Assembly: GCA_902761355.1 (NCBI GenBank)
Contig: CACWJY010000016.1
Span: forward strand, 62,001-126,000
Source: Fibrobacter succinogenes
GTDB taxonomy: Bacteria; Fibrobacterota; Fibrobacteria; Fibrobacterales; Fibrobacteraceae
Length of the DNA: 64,000 bases
Direction of reading: 5' to 3'
This document shows, in pieces, positions 1 through 64,000 of the stretch (the first letter of the stretch is position 1; each line of letters begins with the position of its first letter). Below the pieces are notes generated by a model. The model was not told the origin of the DNA and ran no database searches. It worked only from the letters and a program-made list of their open reading frames with translations. A program made the position numbers and the translations under genes.

Positions 1-2
1 TG

Positions 3-1682
3 ATTAAGACAGCAAGCGTAAGTCGAGCCAAGTCAGCATTCCTTGCCAGTACTAGTACCGAAATCAACACGGCAGTCAACGGCATTCTCGGGCTGAACGC
101 CATTATTATGAAAGAAGCTTATGGGTCTATCAAGGACTACGCCAAAAACATCCAGATGGCAGGACAAGGGCTGCTTTCGCTAGTAAACGGCATCATGGAC
201 GTTTCAAAGATTGAAACGGGACGCATGAACATCGAACCTTCTGAATACGACGTGTTCACGGTACTCTCGGAAAGTTTCGACGCATTATCACCTAGAGCCT
301 CTGCAAAGAACCTACACCTGTTCCTGGAATGCGACCCCGACCTTCCCTGTAGCCTATGGGGAGACGAAAGGCATATTCGACAGATTATCAGCAACCTTCT
401 GTCTAATTCTATCAAATACACCGAAGTGGGCGAAGTGCACTTGTCGGTCGGTTACGACTCCATCTCACCAAAAACCGGAGAAATGGTCGATGACTACGTC
501 ATGCTCAAAATAGTGGTCCGCGATACCGGCATCGGAATCCGGGAAGATAACCTAGACAACATCTTTAACGCCTTCGAAAACATCGACCAACATTCGGGAC
601 AAAACCAAGAAGGCACAGGCCTCGGCCTCAGCCTAACCAAGGAACTTGTAGAACGAAATGGCGGACAGATTAGCGTCAAGAGCCGCTATGGCGAAGGATC
701 GACCTTTATGGTCTCTATCCCACAACTTGTGCTGAACGTGGAACCCATCGGCGACTTTACCGCACGGTACAAGAAGGCTGCCCACAAAAAGAACGAGCCT
801 CTAGAAATGTTCTACGCCCCCGACGCACGCATTCTGATTGTAGACGACGTCGAAATCAACCTGAAAGTATTCCGCGGAATTCTCAAGAACACTAGAATAC
901 AGGTCGACACCGCCGTCAACGGCGTACAGGCGCTCAAACTTGCGCAATCCAAACGCTACGATATTATCTTCTTGGACTTCATGATGCCAGTCATGTCCGG
1001 CATCGAGACATTCCGCAAGCTTAAGTTAATTGACCTGAACCGCAATACTCATGTGATTGTGCTAGTGACCGAAGCAATCTCTGAGGCGCGCGGGTCGTAC
1101 CTGAACGCAGGCTTTACGGATTATCTTGGAAAGCCCATTCACGAACAAGACCTGTTGCGTATGCTAAAGTGGTATCTGCCCAAGCAACTCATCTTGACTG
1201 CCGAAGACTTAAGCCAGTCCGATTTTGACGAAGATGAAAACGCAAGCATCCCCCCCGCAACTCCGGAACCGGCATCGGATCCATTCGAAGAAATCGAATT
1301 TGTCAACGTGACCGAACCTTCACCGCGAGAAAAGCTCTCCTTATTCGGAGAATTCTTGAACCTAGATACCGCCTTGGAATTCTGCGGGAACGACGAAAAG
1401 ATTTACCAGGAACTATTGCAAGAATTCACCACTTCGGATGTCATCCAAAATATCAAGTCCGCCTTTGAAATGAGCGATTGGGATAACTACAGGTTCTATG
1501 TGAGCCGCATGATAGAATCGTCTGCAGCAGTGGGTGCCGAAGCCTTGTCGCAGGAATTCCAGTCCCTCAAAAAAGCTTGCATAAATCGCCGACACAACTA
1601 CATTCTTGAAAACCATGAACGTGTAATGGAGTTATACGCAAATATTGTCCAAAAAATTCAAACGGGGTTGGCCACAATATGA
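3..1682 (+). CDS. Hybrid histidine kinase-like protein lacking the phospho-His (5' end cut by window edge)
   Basis: The frame is open from base 3, so the gene starts left of the window. In order: a HisKA dimerisation helix pair, HATPase_c (N-box NLLSNSIKY, G1 DTGIGI, G2 GTGLGL), a receiver (acidic DD pair, phospho-Asp in FLDFMMP at codon 975-977, Lys in GKP), and a C-terminal HPt-like helical segment. In HisKA the expected S-H-E-I is S-T-E-I: codon 57-59 is ACC (Thr) where His should be. In the HPt-like part the His position is Ser (codon 1503-1505). The ATP site and receiver look intact. The stop overlaps the next ATG (ATGA), so it is cotranscribed with the BMP protein and second kinase. I infer a pseudokinase or receiver partner for the downstream kinase. 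Confidence 0.9.
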   Translation: MKTASVSRAKSAFLASTSTEINTAVNGILGLNAIIMKEAYGSIKDYAKNIQMAGQGLLSLVNGIMDVSKIETGRMNIEPSEYDVFTVLSESFDALSPRASAKNLHLFLECDPDLPCSLWGDERHIRQIISNLLSNSIKYTEVGEVHLSVGYDSISPKTGEMVDDYVMLKIVVRDTGIGIREDNLDNIFNAFENIDQHSGQNQEGTGLGLSLTKELVERNGGQISVKSRYGEGSTFMVSIPQLVLNVEPIGDFTARYKKAAHKKNEPLEMFYAPDARILIVDDVEINLKVFRGILKNTRIQVDTAVNGVQALKLAQSKRYDIIFLDFMMPVMSGIETFRKLKLIDLNRNTHVIVLVTEAISEARGSYLNAGFTDYLGKPIHEQDLLRMLKWYLPKQLILTAEDLSQSDFDEDENASIPPATPEPASDPFEEIEFVNVTEPSPREKLSLFGEFLNLDTALEFCGNDEKIYQELLQEFTTSDVIQNIKSAFEMSDWDNYRFYVSRMIESSAAVGAEALSQEFQSLKKACINRRHNYILENHERVMELYANIVQKIQTGLATI

Positions 1683-2782
1683 AATGGTGCTTTTTTGCAT
1701 TGGGCATGATATTGCTGGTTGCAGCCATCATAACGTTCTGCACCCACAAAGATGAACGAGACTCTTTTGGCAAAAGAATGCACATTGCAATGGTCATGAC
1801 GGGCGCCCGCGACGACCACAGTTGGAACGAATCCCATTACAAAGCCATGAAAAAGGTGGCCCACAAGCTGAATCTTGAAGTAGAGTATTACGACAACGTG
1901 CCTAACGACTCGACTGCAGAAAACGTAATGGAGCTTGCGATTAGCCATGGAGCCCAAGTTATAATAGCGACCTCGTTTGACTTTGGCGATAAGATTTTAA
2001 AAATTGCGACACGCCATCCAAACATCAAGTTTCTCCACGCTACAGGCATACGTACCGCCCCCAACCTATCCACTTTTTTTGGGCGCATTTATCAAATGCG
2101 CTATCTATCCGGAATTGTCGCAGGTCTAATGACCAAGAACAACCGAATCGGTTTTTTGGCCGGACTCAATATTTCCGAAGTCAACCGCAACATAAATGCA
2201 TTCGCCCTTGGCGTACAGAAGGTCAACCCCGAAGCAAAAGTCTATGTCAGTTGGAGCGGTTCCTGGATTGACGAATTAATGGCAGACGATGCCGCAAGCT
2301 ACTTGATTGACACCGTCGGTGTAGACCTGCTAACCGTACATGTCGACGCCCTTGCACCCTACGAGATTGCAGAAAAGAAAAACGTATGGATTATAGGCTA
2401 CAATAACGACAACAGCAAACTTTACCCTAAGCGTTTCTTGACGGCACCCATTTGGCGGTGGGAAAAATTTTACGAGACAAAAATTCAAGAAATCATCCAC
2501 CACAAATTTATTAGCCGTGATTATTGGCTTGGAGTCGAGAGTGGAGCTATTGACCTAGCCCCCCTTTCCAAGCACGTAGACGACTCTATCAGAGTCCTTG
2601 TCGAGCAAGAACGCAAGCGCATAGAGCAAGGAATTTTCGATGTATTTTTCGGCCCCATTATAGACAATCACGGGATGGTACGCATTGAATCAGGCGAAAG
2701 CATGACCGATGCCGAGATGATAAATCATTTTGACTGGTATGTCAAGGGAGTAATAGATGGAATCGATTCCCAAGGATACTAA
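1679..2782 (+). CDS. BMP/PnrA-family periplasmic substrate-binding protein
   Basis: This 367-residue protein has a hydrophobic N-terminus (about residues 5-21) and then a BMP-family (basic membrane lipoprotein, PnrA-like) fold: residues MVMTGARDDHSWNES, a sugar/nucleoside-binding-type alternation of strands and helices, and MTKNNRIGFLAG near the hinge. Family members usually bind nucleosides or similar small molecules for ABC importers. There is no ABC transporter gene here; the gene instead overlaps a hybrid kinase on each side (4 bases upstream, 26 bases downstream). That context suggests it is the ligand-binding input of a two-component system, like LuxP/LuxQ, not a transport component. 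The Cys near residue 21 follows Phe, a poor lipobox, so it may be membrane anchored or cleaved by signal peptidase I. The ligand is unknown. Confidence 0.88.
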   Translation: MKWCFFALGMILLVAAIITFCTHKDERDSFGKRMHIAMVMTGARDDHSWNESHYKAMKKVAHKLNLEVEYYDNVPNDSTAENVMELAISHGAQVIIATSFDFGDKILKIATRHPNIKFLHATGIRTAPNLSTFFGRIYQMRYLSGIVAGLMTKNNRIGFLAGLNISEVNRNINAFALGVQKVNPEAKVYVSWSGSWIDELMADDAASYLIDTVGVDLLTVHVDALAPYEIAEKKNVWIIGYNNDNSKLYPKRFLTAPIWRWEKFYETKIQEIIHHKFISRDYWLGVESGAIDLAPLSKHVDDSIRVLVEQERKRIEQGIFDVFFGPIIDNHGMVRIESGESMTDAEMINHFDWYVKGVIDGIDSQGY

Positions 2783-5372
2783 GTACAATGTCAAGACTGT
2801 TGTAGCACTCGCTGCAATTGTGGCAACGGTCTGCCTATTCTGCGTTGTATTACGTTTAAAGCTAGACTCTCTGCTCTATAACAATATCTCGGGGCAGGTG
2901 GCCCAGCGAGCTTTTGTATTAGCCCAGTCCGTAAATGCACGAATAAACGTACAGCTAGATGCATTAAGCAGCATCGCCCACTTGGCCGAAAACGATACAA
3001 CCAGAATGTGCGATATCTTGAGCGCAGCCAACTTTGATGAAGGCCAAGTAAACTATGGCATCGTTTCGCTAGACGGCACACTCGTATGCGGAGACTCTAG
3101 CGTAAGCGTAAAGCCTAACGAATTCTCTGGAATCGTACAGTCTTTTCGTGGCAAGCATATCGCAAGTTACAATAGTGAACGAGGAATTTTACTGAGTGTT
3201 CCCATATACCGAAACGGTAAAGTGCGGAACGTTCTTTACAAGCTTTACGACAACATTCATGCTCGGAATTATTTTGACGCAGGCTGTATGGAAGATGACT
3301 GCTATTCGTCTATCCGCGACCAGGACGGCAATACAATCGTCGGTTTTGACAGTCCCATCGATCTTTCATTAGTCGAAAACGACCTCAAAAAGCAGATGGA
3401 ACTTTATTCATCATCGGCTTACCGCAAGCGAATAAACGGTTCCGTTTATTATTTCTTTATGGCAGACCTGCAACTACCTGGACTTTCACTTGTAGGGATG
3501 ATTCCAGAGCTCAGCCTTAATCACGGTGTAAATCAGGTTGCCTCACTTGTACTGGGTGGCGTAGGCGCCCTCGCCCTGCTGCTATTTGCAGGTTTTGGTG
3601 TAATGTTCTTTGTGGACCGTCGTCATAGAGACAAAAGGCATCGTCGCAACTTACTGAATTCTCCAGAAGAAATCGGACACATCAAAAGTGTCGTCCTAGA
3701 AAGTGTCGGCCACGAAATTCTTTCGCCCATCGGAGAAATCCTGGGAATGGACACCATCATTATCAAAGAAAGCAAGGATCCTTTCCTTAAGGAATATGCA
3801 CAAAATATTCAAAGTGCCGGACAGTCGCTTCTTTCGCTCGCCAACAGCATCATGGACCTTTCCAAAATGGAAGTGGGCAACATGGAACTGTACCCTGTAG
3901 AATACAACCTATTCAATATTCTATGCGACTGCTATAAAATGGCCGTCATCAGGATAAACGAAAAGGCACTGCATTTTGAGATTGAAGTAGACCAAACCAT
4001 TCCTTCGGACCTGTTGGGAGACGAAGTCCGCATCCGTCAAATCATAAACAACCTATTACAAAACGCTATCAAATATACCACCAATGGAAGCATCGCTTTC
4101 AAAATTGGCTATGAGCGACAAGAAAAAGCGCACAGCGATAACCTCGACACCATCATGCTGACCATCTCGGTACAGGATACGGGTATCGGGATTCGTGATG
4201 AAGAAATGAGCAAACTTTTTATGGCGTTTAGACGGATTGAAAACCGTAGCGAACAAGAGGCGGAAGGAACCGGTTTGGGATTAACCTTGGTCAAACGCCT
4301 TGTCGACTTGATGAACGGTAGCATTGTCGTCGACAGCGAATACGGAAAAGGATCCAACTTTAAGGTAGTCATCCCACAAAAAGTAATCAAGAACGAAGTC
4401 ATCGGCGACTTCAACAAGCGCTATCGTGAGTACGTAACCGCAAGCGAAATTCCCCGCAGCCATTTTAGGGCTCAGAACGCATCTATCTTGGCCGTTGATG
4501 ACGTACCCATGAATTTGCGCGTCATGACAGGATTGCTTAAAGAAACAGCCGTACAAGTCGACATCGCCGGCAACGGCATGGAAGCCATAGAAAAAATCAA
4601 ACGCAAACATTATGATATCATCTTTATAGATCAGGTCATGCCCATCATGGACGGAATCGAGACCCGTTCAATCATAAAGAGTTTGGCCGACCATCCCAAC
4701 AAAGAAACTCCGATAATTTTACTTTCGATAAACACCATGAGCGAAGCCCGTGAAGCGTGCCAGAAGGCTAATTTTACGGATTTTTTAACAAAACCCCTCC
4801 GCGAAGAAAATTTATTCGCGATACTGCTCCAGTACCTGCCTGCCGAACTGATTAGCTATGACGAGCCAGAAAAGAGCGAAATTGATCAAAACCTAGACGA
4901 ATCTTATTACACTCAATCTCATATGGGAGTCCCGCTCGTTGCTGACAAGAATGAACCATCGCAGCAAAACGACGGACTTGAGTCATACCAGAAAATAAAA
5001 GAAATCGAGCGCCTACTACCAGAAGATCTAGAAAACTTGGCCGCATCGGGCTTTGTCGATGTCAAACTTGGAATCAACTGCGCCGAAAAAGACGAGAACC
5101 AGTACCGCAAAAACTTACAAGATTATTCCTCATCGAATATGGATGCTTTGCTAGAAAAGTCCCTAAAGGAAGAGGACTTTGAAAGGTACCGTTTACAAGT
5201 ACGCACCTTAAAGAAACGGTCTCTGGAAATTGGCGGTATTGACATTGCCAGCTTAGCAAAGTCCGTTGAATACGCCTGCAACACTGGCAACTACGATTTT
5301 GTGAGAATGCACCACAGCGAACTCATTCGCGAATACAGAAACTTTATAAAGGTCCTTAAGGAACTAATTTGA
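2757..5372 (+). CDS. Hybrid sensor histidine kinase with periplasmic sensor domain
   Basis: This 871-residue membrane kinase has TM1 at about residues 14-33, a periplasmic sensor of about 225 residues (Cache-like in size; family not certain), and TM2 at about 260-287. HisKA follows with an intact phospho-His at residue 319 (GHEILSP, codon 3711-3713), then HATPase_c (NNLLQNAIKY, DTGIGI, GTGLGL), a receiver with phospho-Asp near residue 625 (FIDQVMP) and Lys in TKP, and a C-terminal HPt-like helical region. The HPt phospho-His position is Arg (VRTLKK, codon 5202-5204). The start overlaps the BMP gene by 26 bases; AAGGGAG about seven bases upstream supports it. It is probably the catalytic partner of the upstream kinase and the target of the BMP sensor protein. 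Confidence 0.92.
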   Translation: MESIPKDTKYNVKTVVALAAIVATVCLFCVVLRLKLDSLLYNNISGQVAQRAFVLAQSVNARINVQLDALSSIAHLAENDTTRMCDILSAANFDEGQVNYGIVSLDGTLVCGDSSVSVKPNEFSGIVQSFRGKHIASYNSERGILLSVPIYRNGKVRNVLYKLYDNIHARNYFDAGCMEDDCYSSIRDQDGNTIVGFDSPIDLSLVENDLKKQMELYSSSAYRKRINGSVYYFFMADLQLPGLSLVGMIPELSLNHGVNQVASLVLGGVGALALLLFAGFGVMFFVDRRHRDKRHRRNLLNSPEEIGHIKSVVLESVGHEILSPIGEILGMDTIIIKESKDPFLKEYAQNIQSAGQSLLSLANSIMDLSKMEVGNMELYPVEYNLFNILCDCYKMAVIRINEKALHFEIEVDQTIPSDLLGDEVRIRQIINNLLQNAIKYTTNGSIAFKIGYERQEKAHSDNLDTIMLTISVQDTGIGIRDEEMSKLFMAFRRIENRSEQEAEGTGLGLTLVKRLVDLMNGSIVVDSEYGKGSNFKVVIPQKVIKNEVIGDFNKRYREYVTASEIPRSHFRAQNASILAVDDVPMNLRVMTGLLKETAVQVDIAGNGMEAIEKIKRKHYDIIFIDQVMPIMDGIETRSIIKSLADHPNKETPIILLSINTMSEAREACQKANFTDFLTKPLREENLFAILLQYLPAELISYDEPEKSEIDQNLDESYYTQSHMGVPLVADKNEPSQQNDGLESYQKIKEIERLLPEDLENLAASGFVDVKLGINCAEKDENQYRKNLQDYSSSNMDALLEKSLKEEDFERYRLQVRTLKKRSLEIGGIDIASLAKSVEYACNTGNYDFVRMHHSELIREYRNFIKVLKELI

Positions 5373-5373
5373 T

Positions 5374-5907
5374 ATGGAAGAACAGATTGATGTTTTGAAT
5401 GCGGACGGAACTTCAGCCGGATACTCTTGCGGACGCACCAAAGTGCACTCCGAAGGACTGTGGCACCGCACGGTACATATCTGGGCTTTTGACAAAGAAA
5501 ACCGGATTCTATTTCAGTTACGAGCCCGCATCAAGGAAAACAACCCTGGACTTTTAGATACAAGTTGCGCCGGGCATATTTCGGCCGGAGACAAGAGCAT
5601 CAACGCCGCCGTGCGCGAACTTCGCGAAGAACTGGGCGTTACAAAGAGTCCGCGCGACCTCGAATATTTATTCGAGGCTAAGCACGAAAGCGTGCTTAAC
5701 GGCGGCCAGTACCTAGACAACGAATTCTATGACGTGTACAGGACCACTCTTTCTGAAGAGGAAAAGAACTCCCTAGTACCTCAGCCAGGCGAAGTCGATG
5801 GCTTTATCTGGATGACCCGCGAAGAATTTTTTGCAAAACACAAACTGCACCCCGAAAAATTCGTAGAGCATCCTAAAGATTTTCTGTGGCTCATGGAGAA
5901 CACCTAA
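5374..5907 (+). CDS. Nudix hydrolase (IPP-isomerase-like/YfcD type)
   Basis: This is a 177-residue Nudix protein. The Nudix box is clear: GHISAGD, then a helix ending RELREELGV, with Asp where the first conserved Glu of the box usually stands. The N-terminal VLNADGTSAGYSCGRTKVH and the WHRTVHIWAF strand resemble YfcD and other isopentenyl-diphosphate-isomerase-like Nudix hydrolases, which act on nucleoside or isoprenoid diphosphates; the substrate cannot be read from sequence. It starts two bases after the kinase stop and its own stop overlaps the next ATG (TAATG), so it may be the tail of the signalling operon although the function looks unrelated. Confidence 0.9.
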   Translation: MEEQIDVLNADGTSAGYSCGRTKVHSEGLWHRTVHIWAFDKENRILFQLRARIKENNPGLLDTSCAGHISAGDKSINAAVRELREELGVTKSPRDLEYLFEAKHESVLNGGQYLDNEFYDVYRTTLSEEEKNSLVPQPGEVDGFIWMTREEFFAKHKLHPEKFVEHPKDFLWLMENT

Positions 5908-6158
5908 TGTCGAAAGCGATAGCCGGCCACTTATACCGCCATTACAAAAAAGAAACGATGACTTATACAGTTATCGCTGCCGACGCCCTTGATTGTGAAT
6001 CGGCAAAGCCGCTGGTCGTTTACCGAAGTGAATATGACACTCCAGACCACCCTAGAGGCACTTTATGGGTGCGCAACCGCGAAGATTTTGAAAGCAAGGT
6101 CACCCTTGCCGACGGCTCTGTTGTGGACCGCTTTACAGAAATACCTATTTCTTTTTGA
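5907..6158 (+). CDS. DUF1653 family protein
   Basis: This is an 83-residue protein of the DUF1653 type. It has the family features GHLYRHYKK near the N-terminus, PLVVYRSEY in the middle, LWVR and a final FTEI segment. The function of the family is unknown; members are small cytoplasmic single-domain proteins. An in-frame ATG exists at 5886, but the ATG at 5907 overlaps the Nudix stop (TAATG) and gives the standard family N-terminus, so I use it. Its 3' end overlaps the convergent EamA gene by 14 bases. Confidence 0.85.
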   Translation: MSKAIAGHLYRHYKKETMTYTVIAADALDCESAKPLVVYRSEYDTPDHPRGTLWVRNREDFESKVTLADGSVVDRFTEIPISF

Positions 6159-7086
6159 ATTCAGCCAGAACCATTCCAGCAACAATCGCCACGCCGCCCG
6201 CAATAGCGACCATGGTAATGTGCTCCCCAATGGCAATGACCGCCGTAATAATTGTTACAAGCGGGCCGGCATAAATGTAGTTGCTCGCCAATACAGTACC
6301 AAGCTGCTTAAGGACCTTGTTCCAAATAAGGAAGCCGAAAATCGACGAGAATACCGCAAGACACAAAAAGTTAAGAGCGACCACGGGTTCTGCAAAATGA
6401 TCCCAAGGAATCCCCAAAAAACTATCTGCAGCAACATTTTGACGGGACGATTCCACCAGCATAATGGGGATAGACGTGAGCATGCCGTAAAAATACACCT
6501 TACGCGTAATGAACAGCGTAGAATATTTACCATTCAGCTGACGAATCACCAACGAATAAATAGCCCACATCACACCCGAAGAAAAGGCAAGGAAATCGCC
6601 TACCGGAGAAAGTTTCAAAATAAACTTTCCATTCAATACCACAAGGACCATACCGACAAATGTTATAAGGCTACCCACAATCTGCCGTTTGCAAAGGCGT
6701 TCGCCCTTATATAAAAGTCCCCCAAAAATCATGATGAGCAAAGGGTTCGTTCCGACAATAAGCGATACATTACTTGATGGCGATAAAGTCAAGGCTGTAT
6801 TTTCGGTCCAGAAATACAGTGTACAACCTGTAATGCCGCACACAAACAAAATAAGTTCGTGTTTCCAATGATCACAGCGCATTTTGCGGTGACTAGCCGC
6901 AAGCAATATCAAGTACGTCACAATAAAACGCAGTGTGAAAATTTGCACGGCAGAAAATCCGTGATACAACAGCACCTTGGTACTGACAAAACTCGTACCC
7001 CAAAAAGAAATAGTCGCTATGGCAAGCAAATGCCACAGGACGGCGTTAGGAGCACTTTTGTTCAAGCACGGAATCATCGGCCGCAA
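6145..7086 (-). CDS. EamA/DMT-superfamily transporter
   Basis: This 313-residue protein has ten predicted membrane helices in two EamA halves, as in RhaT/YdcZ-type drug/metabolite exporters. Recognisable parts are FWGTSFVSTKVLL in helix 1, the end of the first half (GALLL-like stretch around residues 95-125), and a second repeat with GVMWAIYSLVIR. The basic tail EFKKK is typical. Substrates for this family (amino acids, metabolites, drugs) cannot be predicted. It is convergent with the DUF1653 gene and divergent from pflA, with which it shares a 57-base upstream region. Confidence 0.9.
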   Translation of the reverse strand: MRPMIPCLNKSAPNAVLWHLLAIATISFWGTSFVSTKVLLYHGFSAVQIFTLRFIVTYLILLAASHRKMRCDHWKHELILFVCGITGCTLYFWTENTALTLSPSSNVSLIVGTNPLLIMIFGGLLYKGERLCKRQIVGSLITFVGMVLVVLNGKFILKLSPVGDFLAFSSGVMWAIYSLVIRQLNGKYSTLFITRKVYFYGMLTSIPIMLVESSRQNVAADSFLGIPWDHFAEPVVALNFLCLAVFSSIFGFLIWNKVLKQLGTVLASNYIYAGPLVTIITAVIAIGEHITMVAIAGGVAIVAGMVLAEFKKK

Positions 7087-7143
7087 AGATAGCTTTTATT
7101 TGACTATATTTAGCGAGTTCACTTAGACAGCAACGAGGAAATC

Positions 7144-7884
7144 TTGACACTTGGCCGCATTAACAAACTGGAAACTTTCGGCTCGGTCGACGGACCTGGC
7201 GTACGCTTTGTCGTATTCACTCAGGGTTGCCCTATGCGCTGCCTTTTTTGCCACAATCCCGAAACATGGGACTTTAAAGGCGAAAGTGAAGGAGCATTCG
7301 ACATTACCGCCGAAGACCTACTGAAAAAAGCGCTCCGCTACAAAAGCTATTGGGGCAAGGAAGGTGGCATTACCGTCAGTGGCGGAGAGCCCCTGATGCA
7401 AATGGATTTTCTCATTGAATTTTTTGAACTCGCCAAGGCGGTGGGAGTCCACACGTGCATCGACACTTCGGGTGTAAACTTTGTACGTAATGAGCCCTAT
7501 TTTAGCAAATTCAAGCGACTGATGGAATCGACAGACCTGCTACTGGTCGACCTCAAGGTTATAGATCCCGAAGAACACAAGAAATTGACCGGTCACGGCA
7601 TCGAGCACAACCTAGACATGTTCCGCTTTCTAGACGAAATTCAAAAGCCTATCTGGATTCGCCATGTGCTTGTACCGGGAATCAGCGATAACGACGACTA
7701 TCTAAAACGAGCCAAGGCCTTTATCGACACACTCCACAATGTAAAAAAGGTCGAAGTACTCCCCTACCATTCGCTAGCCGTAGCCAAGTACAAACAAATG
7801 GGAATCGAATACGCCCTTAAAGACACCAAGTCACCCTCTCCCGAAAGAATTGCAAACGCAAAGGCAATACTGTCAGGCGCATAA
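7144..7884 (+). CDS. pflA: Pyruvate formate-lyase activating enzyme
   Basis: This 246-residue radical SAM enzyme makes the glycyl radical on pyruvate formate-lyase. The SAM-cluster motif is CPMRCLFC (CX3CX2C), preceded by the family stretch ETFGSVDGPGVRFVVF, followed by the GGEP motif (VSGGEPLMQ) and a DLKVIDPEEH segment typical of PflA. The start codon is TTG at 7144, with GAGGAAA just upstream; no in-frame ATG would keep the conserved N-terminus. Its length matches E. coli PflA. No pflB lies next to it in the window. Together with ackA (45996) it fits mixed-acid fermentation to formate and acetate in a strict anaerobe. Confidence 0.95.
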   Translation: MTLGRINKLETFGSVDGPGVRFVVFTQGCPMRCLFCHNPETWDFKGESEGAFDITAEDLLKKALRYKSYWGKEGGITVSGGEPLMQMDFLIEFFELAKAVGVHTCIDTSGVNFVRNEPYFSKFKRLMESTDLLLVDLKVIDPEEHKKLTGHGIEHNLDMFRFLDEIQKPIWIRHVLVPGISDNDDYLKRAKAFIDTLHNVKKVEVLPYHSLAVAKYKQMGIEYALKDTKSPSPERIANAKAILSGA

Positions 7885-7934
7885 GGCTATTTTTTCTACA
7901 TTAATTTATGGTTCCCTTTTTATAAGAGGTCGCT

Positions 7935-8279
7935 ATGAACCTAGATGAAGAACGAATTCGCGAACTCCAACGCAAAGATCAAGAACATGATGCGCGCCTG
8001 GATATGCAAAAAGAAAAAGACAACGAGCACGACATCCGTATCGATGCCTTGTACAGCAAAGAACGCGAACAGGAATTTAGGTTAAAGGCCCAGGTTGCCA
8101 AGGATGCGGAGCACGATTTTCGCTTGAATTCTGTTGACACCAAGAACAAGGAACAGGATACGGAATTGCACCGCCAATCCGAAAAAGACCGCGAACACGA
8201 TTCCCGCCTAGAAATGCTCGAAAAAATCTGCATTGACCTAGTCACCCGTGTCGAAGCACTCGAAGCCCGTCTCAAATAG
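7935..8279 (+). CDS. Small coiled-coil protein made of six 14-residue repeats
   Basis: This 114-residue, highly charged protein has no signal peptide or membrane segment. Residues 14-97 are six back-to-back 14-residue units with the pattern K-D-x-E-H-D-x-R-L-x(5), for example KDQEHDARLDMQKE and KDAEHDFRLNSVDT; the last 17 residues form a short heptad-like helix. Two heptads per unit and Leu/Ile at fixed places predict one continuous coiled coil. I do not recognise a family. It begins 50 bases after pflA, with AAGAGG upstream of its ATG, and ends nine bases before the EF-G-like gene, so coexpression with that GTPase is likely. Confidence 0.75.
   Translation: MNLDEERIRELQRKDQEHDARLDMQKEKDNEHDIRIDALYSKEREQEFRLKAQVAKDAEHDFRLNSVDTKNKEQDTELHRQSEKDREHDSRLEMLEKICIDLVTRVEALEARLK
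7974..8225 (+). repeat. Six tandem 42-bp units coding the 14-residue repeat
   Basis: Six in-frame 42-base units encode the K-D-x-E-H-D-x-R-L repeat of the coiled-coil protein. The units have diverged at DNA level, so this is an old protein-level repeat, not a recent slippage array. Unit three has E-Q-E and unit five N-K-E-Q-D at the core positions; the others keep E-H-D. Confidence 0.8.
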
Positions 8280-8288
8280 TTCTATACC

Positions 8289-10238
8289 GTGTCACAGTCT
8301 GTTCGCAACATAGCGATTCTTGCCCATGTCGATGCCGGAAAGACAACCCTTTCCGAGCGCATTCTTTTTGCCGCAGGCGAAGTACGCAGACCAGGCAAGG
8401 TCGAAGAGGGCCTTGCCACCATGGATTACATGCCCGAAGAAAAAGAGCGTGGCATTACCATCGAAAGCGGCGTTGCGCATTTTGAATGGAAAAACACCTG
8501 GTTTAACTTTATCGATACGCCGGGGCACGTCGATTTTGGAGCCGAAGTTGACATGGCGCTTTCGGCGGTAGAAGGGGCTGTCCTTGTAGTAAGCGCCGCT
8601 AGCGGTGTCGAGACGCAGACGGTCGCCGCCTATAAAAAGCTCCGCGAAGCGGGCGTACGCACCATTCTATTTGTCAACAAGCTTGACAATCCAGATTATT
8701 CACTCGACGAAACCTTAATCAACATCGAAGAAGTGCTGGGCGTGCGCCCGGTACTGATGGCTCTCCCCGAATACAAAAGTGGAAAAATCGAAAGCACCCT
8801 TGATGTGCTAAGCAAAAGCAGACTTATTCACTCGGAATCTGGCGAAGAAGTTGTAGATGACTCGTGGCCGCAAGTAGGCGAAGTGAGCGACGCCACTGAA
8901 AAGCTCAAGAAGCATTACGCCGAGGCCGTCGAATTCGCAAGCAACTTTGATGACGAAGTTCTAACGCTTGCCATGGAAGGCAAGCCGGTACCTCCCAAGG
9001 TCTTATTAAGGGGACTTAAGGAACTTGCCCAAAGCAACGATTACGCCCTTTGCTATGCCGGTTCTGCCATGGACGGATTTGGCGTACGTAGCCTAATTAC
9101 GGCACTCACCTTCTTTTTACCAGATGTTCCCGACTTCGGTTCCGAAGAATTGGGTCAGGTAATTCGCCTTAGGCATTTTAAGGGAATCGGCGAAATTTCG
9201 CTATTCCGCAGCCATGCAAACATGGAACGCAAAGTTTGGCCAGCAGGGTTTGAATTTTCTAGGCTCAAAGCGAACCTATTGCAGCCTGTTGAAGAAATCC
9301 GTTCTGGCGACATTTACGCCATGAGAGCACCTTTCGAGACAGAACTCGGGCAGGTAATTTCTCTAGACGGCACCATTCCGACTTGCGAAGAAGAATCGCA
9401 GTCCTCTATCCGCGACAGGTACCAGCCACTTTTGCAGACCCGCGTAGAATGCATTGGCGCCGAAGATTTCTTTCATGTCGAAAAAAGCCTCAATACGCTT
9501 TCTCGCATGGATCCCTCTTTCCGCGTACAAAAGGACGATGGCGGATTCTGGTACTTGCACACCGTAGGCGAAGTGCAGCTGGACGTGCTGCTCGCTCGCC
9601 TCAAACGCGAGTTCGGCTGCGAAGTAAAGGCAGGTTCACCTGAAGTCCGTTGGCAGGAGCGCCTTTGCCGCGAAGTAGGACCGGTCGAAAATACATTCCA
9701 GCTGGGTCCGCACAAGATTTCAATTAAACTTTCGGCGACGCCGCTCGAAGGGGATGCCCACGACATCCGTTTGTCCGCCGAATTTTTGGAAAACGCTCCC
9801 CGCGAAATTTTGGCGGGTGTTCGCTCGGCACTCCTGGAATCGACCGAAATCGGCGTACTAGGCAAGGGCGCACTTGTGGGCGTCTGTTTCGAAGTCCATG
9901 AATTCACCTGGACCGAAGGGGCTCTCCCGCCCATGATCAAAAAGGCATGCGGTGACGCCGTAGTAAAACTGATTAAGCCAGCCGATGTTAAGCTTTACGA
10001 GCCCATCATGGAACTTTCACTCGAATGCCCCGTCAACTTTGCAGGACTTGTTACCGGCGACATCCAGTCTCGCGACGGCAAGGTGAAAGAAATCGGTGGC
10101 GACGGAAAGACGCACTTTTTGAAGGCAGACATCCCACTGCGCAAAATTTTCGGCTACGCCACGGGTGTACGGAGCATTAGCAAGGGCACGGCCCTTTACA
10201 GCATGAAGTTGCTCGGTTATAGGCCGGCGACGGTTTAA
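8289..10238 (+). CDS. EF-G-like translation GTPase (EF-G2/TetM-like paralogue)
   Basis: This 649-residue translational GTPase has P-loop AHVDAGKTT, switch I with RGITIES, DTPGH, and NKLD, followed by EF-G domains II-V (GEVQLDVLLARL in domain III/IV; FGYATGVRSISKG near the C-terminus, the EF-G domain V signature). It is shorter than canonical EF-G (about 690-700) and close to ribosome-protection proteins in length, but the C-terminal loop is EF-G-like. It is therefore more likely an EF-G paralogue than a true tetracycline-resistance factor; sequence alone does not settle this. The start is GTG at 8289, with no strong ribosome site, which suggests coupling to the coiled-coil gene ending nine bases upstream. 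Confidence 0.88.
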   Translation: MSQSVRNIAILAHVDAGKTTLSERILFAAGEVRRPGKVEEGLATMDYMPEEKERGITIESGVAHFEWKNTWFNFIDTPGHVDFGAEVDMALSAVEGAVLVVSAASGVETQTVAAYKKLREAGVRTILFVNKLDNPDYSLDETLINIEEVLGVRPVLMALPEYKSGKIESTLDVLSKSRLIHSESGEEVVDDSWPQVGEVSDATEKLKKHYAEAVEFASNFDDEVLTLAMEGKPVPPKVLLRGLKELAQSNDYALCYAGSAMDGFGVRSLITALTFFLPDVPDFGSEELGQVIRLRHFKGIGEISLFRSHANMERKVWPAGFEFSRLKANLLQPVEEIRSGDIYAMRAPFETELGQVISLDGTIPTCEEESQSSIRDRYQPLLQTRVECIGAEDFFHVEKSLNTLSRMDPSFRVQKDDGGFWYLHTVGEVQLDVLLARLKREFGCEVKAGSPEVRWQERLCREVGPVENTFQLGPHKISIKLSATPLEGDAHDIRLSAEFLENAPREILAGVRSALLESTEIGVLGKGALVGVCFEVHEFTWTEGALPPMIKKACGDAVVKLIKPADVKLYEPIMELSLECPVNFAGLVTGDIQSRDGKVKEIGGDGKTHFLKADIPLRKIFGYATGVRSISKGTALYSMKLLGYRPATV

Positions 10239-10256
10239 AGTCGCACGGTTTTTGCG

Positions 10257-11147
10257 CTACATTCTCGCCGCTTTCGCACGGCGACGGAAATGTTCAATGA
10301 GCGGCGCCACGGTATCCTTGAAGTCATCGTGGGTCTCGATGCGCACGAAGTCGATGGACATGCGCTGGAACAGTTCCTTGGTCGCCTTGCCCTGACGCTT
10401 TGCTTCGCGGGCAAATGCTTCGCGGAAAGAGGCATCGCCGGTATCGATTAGGAGCGTTTCTCCGGTTTCAGGATCTTCGAGTTCCACAAGGCCTGCAGGC
10501 GGAAGTTCCATTTCGCGTGGGTCCACAACGGAAACCGCAAGCACGTCGTGACGCTTACGGAGTATCTTGAAAGCATTTTCGAAGCCTTCGTCCAAAAAGT
10601 CGCTCATCACCACGACGACGGCACGACGATTCAAAATCTTGCCGGCATACTCAAGGGCCACTTGAGTGTTCGTGCCGTGGTGCTGCGGCTTAAAGTAAAG
10701 AATTTCGCGGATAAGACGCAGCACGTGCTTGCGTCCCTTCTCCGGCGGGATAAAAAGTTCAACCTGGTCGGTGTAAATCAGTAAACCAACCTTGTCATTA
10801 TTCTTGATGGCCGCAAACGCAAGGAGCGCGGTGAGAGTAGCCATAACTTCACCCTTCATCTGCTTGCCCGAACCGAATTCCGAACTGCTGGACGCGTCGA
10901 CCATGAGAAGCATGGTCATTTCGCGTTCTTCGATAAACTTTTTTACGTACGGGGTACCAGTTCGCGCGGTTACGTTCCAGTCGATAGTACGCACATCGTC
11001 GCCCGGCATGTACTCGCGGACTTCGCTAAATTCCATACCGTTGCCTTTGAAGGAACTGTGGTAAGCTCCGGTCATCACGGTATCTAGCGTGCCACGCACA
11101 GAAAGTTCAATACGACTGACAGTCTTTAAAACTTCTTTATCTAGCAT
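10257..11147 (-). CDS. DUF58 (von Willebrand A-like) protein
   Basis: This is a 296-residue DUF58 protein. The family hallmark is clear: GNGMEFSEVREYMPGDDVR, then IDWNVTARTGTPYVK. After it comes a vWA-like domain with a MIDAS-type DASSSSEFG. DUF58 proteins usually sit beside a MoxR AAA+ ATPase and work in chaperone-like or cell-envelope processes; no moxR is visible in the window. It lies convergent to the EF-G-like gene (18-base gap) and downstream of the tRNA-Arg terminator. Confidence 0.9.
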   Translation of the reverse strand: MLDKEVLKTVSRIELSVRGTLDTVMTGAYHSSFKGNGMEFSEVREYMPGDDVRTIDWNVTARTGTPYVKKFIEEREMTMLLMVDASSSSEFGSGKQMKGEVMATLTALLAFAAIKNNDKVGLLIYTDQVELFIPPEKGRKHVLRLIREILYFKPQHHGTNTQVALEYAGKILNRRAVVVVMSDFLDEGFENAFKILRKRHDVLAVSVVDPREMELPPAGLVELEDPETGETLLIDTGDASFREAFAREAKRQGKATKELFQRMSIDFVRIETHDDFKDTVAPLIEHFRRRAKAARM

Positions 11148-11183
11148 TTTCGAATCTCTATTTCTTTTTCAACAAGAATATAC

Positions 11184-11208
11184 AAAAAAAGCCCTCCAAA
11201 GAGGACTT
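11184..11208 (-). terminator. Rho-independent terminator after tRNA-Arg
   Basis: On the minus strand an 8-bp stem (AAGTCCTC/GAGGGCTT, one G-U pair) with a four-base loop is followed by seven T. It lies directly downstream of the tRNA-Arg gene and just before the DUF58 start at 11147. Confidence 0.7.
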
Positions 11209-11213
11209 TTTTA

Positions 11214-11287
11214 TACCCTTGATGCGATTCGAACGCATGACCTTCAACTTCGGAGGCTGACACTCTATCCAACTGAGCTACAAGGGC
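11214..11287 (-). tRNA. tRNA-Arg (anticodon CCG)
   Basis: On the minus strand the 74 bases fold as a standard cloverleaf: acceptor GCCCTTG/CAAGGGT (G-U at the first pair), D-stem GCTC/GAGT, anticodon stem TCAGC/GTTGA with loop CTCCGAA (anticodon CCG, Arg), five-base variable loop, and T-arm ATGCG-TTCGAAT-CGCAT. CCA is not encoded. A terminator follows. A closely similar but damaged copy lies 56 bases upstream. Confidence 0.93.
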
Positions 11288-11343
11288 AGGTTGACTAAAA
11301 ATAGAATTATTTTTACTTAAAAACAACTCCCGCTGCCGCCGAA

Positions 11344-11427
11344 CCCCTTGATGCGATTGTATTTAAATCTTCGATTTAAATACCCAACTTCGGAGGCTGA
11401 CGCTCTATCCAACTGAGCTACAAGGGC
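11344..11427 (-). pseudogene. tRNA-Arg(CCG) pseudogene with T-arm replaced by an AT-rich palindrome
   Basis: The minus strand repeats the neighbouring tRNA-Arg through the acceptor 5' half, D-arm (GCTC/GAGC, better paired than in the intact gene) and anticodon arm with CCG. The variable loop, 5' T-stem and T-loop are then replaced by a perfect inverted repeat (11359-11369 and 11373-11383, arms GTATTTAAATC and GATTTAAATAC, three-base loop). The sequence returns to the tRNA at the 3' T-stem (AATCGCAT) and acceptor CAAGGG, with a G-G mismatch at the first pair. Without a T-arm it is unlikely to be a working tRNA. It may mark a mobile palindrome or a failed duplication. Confidence 0.8.
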
Positions 11428-11448
11428 GGGCAAACCAAAGATAATAAA

Positions 11449-12759
11449 TTACAGCAGTTTTACAATAAGCTCATGAGGCTCAGCATCGACCACAAGCGCG
11501 TCGCGGAATTCACCCACGTCGGCATCGCCTTCCAAGACTTTCACGATGTCATCGTTTTCCATCGAGTTGCCTTCGGTGCGTCCGTAGAAATGGTATTCGC
11601 TTTCTTCAGCGACCTGGTCAATGATAACGCGGACCGTTTTTCCAATCATCGCCTCGGCATGTTCGGCATCAAGTTCTTCTTGCAAATCATTCACGGCATC
11701 GAGCCTTGCACGAGCTTCACTTTCATCGACAGCGGGCAAGTCCATTTCCATCACAGGAGTGCCTTCTTCAGGGCTGAAGACGAATCCACCTAGATGATCG
11801 AACTGAATGTCTTCCAAGAGTTCCATCAGTTCTTCAAAGTCTTCATGCGTTTCGCCGGGGAAACCGACCAGCACCGTGGTACGGAGAGTTACACCCGGAA
11901 TGCGTTCGCGAATCTTGTGCAGAATATCCACAAGTTCTTTCTTGCGATAATTACGCTTCATGTTCTTGAGCACGTTGTCGCTTGCATGTTGGATAGGCAT
12001 ATCCACATACTTCACCAGTCGCGGTTCGTTTGCCATCAGGTCCAAAAGTTCATCGTCCACAAACATCGGGTACCAGTAAAGCGTGCGGATCCACGGGATG
12101 TTCGTGTTATCAAGAATCGCTTTCAAAAGCTGCGCGAGCGTTCCACCCTTCTTGCCCTTTTCGCGGCCAAAGTAAGTTGTGTCCTGGGCGATAAGCGTAA
12201 TTTCCCGGACACCCTGTGCTTCGAGTTCCTTGGCCTCGGCAACAATGTCTTCGATGCTGCGAGAAACCTGTTTTCCACGAATCAGCGGAATGGCACAGTA
12301 GGCGCAACGGCGATTGCATCCTTCAGCAATCTTCAGATAGGCGTGGTGTTTGAATCCGCCCAAGTTCATGCGCGGCAAGTTCTCGGCATCGCATGTCTGC
12401 GGAGCTACAATCCCCATCTTCTTCAAAAGTTCGCCCGGTTTGTAGGTGCCCACCCAGTAATCGACTTCGGGGAGTTCCTTCACCAGTTCATCGCCATAGC
12501 GACCCGAAAGGCAACCAGAAACAATCAATTTCTGCTTAGGCTTCTTGCCGTTAATTTGTGCGAGAATCGCGTTGATGGACTCTTCCTTAGCGGCTTCGAT
12601 GAATCCGCAAGTGTTCACCAGGATGTAGTCAGCCTTAGCAGCCGTATCGCAGGTAGTAAAGCCGGCATGTAGCATTTCTCCAACCAGATTTTCTGCATCG
12701 ACCTGGTTCTTGGCACATCCTAAATGTACAACGAAAACTTTGGGCTTTTTAGTAGGCAT
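11449..12759 (-). CDS. rimO: Ribosomal protein S12 methylthiotransferase
   Basis: This 436-residue methylthiotransferase adds a methylthio group to an Asp of ribosomal protein S12. It has the N-terminal UPF0004 domain with three cluster Cys (LGCAKN, NTCGF, SGCL), the radical-SAM motif CNRRCAYC, the RimO-typical QHASDNVLKNMKR and a C-terminal TRAM domain. LGCAKNQVDAE is characteristic of RimO as opposed to MiaB. The ATG at 12759 gives MPTKKPKVFVVHLG, the normal family start; a longer reading from 12798 would overlap the upstream gene and is not needed. Confidence 0.95.
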   Translation of the reverse strand: MPTKKPKVFVVHLGCAKNQVDAENLVGEMLHAGFTTCDTAAKADYILVNTCGFIEAAKEESINAILAQINGKKPKQKLIVSGCLSGRYGDELVKELPEVDYWVGTYKPGELLKKMGIVAPQTCDAENLPRMNLGGFKHHAYLKIAEGCNRRCAYCAIPLIRGKQVSRSIEDIVAEAKELEAQGVREITLIAQDTTYFGREKGKKGGTLAQLLKAILDNTNIPWIRTLYWYPMFVDDELLDLMANEPRLVKYVDMPIQHASDNVLKNMKRNYRKKELVDILHKIRERIPGVTLRTTVLVGFPGETHEDFEELMELLEDIQFDHLGGFVFSPEEGTPVMEMDLPAVDESEARARLDAVNDLQEELDAEHAEAMIGKTVRVIIDQVAEESEYHFYGRTEGNSMENDDIVKVLEGDADVGEFRDALVVDAEPHELIVKLL

Positions 12760-12773
12760 ATTTTTACAAGGGT

Positions 12774-13397
12774 TTAAAATTCGCAGTTCTTGACGCAACG
12801 GTTTTGCTGAAATTCCGATTCCAAGACTTTTACACCGCGATTGTAACGACGGTACGGACCTTCGCGCAAACCTTTATCAAAAGTCATTTCTTCTTTGAGG
12901 GCACCAAGGTCGTCAAATACCTTTGCAACCCCATGCAGTTGACCACGCATGTAAGGAAGCTTGCGACGAATTTTCCCCTGATCGTCCCATTCTTCGACAA
13001 CACCATCAAGGATTCCATTCCTGTAGAACTCCTTGCTTTTCTTAGTGCCATTTTCAAAGTAAGTCATAGAGACGCCTTCTTCGATTCCTTCCTTATAACC
13101 AATCGCCTGCCAGAGCACCCCATTTTCGAAGTAGCTCTTAAACACACCGTCGAGTTTACCGTTCTTATAGGGTGCTTCAACAGCCAACTTACCGTTCGGA
13201 TGATAACTGAAGGAGATTCCTTCGCGAACAGAAGAGCCCTTTTGGACGGTATAAAGGCGAGAAACCAAACCATCGGCATAGGTTTCCTTGATCGTGTCGA
13301 GAGCTACTTCCGGAGCCGCCGCCAAGGGGACAACCCCGAGGCAAAGAACGCCCAGAAGCACAAAACTCAACATTGACAACGAAAAAACCTTTTTCAC
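12774..13397 (-). CDS. Secreted MORN/YwqK-type repeat protein
   Basis: This 207-residue protein has a signal peptide (KK then a hydrophobic run ending near VPLAAA) followed by about six MORN_2-like units with the pattern Y-x-N-G-x-L-x-G-V, for example YHPNGKLAVEAPYKNGK and YFENGTKKSKEFYRNG. Such repeats occur in YwqK-like proteins and in secreted proteins of unknown role; they form beta-hairpin ladders. It lies 14 bases upstream of rimO on the same strand and shares a divergent upstream region with the radical SAM gene at 13448. Function unknown. Confidence 0.8.
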   Translation of the reverse strand: MKKVFSLSMLSFVLLGVLCLGVVPLAAAPEVALDTIKETYADGLVSRLYTVQKGSSVREGISFSYHPNGKLAVEAPYKNGKLDGVFKSYFENGVLWQAIGYKEGIEEGVSMTYFENGTKKSKEFYRNGILDGVVEEWDDQGKIRRKLPYMRGQLHGVAKVFDDLGALKEEMTFDKGLREGPYRRYNRGVKVLESEFQQNRCVKNCEF

Positions 13398-13447
13398 GCT
13401 TACAAATGTAGCTTTATCGCCAATAATTATGTATTTTGCGTTTGCTT

Positions 13448-14953
13448 ATGCGCATTACTTTTTTAAATCCGCCGTTTCATCCGATGTTTAGTCGCGAGTC
13501 CCGCAGCCCCTGCGTGACCAAGTCTTCTACCCTTTATTGGCCCATGTTCCTGAGCTACGCCGCCGGCACTGTCGAAGCCGACGGTAATGAGATCCAGCTC
13601 ATCGACAGTCCGGCCATGGAACTCGACCTTGCGCAGACTTTGGATGGCATCAAGAAGTTTGATCCCGAACTCGTGGTTTGCAGCACGAGTACTCCGAGTA
13701 TTCTGAACGACCTGAAGGTGGTGCACGCCATTAAGGAAGCACTCCCGAAAACCAAGATTGCAATCATGGGTACGCACGCTACCGCCGAACCGCTCGAATC
13801 TATGGAAATGGAACCGAGCCTCGACTTCGTGATTATCGGCGAAGCAGACTACACCGCGAGGAACCTCGCCCGCTATCTGCGCGGCGACATCAAGGAAATT
13901 TCGAGCATCGCAGGCCTCGCCTTCCGTAAGGCAGATGGCACGGTCGACTTCCAGCCCGAAGGCCCGAAGATTGAAAACCTCGACGAAATTCCCTGGGTTT
14001 CCAAGGTTTACCGCAAGTACCTGTACAGCTGCTACAAGAAGTATTTCTACGGCGCCAACCTGAACCCGCTAATCGTGATTCTGTCGGGCCGCGGTTGCCC
14101 GAACCGCTGCAGCTACTGCGTGATTCCGCAGACGCTGAACGGCCACAAGTTCCGTCGTCGTTCTCCGAAGGATGTGGTGGACGAACTGCAGTACATCAAG
14201 GACAACTTCGACGACCTCGGCGAAGTCTTCTTTGAAGACGACACGTTTACTGCAAGCCACGAACACGTCCGTGAAATCTGTAACCTGATCCTCGAACGCG
14301 GACTCAAGATTACTTGGAGCTGCAACGCTCGCGCCGATGTGCCGCTCGACTTGCTCAAGCTCATGAAGAAAGCCGGCGGCCGTGAAATGTGCGTGGGCTT
14401 CGAAAGTGCATCTCCGGTGGTTCTCGAAAACATCCACAAGGGTGTGAAGAACACCGACAAGGCCATCGAGTTCACGAAGAACGCCCGCAAGGCAGGGCTC
14501 CTGGTACACGGTTGCTTTATGGTGGGTAACCCGGGCGACACGCCGGAAACGCTCCGCATGACGCTTGACTACGCCAAGAAGTTGAACCCGAATACGGCTC
14601 AGTTCTACCCCATCATGGCATATCCCGGCACCGAAGCTTACAAAGAAGCTCTCGCAAGCGGTGCATTGCAGACAAAGGATTACAACCAGTGGCTGGACAA
14701 GGACGGTTTCCACCGCACCACTATCCAGCGCGGCGAACTCACCAGCCAGGCTCTCGTCGACTTCTGCGACAAGGCCCGCCGTGAATTCTACCTGCGTCCA
14801 AGTTACATCCTGCGCCAGGGCATCATGGCTCTCAAGAACCCGCGTGAACGCTACCGCGTACTGCGTGGATTCGGGACACTCGTGAAGCACTTATTTAGGA
14901 AGCACGGCCAGTTGGCGCCGGTCGCACGTCAGGCCCCGACTAATAAGTCGTAA
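13448..14953 (+). CDS. B12-binding-domain radical SAM protein
   Basis: This 501-residue protein has an N-terminal cobalamin-binding-type Rossmann domain (ITFLNPPF to about residue 160, with MGTHATAEP) and then a radical SAM core with CPNRCSYC. FFEDDTF and GFESASPVVLENI follow as in the BchE/P-methylase-like Elp3 group. The substrate cannot be read from the sequence; relatives methylate or rearrange lipids, antibiotics or chlorophyll precursors. The ATG at 13448 gives the family start MRITFLNPPF; a TTG twelve bases earlier is unlikely. No biosynthetic partner genes are adjacent. A strong palindromic terminator follows. Confidence 0.88.
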   Translation: MRITFLNPPFHPMFSRESRSPCVTKSSTLYWPMFLSYAAGTVEADGNEIQLIDSPAMELDLAQTLDGIKKFDPELVVCSTSTPSILNDLKVVHAIKEALPKTKIAIMGTHATAEPLESMEMEPSLDFVIIGEADYTARNLARYLRGDIKEISSIAGLAFRKADGTVDFQPEGPKIENLDEIPWVSKVYRKYLYSCYKKYFYGANLNPLIVILSGRGCPNRCSYCVIPQTLNGHKFRRRSPKDVVDELQYIKDNFDDLGEVFFEDDTFTASHEHVREICNLILERGLKITWSCNARADVPLDLLKLMKKAGGREMCVGFESASPVVLENIHKGVKNTDKAIEFTKNARKAGLLVHGCFMVGNPGDTPETLRMTLDYAKKLNPNTAQFYPIMAYPGTEAYKEALASGALQTKDYNQWLDKDGFHRTTIQRGELTSQALVDFCDKARREFYLRPSYILRQGIMALKNPRERYRVLRGFGTLVKHLFRKHGQLAPVARQAPTNKS

Positions 14954-14973
14954 AGGGAAACTGCTACAATTTA

Positions 14974-15005
14974 AAAGCCTTCCTTATGATCATAAGGAAG
15001 GCTTT
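14974..15005. terminator. Bidirectional terminator (32-base perfect palindrome)
   Basis: A perfect 16+16 base palindrome (AAAGCCTTCC arm, GATC centre) with A-runs before and T-runs after stands between two convergent genes, the radical SAM protein and the BASS transporter. It can end transcription in both directions. Confidence 0.85.
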
Positions 15006-15024
15006 CTTGTTTAAATCAAAAAAA

Positions 15025-16020
15025 CTATCGGTTCTTTTTCTTGTCGCGCCAGGCGAAGAAATTCGCGAGAACTGTTCCGCTGATGGAATGGTAGGCGCAG
15101 CTCAAGGCGCAAGGCACCATGCAAAGTACGGCTTCGGGATTCTTCGCCACGTTTTCGGGATTGGCAAAGAAGGCCATGGCAAGCACGGTCGCCATGCCAG
15201 CATTCTGCACGCCGACTTCGATAGCGATAGTACGCTTTTTTGCAGTATTAAACTTGAAGAGTCTACCCACGCTATAACCAAGCACATAACCCAGCGCATT
15301 GTGGCAGAACACCACCGCAAGCACCAGCAAAATCAGACCAAGACCGTTCGCAAACAACTGCGGACGCACCGTCACCACGACACCGCCCACAATCATCATC
15401 AAACCAATCACGCTTACGGCGGGCATATTCGACTGAATTTCTTTAAATACGGTGCGCTTGCCCAAGAAATAGTTGCAAAGGAAACCAATCGTAATCGGAG
15501 CAATTGTCACATAAAGGATGTTCAGGAACATTCCCTTCGCATTCACATCAATACTTGTATCGGCCAACCACAACACAAGCAGCGGAGTCATAATCGGAGC
15601 CAACAGAGTCGAAACCATCGTCATGCTTACGGAGTACGTGACATCACCACGAGCCAAGAAACTCATCACATTGCTCGAAACGCCACCCGGGCAGCATCCC
15701 ACAAGAATGATGCCCACAGCAAGGTAGGGGTCAAGTCCAAAGACCTTCGTGAGGCCGAACGCGACGAACGGCATGATCGTGTATTGCGCGACCGCACCAA
15801 GCAAAATGTGGAGCGGCTGCTTCATCAGATTACGAACATCATCCGTCGAAATGGTGAGACCCATACTCAGCATGATGACGCCGAGAATGATGGATGATAC
15901 ATTCCCGTGAACCCAACCAAAAGCGATGGGCACGAAGAATGCGACTATTGCGCTTGCGATAACAAAGGGGGAAGCGTAGTTAGAAAGCAGACGGCAAAAA
16001 GCCTTGATTACCTTAAACAT
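15025..16020 (-). CDS. Bile acid:sodium symporter (BASS) family transporter
   Basis: This 331-residue membrane protein has about nine to ten helices. Family features are MLSMGLTIS near helix 2, the conserved GCCPGGVSSNVMSFLARG (sodium-binding region and crossover), and EVGVQNAGMATVLA in the second crossover motif. It belongs to the BASS/SBF family of sodium-coupled organic anion transporters, which in bacteria move pantoate, pyruvate or similar acids; substrate unknown. It is a single-gene unit ended by the palindromic terminator at 14974-15005. Confidence 0.92.
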   Translation of the reverse strand: MFKVIKAFCRLLSNYASPFVIASAIVAFFVPIAFGWVHGNVSSIILGVIMLSMGLTISTDDVRNLMKQPLHILLGAVAQYTIMPFVAFGLTKVFGLDPYLAVGIILVGCCPGGVSSNVMSFLARGDVTYSVSMTMVSTLLAPIMTPLLVLWLADTSIDVNAKGMFLNILYVTIAPITIGFLCNYFLGKRTVFKEIQSNMPAVSVIGLMMIVGGVVVTVRPQLFANGLGLILLVLAVVFCHNALGYVLGYSVGRLFKFNTAKKRTIAIEVGVQNAGMATVLAMAFFANPENVAKNPEAVLCMVPCALSCAYHSISGTVLANFFAWRDKKKNR

Positions 16021-16058
16021 GCTTAAAAATTAACTTTTTTTATACCGTTTGGTAAGGT

Positions 16059-17090
16059 CTACCGATTCTTTTCGAATTCCATAATATCCGCCTGCAAGGT
16101 CACATCATCAGGAAAATACTTTTGTGCAATCCGGAGCAGACGCAAAGCCTCGTCATCACGTTTTTGGGCATGAGCATCGTAGGCCATGTTCTTGAAGCCG
16201 AAAACAGATTCGGCATTACCCTGCTTAGCGGCAAGCTCATAGGCAGATTCGGCGCGATCAAAAAACTTGGCATCATAGGCAAGGTTCCCTAAGAAGATTG
16301 CCGCATCACTAAAATCAGGCTTGATTTGTGTCAAATTATTAAGCACATCCATCGCCACGAACGGTTTATCATCTTCGGCAAGAACATCGGCCAGCTTGTA
16401 CATGGTTGCAGGATCGTCAGGACGAACACCAAGCGCTTCGCGATAGGCCCCCGCGCTTTCCTCGTACTGTTTGTTTAAGCGATAAACATCACCTAGATAG
16501 ACGAGGAAATCGAGTTCTTCGGGATGCAAGGCGTAACCCTCGCGAATCACGGCGACGGCACGTTCAAAATCGTTAAGGGCGATATTCGCTTCTGAGAGCT
16601 GATAGACGATACTGATGTCTTCTTTATCAAGCTGATAGGCCTTTTCGATGGCACGCAGCGCGCCGACCCCATCGCCGGTTTTACTGTAGGCTTCGCCTAA
16701 GTAAAGCCAACCAGAAACGTTTTCCGGTTCCAGTTTCAACGCACGGTGGTACGCCGCCACACATTCGGGATACTGTCTGAGTCTAAAGTAAACGCTGGCC
16801 AAGTTAAAGAGCGCCGGCGAAAAGGCTCCGTTCGAAAAGTCTATCGCCTTGCGGTAGGTGGCGGCGGCATTCGGCAAATCGTTCTGCTGGTAATAACTAT
16901 TGGCAATGTTGAAACTGGTCGCGATGGGGTCGGCACCGCGAGATTCCGCCTTACGGTAAAGCGTAATTGCCTGTTTGAATTTTCCATCGCGGTAGAGCGC
17001 ATTCGCGCGTTCCATCAGGTCGTAGGCAGACTGTGCCGCAAAGGAGATCGCAGCAAAGACAAGCACAATGAAGAATGAGCGGCAAATCAT
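16059..17090 (-). CDS. Secreted TPR protein, last gene of the TonB operon
   Basis: This is a 343-residue protein with a signal peptide (ICRSFFIVLVFAAISFAAQSA) and then roughly eight tetratricopeptide repeats, e.g. units with ALYRDGKFKQAITLYRKAE and SGWLYLGEAYSK. It lies three bases after the TonB stop. TPR proteins are a regular last member of DUF3450/TolQ/ExbB/ExbD/TonB clusters, where they probably scaffold or connect the machine in the periplasm. The substrate receptor cannot be inferred from it. Confidence 0.88.
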   Translation of the reverse strand: MICRSFFIVLVFAAISFAAQSAYDLMERANALYRDGKFKQAITLYRKAESRGADPIATSFNIANSYYQQNDLPNAAATYRKAIDFSNGAFSPALFNLASVYFRLRQYPECVAAYHRALKLEPENVSGWLYLGEAYSKTGDGVGALRAIEKAYQLDKEDISIVYQLSEANIALNDFERAVAVIREGYALHPEELDFLVYLGDVYRLNKQYEESAGAYREALGVRPDDPATMYKLADVLAEDDKPFVAMDVLNNLTQIKPDFSDAAIFLGNLAYDAKFFDRAESAYELAAKQGNAESVFGFKNMAYDAHAQKRDDEALRLLRIAQKYFPDDVTLQADIMEFEKNR

Positions 17091-17093
17091 GAC

Positions 17094-17747
17094 TTAATCC
17101 CTAAACTTCACTTCAAACGGCTGTTCCATACCACAGAAAGGCACCGCCTTTCCCGCCTTTTCTGCCGGAGTAAAAGTCATACGCGACAAAGCATCTTTAC
17201 CAGCCTGGGCAAGGCCAGAGCCCGCAGGAGACTCTTCCAAGACCTTGATATCGTAAACATGGCCACCCGCATCAACACAAAAGCTCAAGCGAAGCATGGC
17301 ATCGATTTCACGGTCACGGATTTGAGGGGGCACCTGAAAATTCGCCATCGAGCGGCTTTCAGGTTTCTTGTCGACATCGCCCTTTTCGGTAGAGAGAGCT
17401 CCGCCACGAAAATCGGCTACAAGTTCCTCACTAATAGCGGCACCCGTCGAGCCCGAAGCCGCACCCAAATTCATCGCAAAACGTGGTCCAGCCTTCGGAG
17501 AACGTGAATTAGACTTTTGACGGTTCGGCTTGCGGGACGGCTTTTTCTTTTCGACTTTTTTTTCAACTTCGTCGACTTTCTTGATGGCAATCTCGGCCTT
17601 ATTGTATTTCTTTTCGTGAAACACCTTTCCACTCAAGAAAAGGTTAGCCATCGTCACGGAGAATACGAGTAGCATGCTTGCCAGGATCGCTGCAAGCAAA
17701 ATGCTAAAACGCTTAAAAAGCTTTTTAAACCACTTCCAAATCATCAA
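17094..17747 (-). CDS. tonB: TonB family energy transducer
   Basis: This 217-residue protein has a short basic cytoplasmic N-terminus, one membrane helix (about residues 15-38), a Lys/Pro/Arg-rich periplasmic linker (VEKKVEKKKPSRKPNR) and a C-terminal TonB domain (about 150-217) with RLSFCVDAGGHVYDIKVLEESP and FTPAEKAGK. TonB takes the proton-motive-force energy of ExbB/ExbD to outer-membrane receptors. It is downstream of exbD in the operon, separated by 67 bases that contain a copy of a 31-base repeat. The receptor encoded at 34448-36943 is a possible partner, supported by the shared promoter motif. Confidence 0.92.
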   Translation of the reverse strand: MMIWKWFKKLFKRFSILLAAILASMLLVFSVTMANLFLSGKVFHEKKYNKAEIAIKKVDEVEKKVEKKKPSRKPNRQKSNSRSPKAGPRFAMNLGAASGSTGAAISEELVADFRGGALSTEKGDVDKKPESRSMANFQVPPQIRDREIDAMLRLSFCVDAGGHVYDIKVLEESPAGSGLAQAGKDALSRMTFTPAEKAGKAVPFCGMEQPFEVKFRD

Positions 17748-17761
17748 ATCAACCTTGCATG

Positions 17762-17792
17762 GATTGCTTCGCTACGCTCGCAATGACGTATT
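17762..17792 (+). repeat. 31-base dispersed repeat, copy 1 (tonB-exbD gap)
   Basis: Identical over 31 bases to 18236-18266, in the same orientation. The core ATTGC...GCAAT can form a hairpin over TTCGCTACGCTC. It fills most of the gap between exbD and tonB. Sequences of this form are known as common intergenic repeats in many bacteria. Confidence 0.85.
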
Positions 17793-17814
17793 CTCGATTC
17801 CTAGTATTTACCGA

Positions 17815-18219
17815 TCACTCTGCCTGAGCCGCGATAGAAACCTTTTTTACTCCGGCCAAGTTACACATATCAATCACCTGCACAAGCACACCCGTTTCGG
17901 CGCCCTTATCCGCAATCACAACCGCCTCTCGGTCAGGAGTCTTTGCTAGGGACTGTTTCAAGATATCCTGCAAGCTTGCCAAGTCCACCTGGCGTTCGTT
18001 CATGTGAATCGTTCCTTCACGCGTTATCGCAATCAGCAAGTTTTCTTTTTCAAGCTGGCTTGCCGTCTGGGCCTGCGGTTTGGTCACATCCACGCCCGTC
18101 TCGCGCGTAAACGAAGACGTCACCACAAAAAAGATGAGCAAGATGAACACGATATCCATCAGCGGGCCCATTTCGATGCCCATATCCTTCTGTTTTCTTC
18201 TCGGCAAATTAAATTCCAT
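17815..18219 (-). CDS. exbD: ExbD/TolR family protein
   Basis: This 134-residue protein has the ExbD layout: a short cytoplasmic N-terminus, a single helix with the essential Asp (GPLMDIVFILLIFFVV, about residues 18-37) and a periplasmic domain. With ExbB it forms the proton channel that drives TonB. It lies between exbB and tonB and is bracketed by two identical copies of a 31-base repeat, which suggests insertion of repeat units in an existing operon without loss of gene order. Confidence 0.93.
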   Translation of the reverse strand: MEFNLPRRKQKDMGIEMGPLMDIVFILLIFFVVTSSFTRETGVDVTKPQAQTASQLEKENLLIAITREGTIHMNERQVDLASLQDILKQSLAKTPDREAVVIADKGAETGVLVQVIDMCNLAGVKKVSIAAQAE

Positions 18220-18235
18220 ATAAACCTTCTCTTTA

Positions 18236-18266
18236 GATTGCTTCGCTACGCTCGCAATGACGTATT
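18236..18266 (+). repeat. 31-base dispersed repeat, copy 2 (exbD-exbB gap)
   Basis: Same 31 bases as 17762-17792, same orientation. This copy reaches into the exbB stop codon (TAA read from 18265-18267), supplying two of its three bases. It is nearly the whole exbB-exbD gap. Confidence 0.85.
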
Positions 18267-18948
18267 AGCCTTCAGCCTTTTCTACAAAATAATTCTCTAT
18301 TACAGTTGCACCAAGTTCCATCTTCTGGCGCAAAATTTCAACACGTTCATCCAGGCGCTGTTTCAAGAGAGTCAACGGGAAAGCAACCAAAAGTCCGCTC
18401 TGTGTCGAGATCAAGGCTTCCGAAATTCCGTCGGCCATCAGCACCGGGTTCTGGTTTCCGTAAAGCGTAATCACTTCGAATGTCGAAACCATGCCCGTCA
18501 CCGTTCCCAATAGGCCCAGCAGTGGCGCCGCAGAAGCCATCACCGACACAATGTGATTTCCTTGTTCCATATAGCGCACCGTTTTCATCATGCGCACTTG
18601 CATATAGTCACGGAATCCTTCGGGATTGTCCTTCGCCACATCAATCGCATAGCACAGTTCGCGCCCCAAAAGCCCGCCACGCTTGCGGAGTCTGCGCAAG
18701 GCTTTCTCGACGCTCGGGGGTTCAGCATTCTTTTCGTATTCTTCGTTACCGCCATTCAAGTCAAGACGCATGCGCTTGATGACCCTGTGAATGTCAGCGC
18801 GGAAGAAATCGCTCCCGATGCGGAACCAGCTCGAAAACAGGTAGTAGAATCCGATAACGCCCGCCAAGAGAATCGGGAGCATCACCACACCGCCGGCCTG
18901 GTAAGTATTCTGCAAGGATTCTAGGAATATGTAATGCGTATTGCTCAA
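18265..18948 (-). CDS. exbB: ExbB/TolQ proton channel
   Basis: This 227-residue MotA/TolQ/ExbB protein has an N-terminal helix (VVMLPILLAGVIGFYYLF), a cytoplasmic loop, and two more helices with the family signature SAAPLLGLLGTVTGMVSTFEVI (quoted here in parts: SAAPLLGLLGTV, TGMVSTF) and ISEALISTQSGLLVAFP. It is the smaller of the two channel proteins in this operon. The start is TTG at 18948, overlapping the GIY-YIG gene stop (TTGA); no ATG would keep the first helix. The overlap suggests the GIY-YIG gene landed very close to the original exbB translation start. Confidence 0.93.
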   Translation of the reverse strand: MSNTHYIFLESLQNTYQAGGVVMLPILLAGVIGFYYLFSSWFRIGSDFFRADIHRVIKRMRLDLNGGNEEYEKNAEPPSVEKALRRLRKRGGLLGRELCYAIDVAKDNPEGFRDYMQVRMMKTVRYMEQGNHIVSVMASAAPLLGLLGTVTGMVSTFEVITLYGNQNPVLMADGISEALISTQSGLLVAFPLTLLKQRLDERVEILRQKMELGATVIENYFVEKAEG

Positions 18949-19256
18949 TTTTTATCTTCCGCTACCAAACGTTTTGACGCCGTACTTTTGGAAAGGTCAG
19001 TGAGCTTGCCGAACTGCCCTTGAATTAAAGCTTTTTTCTTAGCTCGAGACCACCCCTGAACTTGTTTTTCACGTGCAAAAGCATCATCAATTCGCTGAAA
19101 CTCCTCATAATAAACAAGTTCTACAGGCAAATGTTTCCGCGTATAATTCGCTCCCACGCCCATATTATGTTCCTGCACTCTCTTTTCTAATCCCTGCGTA
19201 CTGCCGGTATAAAATGAACCATCAGAACACTTTAATATGTACATATAGCTACTCAT
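18945..19256 (-). CDS. GIY-YIG single-domain endonuclease, inserted in the TonB operon
   Basis: This 103-residue protein has the GIY-YIG nuclease core: MYILKCSDGSFYTGST, LEKRVQEHN with the catalytic-type Arg, and a YYEEF strand. It resembles the YhbQ/UPF0213 group of small nucleases. Its last 22 or so residues fall outside the domain and are coded partly by a diverged copy (18995-19018) of the inverted repeat that also lies upstream of its start (19278-19301). It breaks the order DUF3450, TolQ-like, ExbB, ExbD, TonB and overlaps the exbB start. I infer a small mobile or repeat-associated gene, not a part of energy transduction. Confidence 0.9.
   Translation of the reverse strand: MSSYMYILKCSDGSFYTGSTQGLEKRVQEHNMGVGANYTRKHLPVELVYYEEFQRIDDAFAREKQVQGWSRAKKKALIQGQFGKLTDLSKSTASKRLVAEDKN
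18995..19018 (+). repeat. Diverged 24-base repeat inside the 3' end of the GIY-YIG gene
   Basis: Matches the 24-base unit at 36513-36536 at 19 of 24 positions (core TGAGCTTGCCGAA against TGAGCCTGCCGAA). It is inverted with respect to 19278-19301, so the two bracket the nuclease gene. Confidence 0.65.
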
Positions 19257-19277
19257 TCTATCCTCTTTTATTTTTTC

Positions 19278-19301
19278 GGCCCTTCGGCAGGCTCAGGGAC
19301 C
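19278..19301 (-). repeat. 24-base repeat upstream of the GIY-YIG gene
   Basis: Reverse complement is identical over 24 bases to 36513-36536 (inside the TonB-dependent receptor gene). It lies in the 64-base gap between the GIY-YIG gene and the TolQ-like gene. The type (TGAGCCTGCCGAAGGGCC) belongs to a class of REP-like intergenic repeats widespread in bacteria. Confidence 0.85.
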
Positions 19302-19320
19302 TTATTTACCAAAGCATCTC

Positions 19321-20853
19321 TTATTTTACGTTAGTTACCTTCCCGAAAATCCGATTCAACAGCGAGGTGCTCTGCACATACATTTCGCTAGTCACCTTTT
19401 CAATCTTTTCACTTAAAAGACCGTGCAAGATCATCACCGGGATAGCAATCACAAGGCCCGTTTCCGTCGTCACCAGGGCTTCAGAAATACCGCCTGCCAA
19501 AACGCGGGCGTCGTTTGTTCCCACTTCGGTAATCACAGTGAAAAGCGTAATGATACCTGTCACCGTACCGAGCAAGCCAAGCAGCGGAGCAATCGTTCCC
19601 ATGGCAGCCAACAGACCCATGCGGCGTTCCAATTTCGGCTGTTCGCGAAGCATCGCTTCTTGCAGCGAGCGTTCTGCATCTTCGCGTTTGTCGCGGGCAC
19701 GATTCAGCACAGCAAACAGCACCAGCGAAAGACTCGTTTCCTTTTTCAGGCAAAGGTTCGCAGCATCTTCGTAACGGGACTCCTTCACAAGCGCATTCAA
19801 CTTTTTCAGAAAGCGACGGCCCAAATGTCCGCGGAAAGTCAACACCAAGAAGCGTTCCAGGCAAAGGAGCAAGGCGAAGATTGCCACCAAGGCCAAGGGG
19901 TACATTACAATGCCACCCTTCTTAAAGAAAGCCTTCAATTCTTCGTCCCAGGTCAGTTCCTTAGTGTCGGTGATAGAATTCTTGACAGCCTTATTCTGCA
20001 AAACATCCAGCGGAATCGTCACAGCATTCGAAGCAGCTTCCGCCTGAGTCACCGCCTGTTTGATGCCGCTCACCATATCAGGCGGAAGCGTCGCATTCCA
20101 TTCAAACACCTTTCCCTGCAAAGCCCCAGAACGGAGCAGCGCCTGCACGTCACCGTTATCCAGAGCCACTTCTCCAAGGAAAACTGTTCCCAGGCGCAAG
20201 CGATTCACGTTTACATCGGGGCGAGAGCCCACCTGCGATACTTCACGACCAAAAGATTGCGTGTAGGTCAGTTCATGGCGCAACAGCAGGTCGTCCATAA
20301 AGCCCTGCACCGCTCCGATTGTATTCGGAACCTTCTTGTCCGCCTCACTTGCAGCCTGACGTAGACGGAGCAAGCGAGCATTCATGCCGACCGGATAGTC
20401 GCCCATCACATCGCCAAGAGACTTATCAATCGAAAGCTTCACCTGCGTATTCAGCGCATCGTACGCCGATTCTTCGGACTGCGCCTTTTCTTCGGCATCG
20501 CTGGTCATGTTTTTGCTCGCCATGACTTCTTCGCTTACGCGGCCCAAGTCCGTCGAAAGCTTGGAATAGCGGCCATCCAGTTCACGAGAAGCAGCCTGAT
20601 GTTCTTCGGTCAACTGAGATTCGGCATAGCGCTTGCGCCAATGTTCCGCTTCGAGCTTTTCGAGGGAATCCGCCTTCTGCAACCGGATGCGGGTAAGAGC
20701 CTCGACCTCACGTTGCAAATTGCGCACTTCTTCCATTTGCAACGAGTCCTTAATACGCGCCTGGTCTTCGGCAGAGGCTTTCTTTTCGCTCGATGACCAC
20801 GGCCATGCAAAAGCAGAAGTTGCAAGAAACAGCAAAATTACAGATTTTTTCAT
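19321..20853 (-). CDS. Large MotA/TolQ/ExbB protein with periplasmic coiled-coil N-terminus
   Basis: This 510-residue protein has a signal peptide (VILLFLATSAFAWPW), about 280 residues of mostly coiled-coil periplasmic sequence, a membrane helix (MYPLALVAIFALLLCLERFLV, around 320-340) and a C-terminal MotA/TolQ/ExbB domain with TIAPLLGLLGTVTG and ISEALVTTETGLVIAIP. This two-part layout is that of TtpC-like proteins, which in Vibrio TonB2 systems link the energy machine to the envelope. Its ATG overlaps the DUF3450 stop by four bases (ATGA). Confidence 0.92.
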   Translation of the reverse strand: MKKSVILLFLATSAFAWPWSSSEKKASAEDQARIKDSLQMEEVRNLQREVEALTRIRLQKADSLEKLEAEHWRKRYAESQLTEEHQAASRELDGRYSKLSTDLGRVSEEVMASKNMTSDAEEKAQSEESAYDALNTQVKLSIDKSLGDVMGDYPVGMNARLLRLRQAASEADKKVPNTIGAVQGFMDDLLLRHELTYTQSFGREVSQVGSRPDVNVNRLRLGTVFLGEVALDNGDVQALLRSGALQGKVFEWNATLPPDMVSGIKQAVTQAEAASNAVTIPLDVLQNKAVKNSITDTKELTWDEELKAFFKKGGIVMYPLALVAIFALLLCLERFLVLTFRGHLGRRFLKKLNALVKESRYEDAANLCLKKETSLSLVLFAVLNRARDKREDAERSLQEAMLREQPKLERRMGLLAAMGTIAPLLGLLGTVTGIITLFTVITEVGTNDARVLAGGISEALVTTETGLVIAIPVMILHGLLSEKIEKVTSEMYVQSTSLLNRIFGKVTNVK

Positions 20854-21686
20854 CTTTCTCCCCCCACGACAGAAAGGCTAACCGGCAACTGCACAATCTG
20901 AGGCGGCTTTTTAGCCTGCTTCACTTCGATAGCAAGCTTTACAGCAGCACGTTCCTCCAAGTTCAATTCCTCGTTCCATTCGTAAGTAACCTTGCCGTTT
21001 TGATTCTTGCGCACCAGGCACCCAAAAACAGTTGCATTTTCGTCGCTATAAACCATCCACTGGTTCCCAACGCGAAGAATCGAGGCATTAATAAGTTCAC
21101 CATTCTTGCGAGTAAGCGGGCTATTGATAATAGCCACTTCGTCACCAAAGCGAGTCTCTTCGGCTATCAAAGATTTTAAACGCGAAAAACCTTCTTCTTC
21201 GCTCGCGTTTCCACTTTCGATATCTCGGGTTAAGGACTTGACGCGATCTAGTCGCGTATCACGTTCCCAGGGGAGCGTTTGTGCCACCTGAGTTTCGAGT
21301 TTTTTGCTGATGCCCGCAAGTTCCGCACGCAACGCCTTGCGCTTGGCCGTCACATTGTCGCTCCGGTTCTTCGCCTTGGCCTGTTTATTACGTTCGTCCT
21401 GAAGTTCACCCGCAATCGTCTTGATTTTTGCATTTAGGCTATCAATTTCAGCACGGCGGCGTTCCGTATCTGCCTTATACCGCTGCGAAAGCGTCTTGTA
21501 GCGGGAATCATCCGCCTTGAGCATCGAATCGGTCGAGGCAATCTGGCGGTTTAACTTCTGAATTTCGGAATTCAGCTTTTCTTTTTCAAGTTTAAGATCA
21601 CGAATTTCGGCATCCCGATCAGCAAAAGCCAGATTCGAGACAACCAAAATCAGCAATGCCACCGGCAACAACTTTAATCTATTCAT
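20850..21686 (-). CDS. DUF3450 periplasmic coiled-coil protein, first gene of the TonB operon
   Basis: This 278-residue protein has a signal peptide (LLPVALLILVVSNLAFA) and a long coiled coil with heptads (LKLEKEKLNSEIQKLNRQI) followed by a globular end, the DUF3450 layout. The family is regularly found as the first gene of TolQ-like/ExbB/ExbD/TonB/TPR clusters; its exact role is unknown, probably a periplasmic partner of the TolQ-like coiled coil. I place the start at 21686 (GGAA five bases upstream). An upstream in-frame ATG at 21746 lies inside the proposed ECF-type promoter at 21726-21755, which argues against it. Confidence 0.88.
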   Translation of the reverse strand: MNRLKLLPVALLILVVSNLAFADRDAEIRDLKLEKEKLNSEIQKLNRQIASTDSMLKADDSRYKTLSQRYKADTERRRAEIDSLNAKIKTIAGELQDERNKQAKAKNRSDNVTAKRKALRAELAGISKKLETQVAQTLPWERDTRLDRVKSLTRDIESGNASEEEGFSRLKSLIAEETRFGDEVAIINSPLTRKNGELINASILRVGNQWMVYSDENATVFGCLVRKNQNGKVTYEWNEELNLEERAAVKLAIEVKQAKKPPQIVQLPVSLSVVGGER

Positions 21687-21725
21687 ATTATTCCGTTTAA
21701 GGTTCGGTCTCAAAATTACATTATT

Positions 21726-21755
21726 AGAACACCCGAACCGGCACAAAGTGTCACC
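21726..21755 (-). promoter_or_regulatory. Candidate ECF-type promoter of the DUF3450-TonB operon
   Basis: On the minus strand: GGTGACA (21749-21755), 16 bases, GTGTTCT (21726-21732). The predicted transcription start would be near 21719, leaving about 33 bases of leader before the ATG at 21686. Same motif and spacing as at 40653-40682 and 36997-37026. Confidence 0.6.
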
Positions 21756-21781
21756 GGATTAATACAAATATTTCAATTTTT

Positions 21782-22837
21782 TTATTTACCCCATTTTTCA
21801 AACAACGTTTGGGCATAACGAGCGGCTTTTTCTTTGTTCTTAGACGACAGATAGAAGAATTCCGCAGCCTGTTTTTCGCTGTATTCCTGCCTTAAAAGTT
21901 CCGCCTGGCACAGGTAACGTAAACTGATGGTCGAGGCAAATATGTCAAAGCCGCTTTCAGAGAGTTCCTTTTGAGCCATTCGTCTTGCAAGGTCTATATT
22001 ATCAGACAACATCTGCTGCAAATCACCAATTGTTTTCTTTTTAAGCCACGAAAGCTGTTCTAGGAACACGTCTGCCGAAGCATCAAAGAAGTCGAGATTG
22101 CCATAATCAGCAATACTCTGCAAGAACGCACGCATGCTCTTGTTGTAACGCATGTATTCGTTCAAAGAGACAGAGTCTATACGGACATCGCCCGCATTAT
22201 CTTCCACAATTTTCTGGTGCACCTGTTCGGTATAGCTTGCGACAGTATCGCGAATACGGCTAAAATGTTCGTCCGCTATTTCCAGAAGCCCAGCCAACCT
22301 AGAAAAATCACGCAAAACAGCATTAGGCACGCCAAACTTGGTCTTGTAGCCAAGATCGTGCTCCATCACCGCCCACGCATGCTGCAAAAGCGAACACATC
22401 TGTATTTCGAATCTAAAATTCTTAAAATCTGCAGGGATCCCTTCACCGTCTTTAATAGAGCAGATATAGTGCAAAGCCAGGTAGCCAAAGCTAGTCGAAT
22501 CCAGAATTTTTCTTTTGTCTATAGAATTAGACCAATCGACATTAAACGTATCTACAACCTGCTGGGCGATTTTATCGACATCATCGGCAAAAAAGCAAAC
22601 GATGCGGAATCCCAGAATGTCGGTAATATCCGAAAGCGAAGCATACTTGTCGCCTTTACGTTCCAGTTTTTTTCGCAGACTCCCTTCTTCTTTAATACGG
22701 TGATTGATGGCATACACCATTATACCGCAATTTTTGACAAGTTCATTGATTTTTTCAAGAACAGAAGTCTCTATCCGGACAATCGTTTCTTTACGGACCC
22801 TAAATTCAGCTAGAATTTTGTTTTCAGCCAACGTCAT
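21782..22837 (-). CDS. RelA/SpoT-domain (p)ppGpp synthetase-like protein
   Basis: This 351-residue protein has a RelA/SpoT synthetase domain in about residues 30-210: RIKEEGSLRKKLERKG, DITDILGFRIVCFFADD, FGYLALHY, and EIQMCSLLQHAWAVMEHD with the conserved Glu and His. There is no HD hydrolase, TGS or ACT domain, so it resembles small alarmone synthetases, with an extra helical C-terminal half of about 140 residues. It probably makes (p)ppGpp or a related alarmone from ATP and GDP/GTP; some relatives are toxins. It lies eight bases after the STAS gene, so the two may be coexpressed. Confidence 0.88.
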   Translation of the reverse strand: MTLAENKILAEFRVRKETIVRIETSVLEKINELVKNCGIMVYAINHRIKEEGSLRKKLERKGDKYASLSDITDILGFRIVCFFADDVDKIAQQVVDTFNVDWSNSIDKRKILDSTSFGYLALHYICSIKDGEGIPADFKNFRFEIQMCSLLQHAWAVMEHDLGYKTKFGVPNAVLRDFSRLAGLLEIADEHFSRIRDTVASYTEQVHQKIVEDNAGDVRIDSVSLNEYMRYNKSMRAFLQSIADYGNLDFFDASADVFLEQLSWLKKKTIGDLQQMLSDNIDLARRMAQKELSESGFDIFASTISLRYLCQAELLRQEYSEKQAAEFFYLSSKNKEKAARYAQTLFEKWGK

Positions 22838-22844
22838 CCCCTAG

Positions 22845-23144
22845 TTACGCTATATTCAGAACACTTATAAATCCCGTCAATTCAAACACTTCGCGGACAT
22901 CATCTTTTACATGAACAAGAGTCATTTTCCCTGACGTCGTCATCATCTTCTTTTGCGAAATCAAAAGAGCACGAAGCCCTGCAGACGAAATAAAATCGAC
23001 CTTTTCGAAATCAACGATTACATTCTTGCTTTTCTGGCAAGCTTCAACCAATTCAGCTTCAAAAACCGGAGCGGTCGTAGAGTCTATTACACCTTCAACC
23101 ACAAGAGTCAGAGAATTTCCATTATCATGTCTCGTAATCTGCAT
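22845..23144 (-). CDS. STAS-domain anti-anti-sigma-like protein
   Basis: This is a SpoIIAA-like STAS protein of 99 residues (103 if the ATG at 23156 is used). The phosphorylation loop is DFISSAGLRALL, with the Ser-Ser-Ala-Gly of partner-switching antagonists. I prefer the ATG at 23144 because GGATGGAA lies seven or so bases upstream; the earlier ATG has no such site. In the usual circuit the STAS protein is phosphorylated by an HPK-type anti-sigma kinase and dephosphorylated by a PP2C phosphatase; neither is next to it. It is in line with the alarmone synthetase, which suggests a stress-response unit. Confidence 0.87.
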   Translation of the reverse strand: MQITRHDNGNSLTLVVEGVIDSTTAPVFEAELVEACQKSKNVIVDFEKVDFISSAGLRALLISQKKMMTTSGKMTLVHVKDDVREVFELTGFISVLNIA

Positions 23145-23167
23145 AAAATATTCCATCCATTTAACGG

Positions 23168-23920
23168 TTACTGATCCTTGACTAGACGAACACTAAAGGC
23201 ACAGTCTTTTTTACTCGAGAGTTCCTGGAACGCTCCCGAAAAATAGCTCAAGTGCCTATAATAAGCACGTTCCTCATTTTGCTCTTCGGCACACCAAAAA
23301 TAGGCGAACGAGCCAAGATAGTTAAACACGCCCGCGGAGGTCCGACCACCAAACGGCTTGGCCGCAAATCCCACGTCATCGGTCCCAGGCACGCCGGGAC
23401 CAAAGACACCGTCCGTTTTCCACACATCGCTGGTGGACTTGAGCATGGTTCCGACGCGGCCCTTTAAATTAAGGCTTTTGCAATAAAGTCCGAGTTCATT
23501 AAAATCTTTACGGGTCGCAAGGTGCCAACCCGGGGGAGCACACTTTTTGGCAGATTCCCAGGTGTACAAGCGGCCATAAATTTCCAGCAAGTTTTCGTTG
23601 GCACTATAAATAAACGAATCGGCCGTCTTGAATCTAAAATTTTCGGCAAGCCAAACCTGATTTCCAATTTTTACGGTATTGTAGCGCTGCATGTCACGCA
23701 TATCCGTAAGCACGTTCCCTTCTTCGACAGGGAGGGGTATTTTAAAATCGTACCTAGGTTCAAATTTTTCGTAACGTGTTCCGCAGTTACTGCAGAACTT
23801 TGCACTCAAGGGGATTTTAGAGCCGCAATGGTAACACAACTTGAGAAGCGTATTGCCGCATTCACTGCAATACATGCTATCGCTACTGACTTCTGCCCCA
23901 CATCTCGAACATCTAGACAT
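23168..23920 (-). CDS. Zinc-ribbon protein with Fibrobacter succinogenes major domain
   Basis: This 250-residue protein starts with two zinc ribbons (CSRCG...CSECG and CYHCG...CSNCG, about residues 4-50), followed by a FISUMP-type domain (TIGR02145): MRDMQRYNTVKIGNQVWLAENF (quoted in parts: RYNTVKIGNQVWLAE), RLYTWESAK, PPGWHLATRKDF and SVRLVKD at the end. That domain is usually on secreted or lipoprotein-anchored Fibrobacter proteins; here there is no signal peptide. Function unknown. Start at ATG 23920 (MSRCSRCG); a longer reading from 23938 adds six unlikely residues. This gene is the strongest taxonomic marker in the window. Confidence 0.9.
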   Translation of the reverse strand: MSRCSRCGAEVSSDSMYCSECGNTLLKLCYHCGSKIPLSAKFCSNCGTRYEKFEPRYDFKIPLPVEEGNVLTDMRDMQRYNTVKIGNQVWLAENFRFKTADSFIYSANENLLEIYGRLYTWESAKKCAPPGWHLATRKDFNELGLYCKSLNLKGRVGTMLKSTSDVWKTDGVFGPGVPGTDDVGFAAKPFGGRTSAGVFNYLGSFAYFWCAEEQNEERAYYRHLSYFSGAFQELSSKKDCAFSVRLVKDQ

Positions 23921-23939
23921 ACAGAACCTCAAACACAAA

Positions 23940-23962
23940 AACGGCAGCCAGACACTGCCGTT
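23940..23962 (-). terminator. Rho-independent terminator after the 24037 gene
   Basis: On the minus strand an 8-bp stem AACGGCAG/CTGCCGTT with a seven-base loop is followed by a T-rich run (TTTGTGTTTG). It ends the lipoprotein/lipoprotein/barrel operon. Confidence 0.75.
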
Positions 23963-24036
23963 AAGTAAGATAATAATTTTCTATAGGAGCATCAAGGCCA
24001 AGCCGTGAGCGTAGTCACAACAGGCAAAAGCCCCTA

Positions 24037-25062
24037 TTAGAAGCTCCGCATCAGGCCCAAGGTAGGCACGACGCTGTAGACGCCATAACCAGAATCGGTG
24101 TAGGTTTCGGTACGAGTGAAATCGTCCTTGGTGTATTCAACAGACGACGTTCCGACAGATACGGGCAACCAGCGGCCACCGACGCTCGCAAAAAGGCTCA
24201 TGCGTTCAGAGAGATTGAACCTTGCTATGATATCGCCACCCAGGGTAAGGGCACCAACGCCCTCGCTAAAGCGGCGGTCCACCTTTCCAAGTTCTGCATG
24301 CGCGAATTCCTTTTTCTCGCTTTCGAATAAGTCAACTTCCGTACCGATAACCGCAAGCAAGGCCAGCGTAAAGCTCTGGGTATTTACAAAGCTGTAGCCA
24401 AGACCCAATTCGATTTCGAAATACGAACCGATTTGCCAGTCATTATCAGAATTTTCGAAACGAATGTTGTCCGTCGACGAAAAACCGGTCGCCAAAGAAA
24501 GCTTTGTTGCAAAGCCCGACTGGCTGACACCCAGATAGCTAACGTTAACAGCATAGCTCACCACGTCAATTTTTTTGTGGTCAACGTCAAACTGCGATAC
24601 AGGCACAGAGAAGCCCGCACCCAAGAAATGCGTCCACCTTTTTTCGGAGTCCGCAGCAACATTAGCAGGGACTTCTTCGGCCGGTTCTACAGCCTTGGCC
24701 GTATCCGCAGCAACTTCCTGAGGAACAGGCTGTGCCGTGACAACTGCGGCAGAAGAATCTGCAGCAGGTTCTTCGGCTGGGGCCGCGACCTTTGCCGTGT
24801 CTACCGCAGGTTCAGCGGCAACAGGTGCCGCCGAAGAATCAGAAGCCGGCGCTGCGGTTTCAGCAGCTACAGGAGCAGCCGCTTCATTGCTAGCCGCAGG
24901 CGTAGCAACTTCTTGCGTTTTCGCCTCTGCGGGAGCCTCAGCAGCAGCAGGCTGCGCGGCACCAGCGGGAGCCGCAGCCGTTTCAGCGGAAGGTGCCGGA
25001 GCAGCCTCTTGAGCAAAAACAGCAGAGCATGCAATTAGAGCAAGCGTTAGCATCTTTTTCAT
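24037..25062 (-). CDS. Outer-membrane beta-barrel-like protein with Ala/Pro/Glu-rich linker
   Basis: This 341-residue protein has a signal peptide (MLTLALIACSAVFAQ), an Ala/Pro/Glu-rich low-complexity linker (about residues 18-140), then a beta-rich domain with alternating hydrophobic strands that ends in Phe (VVPTLGLMRSF), typical of small outer-membrane barrels. No family recognised. The linker could span or bind peptidoglycan. It begins 16 bases after the lipoprotein gene upstream and is followed by a terminator, so it is the third gene of a three-gene operon. Confidence 0.82.
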   Translation of the reverse strand: MKKMLTLALIACSAVFAQEAAPAPSAETAAAPAGAAQPAAAEAPAEAKTQEVATPAASNEAAAPVAAETAAPASDSSAAPVAAEPAVDTAKVAAPAEEPAADSSAAVVTAQPVPQEVAADTAKAVEPAEEVPANVAADSEKRWTHFLGAGFSVPVSQFDVDHKKIDVVSYAVNVSYLGVSQSGFATKLSLATGFSSTDNIRFENSDNDWQIGSYFEIELGLGYSFVNTQSFTLALLAVIGTEVDLFESEKKEFAHAELGKVDRRFSEGVGALTLGGDIIARFNLSERMSLFASVGGRWLPVSVGTSSVEYTKDDFTRTETYTDSGYGVYSVVPTLGLMRSF

Positions 25063-25078
25063 ATATGCACTCCTTTTG

Positions 25079-26209
25079 TTATTCAGTAATTTCGTTCAAT
25101 CCAAACGTGGTATTGCCAAATTCAAACGTTAAAGTTTTCCCGCTGATGTACAGATTTGATTCCTTGCCATCAGCATTTTTTCCTTTTCCAAATGACAAGA
25201 CGATCTTGCTGTTGTCGCCGTTTTCTTCTAGTGTATAATTCGCCGTAATTGATCCGGCATAGATTGTATCATCGTCATCCACTTCTTCAAAATCCGTTTC
25301 GCCTACGATGTTATATTGTTCAAAGGCCATCGTCTTTGCCTTGGAATCAATCGAGACTAGGTTGTAGACATATCCCGTTGTATCACCGTTATCTACAAAA
25401 GCCTTTATTCCACCCGAAGTCATGTCTAGGTACGACATAAAGAACGTTTCGTCAAGCATGTCGACATTGACAAAAGTTAAGCTTTCATCAATAGACTTGT
25501 GAGTTTCGTAGGTGAAGTGGTACGGCAAGAATATGCTGTGTACCATGCTCCAGTTATCGTTAGAAAGTTTTGAGAACTGGGTGTAAAAGGTCGAAGCACG
25601 ATTCGCAACTTCTGCAGTATAGGTTCGCGTAATGACGGTCGTCGTTTTTTCGCCATTCGCCACAGCAACGCCCTTAACGGTCGCCTTGGCGCCCGTAACA
25701 GTCTCGCCATCCTCGTCATCATATGTAAACTCAAATTCTATAGATGACGTAGACGATTCCTTTTCGGAAGTCTTTTCAGAAGAAGTCTTTACGGTTTCTG
25801 TTTCAAAGTCGTCTTCAACCCATTCACCGTCTACGTAGCCAATGCTATGAATACGCCATGAATCGGAATTCCACATCCTGATGAATTCTTCTTCACTATA
25901 TAACCGGCCGTCATCACCAAGGGGTGCCTTTTTTACCTGCAGGATGAGAGAATCCCTGGTTGCACGGTAACTGCAAAGGACCTCGTCTTCGACCACTTCG
26001 TCAATAAAATCAATCTTTGCAAGGGCCGTTTTTGCACCCACAAAATCAATCGAAATATCTTCCCCTACAAATGAACGGCCCTCAAAGCTCACGATATCGG
26101 TCGCATCTTTAAGAGACTCATCCAGGGTCGTTGCAACATCAACCGTATCGCTAGAGCAGGCGGCAAGGAAAGCTACCGCAGCAATAATACCAAAACCTTT
26201 TAATTTCAT
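25079..26209 (-). CDS. Lipoprotein of unknown function (376 aa)
   Basis: The N-terminus IIAAVAFLAACSSD is a lipobox, so the protein is lipid-anchored through Cys 18. The rest (about 358 residues) is acidic and beta-rich, with Thr/Ser/Glu-rich stretch TSSEKTSEKESSTSS in the middle. I recognise no domain. It starts one base after the stop of the 655-residue lipoprotein gene and precedes the barrel protein by 16 bases; the three probably form one envelope unit. Confidence 0.8.
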   Translation of the reverse strand: MKLKGFGIIAAVAFLAACSSDTVDVATTLDESLKDATDIVSFEGRSFVGEDISIDFVGAKTALAKIDFIDEVVEDEVLCSYRATRDSLILQVKKAPLGDDGRLYSEEEFIRMWNSDSWRIHSIGYVDGEWVEDDFETETVKTSSEKTSEKESSTSSIEFEFTYDDEDGETVTGAKATVKGVAVANGEKTTTVITRTYTAEVANRASTFYTQFSKLSNDNWSMVHSIFLPYHFTYETHKSIDESLTFVNVDMLDETFFMSYLDMTSGGIKAFVDNGDTTGYVYNLVSIDSKAKTMAFEQYNIVGETDFEEVDDDDTIYAGSITANYTLEENGDNSKIVLSFGKGKNADGKESNLYISGKTLTFEFGNTTFGLNEITE

Positions 26210-26210
26210 T

Positions 26211-28178
26211 TTACTCCTCCTTGATTTCTATGGACTTGTCGGTCTTGACAGGATAGAGCCAATTACGGTATGACGAGTAATCTTTCTTCAAATTCATAAA
26301 AATTCTAAAGCTGTCAGAGGCGTCATGCTCATGCGTCTTTTTTCCATAATGCGATGGAGTATAGACATATCGAGCTTCATACGCGGCGACTAAAGATTCA
26401 TGATCTTTGGTCCCGAAAATATCGCCATCCGTATTCGCAATGGCAACGGACACTCCTAACTGGTAGCACCGCGCACAAAGCGAAGGTTCTTTTACAGAAT
26501 GCGTGTAAGGGCGAAGGCCCGTAAGAAAGAAATTCTCCGTTTTTTCTTTTTTGTACGGTTTCGTAGGGATTTCTTCGCCAGACGCCATTGTAAAGCCTGC
26601 ATCCTTAAAAATCTGCACGAGAGTCTTGCGCTTTACGCCATTCGGAGTCTGCACCGCATACGAATCATACAGTTCCTTGTAAAAGCTTTCTGGCATAACC
26701 ATTTTGGCAGTTTTACTATACACGTTCATTTTATAATCATCGTTGATTTTATACGGCGCGAATCCACCAAATAAGCGGGAGGCATTGTACTTATAAGTGT
26801 CTTCTTCAAGAGGATACTTTTTATTAACCCCGTGCGCTATAGTTTTAGTGGCCTTAGTATGCCACTTTGTCTTAAGCACGTCTGCGTAATTAATTTGATT
26901 GATTTTTCCCGTAAAGATCTGATTGCGAGACTTGCTCCCCGATTTGACATAAATCGGAGTGGAATGACGGACAATCTTGTTGTTGTCGACATATTTCTGG
27001 AATTTTTCCATATATTTCTCTAAGTTGGCAACGGCCTGGTTGTTTTGATTAATCGCGTAATACCAACTTGCCGCCATAGAAAGTTCGGCCAAAAAGGCGA
27101 TGTCTGCATTAATCATCTGTTGACGCCATTCATACCCTTCCGCTTCCCAAACGACCGTTTCGTAAGCCAGGAGTTCATACAAACCCGCATAGTTCTTTAT
27201 CGCAGTCCTGTTCGAAATCGTAATTTCGCCAGAAAGCATCTTGATGACATTGAATGCGGCATTGGCAGCAGGGCTCCCCACAACAGTCGCGTCACCCCAT
27301 TTCAAGATAATTTCTTCGGCTTTTTTCGCTAAGGCCTCATTGTTCTTTTCCATGTAAGCCTTGTATTTTTCGTCTGCCAGGTACTTCCCCCTTTCTTCTT
27401 CACTCAGGGCGTTCCATTCATCAAAAGTCTTGAATTTAGCAACACCACTCGCCTCCAAAGAAGAGAGGTATAAAGACTGAAGGGCGGCATACAAATCATT
27501 TTCCAAGTGGGTCTGGTGTTCGTCGTAAGCCCTATTTCTTTCAAGGATTCGTTCTTTCGCCAAGGTCAATTCTTCGGCGGACATGACAACGGTCGTGATA
27601 TGCTTTTCAAGATAGTCCTGCATCTCATCCAGTTGCTTGCGCATCGCTTCGACTTCATCAAGAATGTCATTTATGGTTCCCATAACTTTAGCGCCGCCGT
27701 CTCCGTTAAAACCAAGTGCGCCGGCCAATTCATCCATGCCAATCTGAAAAAGAGACTTGAGTCCCGGGCTTTTGATTTTGTCTCCGAAAAAGTCCGTGAG
27801 CCACTTGAACACGTCCTTTCCCCAGGAGACATCTTGTATCGGATGCCTAAATTCTTCGGTCGAACCTCCGGAATTTTTGGAAAGCGCCTTCGGATGCGCT
27901 CCGCCCATAATTTCGTTGCGTTCGTCAAGGGACTTGCCGAGGCCCTTCCAGTAATCGTTCAGCTGACCTATATCGTACACTGGATTCCCGGTAAATTCGA
28001 TTTGTGGGCCAACCGCCGGTTCAAGAGTAGCGACTGCAGAGTCGTCGCTCAGATTGACACTTGCGACATCGTCGCCCACAGAATTACTGCAAGCCGTTAA
28101 AGCGAAAAAGGCATACAAAGCGACAATCGCCTTGTTTCCCCAAAATGACGAAAAATGGAAGTCATTCACGAGTTTCAT
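26211..28178 (-). CDS. Large lipoprotein of unknown function (655 aa)
   Basis: The signal sequence IVALYAFFALTACSNS has a lipobox, so the mature protein starts at Cys 30. The body is rich in helices in its first half (long acidic/aromatic segments such as MRKQLDEMQDYLEKHI, with coiled-coil character, and MNGGHP-type loops) and mixed later. No family recognised. It is the first gene of an operon with a second lipoprotein and a barrel-like protein. A candidate ECF-type promoter lies at 28198-28227, and AGAAGG precedes the ATG. Confidence 0.8.
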   Translation of the reverse strand: MKLVNDFHFSSFWGNKAIVALYAFFALTACSNSVGDDVASVNLSDDSAVATLEPAVGPQIEFTGNPVYDIGQLNDYWKGLGKSLDERNEIMGGAHPKALSKNSGGSTEEFRHPIQDVSWGKDVFKWLTDFFGDKIKSPGLKSLFQIGMDELAGALGFNGDGGAKVMGTINDILDEVEAMRKQLDEMQDYLEKHITTVVMSAEELTLAKERILERNRAYDEHQTHLENDLYAALQSLYLSSLEASGVAKFKTFDEWNALSEEERGKYLADEKYKAYMEKNNEALAKKAEEIILKWGDATVVGSPAANAAFNVIKMLSGEITISNRTAIKNYAGLYELLAYETVVWEAEGYEWRQQMINADIAFLAELSMAASWYYAINQNNQAVANLEKYMEKFQKYVDNNKIVRHSTPIYVKSGSKSRNQIFTGKINQINYADVLKTKWHTKATKTIAHGVNKKYPLEEDTYKYNASRLFGGFAPYKINDDYKMNVYSKTAKMVMPESFYKELYDSYAVQTPNGVKRKTLVQIFKDAGFTMASGEEIPTKPYKKEKTENFFLTGLRPYTHSVKEPSLCARCYQLGVSVAIANTDGDIFGTKDHESLVAAYEARYVYTPSHYGKKTHEHDASDSFRIFMNLKKDYSSYRNWLYPVKTDKSIEIKEE

Positions 28179-28197
28179 TCAAACACCTTCTAAAATT

Positions 28198-28227
28198 AAA
28201 ACACCAAAACGGCCCAAAACCGTCACC
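28198..28227 (-). promoter_or_regulatory. Weaker ECF-type promoter candidate of the lipoprotein operon
   Basis: On the minus strand: GGTGACG (28221-28227), 16 bases, GTGTTTT (28198-28204). Spacing matches the three stronger sites, but two positions differ from their consensus and the leader would be short (about 13 bases). Confidence 0.4.
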
Positions 28228-28309
28228 GCCCCTAAGATAATATTTGTTTACACACGCGTCAATAGAAAACAGCCAGAGAACGCTTTATTTTCTTAACATT
28301 CCCGTAATA

Positions 28310-28338
28310 TTGACATAATCAAAAAATATTCTTAAATT
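28310..28338 (+). promoter_or_regulatory. Sigma-70-type promoter of the 28370 lipoprotein gene
   Basis: TTGACA (28310-28315), 17-base spacer, TAAATT (28333-28338), about 25 bases before the AAAGAGG ribosome site. Good match in sequence and spacing. Confidence 0.6.
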
Positions 28339-28369
28339 GATTTTTACAAAAACCAAAAAGAGGTGTTTT

Positions 28370-29182
28370 ATGGATATCAAAAAAATAGTCGCAATGGTCC
28401 CCATCGCTGCAATATCCCTGCTTGTCGCCTGCTCTGACGACTCCAGTTCTAACAACAGTTCTAACGCTGCAAACAAGGAAGTTTACTCCTGCTACATACG
28501 CGATTCAGAAGATTCCTCCGAAAGCTGCGCCGAGGCAGAAGTCGGCACCGCTAGTGCCGACTCGCTGAAACTCGAGTGTGAAGAAACAAAGGCTGCGGCA
28601 CCAGACTATCTCAAAGTTGAAACCGGTAAAGGTTGCCCAGCAGAAAAGAAAGCCCTCCACACTTGCAAGTCGTCCGCTCCGCACAACTACACCATTTACT
28701 ACTACACCTTGGACGAAGGCGAAAAGGAACTCGTCGTCAAGGGAGACGAAGCCAAGACCTGCGAAAACCTGGTTGAAGGCGAGGCCGAACCCGAACAGGC
28801 ATTTATTTCCTGCTACGTTAAGAACGTCGATTCTGAGACCAACGAAGTCGAAGAAACCTGCACTCAGGCCGCTACCAACAACGTAATGGCAGATTCCATC
28901 AGATATTTCTGCAACGAGCTTAAAAATGATCCTGCTTTCGAAGGAACCGTAATCAAGCTTGGCACAGGTTGCTCCGAAGAAAAAGCGCTCCACATTTGCG
29001 CCGAAACAGAAATCAGCTCCGAAAGCGACGATACACCGGCCCTCATCACGTACTTCTACTCCTTGAATGACGAACAGAAGGAATTGCTTAAGGGTGTCGA
29101 CGATGACAAGGCGTGCGAAAAGCTCGATGAATACTTCGATGAGGAACTCGCAGACGACATTTCGGGTAATGACGAAGAATAA
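28370..29182 (+). CDS. Cys-rich lipoprotein with two tandem six-Cys modules
   Basis: This 270-residue lipoprotein (lipobox ISLLVACSDD) has a Ser/Asn linker and two copies of a roughly 110-residue module, each with six Cys. Module 1 is about residues 45-140 (SCYIRD, SCAEAE, LECEE, KGCPAEKKALHTCKS, KTCENL), and module 2 is about 145-255 (SCYVKN, TCTQAA, FCNELK, TGCSEEKALHICAE, KACEKL). The last part is acidic. I recognise no named family. The ATG at 28370 follows AAAGAGG; the extra upstream residues from 28337 are not needed. A terminator follows. Confidence 0.85.
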   Translation: MDIKKIVAMVPIAAISLLVACSDDSSSNNSSNAANKEVYSCYIRDSEDSSESCAEAEVGTASADSLKLECEETKAAAPDYLKVETGKGCPAEKKALHTCKSSAPHNYTIYYYTLDEGEKELVVKGDEAKTCENLVEGEAEPEQAFISCYVKNVDSETNEVEETCTQAATNNVMADSIRYFCNELKNDPAFEGTVIKLGTGCSEEKALHICAETEISSESDDTPALITYFYSLNDEQKELLKGVDDDKACEKLDEYFDEELADDISGNDEE

Positions 29183-29212
29183 CTCTACCGCATCATATTA
29201 AATAAATAAAAG

Positions 29213-29236
29213 CGAGCGTAGAAAGCGCTCGTTTTT
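29213..29236 (+). terminator. Rho-independent terminator after the six-Cys lipoprotein gene
   Basis: Stem CGAGCG/CGCTCG with a seven-base loop followed by five T, about 30 bases after the stop. Confidence 0.75.
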
Positions 29237-29261
29237 GTGATTTAAAATTAGGGATGTTTCA

Positions 29262-29634
29262 ATGAAAAGCACTTTCAATCTAGCAGCAGGGATTTTGACA
29301 GATTCCATTTTACCCCCTGATGAAAGAACGTCTTTCCATTGTCGATCCCGAAACGGCTCCGAAATTTGATAAAATGACGTACCTAGAAGTCATAGACGCC
29401 TATTTAGAAGAGAAGGATTTGCTTGGTAATGATAGCCCGATATATCCATACGAAATTCAATCAGCAAAGGAAATGGGATCATATGGAGAGGAATTCCTAT
29501 TCAATGATTTCCGCACCATTGTGGGCTTTGAAGACATTCAAAAAGACTCTGTTCAAGCAGCCCTCAAGCCAGAAGATAGATGGCTATTTAAGAGCAGCCC
29601 CGTCCGCAAAAAAATCTTTCGCTATCCCAGATAA
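29262..29634 (+). pseudogene. Small gene with a probable single-base frameshift
   Basis: A frame starting at ATG 29262 (AGGGATG upstream) reads MKSTFNLAAGILTDSILPPDE and then runs out at a TGA near 29307. The next frame, open from about 29314, continues ERLSIVDPETAPKFDKMTY and so on to 29634. Removing one A from the GAAAG at about 29322-29326 joins them into one product of about 123 residues. I recognise no family. It may be a frameshift mutation, a sequencing error or less likely a programmed shift. The downstream piece alone (29320-29634) would lack a good ribosome site. Confidence 0.5.
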
Positions 29635-29661
29635 GCCATTCAACAGGAATATTTCGTAAAC

Positions 29662-30789
29662 ATGAAAAAGAGACTTTCTGCATTAACATTCGCATTGCTG
29701 CTAACATCATGTAGCAACGACACGCTAAACGTAGCCGAAGCCATCAGCATTCCTAAGGCAGGGCCACTCGCCGAATGCACCGCACCGGCCTTCCTTAAAA
29801 AAGGAGACAAGGTAGCACTGCTTTCGCCCTCATACACCACACCCGATTCTACCATCAAAAAAACAGAAGAAGTTATCAAGGATTGGGGCTTTACTCCTGT
29901 CGTCGGGAAAAACGTAAGCAAGCTCGACGCCGGCAAATTCGCAGGAACCGTCAAAGAACGTGTCGACGACTTTATAGTCGCCCTCAAGGATACAAGTATC
30001 AAGGCGATTCTTTGTAACCGAGGCGGTTATGGCACCATTCAGCTGGTAGACTCAATCGATCCGAAACTCATCCAGGATAACCCCAAGTGGGTTATCGGTT
30101 ACAGCGACATCACCACGCTGCACGCCATGCAGACTAAGGCGGGCGTCATGAGCATTCACGGCACCATGAGTTCTAGCATCGCAAAAACTGGCGGTAACGA
30201 AGACAACAGCAAGCTACTGCGCGATTTGCTCAAGGGCGAAGTTCCCACCTACAAGGTTCCTAAGCACAAGTACAATCAAAAAGGTAAGGCCGAAGGCATT
30301 CTGGTGGGCGGCAACATGGCAACCTTCGTTCCTCTTATTGGCGCAAGCGACATCGATGTTTTTCAGAACGATGGAATCATTTTGTTCATGGAAGAAATCG
30401 GCGAAAATCTGCGCAACATTGACCGCATGTTCCACTCGATCGAACTGCACGGCGTCATGGAAAATGTAAAGGGCGTTATCCTCGGCGAATTCGTGGATTC
30501 CGGCACCGACCTCGATTACGAAAGTACCGAGGCCATGCTTTCGATGTACCTCAAAAAATACGACATTCCAGTGATGTGCGGATTCCCGGCAGGGCACGAC
30601 GACGTAAACCTTCCGATTGTGATGGGCGCAAAAGTAAAAATGGAAGTTAAAGAAGACGGTGCAACACTCGCCTTCGATATCGACGGAAAAAAGAAGGACG
30701 TAGACACCGAAAAACTGACTTCCAAAACGGCACTTCCCAAGACTCTGCTCAAGATGCTTTCAGGGAAATCCTTTGCAATCGAGGATTAA
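29662..30789 (+). CDS. LD-carboxypeptidase (peptidase S66), lipoprotein
   Basis: This 375-residue lipoprotein (LSALTFALLLTSCSND) has the S66 muramoyl-tetrapeptide carboxypeptidase fold. The catalytic Ser is in IGYSDITTLH, the Glu in FMEEIGE and the His in AGHDDVNLPI. LD-carboxypeptidases remove the terminal D-Ala from tetrapeptides in wall recycling, usually in the cytoplasm; a lipid-anchored form must act outside. It is the first of three cell-wall genes (GH3 next on the same strand, L,D-transpeptidase convergent). Confidence 0.92.
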   Translation: MKKRLSALTFALLLTSCSNDTLNVAEAISIPKAGPLAECTAPAFLKKGDKVALLSPSYTTPDSTIKKTEEVIKDWGFTPVVGKNVSKLDAGKFAGTVKERVDDFIVALKDTSIKAILCNRGGYGTIQLVDSIDPKLIQDNPKWVIGYSDITTLHAMQTKAGVMSIHGTMSSSIAKTGGNEDNSKLLRDLLKGEVPTYKVPKHKYNQKGKAEGILVGGNMATFVPLIGASDIDVFQNDGIILFMEEIGENLRNIDRMFHSIELHGVMENVKGVILGEFVDSGTDLDYESTEAMLSMYLKKYDIPVMCGFPAGHDDVNLPIVMGAKVKMEVKEDGATLAFDIDGKKKDVDTEKLTSKTALPKTLLKMLSGKSFAIED

Positions 30790-30805
30790 GTTTTAAAGGA
30801 TACAT

Positions 30806-32023
30806 ATGAAAAACTCTAAACAGGCAAATGGAAAAATGTCACCCTGGATTCTACCGGCTCTGCAGGCCTCCAAAATAACTATTGCAGCAGGGACCATTGC
30901 ACTTTTCCTTACCGCCTGCGGCAACGACTCTTCGTCATCGGCTTCCGAAGATTCAAATAAAGAGGAAGTCTCGCTTAATATAAGCAAAATGACGCTCCGA
31001 GAAAAGGTGGGGCAAATGTTCTTTGTACGCCCCGAAGCACTCGACACCAGTATTCACTGGAACGAATACAGTGAACTCCCGGATTACAAACTGCAGCACG
31101 TAAACGAGATCATGCTTGCGGTAAACAAGGAATACCCCATCGGCGGCATGATTCTTTACGCCCACAACATTGTGGACGAAACGCAACTCGGCGACTTCAT
31201 TGCCGAAATCAGGAAACTGAACGGTTCCCCGCTCCTTGCCATAGATGAAGAGGGCGGCCGTATTGCCCGCATCGCGAACAACGGGAACTTCGACGTTCCC
31301 AAATACGAAAGCATGGCCGCCATCGCCGAAAGCGGCGACCCGAACGAAGCCTACAAGGCCGCATTTACCATCGGAAGCTATATAAAGAAATACGGCTTCG
31401 ATATCGACTACGCCCCGGTCGCCGACGTGAACACGAACCCCGAAAACATCGTCATCGGACCGCGCGCCTTCTCGGACAATCCCGAGACCGCCGCCGATTT
31501 TGTGGTCAGCTACCTGAACGGTCTCGATTCCGCAGGCGTCATCGGCACACTCAAGCACTTTCCCGGCCACGGTGACGTAAAGACCGATACACATCTCGGC
31601 TACGCCGAAACGAACAAAACCTGGGAAGAAATGCTCCAGTGCGAAATGATCCCGTTCAAGGCGGGCATCAAGGCGGGCGCACAGATGATTATGACCGCAC
31701 ACATCGCTGCCCCGAAAATCACCGGCAACGACCTGCCCGCAACACTTTCGTCTGTCATTCTGCAAGACAAGCTCCGCGGTGAACTCGGCTTCAAGGGAAT
31801 CATCGTGACCGACGCCATGGACATGGGCGCCATCACCAAACAGTTCGGCAACGCCGAAGCCGTCATCAAGTCTATTCAGGCGGGTGTCGACGTGGTGCTT
31901 TGCTCCAGGGAATTCACGCAGGTGTTCGATGCCGTCGTGAAAGCCGTTGAAAAGGGCGAAATAAAAGAAAACCGCATTGACGAAAGTGTCAAGCGGATTC
32001 TCGCGTTAAGAACTAAGAAATAA
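30806..32023 (+). CDS. GH3 beta-N-acetylhexosaminidase (NagZ-like), lipoprotein
   Basis: This 405-residue protein has an N-terminal hydrophobic segment with a lipobox-like LFLTACGND and a Ser-rich linker, then a glycoside hydrolase family 3 domain. The NagZ signature is KHFPGHGDVKTDTH, and TDAMDMGA carries the nucleophile Asp; AIDEEGGRIARI is the family strand with DQEGG-like residues. NagZ-like GH3 enzymes cut GlcNAc from anhydro-MurNAc peptides or chitin-type sugars. A lipid-anchored form would act in the periplasm or at the surface. It starts 16 bases after the LD-carboxypeptidase stop, so both are cotranscribed. Confidence 0.9.
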   Translation: MKNSKQANGKMSPWILPALQASKITIAAGTIALFLTACGNDSSSSASEDSNKEEVSLNISKMTLREKVGQMFFVRPEALDTSIHWNEYSELPDYKLQHVNEIMLAVNKEYPIGGMILYAHNIVDETQLGDFIAEIRKLNGSPLLAIDEEGGRIARIANNGNFDVPKYESMAAIAESGDPNEAYKAAFTIGSYIKKYGFDIDYAPVADVNTNPENIVIGPRAFSDNPETAADFVVSYLNGLDSAGVIGTLKHFPGHGDVKTDTHLGYAETNKTWEEMLQCEMIPFKAGIKAGAQMIMTAHIAAPKITGNDLPATLSSVILQDKLRGELGFKGIIVTDAMDMGAITKQFGNAEAVIKSIQAGVDVVLCSREFTQVFDAVVKAVEKGEIKENRIDESVKRILALRTKK

Positions 32024-32034
32024 TTAGAAACAGC

Positions 32035-32790
32035 CTAGAAACTGCCGCCGAGATTTTCGAGAGAATCGATAATCACGACGCAATTCTTTACGACGTTTTT
32101 CATCACAAAACGCATCATGTCCAAAGGAATTGCAACGCAGCCACCGGTGTAGGGCTTACGATCGCCAAATACGTGCAGGAAGATTGCAGAGCCCTTGCCC
32201 GGTTCACCCTTAGCATTGTAGCTGATGTTCAGGCAATACTGGTAGTGGATAGGATAATCAACGATGCGTTCACTTTCTTTCTTATCCAAATCAGGATAAT
32301 CCTTAAGGCTCACCAGTTCGTTGTAGTGCATTCCTTCGCGCACATCGCCAGACCAGTAGGTATTGCTGTCCGCCTTGACGTATTCAAACGCTGTAACACC
32401 AGGATCGCTGGAATTTCCGAAGGCACGATTGAAGGAGAACGTGCCCACAGGAGTCATGCCGTCACCTTCCTTGGTCTTGCCAAGGCCATTCTTGCCGATA
32501 AAGCCCGGAGTAGACATAATCATCTGCCACTTGCCCGACTTGTCCTTTTCGTGCATCGAGACCCATGCCGTGGTTCCTTCGTAGGCGGCCACCACAAACA
32601 GTTGCTTGGCCGTATCGGCCTCGGGCAACTTGGTCACCCATTCCGGAGAAGGTTCAGCCGAGAACACTTTCGCCTCAGGAACTTTTACATCGGGGAATTG
32701 GAGTGAAGTCGAAGTTTCGTCGTCAGAGCAGCCGACAAACGGGAACGCCGTCACAATAGACAGCAATGCTATCGAGAATAATTTTTTCAT
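32035..32790 (-). CDS. L,D-transpeptidase (YkuD), lipoprotein
   Basis: This 251-residue lipoprotein (LLSIVTAFPFVGCSDD) has a YkuD domain with HVFGDRKPYTGGCVAIP: the His, then the S/T-x-G-C with catalytic Cys and Val in place of the usual Ile/Arg. L,D-transpeptidases form 3-3 cross-links or attach proteins to peptidoglycan. Start ATG 32790 follows AGAGGTG; the reading from 32829 adds 13 residues with no signal character. It converges with the GH3 gene (11-base gap), closing a three-gene cell-wall cluster. Confidence 0.9.
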   Translation of the reverse strand: MKKLFSIALLSIVTAFPFVGCSDDETSTSLQFPDVKVPEAKVFSAEPSPEWVTKLPEADTAKQLFVVAAYEGTTAWVSMHEKDKSGKWQMIMSTPGFIGKNGLGKTKEGDGMTPVGTFSFNRAFGNSSDPGVTAFEYVKADSNTYWSGDVREGMHYNELVSLKDYPDLDKKESERIVDYPIHYQYCLNISYNAKGEPGKGSAIFLHVFGDRKPYTGGCVAIPLDMMRFVMKNVVKNCVVIIDSLENLGGSF

Positions 32791-32868
32791 ATCAAACACC
32801 TCTGCATAAATATAACCTTTTCCCATCAATTCATTTAATGTTAAAATAACATTTTTTAAGAAATAGGG

Positions 32869-34464
32869 CTAGATATTGCACGCAGAATATTTATATTCGC
32901 GGCAAATGCTTTCGACCCGTTCTTTCAAGATATTCGACTTGGGAGCTTCAATCTTGTAGCGTTCCACCAAAGCGATACGGCACTGTTCATAGTCCATATT
33001 CCAGTTGCGGTCGGCACACCAGGTCCACAGATAATCCTTGCAATAGTTGTAATCAGCGCCTTCGAGGCAAAGTTCCTTGAGTTCTCCGCAATCGGCAATC
33101 TTGTTGCTTTCAAAATTATTGGCAACGCAATAGCGCTTAAGGCCATCGGCATAGGCCGCATTCTTTTCGGCATCGCTAATAGATTCCGGCAGGAACAGGG
33201 ACCACTTAGTCGTATCGAGCATCATCGCCGCCTTGACGCTAGACGCATAGCACGCAGGCTCATTTCTGTTGACAACAGTATCCCTATAATATTCATAAGC
33301 ACGTTTATTCGCCTCCAGCAAACCCATTTCGTCAAACTCGTCAGTCGGTATTCCGGAGCAAACCACATCCTGATAGAGGCGGCATCCCTTAGAATCCCAG
33401 CTATCGGCGTGATCACCATCTTTTTCGCTACAATTTCGAATGGCGATATGCTCCATCGAAACCCCGTTGCCTTGCACGGTTATATAAATCGATGACTTTG
33501 CCATTCCACTAAAGACACCCATACCGTTTTCGATATTCGATTCTGGTACGATTCGAGAATCCGTCAGCGAGGCCTTTACCTTGTTATCATAATCGATATA
33601 GGCATCATCCGTCGCATAAAAATCAACCGAAATATCGCCAATGGGCATCATCATGTTCATCAAGTAAAGCGTATCGAGTGCATAAAAATCGGCAACCTTG
33701 CGGTTTGATGTAAAGCCCAGATTTTGCTGCGTTTCAAGCGGGTCGTGCATTGCGATTCCCCTATAGCCCGTAGAATCACTTTTAGTCATGCCCTTGAACA
33801 TCTGGTTAAAGGTCGTGTTTTGGGATTCCGCAGTGTTCAAACCATAATTCATGATAGAAATCACTCCGCGAACGGACTTATCATAATCCATGGCGCATTT
33901 TACAAACTCCATATCTAAGGGGAATTCCAAGAACTGTACCGTAAAGGAATCATTGCTGCTATTCGGCTGCCATTTGTAGCTGCCATCTGGCTGAGGCAAA
34001 TTTAAACCCTTGACCTTCACGGAATTCGGAATGGTCGCAACGGCCTTGTATCTGGACTTTGCCTTATGTCCAATACTGTCCCATTCAAAATAGGCTTCAA
34101 GAACATAGGATTCGCCCTTGATTCCATGAAAGCCGTCACTTGTAAAACAGTTCGGCTTATCGCTACGGGCTCCTAGTCTAACAGTCGTATCGATTTCTGT
34201 TTCAGCGCCATCGGAGTATTTTCCCTGCACCGTTACATAGGCGCTATCATAGAACGCAAAATCCTTGGTCGAGATTTCGTCGAGTTCATAGACTTTCGAA
34301 AAGCAGACGTCGGGATTTCCTTCGCTAAGGATATAGCCATAGGTATAGATTCCCGTATAAACCTCACGTTCCTCAGGATAGTATTCCCACGGTCCATGGA
34401 AATCGCAAGAAGCAAGAAGCAGGGCAAAGACCAATGCGCCAAAAATCTTAGAAATAGTATTCAT
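32869..34464 (-). CDS. Receptor-linked lipoprotein (DUF4249-like)
   Basis: This 531-residue lipoprotein (lipobox ALLLASCDFHG) has a beta-rich body and a Cys-rich helical tail (NYCKDYLWTWCADRNW, ending ICREYKYSACNI). Its position, overlapping the 3' end of a TonB-dependent receptor gene by 17 bases, and the early strand pattern resemble DUF4249 lipoproteins of Bacteroidota, which pair with such receptors. I am not certain of the family. Likely role: outer-membrane ligand capture for the receptor. The Cys-rich C-terminus is not typical of DUF4249 and may be a separate module. Confidence 0.75.
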   Translation of the reverse strand: MNTISKIFGALVFALLLASCDFHGPWEYYPEEREVYTGIYTYGYILSEGNPDVCFSKVYELDEISTKDFAFYDSAYVTVQGKYSDGAETEIDTTVRLGARSDKPNCFTSDGFHGIKGESYVLEAYFEWDSIGHKAKSRYKAVATIPNSVKVKGLNLPQPDGSYKWQPNSSNDSFTVQFLEFPLDMEFVKCAMDYDKSVRGVISIMNYGLNTAESQNTTFNQMFKGMTKSDSTGYRGIAMHDPLETQQNLGFTSNRKVADFYALDTLYLMNMMMPIGDISVDFYATDDAYIDYDNKVKASLTDSRIVPESNIENGMGVFSGMAKSSIYITVQGNGVSMEHIAIRNCSEKDGDHADSWDSKGCRLYQDVVCSGIPTDEFDEMGLLEANKRAYEYYRDTVVNRNEPACYASSVKAAMMLDTTKWSLFLPESISDAEKNAAYADGLKRYCVANNFESNKIADCGELKELCLEGADYNYCKDYLWTWCADRNWNMDYEQCRIALVERYKIEAPKSNILKERVESICREYKYSACNI

Positions 34465-36943
34465 AGCTCAGCATAATCGGTAAAAAGGGGAACTGCGTAA
34501 TTTCAGTCTTCTGCGGAGGATTCTTGCTTGTATCGTAGAAGGTATAGAACATGTTTTCGTGGTCGGTCAGGTTGATAATCGTCCAGCTGAAATTCCATTT
34601 GTTTTCGCGGCCCATATCGATCGCCTTTACATCAATCCTAAAGTAATCCGTCTGTCGACCGGCATTACGGCTACCCGGCAGAACAATCGCCTCATCGGTA
34701 TAATTCTGGTGTCCCAGTTCTTCGGAGAAATAATACCCCTTGTATTCACTGATGGGCATACCGGCAGAATACTTCATGATAATCGAAGAACGGAAATACA
34801 AATCCTTCTGAATCTTTTGCACCGACAAGGCGTCCTCTTTACCGCGCCAGTTGATGCCCAAATCCATCTTGAGCGCATACGGCTGATGCCAACTCGGGAA
34901 ATACGGCTTGGTGCCATCGTTCGTTTTCATCACGCTAATGCTCTGACTCCAGTTGATACCGCCAAACCACCAGCCCTTATCTTTACGCAACGAAAGTTCA
35001 TAGCCAAAAGAGTAGCCTTCCGCCGTTCCAAAGCCATCGGCAACCACAAAGTCGTCCGAAGTCGTTTCGTCGTTGCTATCCAGAACCGCCTGGAAAGTAT
35101 TCAGGTTGTTTTGCGTCTTATAATAGACACCCACAGTCGCATCGTAGCCTTCAAAAAGATCGCGATGACTGTATTCCGTGGCAAGCAACCATGACGACGC
35201 AGGCTTGATACGCCGTCCCTTTGTAGTGGTCGTTGCAGGATAATAGAATTCGTTCAAGGTTTCCTGGTCGGTATAGACAATTGAATTCAAATACTGCAAA
35301 TAGTAGCCGCCATAAAATTCAAGGGTCTTGGTTTCGTCAAGATTTATGCTCAGTGATGCACGCGGCTCTACACCAAAGTGTTCCGCAGAAGTCTGATAGT
35401 TAAAGCGCAGCCCATATTGCAACAGGTAATCGGGAGCAAATTTCCAGGCATCTTGTAGGTAGCCTACATGATGAAAAGGTTTTTGAATATCGGCTACGCT
35501 TACAGTAGACATCTGTTCTTGATAACGTTCATAATCGTATTCCAGTTCGTAGCCTAGCGTAAAGGTATGGTCCGGAATTCCGCGATAGTTGACCCACTGC
35601 TTGCCAGCGAAGGTATAAAGGAACATTTCGATCGACATGAGTTCGCCGATTTTCATGGTCTGATAGAATTCGCTAAAGGCAAGCGTGGCGTTGTAATCCC
35701 AATCGCCGTTAATACGATGACTGATGTTCACTGGGATAGCGACATTTCCCCAGTCCATGTAGAGCGGGTCAAAGCTTAGGCGGTCCTTACCCACGTAAAA
35801 GCTAAACTTCATGCGCGTATCGTTGGTAAAATTGTACATGAAGGTTCCCTGCAAATCCGTAAATTCATAGTCCAGGTCAAGATCTATGATATCGAGGGCA
35901 TTCATCAAATCAAGCATATAACCGATATACGTCGTGCGGCCTGCCACCACCCAACGGGCCGGCCCCTGATGGCCTTCGGTATGGAGCTGGGCGGCAAAGG
36001 TGCTTATCTTGATGCTAGACTTACTGAACCATTCGTTAACCGTATCCTGACCGCCCGCGCGGCCATCCATCTTGAGAACGGAACTCAGGCGGTTACCGTA
36101 CTGCGCCGGGAATCCACTCTTGTAGAACTGCACATCGTCAATGCCTTCGACAAGGAATGTACTGAAAAGACCAAAAAAATGCACCGGAGAATAAACAACC
36201 GCGTTGTCGAACAAAAATAGGTTCTGGTCGGCAGCACCACCGCGCACATAAATCTTGGAACTAAAGTCAGAACTAGCCACCACGCCCGGGAGCGCCTGAA
36301 TGCTTTTGATAACATCCGCTTCGGCAAGGCTCGGCATGCGCTTAATCGACTTGGCAGAAACAACAGATTCACCGGGTTTGCGCTTGGGGCGACGACGGAG
36401 CTGCACCACGACTTTCTTAAGTTCGGTCACCTTTGCGTTATCGCCACCGGCAAGAAGGTCGTCGACGTTGACATCTTTTGGCTGCGCGGTATCGGCAGCG
36501 GCATTGGAATCAGGTCCCTGAGCCTGCCGAAGGGCCGGCACCGAATCTATGGTTGGTTCGGCGAGCTCACCAACCTTAACAGGATCCTCTGCAAATGCTT
36601 CGCCGAGGGTTTGCGAAAAGCTGCGTTCGGCGCCAATGTACTTGAGCTCATAGCATTTTTCTTTTTCGGCGCCCGCGGTATCGGAATTCGTAACACAAAT
36701 GTTCCAGAGAGTATCTTCGGGGAGCACGACACTGAATGGCGTACCGACCGTTGTTTGCAGCGCTTCGCCCGACTCCAGGATTTCGACATTGAGTTTTTCA
36801 CCTGGGGCAAATGAGGAATCCTGCACAACCCCGTTAAAAGTGATTCCCTGGGGTGCAAGCGAATCGGGCACAGGTTCTTGTGCCATAGCGGCTACATTCA
36901 GCATAGCCAGCAACAAAACGAAGATTTCAATATAACGTTTCAA
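34448..36943 (-). CDS. TonB-dependent outer-membrane receptor
   Basis: This 831-residue receptor has a signal peptide (IFVLLLAMLNVAAMAQ), an N-terminal extension of about 150 residues, a plug domain (VVSAKSIKRMPSLAEADVI, then IYVRGGAADQNLFLFD) and a 22-strand-type barrel ending in aromatic residues (MLSYEYYF). It imports a large or scarce ligand with TonB energy. I set the start at TTG 36943, with GAGAAGAGAG just before it and a signal peptide directly after; an in-frame ATG at 36988 lies at the predicted transcription start of the ECF-type promoter at 36997-37026. A 24-base repeat is embedded in frame at 36513-36536. Confidence 0.9.
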   Translation of the reverse strand: MKRYIEIFVLLLAMLNVAAMAQEPVPDSLAPQGITFNGVVQDSSFAPGEKLNVEILESGEALQTTVGTPFSVVLPEDTLWNICVTNSDTAGAEKEKCYELKYIGAERSFSQTLGEAFAEDPVKVGELAEPTIDSVPALRQAQGPDSNAAADTAQPKDVNVDDLLAGGDNAKVTELKKVVVQLRRRPKRKPGESVVSAKSIKRMPSLAEADVIKSIQALPGVVASSDFSSKIYVRGGAADQNLFLFDNAVVYSPVHFFGLFSTFLVEGIDDVQFYKSGFPAQYGNRLSSVLKMDGRAGGQDTVNEWFSKSSIKISTFAAQLHTEGHQGPARWVVAGRTTYIGYMLDLMNALDIIDLDLDYEFTDLQGTFMYNFTNDTRMKFSFYVGKDRLSFDPLYMDWGNVAIPVNISHRINGDWDYNATLAFSEFYQTMKIGELMSIEMFLYTFAGKQWVNYRGIPDHTFTLGYELEYDYERYQEQMSTVSVADIQKPFHHVGYLQDAWKFAPDYLLQYGLRFNYQTSAEHFGVEPRASLSINLDETKTLEFYGGYYLQYLNSIVYTDQETLNEFYYPATTTTKGRRIKPASSWLLATEYSHRDLFEGYDATVGVYYKTQNNLNTFQAVLDSNDETTSDDFVVADGFGTAEGYSFGYELSLRKDKGWWFGGINWSQSISVMKTNDGTKPYFPSWHQPYALKMDLGINWRGKEDALSVQKIQKDLYFRSSIIMKYSAGMPISEYKGYYFSEELGHQNYTDEAIVLPGSRNAGRQTDYFRIDVKAIDMGRENKWNFSWTIINLTDHENMFYTFYDTSKNPPQKTEITQFPFLPIMLSYEYYF
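36513..36536 (+). repeat. 24-base dispersed repeat inside the receptor coding sequence
   Basis: Identical over 24 bases to the reverse complement of 19278-19301. Here it is translated, coding PALRQAQGP in the linker before the plug domain of the TonB-dependent receptor, without breaking the frame. Confidence 0.85.
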
Positions 36944-36996
36944 AAAAACTCTCTTCTCGTAACAAAAATAGCAAATAGGTTTCCCCATTTGCTATT

Positions 36997-37026
36997 GTAA
37001 CACCTTAAGGAGTAAAAAGTGTCACC
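36997..37026 (-). promoter_or_regulatory. Candidate ECF-type promoter of the TonB-dependent receptor operon
   Basis: On the minus strand: GGTGACA (37020-37026), 16 bases, GTGTTAC (36997-37003). The transcription start would be near 36990, 47 bases before the TTG start at 36943. It lies between the caspase-like gene stop and the receptor gene, so the receptor has its own promoter although it follows the sigma operon on the same strand. Confidence 0.65.
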
Positions 37027-37031
37027 TATTT

Positions 37032-39362
37032 TTAGAACCGACCCACGGTAATGCCCGAGTAGAATCCGGGCCACCAGCGGCCTTTATGCTTTTCGCTGCC
37101 GAAGTCGTCGTGGTAGTTATTCCAAGGTTTTAGCCATAGTTTATCCGCATAACCCAAAGTTGCAAAGTTTAACGATCCACCTACGGCAAGGCCAACACCA
37201 GGGAAAAGCTTATGTACAAATCCCAAACGTATGCGATGGTGATAATTCCAATTTCGGTCATCAGTGAACGAGACATCTTCGTAGGCATTCAGGAGCATGT
37301 ATTCCAGTTCAAAATGATTACCGTATTTGCCAAACTGCGTACCGATTCCGTAGCCGCTCTCGTAACGGTCTTCAAAATGCTTGAAGCCATTCCCCTTTTC
37401 AAAGGGGCGAGCCCATTCAAAAGCAGTGTAGAAATAGGCCGTACCCAGGTGGAGCGAAAGATCTAGAGAACCCATTTCGTTAAGGGTCGTCGTTGCCGAC
37501 CACACGCCGTTCCCCACCACGCTAATAAAGCCCACCGGAGTCTTTTCACATTCCCAGCACACATTAACAAAACCCACCTGGCGGCCCTTGGCCTTGGTGG
37601 CGACATTCACGTAACCGACCTGGGTTCCGCCTTCCAGCGCAGAGACATTCACAAAGCCAACTTCTACATCAGACTTGGCGGCCACATTCACAAAGCCAAC
37701 TTGCACATCGCTTTCTTTTGCAACATCCACAAAACCGACCTGCACACCGGAGCCAAGGGCCACGTTCACAAAGCCTATATTGGTTTTGCTGTATTCGCCC
37801 ATGTTCACTAAGCCAAGCTGTAGGTACCGCATGGTATCAAGGGCTCCGTTCACATATCCGATCTGCACACCTTCGGACTTTTCGTCGGCCCAGTTGACAA
37901 AACCAAGCTGCAGGCCGTCAACACTTTCGGCATAGTTGAGCGTACCCGAAATCTGAGCGCCTTCAATGTGTTCGTTAGAAATATTCAAAAGGGCTGCCAC
38001 TTGAATACCGCGCATTTCTTTGCGGGCATTATTCACAAACAAACTCACCTGCGAGCCTATTAAATAGTCGCTAGCCTTGGTGGCAAAAAGGCCCAGCTGT
38101 ACGCCCTTGCGAGGTTCTTTTTCACGATCGTAAAAACCAAAGGTGGTATGAGAAACACCATTGCGGTCCAAGGAATCCATAGAACACTTCGCAGCATCAC
38201 CATTAGCACAAGAACGTTCGCTCTTGATTTCGCCACGGAGAGCGGTCTTTTCAGCCTCCACCGCCGTAAATTGCTTTCGCGTCAATCGGGCACGGTAGTT
38301 GTCCTGAAGGGTAACCGTCGCCTCCTTGTATTCGGCGGGGCGTTCTAGACGCACACTATACTTTCCAGCCGGGAATCCGAGACTCATCGCGCGGCCCGGC
38401 TTTTTGTAGAGTTCGGCAACGAGTTCCCCCTTTTCGTCACGGATAAACAAGTGGCCATCCACGTCTTCGTCCAATTCAAGACCTGCACTGGTACTGCGCA
38501 AATCGGTCATCACCACGTCACCGGTACCCGCCAAATTCATATCGCGGCTGGGGTGCTGGGCGCCACCCATCGTCGTTTCAGTTTTTTGGAGCGTTTCGCT
38601 AAACGCAAACTGGTAAGCTTCAGAAAGGGTCACCTTGCCATCGCCACTTACATCACCAGCACCGCGGAGGCCACTCACTAAAGAATGCGTAAAGAAGGAG
38701 CCCTTCAGCTTATCGCTTTCCTGGCTCGATTCATCTTGAGTACTACTCGTAATAAAGGCATAACCCTTCATGTCGCTGCTCTTGTCGACCATAAAGGCAG
38801 GTACTGCGACACCACCTTTCACACGCGTAATGGCTCCCGAACCGCATGCATCGATTACCGCAATTTTTACATCGGCGTTGAGGGCGTCGATTCTTTTGCG
38901 GAATTCCTTCCAGGTGTAGACTTCTTCGCCAAGGCGCAGTCCCTTTTCATCCGCATGGCCGCTATAATACACCAGGACCTCTTCACGAGAAGACGTTTCT
39001 GCATTCTTGGCAGACTTTGCCGTCGAAAGTTTTTTATCAAGAGCATCCAGCTGCGCCTGCAGACCCGCCACACTCGGCTCCGTCACACGATAAACGTTCT
39101 GCCTGGGCACACCGCCCATTTGCGAAAGCACATCCGCAAAGGCCCGGGCGTCACTTTCGGCATAACGCAGACGCGGGCGTTCCTTACCGCCGTTGTTGGC
39201 ACTCACGGCAAACACGTAGCGGTTAATCGCAATTTCATCTGCATTCGCAGCGGCTTGTACATTGCCCGCCACCACCAATACAAGCAACAGGCATAGCGAG
39301 CAAATAGATGCGGAACCAGACAAAAAATCACAGAACAGAACTCTTCCTAAAAACTTTTTCAT
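37032..39362 (-). CDS. Secreted caspase-like protein with EF-hand, surface repeats and C-terminal barrel-like domain
   Basis: This 776-residue protein has a signal sequence (about 18-38), then a caspase fold (peptidase C14, about 45-285) with catalytic dyad His136 (VYYSGHAD) and Cys173 (VIDACGSG). A canonical 12-residue EF-hand loop, DVSGDGKVTLSE, lies at 237-248. A linker follows, then about fourteen units of 12-16 residues with the pattern V-Q-V-G-F-V-N-V-A (residues 420-617, like LA_2272-type surface repeats), and a beta-rich end that finishes in Phe (TVGRF), like an outer-membrane barrel. The start ATG 39362 gives the signal peptide; the reading from 39407 adds 15 residues. It is third in an operon after an ECF sigma factor and anti-sigma factor. 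Substrate unknown. Confidence 0.88.
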   Translation of the reverse strand: MKKFLGRVLFCDFLSGSASICSLCLLLVLVVAGNVQAAANADEIAINRYVFAVSANNGGKERPRLRYAESDARAFADVLSQMGGVPRQNVYRVTEPSVAGLQAQLDALDKKLSTAKSAKNAETSSREEVLVYYSGHADEKGLRLGEEVYTWKEFRKRIDALNADVKIAVIDACGSGAITRVKGGVAVPAFMVDKSSDMKGYAFITSSTQDESSQESDKLKGSFFTHSLVSGLRGAGDVSGDGKVTLSEAYQFAFSETLQKTETTMGGAQHPSRDMNLAGTGDVVMTDLRSTSAGLELDEDVDGHLFIRDEKGELVAELYKKPGRAMSLGFPAGKYSVRLERPAEYKEATVTLQDNYRARLTRKQFTAVEAEKTALRGEIKSERSCANGDAAKCSMDSLDRNGVSHTTFGFYDREKEPRKGVQLGLFATKASDYLIGSQVSLFVNNARKEMRGIQVAALLNISNEHIEGAQISGTLNYAESVDGLQLGFVNWADEKSEGVQIGYVNGALDTMRYLQLGLVNMGEYSKTNIGFVNVALGSGVQVGFVDVAKESDVQVGFVNVAAKSDVEVGFVNVSALEGGTQVGYVNVATKAKGRQVGFVNVCWECEKTPVGFISVVGNGVWSATTTLNEMGSLDLSLHLGTAYFYTAFEWARPFEKGNGFKHFEDRYESGYGIGTQFGKYGNHFELEYMLLNAYEDVSFTDDRNWNYHHRIRLGFVHKLFPGVGLAVGGSLNFATLGYADKLWLKPWNNYHDDFGSEKHKGRWWPGFYSGITVGRF

Positions 39363-39372
39363 TTTATCCCCC

Positions 39373-40146
39373 TTACTTTTCCACCTTGCGAAGCGTAAAC
39401 GAAACATTTTCGACGCCCGGCTGCCTTAAGCTCTTATCAATATCATTCCCATCGATTTCAAAAGCCTTTTCCGAAGTGAGCAAAAAGAACTTCTCGAATT
39501 TCGGTGCATTATCAAGCTTATAGGCAAACGGGAGTGTCGTCATCTTGCCAGGTTCAAGTTCAATTGCTTTGTCACCCTCGCCCATATGCATCGTTATCGT
39601 CCCGTTTCCATCCATACTGAAGAGCATGCCGAAACATTTTTGCGGCACACGATAACGTAGCTGAATTTCGTCGCCTTCGAAAGCGTCACCCAAGTTTACC
39701 ATCTGCACAGCACTGTCACCCGTCTTTTTCCAGACTTCAAGCGAAGCAGACATGCCCTTGATACGGGTACCGTTATCGGTATCTGCCAAGGCAACTTCCA
39801 TTGACGTACCGGAGCCTTCGTATGTAGTCACATTACGGTTCAGCACCACCGCAGAGAAAACTCCCAGCGCAATCACTAAAGCAGCAGCTACCTTCAGCCA
39901 CAACGTATTGAAGGATCGGTTCGGCAGAATCTCTGACCGTTCCGCATTTTTAAACTTATCTTCTATGGCGCTAAACGGATTTTCCGCCAAAAAACGCTCC
40001 CCCTGTTCACGCATTTCACGCACACGGGCCGCAAATATTTCATCACAAGCTTCACGTTCACGCAAAGCCTGCATTTCACCCTCAGGGAGGTCTCCCAAAA
40101 GGTAGCGTTCTAGCTTAAAATCTGAAATTTTATTGACAGAAGTCAT
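39373..40146 (-). CDS. Membrane anti-sigma factor
   Basis: This 257-residue protein has an N-terminal cytoplasmic helical domain of anti-sigma type (KLERYLLGDLPEGEMQALRE, like zinc-less ASD domains), one membrane helix (about 86-106, LWLKVAAALVIALGVF) and a beta-rich periplasmic domain of about 150 residues. Its start overlaps the sigma factor stop by four bases (ATGA) and the caspase-like gene follows after ten bases. It probably holds the sigma factor at the membrane until a periplasmic or outer-membrane signal releases it. No conserved CHCC zinc motif is visible. Confidence 0.85.
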   Translation of the reverse strand: MTSVNKISDFKLERYLLGDLPEGEMQALREREACDEIFAARVREMREQGERFLAENPFSAIEDKFKNAERSEILPNRSFNTLWLKVAAALVIALGVFSAVVLNRNVTTYEGSGTSMEVALADTDNGTRIKGMSASLEVWKKTGDSAVQMVNLGDAFEGDEIQLRYRVPQKCFGMLFSMDGNGTITMHMGEGDKAIELEPGKMTTLPFAYKLDNAPKFEKFFLLTSEKAFEIDGNDIDKSLRQPGVENVSFTLRKVEK

Positions 40147-40646
40147 CTTTCAACCTCCAGATTCTTGATTCTGGCTTGCAGGGTGCGTAAACGCTTACGC
40201 ACGCCGCTTACCGAAAGTCCAACTGTTTCAGCAGTTTCTTCCAGAGTCATGCCGTCTACATAATGCAGCGTTGCAATCGTCCGAGTCGATTCCTGCTCCT
40301 TGGAAAAAATCCTTGCCAAAATTCCACCGGCTTCGCGGCCATCATCCTCTTCAGCGCAGGCAATCGTGAGCAAAAGTTCACTCGAGTCGACATCAAGCCC
40401 ACGGCGTTTCTTGTCGCGGATGCGGTTCAGGCAGAGTCTGGTCGCCGTATTCCACAACAAACTCGACGGCTGAGACAAATCCAGGGATTCCACGCGTTCG
40501 TACACACGCAAAAAAACATTCTGTACCATGTCTTTCGCTTCGGAATCGTCCTTGAGCAAAAAAATACAACGTCTAAAAACCATCGGGGCGTATGCCTCGT
40601 ACAGTTTAGAAAACGCCATGCGGTCAAGGAGATTTTTTCCGTTCAT
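40143..40646 (-). CDS. ECF RNA polymerase sigma factor
   Basis: This 167-residue protein has sigma-2 (FSKLYEAYAPMVFRR and DMVQNVFLRVYER) and sigma-4 (LHYVDGMTLEETAETVG with HTH ending SGVRKRLRTLQARI), with no sigma-1 or sigma-3, the ECF layout. It is first in the sigma/anti-sigma/caspase operon. A promoter-like dyad begins seven bases upstream of the ATG at 40646, so either the mRNA is leaderless or translation starts at the in-frame ATG at 40619 (MAFSKLYEAY), which is also a normal ECF start. Self-activation is likely, as in most ECF systems. Confidence 0.92.
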   Translation of the reverse strand: MNGKNLLDRMAFSKLYEAYAPMVFRRCIFLLKDDSEAKDMVQNVFLRVYERVESLDLSQPSSLLWNTATRLCLNRIRDKKRRGLDVDSSELLLTIACAEEDDGREAGGILARIFSKEQESTRTIATLHYVDGMTLEETAETVGLSVSGVRKRLRTLQARIKNLEVER

Positions 40647-40652
40647 ACCAGT

Positions 40653-40682
40653 GTAACACTTATGGAGGTCGAAAGTGTTACC
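40653..40682 (-). promoter_or_regulatory. Candidate ECF-type autoregulatory promoter with dyad symmetry
   Basis: On the minus strand: GGTAACA (40676-40682), 16 bases, GTGTTAC (40653-40659). The same bases form a perfect 9-base inverted repeat, GTAACACTT (40653-40661) and AAGTGTTAC (40673-40681), so a dimeric repressor site is the main alternative. Confidence 0.65.
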
Positions 40683-40746
40683 GCAAATTTAAAAAAATAC
40701 GAAAAAGTAGAAAGTAGGTAAAAGTCTGTGGCCAGGAATGAATAAT

Positions 40747-40773
40747 AAAAAAGAGCCCCCGCTAAGCGGGGGC
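40747..40773 (-). terminator. Rho-independent terminator after the FKBP gene
   Basis: On the minus strand an 8-bp GC stem (GCCCCCGC/GCGGGGGC, loop of three) at 40755-40773 is followed by a run of T. It ends the FKBP transcript about 30 bases after its stop. Confidence 0.85.
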
Positions 40774-40803
40774 AACAGTCTAAAGATGCTTTAGAGCAAA
40801 GTA

Positions 40804-41787
40804 CTACTTCTTAGCTGCGGGTTTTGCGGCTTCGGCAGGCTTTACATCTGACTTTTTCTCTGCAGCCGGCTTTGTTTCAGCCTTTTTCTCGGCGGGTTTC
40901 TTGTCTGCAGGCTTTGCAGCCGGCTTGTCTGCGGCCGGAGCGGTCTTTGCCGGTTCTGTAGCCGGAGCCGTCGCGCTTGCCGCAGATTCTACCGCCGGGG
41001 CAATCGCAGCGCTGTCAATGGCCGGCACCTCGGCATACACCTTCAGCAATTCTACTTCGAACACGAGCATCGCATTGGCCGGAATCATCGGGGGCACGCC
41101 CGCTTCGCCATAGGCCAAGCCACTCGGGATCCAGGCCTTCACCTTCATCCCCTCATGCATCACCTGGAGCAGGTCTTGCCAACCTTCAATTACAGCATTC
41201 ACCGGGAACTCGAGCGGTTCGCCACGCTTTACGCTATTGTCAAATTCGGTACCATCCAGCAAGGCGCCAACATAATGCACCTGTACCTTGTCACCAGTCT
41301 TGGGGCTGATTCCGGCAGCATCCTTAAGAACCCTGTACTGTACGCCCTTGGGAGTCGTCTTGACCGCCGTATCCTTGGCGTTTTCGGCCAGGAACTTAGC
41401 CTGTTCATCAAGAGCCTTCTGGGCCTGAGCCTTGTCATCGGCCTCTTTCTTCTTCTGCATCTGCAACAGCAAATCCTGCAAGGCAGATTCCGCGACGGAA
41501 TCCGTCATGAGTACAGAGCGGTTCGAATCCACCTGATCCAGAATCGCATCCATAAGCACCGGGATATTCAGCGGCACATTGATATTTGCAACGGCCTTGC
41601 CCAAATCCATACCCAAAGCGTAGCTATAGCGGTCAGTGGGATTGTTCAAGTCGGCTTTTGCAGGCTGAGCGGCAACGGTATCTGCCGGGGCCACGGCGGG
41701 TTCAACGGCCGGTTTTTGGGAACCGCCACAGGCAACGAGAACACCCAAAAAAGGCAAAAGAGCACCAAAAATAGGCTTGAATTTCAT
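40804..41787 (-). CDS. FKBP-type peptidyl-prolyl isomerase, lipoprotein
   Basis: This 327-residue lipoprotein (FLGVLVACGGS) has an Ala/Pro-rich spacer, an FKBP_N dimerisation region (about 50-145, RYSYALGMDLGKAV) and an FKBP_C domain (VQVHYVGALLDGTEFDNS, IEGWQDLLQVMHEGMK, IPANAMLVFEVELL). A 75-residue Ala/Lys/Pro-rich tail follows, ending KPAEAAKPAAKK. It resembles FkpA/Mip folding catalysts of the envelope. The tail is unusual for the family; it could span the periplasm or bind peptidoglycan. Confidence 0.92.
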   Translation of the reverse strand: MKFKPIFGALLPFLGVLVACGGSQKPAVEPAVAPADTVAAQPAKADLNNPTDRYSYALGMDLGKAVANINVPLNIPVLMDAILDQVDSNRSVLMTDSVAESALQDLLLQMQKKKEADDKAQAQKALDEQAKFLAENAKDTAVKTTPKGVQYRVLKDAAGISPKTGDKVQVHYVGALLDGTEFDNSVKRGEPLEFPVNAVIEGWQDLLQVMHEGMKVKAWIPSGLAYGEAGVPPMIPANAMLVFEVELLKVYAEVPAIDSAAIAPAVESAASATAPATEPAKTAPAADKPAAKPADKKPAEKKAETKPAAEKKSDVKPAEAAKPAAKK

Positions 41788-42083
41788 TTTAAATCCTTGA
41801 AATATAGTGATTTACGACACAATTAAAGATAGAAAACACCTAAAGGAACGGAGAGCGAACACTTTTTATAACATTATTTTCAGCAAAAAAAATACAAAAT
41901 TTGCCCCTCAAAAAAAATTTTTTAAGCAAAAAATGCTTTTTTCATTCAAAAAACAGCACTTTTATCCATAACAGCAACAACTCCATTTACACAAACGCGG
42001 TAAACAGCCGTTTACAAAGGGGTTGATTTCTTAAGTTTTTGTTACTAAATTTACACATAAGAGTGAGAAAATAAGGAAATTGT
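41788..42083. other. AT-rich divergent intergenic region
   Basis: The longest gene-free stretch of the window (296 bases), very AT-rich between about 41865 and 41960, with A- and T-runs and a weak AAGCA/TGCTT hairpin near 41930. It must hold the promoter of the FKBP gene (minus) and of the small gene at 42084 (plus). A possible single DnaA-box-like TTATCCATA lies near 41962; one site is not an origin. Confidence 0.6.
42000..42051 (+). promoter_or_regulatory. Possible promoter with adjacent inverted repeat upstream of the 42084 gene
   Basis: TTGATT (42023-42028), 17 bases, TAAATT (42046-42051). Just upstream lies the inverted repeat GTAAAC-AGCC-GTTTAC (42000-42015), positioned like an activator site. 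Confidence 0.4.
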
Positions 42084-42305
42084 ATGAATTACAGATTCAA
42101 AAATTTCATAGATTCCGCCTCCGTCAGCAAGCAGGCCTTCGATACGTCTATCGAAGGAGTCCGTAGCTCGCTGGAGAGCATGATCGCCTCGAACAACACT
42201 CCCGTTGTTCCGAGTCCCGCCAAGACTGGCTGGCTCAAGGGCTCTCTTTCCTATCCGTGGGTCATCATTTGCTCCCTAGTTCCCTCTCTCAAGGACATTT
42301 TCTAG
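42084..42305 (+). CDS. Small hypothetical protein (73 aa)
   Basis: This reading frame has AAGGAAA eight bases before its ATG, a promoter-like sequence upstream, and hairpins plus a terminator directly after it, which together suggest a real small gene. The product has a polar N-terminal half (NYRFKNFIDSASVSKQAF) and a hydrophobic segment near the end (SYPWVIICSLVPSL). No family recognised; it could also be a regulatory RNA with a short open frame. Confidence 0.5.
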   Translation: MNYRFKNFIDSASVSKQAFDTSIEGVRSSLESMIASNNTPVVPSPAKTGWLKGSLSYPWVIICSLVPSLKDIF

Positions 42306-42341
42306 GATTTTTCAAAAATCCTACATTTTTCAATTTTTGCA

Positions 42342-42370
42342 GCCTCGCATTCCGCGGGGCTTTATTTTTT
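42342..42370 (+). terminator. Rho-independent terminator after the 42084 gene
   Basis: Stem GCCTCGC/GCGGGGC (one T-G pair), loop of five, then TTTATTTTTT. A separate palindrome (TAGGATTTTT-C-AAAAATCCTA, 42303-42323) overlaps the stop codon of the small gene. Confidence 0.8.
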
Positions 42371-42456
42371 CCATTGAATAAAAACTAATGACTAACGACC
42401 AAAACAATTCTATCTTTGGGCCATCACATTCGCGCATTCCGCGCACCGGAGACCTT

Positions 42457-43296
42457 ATGGCAGCACTCATCCTCGACGGCAAGGCTCTTGCCAAGACCAC
42501 AGAAGAAGAACTCAGCGCTCGCGTCGCAAAGCTCAAAGAAAAGACGGGCAAGACCCCGATTCTTGCGACAATTCTCGTAGGCGACGATCCCGCATCGGCC
42601 ACATACGTCAAGATGAAGGGCAACGCCTGCGCCCGCGTGGGCATGGAAAGCATCCGCGTGGTTCTCCCCAAGAACACTACCACCGAAGAGCTGCTGAACA
42701 AGATCCAGGAACTCAACGAAAATCGCGACGTGCATGGCATTTTGCTGCAGCACCCGGTTCCGCGCCATATCGACGAACGCGCCGCTTTCGAAGCGATTGA
42801 CGCCCGCAAGGACGTGGACGGCGTGACCTGCCTCGGCTTTGGCCGCATGGCCATGGGCGAACCCGCCTACGGATGTGCGACACCTGCCGGCATCATGCGT
42901 CTGCTGAAGGCCTACAACATCCCGCTCGCAGGCAAGCACGCCGTAGTCGTGGGCCGTAGCGCCATCTTGGGCAAGCCCATGGCACTCATGCTCCTGAACG
43001 CAGACTGCACCGTGACTATCTGCCACAGCAAAACGCAGAACCTCCCCGAATACGTGAAGCAGGCGGACATCCTGGTGGGTGCCGTCGGCAAGCCGGAATT
43101 CATCAAGAAGGAATGGATCAAGCAGGGCGCCGTTGTGGTCGACGCCGGTTACCATCCGGGTGGCGTGGGCGATATCGAAAAGGGCCTCGACGACGTAGCA
43201 TCTGCCTACACCCCGGTTCCGGGCGGCGTAGGTCCTATGACCATCAACACCCTCATCTACCAGAGCGTGGAATCCGGCGAAAAATATTTGGGCTAA
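42457..43296 (+). CDS. folD: Bifunctional methylenetetrahydrofolate dehydrogenase/cyclohydrolase
   Basis: This 279-residue enzyme interconverts methylene-, methenyl- and formyl-tetrahydrofolate in one-carbon metabolism. It has the family features [14 protein letters not shown] (catalytic Lys and Tyr region), [17 protein letters not shown] and the NADP-binding [14 protein letters not shown], with [10 protein letters not shown] near the end. I use ATG 42457 (GGAG just upstream); the frame is open from 42388, but the extra 23 residues are not homologous to the family. Confidence 0.95.
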
Positions 43297-43616
43297 CGCC
43301 TAGTGCGTTCCAGTTCGACGGCGTCTGTTTCGGCGGAGTTTGGCGAAAGCATCCCTTTCATCACATCGCCGACAAATTCAGCGCCGACCCCGATAAGGGT
43401 CCCGACGGTAGAATCATTAGAATACTCGCGACTGTCCATCTTGGCGGTCGCTTCTTTCATGGCAGACTTTTCGTTTTCCTTAGGGTCCGCATAAACAATC
43501 GGCCCTTTCTTGTTGCCCAAATCAATAGAGTCGGCAGCAGTAGGCGCTTTCTTTTGCACGAGCTGCGCACAAGCGATACCCGCGAGCATAAATACGGTCA
43601 ATCCAAGAAACTTCAT
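43293..43616 (-). CDS. Small secreted protein (107 aa)
   Basis: It has a signal peptide ([18 protein letters not shown]) and about 90 polar residues with a glycine-rich hydrophobic patch ([20 protein letters not shown]) near the C-terminus. No family recognised. The Ile-Ala-Cys could be a lipobox with the chain anchored at Cys 16. Start at ATG 43616; the reading from 43646 adds ten residues without a ribosome site. Its stop overlaps the folD stop region by four bases on the other strand. Confidence 0.65.
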
Positions 43617-43673
43617 TTTTACACCCTTCCGTGCAAAATATAGCAAGAGCTGGGATTACCGAACCGGAATTCG

Positions 43674-44654
43674 CTAGAATTTAGCCAAGAACTCCTTAGC
43701 ATCGCAACTCATAACGATGTCTCCAAGCAACGCACGCAGACGTTCCAAATCAGGGTGACCTTCGCGCTCAAAAACAACCACCTTCTTAAAGCGCTCACGA
43801 TGCCGCAGCAAAAACTCCAGATTGTTCATGTCGCTCTTAGGGAATCCGTAGCCCAAGAAATAGATTTCCTGTGCATTCTTCAGGTAATAATCCGCCTTGC
43901 TCCACAACAAGTTAAACAAGCTCCCGCGTAAAAAGGATTCCTTGGCGTGCGCCATCGGGATATAGATGGGTGTATCTTCGCGGTATATCGGGAAGCTGCG
44001 GTCGCATGGTTCCACCTGGCACACGTTCTTTAAATCGAGCGGATCAGAGGCCCCCTTGACCGGGTACCAGTTCAAGGAGCCATGCAACTTGATTAAGTCT
44101 ACCGTCTGACCTTTAGGAGCGCGAACCGCAGAACGGTCGGCCGGATCGATGCGCACGCCATAATCGACAGCAACATTCGAACTCATTTCGGAATCATCGG
44201 CAATGACATCTTCTATAAGCGTATCGTAATTAAAGCTCAGCAACAGGGTGTCGCGGAAACCCTCGCCAGGGCAATTGACACAACCACTCAAGAACTTGCG
44301 GAGCACCGCGGCAGACTTAACATCGACAGCGTGGTCATGGCGAATGGCTCCGGCAATAAAGCGAAGCAGTTCAAAACGCAGGCTGGAATGATAAAGGCTC
44401 TCACGCACCCCCGGAAAAATCTGCGCCGAAAGAATCGAAGTCGAAAGGGTCTCGATGTTCAGATACTCGGCCTGATTATTGCAAAGTTCCAAAAAACGCC
44501 TGCAGTAGTCCCGCAAGTGCGGGAACTCGTCCGAAATTCCAAAGGGAATCAGTTCGTTCAAGTCTCGCAGCGTAGGCATCTGCGGACAAAAAGACTTGCT
44601 GAATCCGGAACCCAGCACAAAAATGCGGCGATATGTACTTGAAGCAATTTCCAT
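43674..44654 (-). CDS. SIR2-like domain protein
   Basis: This 326-residue protein has a SIR2_2-type fold: RIFVLGSGFSKSF at the N-terminus (NAD-binding Gly motif), LSFNYDTLIEDV, LIKLHGSLNW and YFLGYGFPKSD. Such proteins lack the zinc module of deacetylases and many cleave NAD as effectors in anti-phage systems (Thoeris ThsA, DSR, others). There is no second domain (no TIR, SLOG, MCC) and no obvious partner gene: the neighbours are a small secreted protein and a phosphatase. It could be a solitary defence protein or a housekeeping NADase; sequence cannot decide. Confidence 0.85.
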   Translation of the reverse strand: MEIASSTYRRIFVLGSGFSKSFCPQMPTLRDLNELIPFGISDEFPHLRDYCRRFLELCNNQAEYLNIETLSTSILSAQIFPGVRESLYHSSLRFELLRFIAGAIRHDHAVDVKSAAVLRKFLSGCVNCPGEGFRDTLLLSFNYDTLIEDVIADDSEMSSNVAVDYGVRIDPADRSAVRAPKGQTVDLIKLHGSLNWYPVKGASDPLDLKNVCQVEPCDRSFPIYREDTPIYIPMAHAKESFLRGSLFNLLWSKADYYLKNAQEIYFLGYGFPKSDMNNLEFLLRHRERFKKVVVFEREGHPDLERLRALLGDIVMSCDAKEFLAKF

Positions 44655-44707
44655 ACCCCTAATGTATATTAATAATTTGGAAATTGGAATTCAAAAATTC
44701 AGATTTT

Positions 44708-45385
44708 TTAAAAAACAAGCCAACCGGTTTCAAGCCCAGTCACAGGAAGAATTCGTCTTACATTCTTCTGCGCATCAGTAACTACAGCCATTCCCGTAAG
44801 AAAGTTCATCCAACGCTTAGGCGAAAACGTCATCTTGCAAAAATGCGTCAGGCACGGCACCACCCAGGCATCATGCGTCGCGAAAATGTTGAAGCGCGCG
44901 GAGCCCTTCTCGAGCATCATCGCAAGCATTTCTTCGGAGCGCGCGGCCAGAGGGTAAAAAGCTTCACGCATGCCGCGCGCCTTTTGGGCAGCCTCGTTTT
45001 GCAGCCATTCGCAAATTCCTTCGTAAAAGCCCTCACGCAACACTTGAGTGTACTTGTCGTAATCCTGAACAAAGTATTCAGCAAGCGAGTCAAGCTTTTC
45101 AATATGCGGAGTTTCAACGCCGCGGCCCTTGCCAATAAATTCAGCGGTTTCTACGCAGCGCCCTACCGGGCTAGAAAAAAAGCAGATGTCACCTTCGGCG
45201 GGGATGCACCTGCCAAGAGTCAAAGCCTGTTCGCGACCGCGATCCGTAAGGCCCACATGCGCACCAAAATCAGGGTCGTCAGGCGTTATGTGGTTGCGTT
45301 CGCCATGGCGAACCAACAAAAACACGCGTTCATCAGAAGCAAGCGACGCGAAAAAGGACGATGAAGAAACAAAGTCGTTGTTCAT
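44708..45385 (-). CDS. Histidine phosphatase family protein
   Basis: This 225-residue protein has the phosphoglycerate-mutase-type catalytic motif LLVRHGERN, a second conserved Arg in SSPVGRCVETAEFI and the second His in IFATHDAWV. It is a phosphatase of unknown substrate; the second half is not like the metabolic mutases. Its ATG (45383-45385) is immediately before the stop codon of the PAP2 gene, so it is translated from the same transcript. Confidence 0.9.
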   Translation of the reverse strand: MNNDFVSSSSFFASLASDERVFLLVRHGERNHITPDDPDFGAHVGLTDRGREQALTLGRCIPAEGDICFFSSPVGRCVETAEFIGKGRGVETPHIEKLDSLAEYFVQDYDKYTQVLREGFYEGICEWLQNEAAQKARGMREAFYPLAARSEEMLAMMLEKGSARFNIFATHDAWVVPCLTHFCKMTFSPKRWMNFLTGMAVVTDAQKNVRRILPVTGLETGWLVF

Positions 45386-45931
45386 TTAAATCCCGAGCAT
45401 TCCTGAAATAGGAACCCAAATCGCATGCGCAATTGCGAAACTCAAGACGCCTAGCAAAAATCCGCAAATAATATCCGTAAGCCAATGCACGCCAAAGTAC
45501 ACGCGCAAAAGCCCCCACGTAAGCGGCAAGAGCATCATCACCCAACCATACTGTGGCACCGCATAAAACACGGCCGATGCCACCGCCAAATTATTCATGG
45601 TATGGCCAGAAGGAAAACTGTACTTATCGAGCGGCGGAACTTCAGCCTTAATCTGCGGATTAGCAGCAAAGGGTCTCGGGCGCTTGGTAGAAAGCTTTAC
45701 ACCCTCGTACAACGCAAGCGACACCACCACAGCAATCAGCGCCTGTACCAGAATCGGCCAAAAGCTAGACCATCCCAAATGCAAAAAAAGAACCAGTGCA
45801 AAAACGCCCCAAATATAGCCGTCGCCCAGGCGCACATAAAACTTGAGGAACTTCGTCGTCTTCTCGGAAAAATGCCGGTTGGTCCAATAGACCGAAACCC
45901 GGTTGTCAAATGCTGCAATTTTCTTGAACAT
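45386..45931 (-). CDS. PAP2-family membrane phosphatase
   Basis: This 181-residue protein has five or six predicted helices and the three motifs of PAP2 lipid phosphatases: KLSTKRPRP, FPSGHT and LRVYFGVHWLTDI. It probably dephosphorylates undecaprenyl diphosphate or a phosphatidic acid. I start at ATG 45931 (MFKKIAAFDNRVSVYW); the frame is open to 46300, but that part is antisense to ackA and not homologous. It is divergent from ackA and its start lies inside the proposed ackA promoter. Confidence 0.9.
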   Translation of the reverse strand: MFKKIAAFDNRVSVYWTNRHFSEKTTKFLKFYVRLGDGYIWGVFALVLFLHLGWSSFWPILVQALIAVVVSLALYEGVKLSTKRPRPFAANPQIKAEVPPLDKYSFPSGHTMNNLAVASAVFYAVPQYGWVMMLLPLTWGLLRVYFGVHWLTDIICGFLLGVLSFAIAHAIWVPISGMLGI

Positions 45932-45970
45932 CGGGGTAAATGTAGTTAATAAAATTCCTATTTTATTAAC
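45924..45970 (+). promoter_or_regulatory. Possible ackA promoter with perfect 26-base operator-like palindrome
   Basis: TTGAAC (45924-45929), 17 bases, TAATAA (45947-45952). Over the -10 and start region lies a perfect inverted repeat: GTTAATAAAAT (45945-45955), TCCT, ATTTTATTAAC (45960-45970). Symmetry and position suggest a dimeric regulator; it could also shape the mRNA 5' end. Confidence 0.5.
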
Positions 45971-45995
45971 CGTTAAAACAAAAAAGGAAACTACA

Positions 45996-47168
45996 ATGCG
46001 TGTACTCGTACTTAACTGCGGCAGCTCTTCAGTGAAGTTCGCTGTCATCGACACCCAGACCAAAGAATCCATCTCTAGCGGCCTCGTCGAAAATATCGGC
46101 GTGAACGGCCACGTCAAAGCCAAGGGCCCCGAAGGCAATATCGACTTCAATTTCGACTGCCCGACGCATGCCGAAGCCGTTGCCGAAGTGCAGAAGTTCC
46201 TCGCCGAACAGAAACTCACCGACACCATCGAAGCCATCGGCCACCGCGTGGTGCACGGCGGCAAGTATGTGAAGAGCGAAAAGGTGACGCAGGAAGTCAT
46301 CGACTACATCCGCAGCATCACGCTGTTCGCCCCGCTGCATGAACCCGCACACGCCACCGGTATGGAATGTGCCACCAAGTTCTTCCCGGGCCTCCCGCAG
46401 GTCGCCGTGTTCGACACCGCCTTCCACCAGACCATGCCGCGCAAGGCCTACCTCTACGGCATCCCCTACAAGTTCTACGAAGAAGACAAGATCCGCCGCT
46501 ACGGCGCCCACGGCACAAGCCACCGTTTCGTGACCGGCGAAGCCGCCAAGATCCTCGGCAAGAAGCCGGAAGACTGCTGCTTCATTACCGCTCACCTCGG
46601 TAACGGTTCCAGCTGCTCCGCCATTTTGAACGGCCAGTGCGTAGACACCACCATGGGCTTCACCCCGCTCGAGGGCCTCATCATGGGCACCCGCTCCGGA
46701 AGCATCGACCCGGCCGTACTCTTCTTCATCAGCAAAAAATACGGCTACGACATCGACCGCCTCGACAAGCTCGTGAACAAGGAATCGGGCCTCCTCGGCC
46801 TCTCCGGACTCAGCAACGACATGCGCACTTTGACGCAGGCCGCAAGCGAAGGCCACGTCGGCGCACAGATCGCCCTCGAAACGTTCGCCTACAGGCTCAC
46901 CCGCGAAATCGGCGGCATCGCCATGGCACTCCCGCGCATCGACGCGCTCGTATTCACCGGCGGTATCGGCGAGAACAGCAAGCTTGTCCGCAAGATGGCG
47001 ATGGACAACCTCAAGATTCTCGGTTACCAGATCGACGAAGCCCGCAACGAAAAGAACGGCAAGGAATCCGGCCACATCATCAGTAAGGATGGCACCCCGA
47101 CCGCCATGGTCGTCGCCACCAACGAAGAACTGCTGATTGCGCTCGACACCGAAGCTCTGGTGAAGTGA
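45996..47168 (+). CDS. ackA: Acetate kinase
   Basis: This 390-residue enzyme makes ATP from acetyl phosphate in fermentation. It has VLNCGSSSVKF, HRVVHGG, FDTAFHQTMPRKAYLY (split: VFDTAFHQTMP), YGAHGTSHRFV, HLGNGSS and FTGGIGENS, all standard AckA motifs. Start ATG 45996 with AAAAAGGAAA upstream; the open frame reaches back to 45903 without homology. The usual partner pta is not adjacent. Codon use is GC-rich compared with surrounding accessory genes, as expected for a highly expressed gene. A strong terminator follows. Confidence 0.97.
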   Translation: MRVLVLNCGSSSVKFAVIDTQTKESISSGLVENIGVNGHVKAKGPEGNIDFNFDCPTHAEAVAEVQKFLAEQKLTDTIEAIGHRVVHGGKYVKSEKVTQEVIDYIRSITLFAPLHEPAHATGMECATKFFPGLPQVAVFDTAFHQTMPRKAYLYGIPYKFYEEDKIRRYGAHGTSHRFVTGEAAKILGKKPEDCCFITAHLGNGSSCSAILNGQCVDTTMGFTPLEGLIMGTRSGSIDPAVLFFISKKYGYDIDRLDKLVNKESGLLGLSGLSNDMRTLTQAASEGHVGAQIALETFAYRLTREIGGIAMALPRIDALVFTGGIGENSKLVRKMAMDNLKILGYQIDEARNEKNGKESGHIISKDGTPTAMVVATNEELLIALDTEALVK

Positions 47169-47176
47169 CGCGCAGC

Positions 47177-47211
47177 GTCATCCTGAGCAACCAATAGGCT
47201 GCGAAGGATCC
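47177..47211. repeat. Intergenic repeat of the GTCATCCTGAGC...GAAGGATCC type
   Basis: The bases just after ackA resemble a common bacterial intergenic repeat with imperfect inverted ends (GTCATCCTGAGC and GCGAAGGATCC). Only one copy is in the window, so this rests on recognition only. Confidence 0.4.
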
Positions 47212-47225
47212 AATCGCAAATTATT

Positions 47226-47253
47226 AAAAAGCCCCGCAGAAGCGGGGCTTTTT
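47226..47253. terminator. Bidirectional terminator between ackA and the Ig-repeat gene
   Basis: AAAAAGCCCCGC-AGAA-GCGGGGCTTTTT, a perfect 12-base stem, serves both the ackA (plus) and the convergent 47305 gene (minus). Confidence 0.9.
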
Positions 47254-47304
47254 AATGTTTATAAGAAACCCCCGACCAAGTCGAGTCGGGGTATCAATTG
47301 CTAG

Positions 47305-50010
47305 TTATTTAATCGTCCATCTCTGCTTGTTCACTTGCAGAATCTTGCGACCCTGCACCTGAGCAGCAGCGTTACGGACATCCGCTTCGCTTACTGGAAG
47401 CTTGGCCTTCCACATCACGCGGCCCTGCAAGTCGATCATTGCCGCAGTACCACGGTCAGCAAGGATTGCATTCTGCCACGAGGCCTTCGGAGAAGCAAGC
47501 ATCGGCTTGATCGAAGTCGGATCGGGGCTCGTAATCAAACGGAGGACACAAGTAGCAGAATCGGTAGCATCATGCGCCCAGATAGACAGAGGAAGCACCG
47601 TTCCTGCTTCAAGCTTCACATTTTCCTTTGTCTTTACAACCAAGAGATTTCCCTTAATTTCCCATTCAAGCTTTTTCTCAATCGAAAGGTTCGATGTTAC
47701 GGAGAATGTCAGAGAATCTCCATCGGGGTCATACAGATAGACGCTCAAGTCCACCGTATCGAGCAGGACCTCCTTGGCACCCACATACAATGTATCGACA
47801 TTCTTTCTCGCCATGGGCTTATCATCGGTACATGCAATTTTTGCCGGAATAGCAAGTTCAGTCGAAGCACCCTGCGTATCAGAAGCAATCAAAATAACCT
47901 TAGCATCACCACAGGCGTTCGTGACAGATGTAATCAACAGGCTTCCACCACTGATTACAGGAGCAAGCAGGCTATCGTCGCTTCTTACCTTAAAGGTCAA
48001 TGCAGACGGCTTAGTGGAATCATCCACAAACCAACTCTGAACTTCCGCCTTGGTGTATTTCTTAGAGCCTTTAAAGTCTTCGGGAAGGTCAGCAAGACGG
48101 TTTCCCACCGTATCGGCAACGCCTTCTACAACCGTCGGAGCCTTGTTCTTATAGACAACCGTGAGGGTAACCACAGCCGGTTCCGAGGTATCGCCTTCGG
48201 CATTGACAACATAATACATGAAGGTATCTTCGCCTTCTTCGGAGCCCGCTTCATAAGTAAACGAGCCGTCCTCGGCAACAGTGACCTTACCTTCAATGGC
48301 TTCGTCATACAGATAAGCCTTCAAAGTAGACTTGCCGTCGGGATTCTTGTCGTTTGCAAGCAGGCCCTTCTTCGCATCAATCTTATTCACAGAATCCTGA
48401 ACTACCTTGTAGGAATCTTCCTTAGCAACCGGAGGATCAGCCACCGGGAGAACCTTCACATAGAAGTGAACGCTAGCAGTATCCTTATTGTCGACAGCAA
48501 ACAAGGTCACCTTGGCAACACCATTTGCATCGGCAATAGAAGAAAGTTCCACCACATGGTTGGTCTTTATCGTACCGTACTCAGCCTTCAGGACTCCACT
48601 CGTCTTCACCTGAATTTCAAGGCCAGTTTCAGCCGCATCAGGATCGCTGAACACGAGGCTTTCCAAAGGAATCTTCACCAAGGCCGTCTCAAAGTCTTCG
48701 TTCAACTCCAAGGTATCGCCCAACTTGTAGCTGCCTTCATCGTCAAGAGTCAAGACAGGGTCATTCTGAACGACCTGAATCGGGTCATCCACATTGGTCA
48801 CGCGGATCGTCACCTTAGCTTCATTACTGGTCTTCACTTCGTAATCCGGGTCTGCGCTTCGGGCATCTTCCGTCAACACGTAAGTAAAGAAGTCAACACC
48901 ATAGAAATCTTTTTCCGGAGTATAGGTAAACATCCCTGATTCCCCATCAAAGGTCAAGGTACCATGGGCCGGTTCCGTCACCACCGTTGCCGTATAGGTA
49001 TCACCATCCGGATCGTAGTCGTTACGCATCACGTGATTACTCAAAGTCACCTTGAGAGCCGTTTCTTCCTTGGTTTCATAGGAATCATCGACAGCAACAG
49101 GAGCGTTTTCACGATCCTTTGTCGTGAGTGTCAACTGATAGCTAACCGATTTCTTTGTATCATCCGTAGCCGTAATAGTGACCACAGCATCGCCTTCAGG
49201 ATTGGATCCAGTAACTAGGTTAACCACACCTGTTTTGTTATAGAGCGAATCAGCCAACTTCACAAGGCCCGACTTATCACCAATAATTTTGACGGTGTAT
49301 GATGTGATATCACCATCCGGGTCGGTAAATATTTCGGCAAGATTAAGCTTCAAGGTGTCGCCTTCATTCAAAACACCCTCTTCTTCAGCGGTGTAAGGAG
49401 GCAAAAGCGACGGAGCGAACGTGACGCATTCATCGGCCAAATCAAAATTGGTTATTTCAATCGTGTTGGAAGCAACTGTTGCAGTCGCATGAGTATTCTT
49501 GAAAGTCAGCTGCACTCCCAACTGTTTGGAAGCATTCCACGCAACGGTAGAAGTCGATTTCCACCCCTGCTTAAGATCTGCAAATGCAATGAAGGTCTTC
49601 TTTGCACCCGCAGAAAGTTCGGCACCATAATAGTTGTCGTCAGTAATAGTAGACTGTTTAAAATCGAGGCGGAACGGGGCCGTCGCACTGTATGTCAAGC
49701 ACACGCCCTTGTAAGAGGCCAACGAAACAGCCACATCCTTATATGTAGTAGCGTTCTGCTCCCACGTAAAGCCAAAACCGGCTCCATTCGAGGTTTTTCC
49801 TTCCTTTGCAGTAAGGACTGTAAGGCGACTCGTCTCCGACCACGCCGCCGAATCTACTGAAGCTCCGGTCCCGTAATCAAACCCATACCAATATGCAGGA
49901 GCCTTGGTTCCAGCCCCCTCACCTTCGGTCCACACCGTAGCGCTAGCCGCATAAGCTGTACCGACCAGAGCACACAAAGCGCCCGTCCACGAAATCATTT
50001 TTTTCATCAT
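47305..50010 (-). CDS. Secreted multi-domain Ig/cadherin-like protein with Fibrobacter C-terminal domain
   Basis: This 901-residue protein has a signal peptide (ISWTGALCALVGTAYAA), an N-terminal CBM-like beta domain (about 25-195, with DLKQGWKSTSTVAW), several bacterial Ig/VCBS-like repeats (units with DPDGD, e.g. NDYDPDGDTYTA, and TFTYTPEKDFYG), and a short basic C-terminal domain (MIDLQGRVMWKAKLP, ILQVNKQRWTIK) of the kind shared by many secreted Fibrobacter proteins and probably used for export or cell attachment. Start ATG 50010 (or 50007) with GAGGT upstream. No catalytic domain seen. Likely surface adhesion to plant fibre. Confidence 0.87.
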   Translation of the reverse strand: MMKKMISWTGALCALVGTAYAASATVWTEGEGAGTKAPAYWYGFDYGTGASVDSAAWSETSRLTVLTAKEGKTSNGAGFGFTWEQNATTYKDVAVSLASYKGVCLTYSATAPFRLDFKQSTITDDNYYGAELSAGAKKTFIAFADLKQGWKSTSTVAWNASKQLGVQLTFKNTHATATVASNTIEITNFDLADECVTFAPSLLPPYTAEEEGVLNEGDTLKLNLAEIFTDPDGDITSYTVKIIGDKSGLVKLADSLYNKTGVVNLVTGSNPEGDAVVTITATDDTKKSVSYQLTLTTKDRENAPVAVDDSYETKEETALKVTLSNHVMRNDYDPDGDTYTATVVTEPAHGTLTFDGESGMFTYTPEKDFYGVDFFTYVLTEDARSADPDYEVKTSNEAKVTIRVTNVDDPIQVVQNDPVLTLDDEGSYKLGDTLELNEDFETALVKIPLESLVFSDPDAAETGLEIQVKTSGVLKAEYGTIKTNHVVELSSIADANGVAKVTLFAVDNKDTASVHFYVKVLPVADPPVAKEDSYKVVQDSVNKIDAKKGLLANDKNPDGKSTLKAYLYDEAIEGKVTVAEDGSFTYEAGSEEGEDTFMYYVVNAEGDTSEPAVVTLTVVYKNKAPTVVEGVADTVGNRLADLPEDFKGSKKYTKAEVQSWFVDDSTKPSALTFKVRSDDSLLAPVISGGSLLITSVTNACGDAKVILIASDTQGASTELAIPAKIACTDDKPMARKNVDTLYVGAKEVLLDTVDLSVYLYDPDGDSLTFSVTSNLSIEKKLEWEIKGNLLVVKTKENVKLEAGTVLPLSIWAHDATDSATCVLRLITSPDPTSIKPMLASPKASWQNAILADRGTAAMIDLQGRVMWKAKLPVSEADVRNAAAQVQGRKILQVNKQRWTIK

Positions 50011-50138
50011 AATAGACCTCTTATGATTTCCCATTTTCATCCATCTTCTCTAAATGTAATATAAAATTAATAATAATGCAAATTGGAATATTACGATTTC
50101 AGGGCTTTCTTGCCCACAAATGTAAATTTTAAGAAACA

Positions 50139-50155
50139 GACTGGAAATCCCAGTC
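50139..50155 (-). terminator. Weak hairpin after the ABC-F gene
   Basis: GACTGG/CCAGTC stem with five-base loop. On the minus strand only an interrupted T-run (TGTTTCTT) follows, on the plus strand a run of T. A second GGGAG/CTCCC hairpin lies nearby (50162-50177). The 202-base gap 50011-50212 otherwise shows only AT-rich sequence. Confidence 0.4.
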
Positions 50156-50212
50156 CGTTTTTTGAGGGAGAAGGCTCCCCCTAACTCTGTTTCATAAATT
50201 CAGGGGCCTAAA

Positions 50213-52009
50213 CTACCCTAGAGAATCCAATTCCTCGTAGCGTTCGTAGGCTTTTTCGAGTTCAGCCTCACGGTCCACAATCTCTTTTTGAAGTTCTACG
50301 ATGCGAGCGGCGTTGGTAAACACCTCGGGCTTAGAAAGTTCCGTCTGACGTTCAGAGATTTCCGCCTCTAGTTTTTCGATTTTTTCGGGGAGAGCGGCAT
50401 ATTCGCGCTCCTCGTTGTAACTACGCTTTTTCTTTTTGGCTGGAGCCACGGCACTTGCAGGCGCAGAGGCCAGAGTCTCTTTTTCAGCCGCAATGCGGGC
50501 GGCATTTGCGGCTTCTTTATCACGGACCTTCTTTTTTGCCTCGTAGTCGCTATAGCCGCCCACCGATTCAAATACGTTGCCACCGTCTTCAATCGCCAAA
50601 ATACTTGTAGCTACGGAATCCAAAAAGGCGCGGTCATGACTTACGGTGAGTACGGTCCCCTTGTAGTCGGCAAGGAGTTCCGCGAGCAGGTCCAGCGTTT
50701 CCATATCGAGGTCGTTAGTCGGTTCATCCAATACCAACACATTGCTCGGATGACTGAACAGGCATGCCAGCAGCAGGCGATTTCGTTCGCCGCCTGAAAG
50801 CGCACTGATGGGGCCACGGGCACGATCCGCCGAAAACAGAAAGTCTTGCAGATAACTTAACACATGCCGTTTGACGCCGTTCAGCATTACGTACTGCTGT
50901 CCATCGGCAATATTTTCGACCAGAGACTTATCTTCGCGAAGGTGAGTGCGCATCTGATCAAAGTAGGCCACCTGCAAGTTGGTGCCCAGGCGAATATCGC
51001 CGGTATCGGGCGTGAGTTCGCCCAAAATCAAGCGCAAGAGTGTCGTCTTTCCCGAGCCATTCGGGCCCACAATACCAATGCGGTCTCCGCGAGAAACTTC
51101 GGTCGTAAGCCCGCTAATAAGGGGCGCGCCATCGTATGAATAACTCACGTCGGTAAGGCGCGCCACCAGGCGCCCCGAACGGTCCGCCTCGGTAATCTGC
51201 ATATTCACGTTGCCCGTTCGGGTGCGGCGCGCAGCACGTTCTTCGCGCATTTTAATGAGCGCACGCACGCGCCCCTCGTTCCGGGTGCGCCGCGCCTGGA
51301 TTCCCTTGCGAATCCACACTTCTTCTTCGGCGAGCCGCTTATCAAAAAGAGCATTCGCCTTATCTTCTTCGGCCAGCGCCTGGTCCCTGAACTGCACAAA
51401 CTTATCGTAAGGAAAATCCCAGCTACGCACACGCCCGCGATCCAAGTCAAAAATGCGGGTGGCCACGCGGCGTACAAAAGTACGGTCATGACTTACAAAC
51501 AAAAGAGCACACGTCAAACGAGTCACGATACCTTCGAGCCACTGGATTGCCGGAATATCCAGATGGTTCGTCGGTTCGTCCAACAGCAGTAAATCAGGAT
51601 CTTGGGCAAGCGCCTGCGCAAAAAGCACACGGCGCTTTTGCCCACCACTCAGGCTGTCGTAAGGCGACTCGGGGTTTATCCCCGTCTTTCCCAAAATGGC
51701 CTCGGCATGCGCATCATGCGTTCCGTCTGCAGCAATGCCCGCCATCACCACGTCACGTACCGTTCCTTCAATATGAGCGGGAATCTCCTGAATCATGCGA
51801 GAAATCTTGAGGCCCGATTTTTTGACAATATCGCCCGACTGCGCCTCCATCTCGCCCGAAAGCACCTTGAGCAAGGTGCTTTTGCCGCAACCGTTGCGGC
51901 CGACCAGACAAATCCGGTCGCCGGCCTCGATATCAAAGCTCACGTTATCAAGCAATGGAGCGTTCGCCCCGATGCGCAGAAGTAGATTTTGGGCAGAAAG
52001 AATCGGCAT
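50213..52009 (-). CDS. ABC-F ATPase, Uup-like
   Basis: This 598-residue protein has two ATP-binding cassettes: GRNGCGKST, LSGGQKRR, LLLLDEPTNHLD; and GPNGSGKTT, LSGGERNR, VLVLDEPTNDLD, joined by a charged linker (EEVWIRKGIQARRTRNEGR). There are no membrane segments, so it is an ABC-F translation factor. The C-terminal coiled coil (about 505-598, KKKKRSYNEEREY onward) is that of Uup, which acts on ribosomes and in DNA metabolism. It shares a short divergent region with glucokinase. Confidence 0.93.
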   Translation of the reverse strand: MPILSAQNLLLRIGANAPLLDNVSFDIEAGDRICLVGRNGCGKSTLLKVLSGEMEAQSGDIVKKSGLKISRMIQEIPAHIEGTVRDVVMAGIAADGTHDAHAEAILGKTGINPESPYDSLSGGQKRRVLFAQALAQDPDLLLLDEPTNHLDIPAIQWLEGIVTRLTCALLFVSHDRTFVRRVATRIFDLDRGRVRSWDFPYDKFVQFRDQALAEEDKANALFDKRLAEEEVWIRKGIQARRTRNEGRVRALIKMREERAARRTRTGNVNMQITEADRSGRLVARLTDVSYSYDGAPLISGLTTEVSRGDRIGIVGPNGSGKTTLLRLILGELTPDTGDIRLGTNLQVAYFDQMRTHLREDKSLVENIADGQQYVMLNGVKRHVLSYLQDFLFSADRARGPISALSGGERNRLLLACLFSHPSNVLVLDEPTNDLDMETLDLLAELLADYKGTVLTVSHDRAFLDSVATSILAIEDGGNVFESVGGYSDYEAKKKVRDKEAANAARIAAEKETLASAPASAVAPAKKKKRSYNEEREYAALPEKIEKLEAEISERQTELSKPEVFTNAARIVELQKEIVDREAELEKAYERYEELDSLG

Positions 52010-52089
52010 ATCGCAAATGTAGAATTATATTGAATCTTGTACATTCAAAAAAATACCTATATTCGTTCCGTATAAACCCGGAGTTTTTT

Positions 52090-53157
52090 ATGGAAATCAA
52101 ATGGCTTAATCCCGATGCAAAGTTTGACCGTCTCGTTTTGGCAGGCGATATTGGTGGTACCAACACGAACCTTGGCCTGGTGGGCTACAAGGACGACAAG
52201 TTTACCCTTATTCTCGAAACAGATTGTCCCTCCAAAGACATTGACGGCCTAGAAGCTCCGATTCGCGAAACCCTCAAGATTGCAGTCGAAAGCCGCGCAG
52301 ACCTTAAGCCGTCCCACATTTGCATCAGTGCCGCAGGCCCCGTATGCAACAACAAGTGCGTCATGACCAACCTCCCCTGGAGTGTCGATGGTGATGCAAT
52401 CAGCACTGCAACAGGCATTTCGACCCTTGTCATCAATGACTTTATGGCCATTAGCTACGGCATCCCGACTCTCGATGTCGACGATCCCGCCCAAATTCAC
52501 AAGCTCGTGCATACCGACGGCAGCACCCCTGCTCCGCAGAAAACCACCAAAGCCGTAATTGGCCCGGGCACCGGCATGGGCGTCGGCTTCCTCGCATTTG
52601 ACGGTCAAAAGTATATTCCGGCCTGCTCCGAAGGTGGCCACTCCACGTTCGCCCCGTTCGACAAGGATTCCCAGGAATTCCACGACTACATGGAAAAGAA
52701 ACTCGGTGCAGTCCCCGGCGTAGAACCGCTCGTTTCTGGCATGGGACTCCGCAATATGTACGAATGGTGGAAGGAAACCCGTGGCGTTCCTGATAACGAC
52801 GCCTTCAAAAAGATCGAAGAGACCGAACCGAACGATCGCCCCAAGTATATCAGCCGCGCAAGCGATACCGACCCGGTTGCAGCCGAAATGATGCGCTTGT
52901 TCGTGAAGATGCTCGCCCGCTTTGCAAGCGACGCCGCAACGCTTTTCCTCCCGCTAGGCGGTTTTTACCTGGCTGGCGGTACCGTGCAGAAAGACCTGCG
53001 CTGGCTCGAACGCGACAACCTGTTCATGAAGTACTTCGAAAAGAACTACAACCCGAACATCCGTCCGCTCCTGAACAAGATCCCGGTGTACGTCATCAAG
53101 GATTACAGCATCAGCTTGTACGGTGCTGCCAACGCAAGCCTCAACTTGCAGAAGTAA
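52090..53157 (+). CDS. glk: Glucokinase
   Basis: This 355-residue enzyme phosphorylates glucose with ATP. It has LAGDIGGTNTNLGLV (ATP-binding), AAGPV, VINDFMA, GPGTGMGVGFL and SEGGHSTFAPFD with the catalytic-region His, typical of the Glk/hexokinase-type bacterial family, not ROK (no CXCGXXGC). Start ATG 52090 with CCGGAG 11 bases upstream. In a cellulose degrader it would be the entry of released glucose to glycolysis. The inverted repeat TTGAAT-CTTGTAC-ATTCAA at 52030-52048 lies in its upstream region. Confidence 0.92.
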   Translation: MEIKWLNPDAKFDRLVLAGDIGGTNTNLGLVGYKDDKFTLILETDCPSKDIDGLEAPIRETLKIAVESRADLKPSHICISAAGPVCNNKCVMTNLPWSVDGDAISTATGISTLVINDFMAISYGIPTLDVDDPAQIHKLVHTDGSTPAPQKTTKAVIGPGTGMGVGFLAFDGQKYIPACSEGGHSTFAPFDKDSQEFHDYMEKKLGAVPGVEPLVSGMGLRNMYEWWKETRGVPDNDAFKKIEETEPNDRPKYISRASDTDPVAAEMMRLFVKMLARFASDAATLFLPLGGFYLAGGTVQKDLRWLERDNLFMKYFEKNYNPNIRPLLNKIPVYVIKDYSISLYGAANASLNLQK

Positions 53158-53169
53158 TCGTCTAAAAAT

Positions 53170-54654
53170 ATGCTTTTTTCGGAACTCCCCCTCGCTAATT
53201 CCTTACAGCGTGCTATTCGTGCTGTAGGCTACGAACAACCTACTCCTATTCAAGAAAAATCGATTCCTAGCCTCTTGGAGGGGAAGGACCTGCTGGGGAT
53301 AGCCCAGACGGGTACAGGGAAAACAGCAGCATTTGCGCTCCCGATTTTGCAACTGTTGCTGAATTCGGGAAAGTTCCGCGCCCCCAAGACCTGCCGCGCA
53401 CTGATTCTTTTGCCCACCCGCGAACTCGCGATTCAGGTAGAAGAATGCTTTAAGCAGTACGCACAGTTTACGGCCATTTCAACCGCATGCATTTTTGGCG
53501 GGGTGAGCGATGTTTCGCAAAAGCGTAATTTGATCCGGGGCGTCGACGTACTAGTGGCCACTCCGGGCCGTCTGCTCGACCTGATTAATCAGAAGGCCGT
53601 ATCGCTAAAGGCCCTTGAGTTTTTCGTACTCGACGAAGCGGACCGTATGCTCGACATGGGATTTATCCACGACATCCGCAAGGTGGTGGCGCTGCTCCCG
53701 CAGAACAGGCAGAACCTGTTCTTTAGCGCAACCATGCCCGACGATATCACGAAGCTTGCCGCGACAATCCTGCGTCCGAACCCGGTGAGAGTCGAGGTGG
53801 CACCACAGAGCACACCCATCGAGCGCATTCACCAGGAACTTTACCGCATCGACAAGCGCCGTAAGGGAGCGCTCCTCAAGGAACTGTTGCTTGCACACCC
53901 CGAGATGAAAAAGGTACTGGTGTTTAGCCGCACCAAGCACGGCGCCGACAAGATAACGCGCGTCCTCGAAAAGGCAGGCATCAAGTGCGCCGCGATTCAC
54001 GGCAACAAGAGTCAGAACCGCAGGCAAGAAGCTTTAGGCAACTTTAAGTGCGAACAAATTCGCGTACTGGTCGCAACCGACATTGCCGCCCGCGGAATCG
54101 ACGTGGACGACGTCTCGCACGTATTCAACTACGACCTGCCCGACGTTCCTGAAACATTCGTACACCGCATCGGGCGCACCGCCCGCGCAGGGAAAGACGG
54201 CATCGCCATTTCGTTCTGCGCCCCCGACGAAGAGCAGGACCTCCGCGCCATCGAAAAGCTGACCCGCATCAGTATCCCCGAAGGTGACAAGTCGATTTTC
54301 GAAAAGCTCCCGCCGCCGCAAAAAGAGACTCCCGAAAGCGAAATGCGCAATGCACGCGGTCGCGGATTCCCCCGCCGCGACAAGAATCGCGGCCAAAATC
54401 ACGACAACCGCAGTAATCGCGATAGCAACCATCAAGGCGGACAAAAGCCGGAAAACCATAATCAGGGCAAGCCCCACAACAAGGTAAAGCCGCAAAATGA
54501 AAAACGCCCCGCCGCAAAGGGCGAAGGCGTAAAGCAAACGAATCCGCAGAACCAGGAAGGTCACCGCACTATCGGCAAGAACCGCCCCGGTTCACGAGCC
54601 CGCAAGCGCATGCGCGAAGCAGCCGAAGCCGCTCGCCGCGCCGGGCAAAATTAA
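53170..54654 (+). CDS. DEAD-box RNA helicase, RhlE-like
   Basis: This 494-residue helicase has a Q motif (GYEQPTPIQEKSIP), AQTGTGKTAAF, PTRELAIQ, DEADRMLDMGF, SAT, RGIDVDDVSHVFNYD and HRIGRTARAG. The core ends near residue 370; a 120-residue Asn/Gln/Arg/Lys-rich tail follows (NRGQNHDNRSNRD), likely disordered and RNA-binding. This layout is that of RhlE, used in ribosome assembly and RNA turnover, often cold-induced. It starts 12 bases after glk. Confidence 0.94.
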   Translation: MLFSELPLANSLQRAIRAVGYEQPTPIQEKSIPSLLEGKDLLGIAQTGTGKTAAFALPILQLLLNSGKFRAPKTCRALILLPTRELAIQVEECFKQYAQFTAISTACIFGGVSDVSQKRNLIRGVDVLVATPGRLLDLINQKAVSLKALEFFVLDEADRMLDMGFIHDIRKVVALLPQNRQNLFFSATMPDDITKLAATILRPNPVRVEVAPQSTPIERIHQELYRIDKRRKGALLKELLLAHPEMKKVLVFSRTKHGADKITRVLEKAGIKCAAIHGNKSQNRRQEALGNFKCEQIRVLVATDIAARGIDVDDVSHVFNYDLPDVPETFVHRIGRTARAGKDGIAISFCAPDEEQDLRAIEKLTRISIPEGDKSIFEKLPPPQKETPESEMRNARGRGFPRRDKNRGQNHDNRSNRDSNHQGGQKPENHNQGKPHNKVKPQNEKRPAAKGEGVKQTNPQNQEGHRTIGKNRPGSRARKRMREAAEAARRAGQN

Positions 54655-54660
54655 CAGCAG

Positions 54661-55509
54661 CTACTCAGCCTCAAATAAATACCATATCCATTCGAGTTTG
54701 ACCTTTTCATTAGAAGTCTTCTGAACAGACGACTTCTTATTTTCGATAAAGCCAATCTTTGATGCCGACACGCATTTATTTTCTAGCACCACAACATTAT
54801 CAAAATGGTCGTCCAGTTCGTTCTTGTCGATAACAATGGGGCAGATTTCAAGCGAATCAATACCGCGCGGAATCTGCATCGAGACAGTCTTGTTTCCCGA
54901 CCATTCCTTGATGTTTTTTTCATCTAAAATAAGGGCCGAAATAGGATCATACCCCGATTCATCCCCGTCAATAAAGGTCTTTACTCTATAACGAATATCC
55001 GGGTCTCCCACTTTCTTTGTCGCTCTGATGCTGTCTGCCACCTGCTTGTAGCTTGTCAAAGTGACATTCAAGGTCTTGGTCTTGGTAAGGTAATAGAACT
55101 GCTCCGAGCTGCTAGATTCACCGGAACTGCTGGAGCTACCTGGCTTACCGGATTCTTCGCTACGGGTATATTTACCATCATCGCTGTAGTTTACCGTATC
55201 GGAGACCATCTTGATAATGATTCCCAAATCCGTATCGTCACCATACTTTTCGATAAAGTTGGTGCAGCGCTCATTACGCTTCTGTTTATCACTAATGCCA
55301 ATATTGGCCTGCAAACAACGATACAGGTCGACTTTTTGACGCTGGACAACAATACTGTCTAGCGTAGCATGGACCTTGGCATTCGAAAAATGGAATACCT
55401 TTTCGTTTTCGACTTCAATAGGATTGTCACCGCACGCCGTAAAAAGGAGAGACGATGCAATAAAAGAAACCAATGCGGTCAACTTAAACATAAACTTTTT
55501 CTGAATCAT
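54661..55509 (-). CDS. Lipoprotein of unknown function with Ser-rich linker
   Basis: The N-terminus has a lipobox (SLLFTACGDN). The first part includes Cys-containing helical sequence (LYRCLQANIG, RNERCTNFIEKYG), then the linker GKPGSSSSSGESSSSE typical of Fibrobacter proteins, then a beta-rich domain of about 140 residues. No family recognised. An alternative start at 55491 (MFKLTALV) gives a better signal peptide; neither has a clear ribosome site. It lies 12 bases after the barrel-like gene and is convergent with the helicase. Confidence 0.75.
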   Translation of the reverse strand: MIQKKFMFKLTALVSFIASSLLFTACGDNPIEVENEKVFHFSNAKVHATLDSIVVQRQKVDLYRCLQANIGISDKQKRNERCTNFIEKYGDDTDLGIIIKMVSDTVNYSDDGKYTRSEESGKPGSSSSSGESSSSEQFYYLTKTKTLNVTLTSYKQVADSIRATKKVGDPDIRYRVKTFIDGDESGYDPISALILDEKNIKEWSGNKTVSMQIPRGIDSLEICPIVIDKNELDDHFDNVVVLENKCVSASKIGFIENKKSSVQKTSNEKVKLEWIWYLFEAE

Positions 55510-55521
55510 GATTGCACCCCA

Positions 55522-56580
55522 CTACCTTAAGCTGAAATCCAAGAACAGACGCCACGTAAAGTTGGAATCGTGTCCCAGATGATAATAGCGGTGGTTTGCA
55601 CTAGTTGCACCGCCCAGACCGTAAACCTGGAATTCAAAGGACACAAGGCGATTTTCGACACCTAGGCCGATCCATCCACTCGTTTCCCAGTCATCCATAT
55701 AAAAGAACTTGTTCGTCTGGTGACTTTCGTACAGCGGGAACGGATTCTGACCAGCAGCCTTCAAGGTATTCAGGTCGGATCTCAGTTCTTTTGAATCGGT
55801 TTTCAAATAAAGGCGATTCTCGGTATCGACCATTTCGTAGATAGGCTTAGTCAATCCGAACGTCAGACTTGTAAACAGGTAGGTCGTCGTCCCCTTGATG
55901 TGATAACCAAATTTTCCGGTAAGAGGCAGGTCCGCCGCAAAATTATGATACTTGCGGTCTACATTATGAACCAGGGAATACTTTTCGCCCGAAGCAAGTT
56001 TCCCGTTTTCGACACCTTCATCAAAATTCCAACGCGAATAACGATACAGGCCGCCAAATCTGCCCTGAACACCCAGATAGCGTCCAAAATAACGCCTATA
56101 GAAATAATACATGCCAATACCCGACCCCCAGTCGGCATCATGGTTCATGGCTCCATAGCGCTTGTCATGGTAATTGGCAGAAACCAAGGTAAGACCATGG
56201 TGGAGGGTCTTGGACTTTTTCGGATGCTTCGCAAGCAATCTAGCCTGGTATTCGGCATAGGTAATCTTGTTACGCGGCTTGACCGGTTTGGTCTCAGCCA
56301 ACGCGTTTGTATCTGCACTGGCGGCCTGCGGCAAAGCAGTATCCTTAGCCACGGTATCTACCACAGCTACCGTAACAGTGTCGACAAGAGGCTTTTGAAC
56401 CGAATCACTCGCCACGGCCTGAGCGGCCGTATCAGGAACAGACACTTGCGTCGTTTCGGCTTCTGCCGTCACAGAATCCCAACCGATATCGGGATACTCG
56501 GGCGCAGGTGCAGCACTTTGGGCAAATCCAAATGCCGCAAAGACACTGCTAATGGTCAAAATCTTGCAAAAAAGTCTCAT
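55522..56580 (-). CDS. Outer-membrane barrel-like protein
   Basis: This 352-residue protein has a signal peptide (ILTISSVFAAFGFAQS), a Thr/Ala/Val-rich linker with the repeated pattern DTVTVAVVDTVAKDT, and from about residue 130 a beta-rich domain with aromatic-flanked strands, ending WRLFLDFSLR, like a small outer-membrane barrel. No family recognised. Start ATG 56580; the reading from 56616 adds 12 residues. The lipoprotein at 54661 follows in the same direction, forming a barrel/lipoprotein pair. Confidence 0.8.
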   Translation of the reverse strand: MRLFCKILTISSVFAAFGFAQSAAPAPEYPDIGWDSVTAEAETTQVSVPDTAAQAVASDSVQKPLVDTVTVAVVDTVAKDTALPQAASADTNALAETKPVKPRNKITYAEYQARLLAKHPKKSKTLHHGLTLVSANYHDKRYGAMNHDADWGSGIGMYYFYRRYFGRYLGVQGRFGGLYRYSRWNFDEGVENGKLASGEKYSLVHNVDRKYHNFAADLPLTGKFGYHIKGTTTYLFTSLTFGLTKPIYEMVDTENRLYLKTDSKELRSDLNTLKAAGQNPFPLYESHQTNKFFYMDDWETSGWIGLGVENRLVSFEFQVYGLGGATSANHRYYHLGHDSNFTWRLFLDFSLR

Positions 56581-56751
56581 AATATTGCGTAGGCTCCCAA
56601 AAAAGGATTCAACCATCTAAAATAAGTAAAAAAAGGCCAACAAGTCGGTTTTTATTCCTTTTTCTTACTTTTTTCTCAAATATATATAAAAAATTGTACC
56701 CATGTAAATTTTTTTTAATTATTTTTATCCGAGAATAGAAGCTGAAGCCAG

Positions 56752-56777
56752 TTTCTGGGTTTTTTGCTATCCAGAAA
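56752..56777 (+). promoter_or_regulatory. 5'-region hairpin before the giant surface gene
   Basis: TTTCTGG (56752-56758) and CCAGAAA (56771-56777) can pair over a 12-base T-rich loop, 25 bases before the ATG at 56802. The surrounding 56617-56801 region is very AT-rich and must contain the promoters of both divergent genes; I see no convincing -35/-10 pair. Confidence 0.35.
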
Positions 56778-56801
56778 ATAGGACTTTGGCAAAGGATGCT
56801 T

Positions 56802-59800
56802 ATGAATACGAACGTTCAAAAGTTTTCGATAGTAAAATTTATCACCCTGCTCGTTTGCGTGGTGGGTATCGGTTCTGCCATGGCAAAGTGGGACGGCCAT
56901 TCGGTAGAAAAGCCCGAGCAAGATAGTCGTGGTTATTACAAAATAGCGAACGAGGCGAACCTCGCTTGGTTCTCGGATACTGTAAACAATTATGTTCGCG
57001 AGTTTAAATATCAGAAAATGCTCGATGCGGTTCAAGCCGATATGATCTCGAAAGACGGTGGTGTTACCCCAGCTAAATTTACGAGCTACAAACGACTCAA
57101 TGAGTCAGGCGAACAGGTTGCGTTTGCAGACTCAGCCGAATTCAGGGAATATGTTGTTGCGCGGCTGGATTCTATCTTTGAAGATCCCAAATCGTTCTGT
57201 AGCGACTCCCTAAAAAAAGCTTTATGGAATAAGGCTCCTTATAATGTCTATATAAAGAGCTACTTGGATGCCGGAAGAAATGCAGGAAATATTCCTGTAA
57301 AAATCAATGCTACAGTGACAGCAGAGTATCTGGACATGGGCGGTTATCCATTCACTCCGATTGCCGCGGGCTCGGGGCCCGCTCGGTTTACGGGAATTTT
57401 CGAAGGGAATGGCGTTACAATCAAAAACCTGAAAGTCGATAGCAAGGAGTTTCCGATGCAGTTCTATGACATAATTCAGGGATACCCGACCTATGCACAG
57501 AATGTAGGCTTGTTCGGTACGATTGCAACTGATGGAACTGTCAGAAATTTAATTTTGGATAACGTGTCCATCCTCGCGTCCGGAAAGGACAACGTAAATA
57601 TACTTACGACGGGTAGTGTTACGTGGGAATCTGGGAAGAACCAGGTGAGCGTGGGTTCTATTGTTGGGTGGATGGAAGGAGGCTTGATTGATACCTGTTT
57701 TGTGTCTGGAACAATTCTCTCGAATGGAAAGGACGTGGGCGCAGGTGGAATTGTTGGCGCTATTAAGGGAGGTGTTATAAAAAATGCACTCAGTACGGCA
57801 TCCATCAATGCTTCTGGAAAAGATGTCTATGTCGGAGGCGTTGTCGGTGTTATTAGAGGATCCAGTACAATCGTCAGCAGTGTGTACGATGGTGATACAT
57901 TGATTGCTCACCCCGATGTCAAGGGGGCGCAGGGAGCCTTGTTGGGTCGTGTTGTGGAAAATCAGACTGCAACATTAAACAACTGTTTTTATGAAACGGG
58001 CCTGCATGAGGATAGAGTTGGTCTGGTAGGTGAAGGCGCTACGGTTACTGGCGATAACAATTGTGTACTAGACAATAATACTGAACAAAATGCGTGTATC
58101 TTGAATGGCTTTGCATGGACAGGTGAAACATGTACCGATCCGAGCGGTATCTGGAGTAAAGACGAACATATCACCTTGAACGGGATTTCAAAGGGCGGTA
58201 TTGCACTGTACTTGATAAATTTTGATCCCAATGGAGGTTCTTTTGCGTCGGACGCCAAGACAACTAAGATATTGCCGTTTGGTGAAACGCTGACCGCCGA
58301 TGAAATTACAAAACCGACAAAGGAGGGTTTCTCGTTCGGAGGTTGGGCTCTTTCTGCTAATGCGGAGTCTCCGGCAACAAATTTGGGAAATGTCTATAAG
58401 CCGCATACCATTTATGCCTATTGGAAAAATACATACAAAATAACCTTTAACGCTAATGGAGGTAAGTTCGCGGACAACAGCTCAACCAAAACTAAAATTC
58501 TCGCCGATGGTGATTCCATTACTGCAGCGGGGATCGAAGATCCAGAAGATTACAGCTCAGGTGCAGGGGAAAATCGTAAAGATTATAAATTTGTCGGATG
58601 GGCGCTAACAAAAAATGCTACTGAAAAAGCTAATGATTTTGGCTTTGCCACGAAGGCAACAACTCTTTATGCCGTATGGGCAGAAACAAAGGCAGTATTC
58701 TACACGGTAGTATTCGATGCTCAGGGACATGGTGATGGGCCTTCGTCTGAACGTGTGGAGCATGGAAAAACGGTGGCTGAACCATCTTCGATGACAGCCG
58801 ATGGTTATAATTTTGGGGGCTGGTATAAGGAGCCCACTGGTGAAAACGCATTCGAATTTAGTTCCGCAATTATTTCGGACATAATGTTGTATGCAAAGTG
58901 GACGTTGACGACCTATCAGCTTACCTATAATTTAGATGGTGGTACGAATGACGAAGGTAATCCTGAAACATACAGTGTCGAGTCGCCCGACATTCTTTTG
59001 AAAGATCCGACAAAGGAAGGCTTTGACTTTTTGGGGTGGTATTATGATGACGACTATAAGAATCGCGCAACTCAGATTACGCATGGAACGACAGGAGATA
59101 AGACTCTGTTTGCCAAGTGGAAAATCAAAACCTATACAATTTCTTATAACGCAGGCGGTAACTTGATTGTTGGCGCAGGCAACGTTCTTCCTGTAGAAAA
59201 AAGGTATGGGGAAAATATATCCTTGTTAGGAGAGTCTTATCAGGCTCCGTGGTATGTGCAAGATGGATGGGCTACGGTGGATAGTAATGAGACTGCGCTA
59301 AAGGATTACGACTTAAATGAAGTTTATTCTAAAAACGAAAGTGCAACGCTCTTTCCGCATTGGAAAAAAGCCGATTATACGATTACCTATAATTTAGATG
59401 GAGGCGTGAATAATCCATCTAATCCTGATACCTATTCAATCAGCGATTCGACGACGGGAGTTGTTTTTAAGAATCCGTCGAAGGAAGGCTTTACATTTGC
59501 CGGGTGGTATGGAAAGGAGGACTATAGTGGAAATAAAGTTACGAAACTTACTGTTTGCGACTCGTCGTGTAAGTACGGCGACGTGAAGTTATACGCCAAA
59601 TGGACACCCGTTCCAATAACGGTAACGGCAGGGGATAACACCTGCCCATACGACGGCAATAGCTGTGGAGCGAAAGTGACGTATATTCCAAAATGTCCGA
59701 CGGGTTATACGTGCACCACAGTAACGAATTCTATCAAGAATGTAGCAGAAGGCCCGATTAGTGCCAAAATCGTGTCCTTTACGATCAAGGACGGTTCCGG

Positions 59801-62800
59801 CAACGATGTAACGGATGCTTTCAGAGCCTCAATCACATACGACGAAAACGGAACGATTTCTGTTACACCTAAAGCGGTAACGTTCAAGGGCCGCGATACA
59901 ATAGCCACATTTACCGGTGACGAAATTCATGTTTCTAGTGTTGCGACACCGACAGGACTCTTGCCGGGACATACCCATAATGTAGGTTATAAAATTTCGG
60001 CTATAGATGCAAATACCTATCCTGCAACAATGACTGCGGCGGATGATGTAAAAATATTTGATGCTGACGGAAATGATGTGACGGCAAACTATTCCTTTAC
60101 GGATGCCTCGATTACCACACCGACAAAGGGACTTACGGTTGAAAAGAGCAAAACGTTGACATTCTCTGTAATCTGGGCCGACGAATTCGCTAAGTATGCA
60201 GACGGAGCTCCAATCGCGATGCAGCATGAACCAACTGTCACGGCAATTGGCGGAACCACTACCTATCGCTATCAGTTTGAAGGTGGCACATGGGTGGACG
60301 AGTTGTCATCACTTACAAAAACAGCCGTTGGAGATTATAAGATTAAGGTTGAAGCGACGAACTCAAATTACACCAAAAAAGCAGATACGACGGTCACGCT
60401 GCATATCGACAGCAAACCGGTGATTACGATTACGGCGGGGAGTGATACAAAAATTTATGACGGCTCGCCACTTACAAAGACTGATGGCTTTGCCGTAACG
60501 GGTGAATTGGCTCCCGGTACCGATGAAGTGACCGATGTCGTGGTCGAGGGTTCCATTACCGATGTGGGAGTCGCTTTTAACAAGGTGACAGGGTACAAGG
60601 TGATGCGTGGCGAAACCGATGTCACTTCGAACTATAATTTCAACCTTGTCAATGGAACGCTTACCGTGACTCCTGCGGCACTTACAATTAAGACGAAAGA
60701 TGCAAGCAAGGAATATGACGGGACAGCGCTCAAGGCTTCCGATGTCGAAGTGGGCGGTCTGAAAAACGAAGAAACGCTGTTGTTTGCAACTAGCAGCCAA
60801 ACCGTGGCTGGTTCAAAAGAGAACAGCTACGAGATTACGGGCGGAACGGCGAAACTTTCGAACTACACCATTACCAAAACGCTCGGAACCTTAACCGTGA
60901 CGCCAAAGGCCGTGACGATTAAGGTAGCTGCAGCCTCTAAACTTTATGGCGATCCCGAACCCGAATTTACGGGAACACCATCCGGTCTTGTAGATAATGC
61001 CGATTTGGGGGTCATCAAGTACTACCGCACAAATTCCACTACTAAGAACGCAGGCGAATACACCAATGCGATTACGGCAAGCTATACGCCTAATTCAAAC
61101 TATAGTGTGACAGTCGTCCCTGCGAATTTCACCATCAAAAAACGCAATGTAACCCTGACTTCTGCATCAGACAGTAAAGTCTATGATGGTTCCGCACTTA
61201 CTGCACCTACAGTGACTGTTGGTGGTGACGGCTTTGCATCTAACGAAGGAGCCATCTTTACTGTAACGGGTTCACAGACAAACGCCGGCTCTAGCGAAAA
61301 CATATTTACGTACAAGCTTAAGGATGGTACCGATACCGCAACAAATTACAGCATCAGTGCTCCAGTATACGGATTGTTGATTGTAAACAAAGCTCCTGTA
61401 ACCGTTACTATCGTAGGCCACACAAACTCTTACATTTATAGTGGCGCCGAGCAAAAGGTCTTTGGCTACGATGTAACAACAAGCAATCCTCTCTACACGA
61501 TGAACGACTTCTCGTTCAACAAGACAGAAACAGCAGACTCCATTGCTGTCGGAACAAAAGTCGGTACCTACAAGATGGGCTTAGCCGAAAGCATGCTCCA
61601 AAACAAAAATGCCAACTTTAACGTAACATTTAAAGTTGCAGAGGACGGCGAACTGACCATTACACCTAAGCATATAGAAGTTGCAGTTGGAAACACAAGC
61701 AAGATTTACGGTTATCCCATTACTGATTCCGATTTCAAGGCGGTCACCTATGCAACCGGTTTCTCGGAAAATGATCCTATCGAAGACTTGCTTAGCAAAT
61801 GCACCTATTCACGCACTCCTGCAGGCAACAACGTCGGGACTTACTCCGTTTCTGCAGTTTGCCCCGATTACGGCAACTACAAGGTAACAAACAAGCCCAA
61901 TGCCAACAACTTCAAAATAACCAAGCGTTCCTTGACACTGACGGCTTCTGCCGAAAAAACATACGGCGAGCCGGATCCGACCGCATGCACAGCAGTCATT
62001 TCTGGTTTTGTCAATGGCGATACCGCAACCGTAAACGCCTGCACTATTACCAGCCGCACCGTTGCCGGAGAAAACATTGGCTCATACTTAATCACCGCAA
62101 CCATTAATACCTCTGACATTAAATGGGGAGAAACAAACAAGGACAATTACACGGTAGAATCGGGAACAGGTTTATTAAAAATTAATCCGAAGGAGATTAC
62201 AGTCACCGCGAACAAGGCCTCCAAAGAATACGGAGACCCCGATCCTACATTCACATACAAAATCGAAGGTCTTGTCGATGGAGATTCAGAAAATCTGATT
62301 TCAGCAACCATCACACGTCCAAGTCCGGCAGGGAATCCTCTCGATGATGATCCCGGTGAATATCCGATTTCTATCACAGGCGAAGCAAACCAAGGCAATT
62401 ATAAAGTTTCCTTTGTCGGAAGCACCTTGGAAATTCTCGTAGAAAACGCCGTCATCGCCTATTGGAAAATCGGCGAGAACGGTTCTCTCGAAAAATCGAT
62501 AATAGTTCCAATAGCAAAATCGGATACGACAATGGATCAACGCATCATTTCGAAGATCCGCAACGCCATTACAAAAAACCACATTGAACCCGAAAAGGCC
62601 GCAGACGAAGATTCGACTTACACCTATAATAGAAACTGGGAAAAAATCGAAAAGGGCAAATACAAGGCTCTATTTAGAGGCATTGCGAAAAAGACCGACA
62701 TCATTATCAAATACGGGAAAAATAACGCCGATACAATTGTAGCCACCGTAGAAGTCCCACGTACACGTGACGAAGCCCTTATCAGTGAAGACATTGACAA

Positions 62801-64000
62801 GGCCTTAAAGAGCCGCAATAAAGAAGCGGTCAAGGAAACTGACAATGATTCTACCTATCACGTGGATCACTGGACCAAGAATTCAGACGGAATATACGAA
62901 CCGGTATTCAAGGGAACAACCCTGACGACCACCATATATGTTTCGTACAGCGACAACAAATATGACATTCTTCCCATGGACATTGACGTTCATGTTCTGC
63001 CCGATCGTAACAACGACTCACTGGTCTGGAGTAAGGCCATTAACCAGGTGATGGATTCTCTCGATCTCACTCCAACCAAGGCCGGGTATGAATTCAGCGG
63101 TATTTGGAAAAGCGTCAAAAACGACAATTACCCCAGCGGCTATTTCGAACCCGTATTCATGACAAAGTCCGAAGTAGAACAGTTGGTCGAAAAAATTGTC
63201 GTACGATACGGCGAGCAGCCAAAGGACACCCTTGTCCTAGAAGTTCCTATTGCCGCATCAGAAGCCCACATTGTTACAATGATCAACGACACCCTGACCG
63301 CACGAAACATTACGCCTTCCAAGGCCGCTGATGGTGAATACGGTTACACCTTTGATGGAACATGGGCAAAAAATCCAATCACAAAACAGTATGAACCAGG
63401 CTTTACCAAGAGCAAGATTAAAGAAATCGTAGTCAAGTACGGCGACAACGACAAGGATACCGTACACGTGCAGATAAACGAGTCTGACACGGACTCTATT
63501 ATCGAGAAAAAAATCGAAGCCGTCATCATCCCGACCAAGGAAGCAGACAGCACGCACGTCTACGAATTCCAGAAGTTCGTGTATAACGAAGACACGCAGG
63601 TTTACGAGCCCTCGTTTGAATATAAAGCACGCATGTTCAGCGTAAACTTCAACTTGCCGAGCGAAGGCGAACTTCTCGCTGAATTCAAGGGATACGTCTA
63701 CGGCGTAGTCACCAAGCTCCCCGGCGCACGTATCAAGAGCGATACGACCTGGGAATTCAAGGGCTGGTACGAAAAAACGAACGGTCTTGGCGAACGCTAC
63801 AAGGCCATGCGCGCAACGGACTACGGCGACAAGGATGTTTATCCGTTGTTCCAGAAGACCGTAAGCTACGACGCCAATGGAAACAAAGGCGCTATCGTGG
63901 TCATCTATTCTGGAACGGCAGAACGAGCCATCAACCGTGCTCTCGCGGGCGTCATTCCTGAAGATTACACGAAGGATGAAAAGACCTACACCTTTAAGGA
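56802..64000 (+). CDS. Giant repeat-built surface protein (3' end beyond window)
   Basis: One frame is open from ATG 56802 to the right edge (2,399 codons so far); AAAGGA lies five bases before the ATG. In order: signal peptide (FITLLVCVVGIGSAMA), a unique region, GLUG-like units (about 235-375; VGSIVGWMEGG, AGGIVGAIKGG), six InlB-B/Listeria-Bacteroides repeats (470-935; FDPNGG, GGWAL...YAYW), a spacer with Cys-rich stretch, eight or more MBG-like units with a YDG or YGD pivot (1210-1876), five units of a repeat I do not recognise (1878-2280), then another InlB-like unit. It is probably an adhesin-type surface protein. Any C-terminal anchor lies outside. All opposite-strand frames here are shadows. 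Confidence 0.88.
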   Translation, partial: MNTNVQKFSIVKFITLLVCVVGIGSAMAKWDGHSVEKPEQDSRGYYKIANEANLAWFSDTVNNYVREFKYQKMLDAVQADMISKDGGVTPAKFTSYKRLNESGEQVAFADSAEFREYVVARLDSIFEDPKSFCSDSLKKALWNKAPYNVYIKSYLDAGRNAGNIPVKINATVTAEYLDMGGYPFTPIAAGSGPARFTGIFEGNGVTIKNLKVDSKEFPMQFYDIIQGYPTYAQNVGLFGTIATDGTVRNLILDNVSILASGKDNVNILTTGSVTWESGKNQVSVGSIVGWMEGGLIDTCFVSGTILSNGKDVGAGGIVGAIKGGVIKNALSTASINASGKDVYVGGVVGVIRGSSTIVSSVYDGDTLIAHPDVKGAQGALLGRVVENQTATLNNCFYETGLHEDRVGLVGEGATVTGDNNCVLDNNTEQNACILNGFAWTGETCTDPSGIWSKDEHITLNGISKGGIALYLINFDPNGGSFASDAKTTKILPFGETLTADEITKPTKEGFSFGGWALSANAESPATNLGNVYKPHTIYAYWKNTYKITFNANGGKFADNSSTKTKILADGDSITAAGIEDPEDYSSGAGENRKDYKFVGWALTKNATEKANDFGFATKATTLYAVWAETKAVFYTVVFDAQGHGDGPSSERVEHGKTVAEPSSMTADGYNFGGWYKEPTGENAFEFSSAIISDIMLYAKWTLTTYQLTYNLDGGTNDEGNPETYSVESPDILLKDPTKEGFDFLGWYYDDDYKNRATQITHGTTGDKTLFAKWKIKTYTISYNAGGNLIVGAGNVLPVEKRYGENISLLGESYQAPWYVQDGWATVDSNETALKDYDLNEVYSKNESATLFPHWKKADYTITYNLDGGVNNPSNPDTYSISDSTTGVVFKNPSKEGFTFAGWYGKEDYSGNKVTKLTVCDSSCKYGDVKLYAKWTPVPITVTAGDNTCPYDGNSCGAKVTYIPKCPTGYTCTTVTNSIKNVAEGPISAKIVSFTIKDGSGNDVTDAFRASITYDENGTISVTPKAVTFKGRDTIATFTGDEIHVSSVATPTGLLPGHTHNVGYKISAIDANTYPATMTAADDVKIFDADGNDVTANYSFTDASITTPTKGLTVEKSKTLTFSVIWADEFAKYADGAPIAMQHEPTVTAIGGTTTYRYQFEGGTWVDELSSLTKTAVGDYKIKVEATNSNYTKKADTTVTLHIDSKPVITITAGSDTKIYDGSPLTKTDGFAVTGELAPGTDEVTDVVVEGSITDVGVAFNKVTGYKVMRGETDVTSNYNFNLVNGTLTVTPAALTIKTKDASKEYDGTALKASDVEVGGLKNEETLLFATSSQTVAGSKENSYEITGGTAKLSNYTITKTLGTLTVTPKAVTIKVAAASKLYGDPEPEFTGTPSGLVDNADLGVIKYYRTNSTTKNAGEYTNAITASYTPNSNYSVTVVPANFTIKKRNVTLTSASDSKVYDGSALTAPTVTVGGDGFASNEGAIFTVTGSQTNAGSSENIFTYKLKDGTDTATNYSISAPVYGLLIVNKAPVTVTIVGHTNSYIYSGAEQKVFGYDVTTSNPLYTMNDFSFNKTETADSIAVGTKVGTYKMGLAESMLQNKNANFNVTFKVAEDGELTITPKHIEVAVGNTSKIYGYPITDSDFKAVTYATGFSENDPIEDLLSKCTYSRTPAGNNVGTYSVSAVCPDYGNYKVTNKPNANNFKITKRSLTLTASAEKTYGEPDPTACTAVISGFVNGDTATVNACTITSRTVAGENIGSYLITATINTSDIKWGETNKDNYTVESGTGLLKINPKEITVTANKASKEYGDPDPTFTYKIEGLVDGDSENLISATITRPSPAGNPLDDDPGEYPISITGEANQGNYKVSFVGSTLEILVENAVIAYWKIGENGSLEKSIIVPIAKSDTTMDQRIISKIRNAITKNHIEPEKAADEDSTYTYNRNWEKIEKGKYKALFRGIAKKTDIIIKYGKNNADTIVATVEVPRTRDEALISEDIDKALKSRNKEAVKETDNDSTYHVDHWTKNSDGIYEPVFKGTTLTTTIYVSYSDNKYDILPMDIDVHVLPDRNNDSLVWSKAINQVMDSLDLTPTKAGYEFSGIWKSVKNDNYPSGYFEPVFMTKSEVEQLVEKIVVRYGEQPKDTLVLEVPIAASEAHIVTMINDTLTARNITPSKAADGEYGYTFDGTWAKNPITKQYEPGFTKSKIKEIVVKYGDNDKDTVHVQINESDTDSIIEKKIEAVIIPTKEADSTHVYEFQKFVYNEDTQVYEPSFEYKARMFSVNFNLPSEGELLAEFKGYVYGVVTKLPGARIKSDTTWEFKGWYEKTNGLGERYKAMRATDYGDKDVYPLFQKTVSYDANGNKGAIVVIYSGTAERAINRALAGVIPEDYTKDEKTYTFK
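58207..59610 (+). repeat. Six InlB-B (Listeria-Bacteroides) repeats
   Basis: Units of about 70-85 residues begin with a strand like ITYNLDGG and end with a GWY...LYAKW pattern. Six follow each other in the giant protein. They are diverged at DNA level. Such domains are small beta-grasp folds in long surface proteins. Confidence 0.8.
60420..62430 (+). repeat. At least eight MBG-like repeats
   Basis: Units of about 75-90 residues start with a strand like ITVTA, then KxYDG or KxYGDPDP, and carry a conserved AGxYxxxxT near the end (NAGEYTNAITASY, PGEYPISITGEA). Units start near 60420, 60678, 60912, 61149, 61401, 61674, 61935 and 62199. Two more degenerate ones may lie before them (59622, 59880). 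Confidence 0.75.
62451..63640 (+). repeat. Five units of an unrecognised ~80-residue repeat
   Basis: Units starting near 62451, 62700, 62936, 63195 and 63420 share an entry strand with Y-G-x-x-x-x-D-T (VVRYGEQPKDT, VVKYGDNDKDT), a helical part with I-x(3)-I-x(3)-L, the phrase NITPSKAAD or a variant, and a closing W-x-K...YEPxF. Confidence 0.7.

Follow-up and report, generated by a model that had tools for sequence, protein, structure and literature searches.

A predicted ECF sigma factor switch with a caspase-bearing outer-membrane barrel protein in Fibrobacter succinogenes

Our analysis describes a three-gene operon of Fibrobacter succinogenes that encodes an ECF sigma factor, a membrane anti-sigma factor and an exported caspase fused to a repeat-containing outer-membrane barrel; we hold with moderate confidence that these form a three-component cell-surface signalling system resembling FecI-FecR-FecA, in which the caspase is the output domain. 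The gene order, the domains, the invariant catalytic dyad, the conserved motif with its regulon and the joint absence of these elements from certain genomes are all read from sequence. To our knowledge, the functions of bacterial caspases mostly lack an explanation, and their usual framing is cell death. Here one caspase is tied, phylum-wide, to a defined switch, to a defined set of promoters and to a candidate substrate with a specific candidate cut site, and its role is therefore directly testable.

Organization of the operon

The three genes lie on the minus strand of the window, the whole 64,000-nt stretch of DNA that was analysed:

40143..40646, minus strand, ECF sigma factor of 167 aa with regions 2 and 4 (TIGR02937, Sigma70_r2)
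39373..40146, minus strand, membrane anti-sigma factor of 257 aa (model, DUF4384 in homologues, beta-sandwich matches)
37032..39362, minus strand, exported caspase - beta-sandwich - LA_2272 repeats - outer-membrane barrel protein of 776 aa (profiles, model)

The preliminary description had proposed an operon of ECF sigma, anti-sigma and secreted caspase-barrel genes, and the open reading frames, profile matches and structural model bear this out. Its spacing also agrees with the coordinates: the sigma and anti-sigma reading frames overlap by 4 bases, and 10 bases separate the anti-sigma stop from the caspase-barrel ATG at 39362. An alternative in-frame ATG at 39407 would give a protein of 791 aa and an overlap with the anti-sigma gene in place of the gap. 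In profile searches the sigma factor scores 67.6 bits against TIGR02937 (cut-off 42.9), and Sigma70_r2 (5e-12) and Sigma70_r4_2 both exceed their cut-offs, so that both ECF regions are represented.

The anti-sigma factor is predicted to comprise an N-terminal helical domain, one transmembrane segment, a flexible linker and an Ig-like DUF4384-type periplasmic domain (model pLDDT 81.5; helices at residues 9-70, transmembrane segment at about 81-101), and structure comparison of the model returns beta-sandwich matches for the periplasmic domain. DUF4384 (PF14326) reaches 16.6 bits in this protein, below the curated cut-off of 27; matches occur in 32 members of the set of 47 homologues, the best at 7.7e-10, and one homologue lies above the cut-off. 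Matches to zf-HC2 occur in just three distant homologues, and the ChrR match is weak (E=0.8). In a class I anti-sigma factor, a putative assignment here, the N-terminal helical domain would bind the sigma factor. Within the linker lies a short conserved element:

39754..39765, minus strand, R128-I-K130-G131 of the anti-sigma linker, candidate caspase cut site (conservation in homologues)

The R-x-K-G residues are strongly conserved (R in 45/47, K in 47/47 and G in 46/47 homologues), and the linker that precedes them varies in sequence and length. The element may instead have a structural role, capping the periplasmic domain at its first strand.

Structure and orientation of the caspase-barrel protein

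The third product carries a signal peptide, and its features are as follows:

38493..39230, minus strand, caspase domain, residues about 45-290 (PF00656, invariant dyad)
38957-38955 and 38846-38844, minus strand, codons of His136 and Cys173, the dyad of the caspase domain
37527..38105, minus strand, 14 LA_2272-type repeats, residues about 420-612 (NF047436; counted by eye)
37035..37526, minus strand, C-terminal 8-strand outer-membrane barrel, residues 613-776 (Foldseek, model strands)

The caspase domain scores 43.2 bits as Peptidase_C14 against a cut-off of 21.4 (PF00656, E=4.7e-11). The dyad picked out from the sequence at the outset, His136 and Cys173, is invariant in 40 homologues, and its motifs are also found in most of the shorter, distant caspase members; the EF-hand loop noted at the same time corresponds to an EF-hand-like segment, D237-E248, which is largely conserved. 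The EACC1-associated caspase family NF047832 matches at 52 bits, below its curated cut-off of 140, which marks the protein as a relative and not a member. Two putative S1 aspartates, D71 and D171, are conserved among the caspase homologues, and a weak alignment places them opposite those in ND and DSC of Arabidopsis metacaspase-4. In metacaspases two such aspartates (Asp95 and Asp211 of TbMCA2) confer specificity for Arg or Lys (PMC6426788).

The repeat region matches LA_2272 (NF047436) at 39.2 bits against a curated cut-off of 25, and LA_2272 is also matched in 31 of the 40 homologues. Repeat length is 13-16 residues, with autocorrelation peaks at 13-16 and 26-30. Of the claim of about fourteen V-Q-V-G-F-V-N-V repeats, the number stands, while close agreement with the consensus is confined to some of them. 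The VC2662 family (NF047437) matches at 55 bits, below its curated cut-off of 140. A literature search found no explanation of the LA_2272 repeats.

Structure prediction, which the preliminary description had named as one test that could overturn its reading, gave a model that matches both caspases and outer-membrane barrels, with weak Foldseek E-values of about 1e-3. The caspase matches include caspase-7 (probability 1.00, TM on target about 0.5), and the barrel-like C-terminus, as anticipated, resembles the small outer-membrane barrels NspA, OprF, OmpX, Ail and OmpA. The model has a mean pLDDT of 67: the barrel strands (620-775) are modelled at high pLDDT, and residues 174-292, the p10 half of the caspase, are not resolved. 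The terminal Phe of the barrel is present in all Fibrobacter rows of the alignment. By sequence, no significant solved relative was found for the caspase protein, the anti-sigma factor or the TonB-dependent receptor discussed below.

In 8-strand barrel proteins of the OmpA or OprF type, a domain attached at the N-terminus normally faces the periplasm, and because of this we consider the caspase of the Fibrobacter protein probably periplasm-facing as well. Of the surface anchoring first proposed, the barrel in the outer membrane is thus retained as a prediction, but display of the caspase is not. A surface-displayed enzyme acting on external proteins or host material would suit the naming of the family as surface repeats and the combination of signal peptide and barrel, but the usual orientation of such domains speaks against it, as does the fact that no passenger-translocator features were seen in the protein, and we regard it as very improbable. 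PADLOC returned no anti-phage defence match, and a reading of the locus as such a system was dropped.

Conservation across the Fibrobacterota

A search for the same three-gene order elsewhere in the phylum, suggested by the preliminary description, recovers sigma - anti-sigma - caspase at 18 of 20 loci from other Fibrobacterota families, and at every Fibrobacter locus with enough contig. Genome-wide, all eight DUF4384 matches in 19 Fibrobacterota genomes are anti-sigma factors adjoining the caspase. Four genomes without a caspase match are also without the anti-sigma factor and the promoter motif described below; two further Fibrobacterota genomes have short caspases, without an anti-sigma profile match or the motif.

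A promoter-like motif and its predicted regulon

Across the genus Fibrobacter the sigma gene is preceded by a motif of the form GTRACACNTT-N12-GTGTTNNA. The copies in the window, with the genes that they would control, are:

40652..40682, minus strand, promoter-like motif GGTAACACTTT-N12-GTGTTACA upstream of the sigma gene (perfect match; conserved at orthologous sigma genes)
36996..37026, minus strand, second perfect copy, upstream of the TonB-dependent receptor
21725..21755, minus strand, third perfect copy, upstream of the DUF3450-ExbB-ExbB-ExbD-TonB-TPR operon (two mismatches if scored against the stricter ...GTGTTACA form)
28196..28226, minus strand, weaker and tentative copy with two mismatches, upstream of a 655-aa gene (26211-28178)
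34448..36988, minus strand, TonB-dependent receptor, predicted regulon member (Plug domain, 4.3e-7)
32869..34464, minus strand, DUF4249-like partner of the receptor (weak PF14054, 0.031)
16059..21746, minus strand, DUF3450 - MotA/ExbB - ExbB - ExbD - TonB - TPR operon, predicted regulon member (Pfam: PF11932, PF01618 twice, PF02472, PF03544, TPR)

The three perfect sites are the only ones in this 3.04 Mb genome, and all fall inside the 64-kb window. The motif occurs in 36 of 37 Fibrobacter genomes, at about 100 sites in all, against one for the backward control, and a position outside the search pattern (index 29) is A in 115/115 sites. Among the non-sigma sites sampled, 53 of 54 precede members of five recurrent gene families, and in other families of the phylum the motif again lies upstream of TonB-dependent receptor, ExbB and repeat-barrel genes. 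Orthologues of the receptor retain the motif even when relocated in the genome, the DUF4249-like gene has its own copy at four loci, 15 loci orthologous to the DUF3450-ExbB-TonB operon bear it, and FMN reductases are among the predicted regulon genes in relatives. A motif-defined regulon comprising an uptake receptor and TonB machinery is strongly supported by these sequence comparisons. As the predicted promoters of the sigma factor also precede nutrient-uptake genes, the caspase may relay an outside signal to the genome.

The sigma-promoter halves in the window form perfect inverted repeats, GTAACAC-N15-GTGTTAC, matched on both strands, as would be expected of an operator for some other transcription factor. 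Such a palindromic operator is nevertheless quite unlikely: the halves vary independently, in that GTGACAC is frequent on the left but GTGTCAC never occurs on the right, which keeps GTGTT; the TTT extension is found on the left half only; and the spacing is promoter-like, start codons are near and the motif tracks the presence of the sigma system.

Model of signalling and relation to known systems

We infer the topology, the sensing, the cleavage with its site, and the regulatory logic of the switch as follows. The repeat-barrel part, seated in the outer membrane, would sense a condition outside or at that membrane, and the N-terminal caspase, hanging in the periplasm, would act on the DUF4384-type domain of the anti-sigma factor, which it probably cleaves or binds. 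The most likely site-1 cut would follow Arg128 or Lys130, on the part of the linker just beyond the inner membrane, and ordinary intramembrane proteolysis would then free the sigma factor; the genome encodes one M50/RseP-type site-2 protease. The freed sigma factor would activate its own operon, giving positive feedback, and with it the genes for the TonB-dependent receptor and for the ExbB-ExbD-TonB complex that energizes this receptor; in relatives it would also turn on FMN reductases. Regulated proteolysis of the anti-sigma factor fits the putative S1 aspartates, the R-x-K-G linker and the parallel with FecIRA. More tentatively, we propose that the caspase itself is the site-1 protease, such that a barrel receptor's periplasmic caspase cuts R-x-K-G and thereby switches on TonB-dependent uptake, and that repeat-barrels would then be a general sensor module to which different phyla have fitted different periplasmic outputs, caspase or STN.

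Fibrobacter is one of the main cellulose degraders of the rumen. If the model is correct, it adds a protease-output class to cell-surface signalling, links the LA_2272 repeats to outer-membrane sensing and offers a route by which Fibrobacter may control TonB-dependent uptake.

The proposed switch shares with FecI-FecR-FecA and FoxI-FoxR-FoxA (PMC11637429) an ECF sigma factor, an anti-sigma factor with one predicted transmembrane segment and an outer-membrane partner whose N-terminal domain probably lies in the periplasm; as the motif precedes receptor genes, a TonB-dependent receptor in the regulon is a further predicted likeness. In contrast to FecIRA, Fibrobacter has a caspase for STN and a DUF4384-like domain for FecR, and its outer-membrane partner is a small repeat-barrel distinct from the TonB-dependent receptor. 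Profile searches found no STN or FecR match in the Fibrobacter proteins; the switch would be FecIRA-like in its working and is no member of that family. Two Persicobacter species (Bacteroidota) have an operon of sigma - FecR - (STN + LA_2272 repeats + barrel), in which STN scores 24.1 bits, below the Pfam cut-off of 28.4, and one Hymenobacter species has sigma - FecR - repeats-barrel. The Persicobacter operon has the same repeat-barrel module as third gene after sigma and anti-sigma, but with STN and FecR in place of caspase and DUF4384, and in another phylum.

In FecA-type systems STN is no protease and the outer-membrane partner may protect the anti-sigma factor (PMC11637429), and the caspase could therefore bind, or act with the opposite sign. 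Under such an arrangement the barrel protein would hold or shield the anti-sigma factor, as FoxA shields FoxR (PMC11637429), and another protease would cut first; the non-enzymatic STN at the equivalent place in Persicobacter is consistent with this. However, conservation is far stricter at the dyad and the S1 aspartates than in the remaining protein, where a binder alone would be expected to lose these residues now and then, and we think binding without cutting rather unlikely. We also doubt that the caspase-barrel is purely an output, trimming envelope proteins, TonB receptors or foreign peptides while the sigma factor answers some other signal. As an operon member its gene shares a promoter type with the other outputs, and a stand-alone repeat-barrel gene in one genome (G051) is likewise preceded by the motif, but the operon position, the tight co-occurrence with the anti-sigma factor across the phylum and the STN protein at the equivalent position in sigma-FecR operons favour a transducer.

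The pairing of sigma factor and caspase is itself already on record for Fibrobacter: a 2012 survey (PMC3501461) lists sigma-70/metacaspase operons in Myxococcus, Anaeromyxobacter, Haliangium, Sorangium, Ralstonia and Fibrobacter. The operon description in the accessible part of that survey likewise places a sigma gene beside a bacterial caspase gene, and is given without an anti-sigma factor, DUF4384, barrel, repeats, promoter or regulon, which the present case adds together with a mechanism. On the sigma-caspase operon our literature search found just this survey and a note on ECF54 and CHAT (PMC8999054); it did not find the promoter motif with its three sites, a DUF4384-like inhibitor with R-x-K-G, the S1 aspartates of this caspase, or the Persicobacter STN-repeat-barrel operon. 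ECF54 sigma factors have CHAT, subtilase or carboxypeptidase neighbours and so share a caspase-clan protease adjoining an ECF sigma factor, but they have no anti-sigma factor and the sigma factor is itself the proposed target (PMC8999054). With the orthocaspases and metacaspases of Peptidase C14 the Fibrobacter protein, known here from its sequence, has in common the His-Cys dyad and two acidic S1 residues; its predicted export and the outer-membrane barrel joined to it set it apart from them. Plasmid-borne caspase matches are short, of low identity and of another type.

A conserved sigma, anti-sigma and caspase operon

The preliminary description had placed an ECF sigma factor, an anti-sigma factor and a secreted caspase-like barrel protein in one tightly packed operon. 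This layout stands, with a 4-base overlap followed by a 10-base gap, and both the sigma factor and the caspase domain score above curated profile cut-offs:

40646-40143, minus: ECF sigma factor
40146-39373, minus: anti-sigma factor
39362-37032, minus: caspase-barrel protein, the third gene and the only Peptidase_C14 gene found in this genome (90% complete)

The third protein has a match in 56 of the 61 genomes searched, among them 35 of the 36 other Fibrobacter genomes. The three-gene order, which had been offered for checking, is kept wherever a Fibrobacter contig is long enough to show it and at 18 of 20 loci of other families (60 loci in total, some of them duplicates). A DUF4384 search of 19 genomes gave eight matches, all of them anti-sigma factors adjoining a caspase. 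The sigma-caspase pairing is already known; a 2012 paper lists the operon for Fibrobacter, myxobacteria and Ralstonia (PMC3501461). In the literature searched, with subscription journals mostly outside it, we found no prior description of the DUF4384 anti-sigma factor, the outer-membrane barrel, the promoter and regulon, or a link to STN-type signalling.

Domain architecture of the anti-sigma factor and third protein

The third protein is organized as follows:

N-terminus: signal peptide
about 45-290: caspase domain
293-372: small beta-sandwich, PEGA-like by eye
between sandwich and repeats: linker containing two Cys (385, 393), a pair that is mostly conserved
420-612: 14 repeats of 13-16 residues
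613-776: C-terminal barrel

The features first read from the sequence are borne out here. The proposed dyad, His136 and Cys173, is invariant among homologues, as are Asp71 and Asp171; the repeats score above cut-off against the NCBIfam LA_2272 surface repeat; and the structural model resembles caspases and small outer-membrane barrels in the PDB, although the latter half of the caspase domain is modeled poorly (pLDDT 24-43), so that its fold there rests on homology. Because the two termini of an 8-strand barrel are both periplasmic, the caspase is expected in the periplasm, the compartment that also holds the outer domain of the anti-sigma factor. The Cys pairs 385/393 and 602/605, conserved in most Fibrobacter homologues, possibly form disulfides in the exported part. 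Among the caspase proteins of other families the repeats are sometimes absent and the last 150 residues differ, while several shorter ones likewise end in Phe.

In the anti-sigma factor, N-terminal helices precede a single transmembrane helix (residues about 81-101), and a disordered linker leads to a well-predicted beta-sandwich (pLDDT above 90), whose model resembles Ig-like folds. This sandwich belongs in the DUF4384 neighbourhood, with a match in 32 of 47 homologues (best 7.7e-10). Between the membrane and this domain neither length nor sequence is constant, apart from R-x-K-G, in which Arg is kept in 45, Lys in 47 and Gly in 46 of the 47 homologues.

Proposed signalling mechanism

The best reading of this operon is cell-surface signalling with the caspase as head domain. 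An Arg/Lys-specific caspase would make the first cut in the anti-sigma factor at R-x-K-G, and an M50 protease, of which the genome has one, would make the second. A conserved R-x-K-G within a variable linker would suit such a first cut. Asp71 and Asp171 align, weakly, with metacaspase-4 aspartates whose TbMCA2 counterparts accommodate the basic residues of substrates (PMC6426788). The R-x-K-G residues could instead cap the anti-sigma domain, and in Pseudomonas the outer-membrane partner shields the anti-sigma factor (PMC11637429).

A promoter motif and its predicted regulon

Comparison of upstream DNA revealed GTRACACNTT-N12-GTGTTNNA in front of sigma orthologues across the genus Fibrobacter and in several further families. 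The 3.04-Mb genome holds exactly three perfect copies, all within the window:

40652-40682: precedes the sigma operon; this copy doubles as a near-perfect inverted repeat in this genome
36996-37026: precedes the gene that follows the operon, for a TonB-dependent receptor whose partner is DUF4249-like
21725-21755: precedes DUF3450-ExbB-ExbB-ExbD-TonB-TPR

Over 37 Fibrobacter genomes the motif search yielded about 100 copies, whereas the backward control yielded one; at a position that the search left free, all 115 distinct sites have A. Five gene families (the receptor, the DUF3450 operon, the DUF4249-like gene and two kinds of FMN reductase) account for 53 of the 54 followed-up sites that do not precede a sigma gene, and the receptor keeps its motif even at relocated positions. 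In other bacterial families, the motif stands upstream of receptor, ExbB and repeat-barrel genes. Its two halves vary independently of each other, as expected of a promoter and not of an operator. In four genomes (G037, G038, G039 and G053) neither a caspase match, an anti-sigma match nor the motif was found; from the motif's place and this co-absence we infer that the sigma factor itself reads it. The receptor, TonB machinery and FMN reductases suggest that the regulon may serve to import a scarce nutrient, perhaps a metal or metal complex.

The FMN-reductase/flavodoxin-like genes with the motif form two families (about 199 and 398 aa), found in many Fibrobacter genomes (loci L114, L116, L121, L127, L129, L133 and L140, and L115, L123, L126, L145 and L159). 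At another locus (L174, G051:C289) a lone LA_2272-repeat and barrel protein immediately follows a motif copy. Within the window, three large genes (24037-28178, minus; 655, 376 and 341 aa) without Pfam matches have a 2-mismatch motif 17 bases before the first, and a RelA/SpoT-domain gene (21782-22837) lies immediately upstream of the motif-driven DUF3450-ExbB-TonB operon.

The repeat-barrel module in Bacteroidota

Our own repeat profile detects the repeat-barrel module in two Persicobacter species (7.9e-46 and 1.1e-48), where its gene is again the third, after sigma factor and FecR anti-sigma genes; the protein carries an STN-like domain at its N-terminus where that of Fibrobacter carries a caspase. 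STN is the domain through which FecA-type receptors signal. On the Persicobacter plasmids (L064:3372-7059 and L196:2202-5887) it combines STN-like and CarboxypepD_reg-like domains with LA_2272 repeats and the barrel, and would represent an outer-membrane transducer other than a TonB-dependent receptor. In Hymenobacter, too, a repeat-barrel gene lies behind those for a sigma factor and FecR. The module therefore recurs beside sigma/anti-sigma pairs, as their outer-membrane partner, with two unrelated periplasmic heads. Other Bacteroidota copies are stand-alone; on plasmids of Bacteroides finegoldii and B. ovatus (L066 and L199), LA_2272-repeat genes without a sigma neighbour adjoin genes for GDP-fucose synthesis and an AMP-binding protein.
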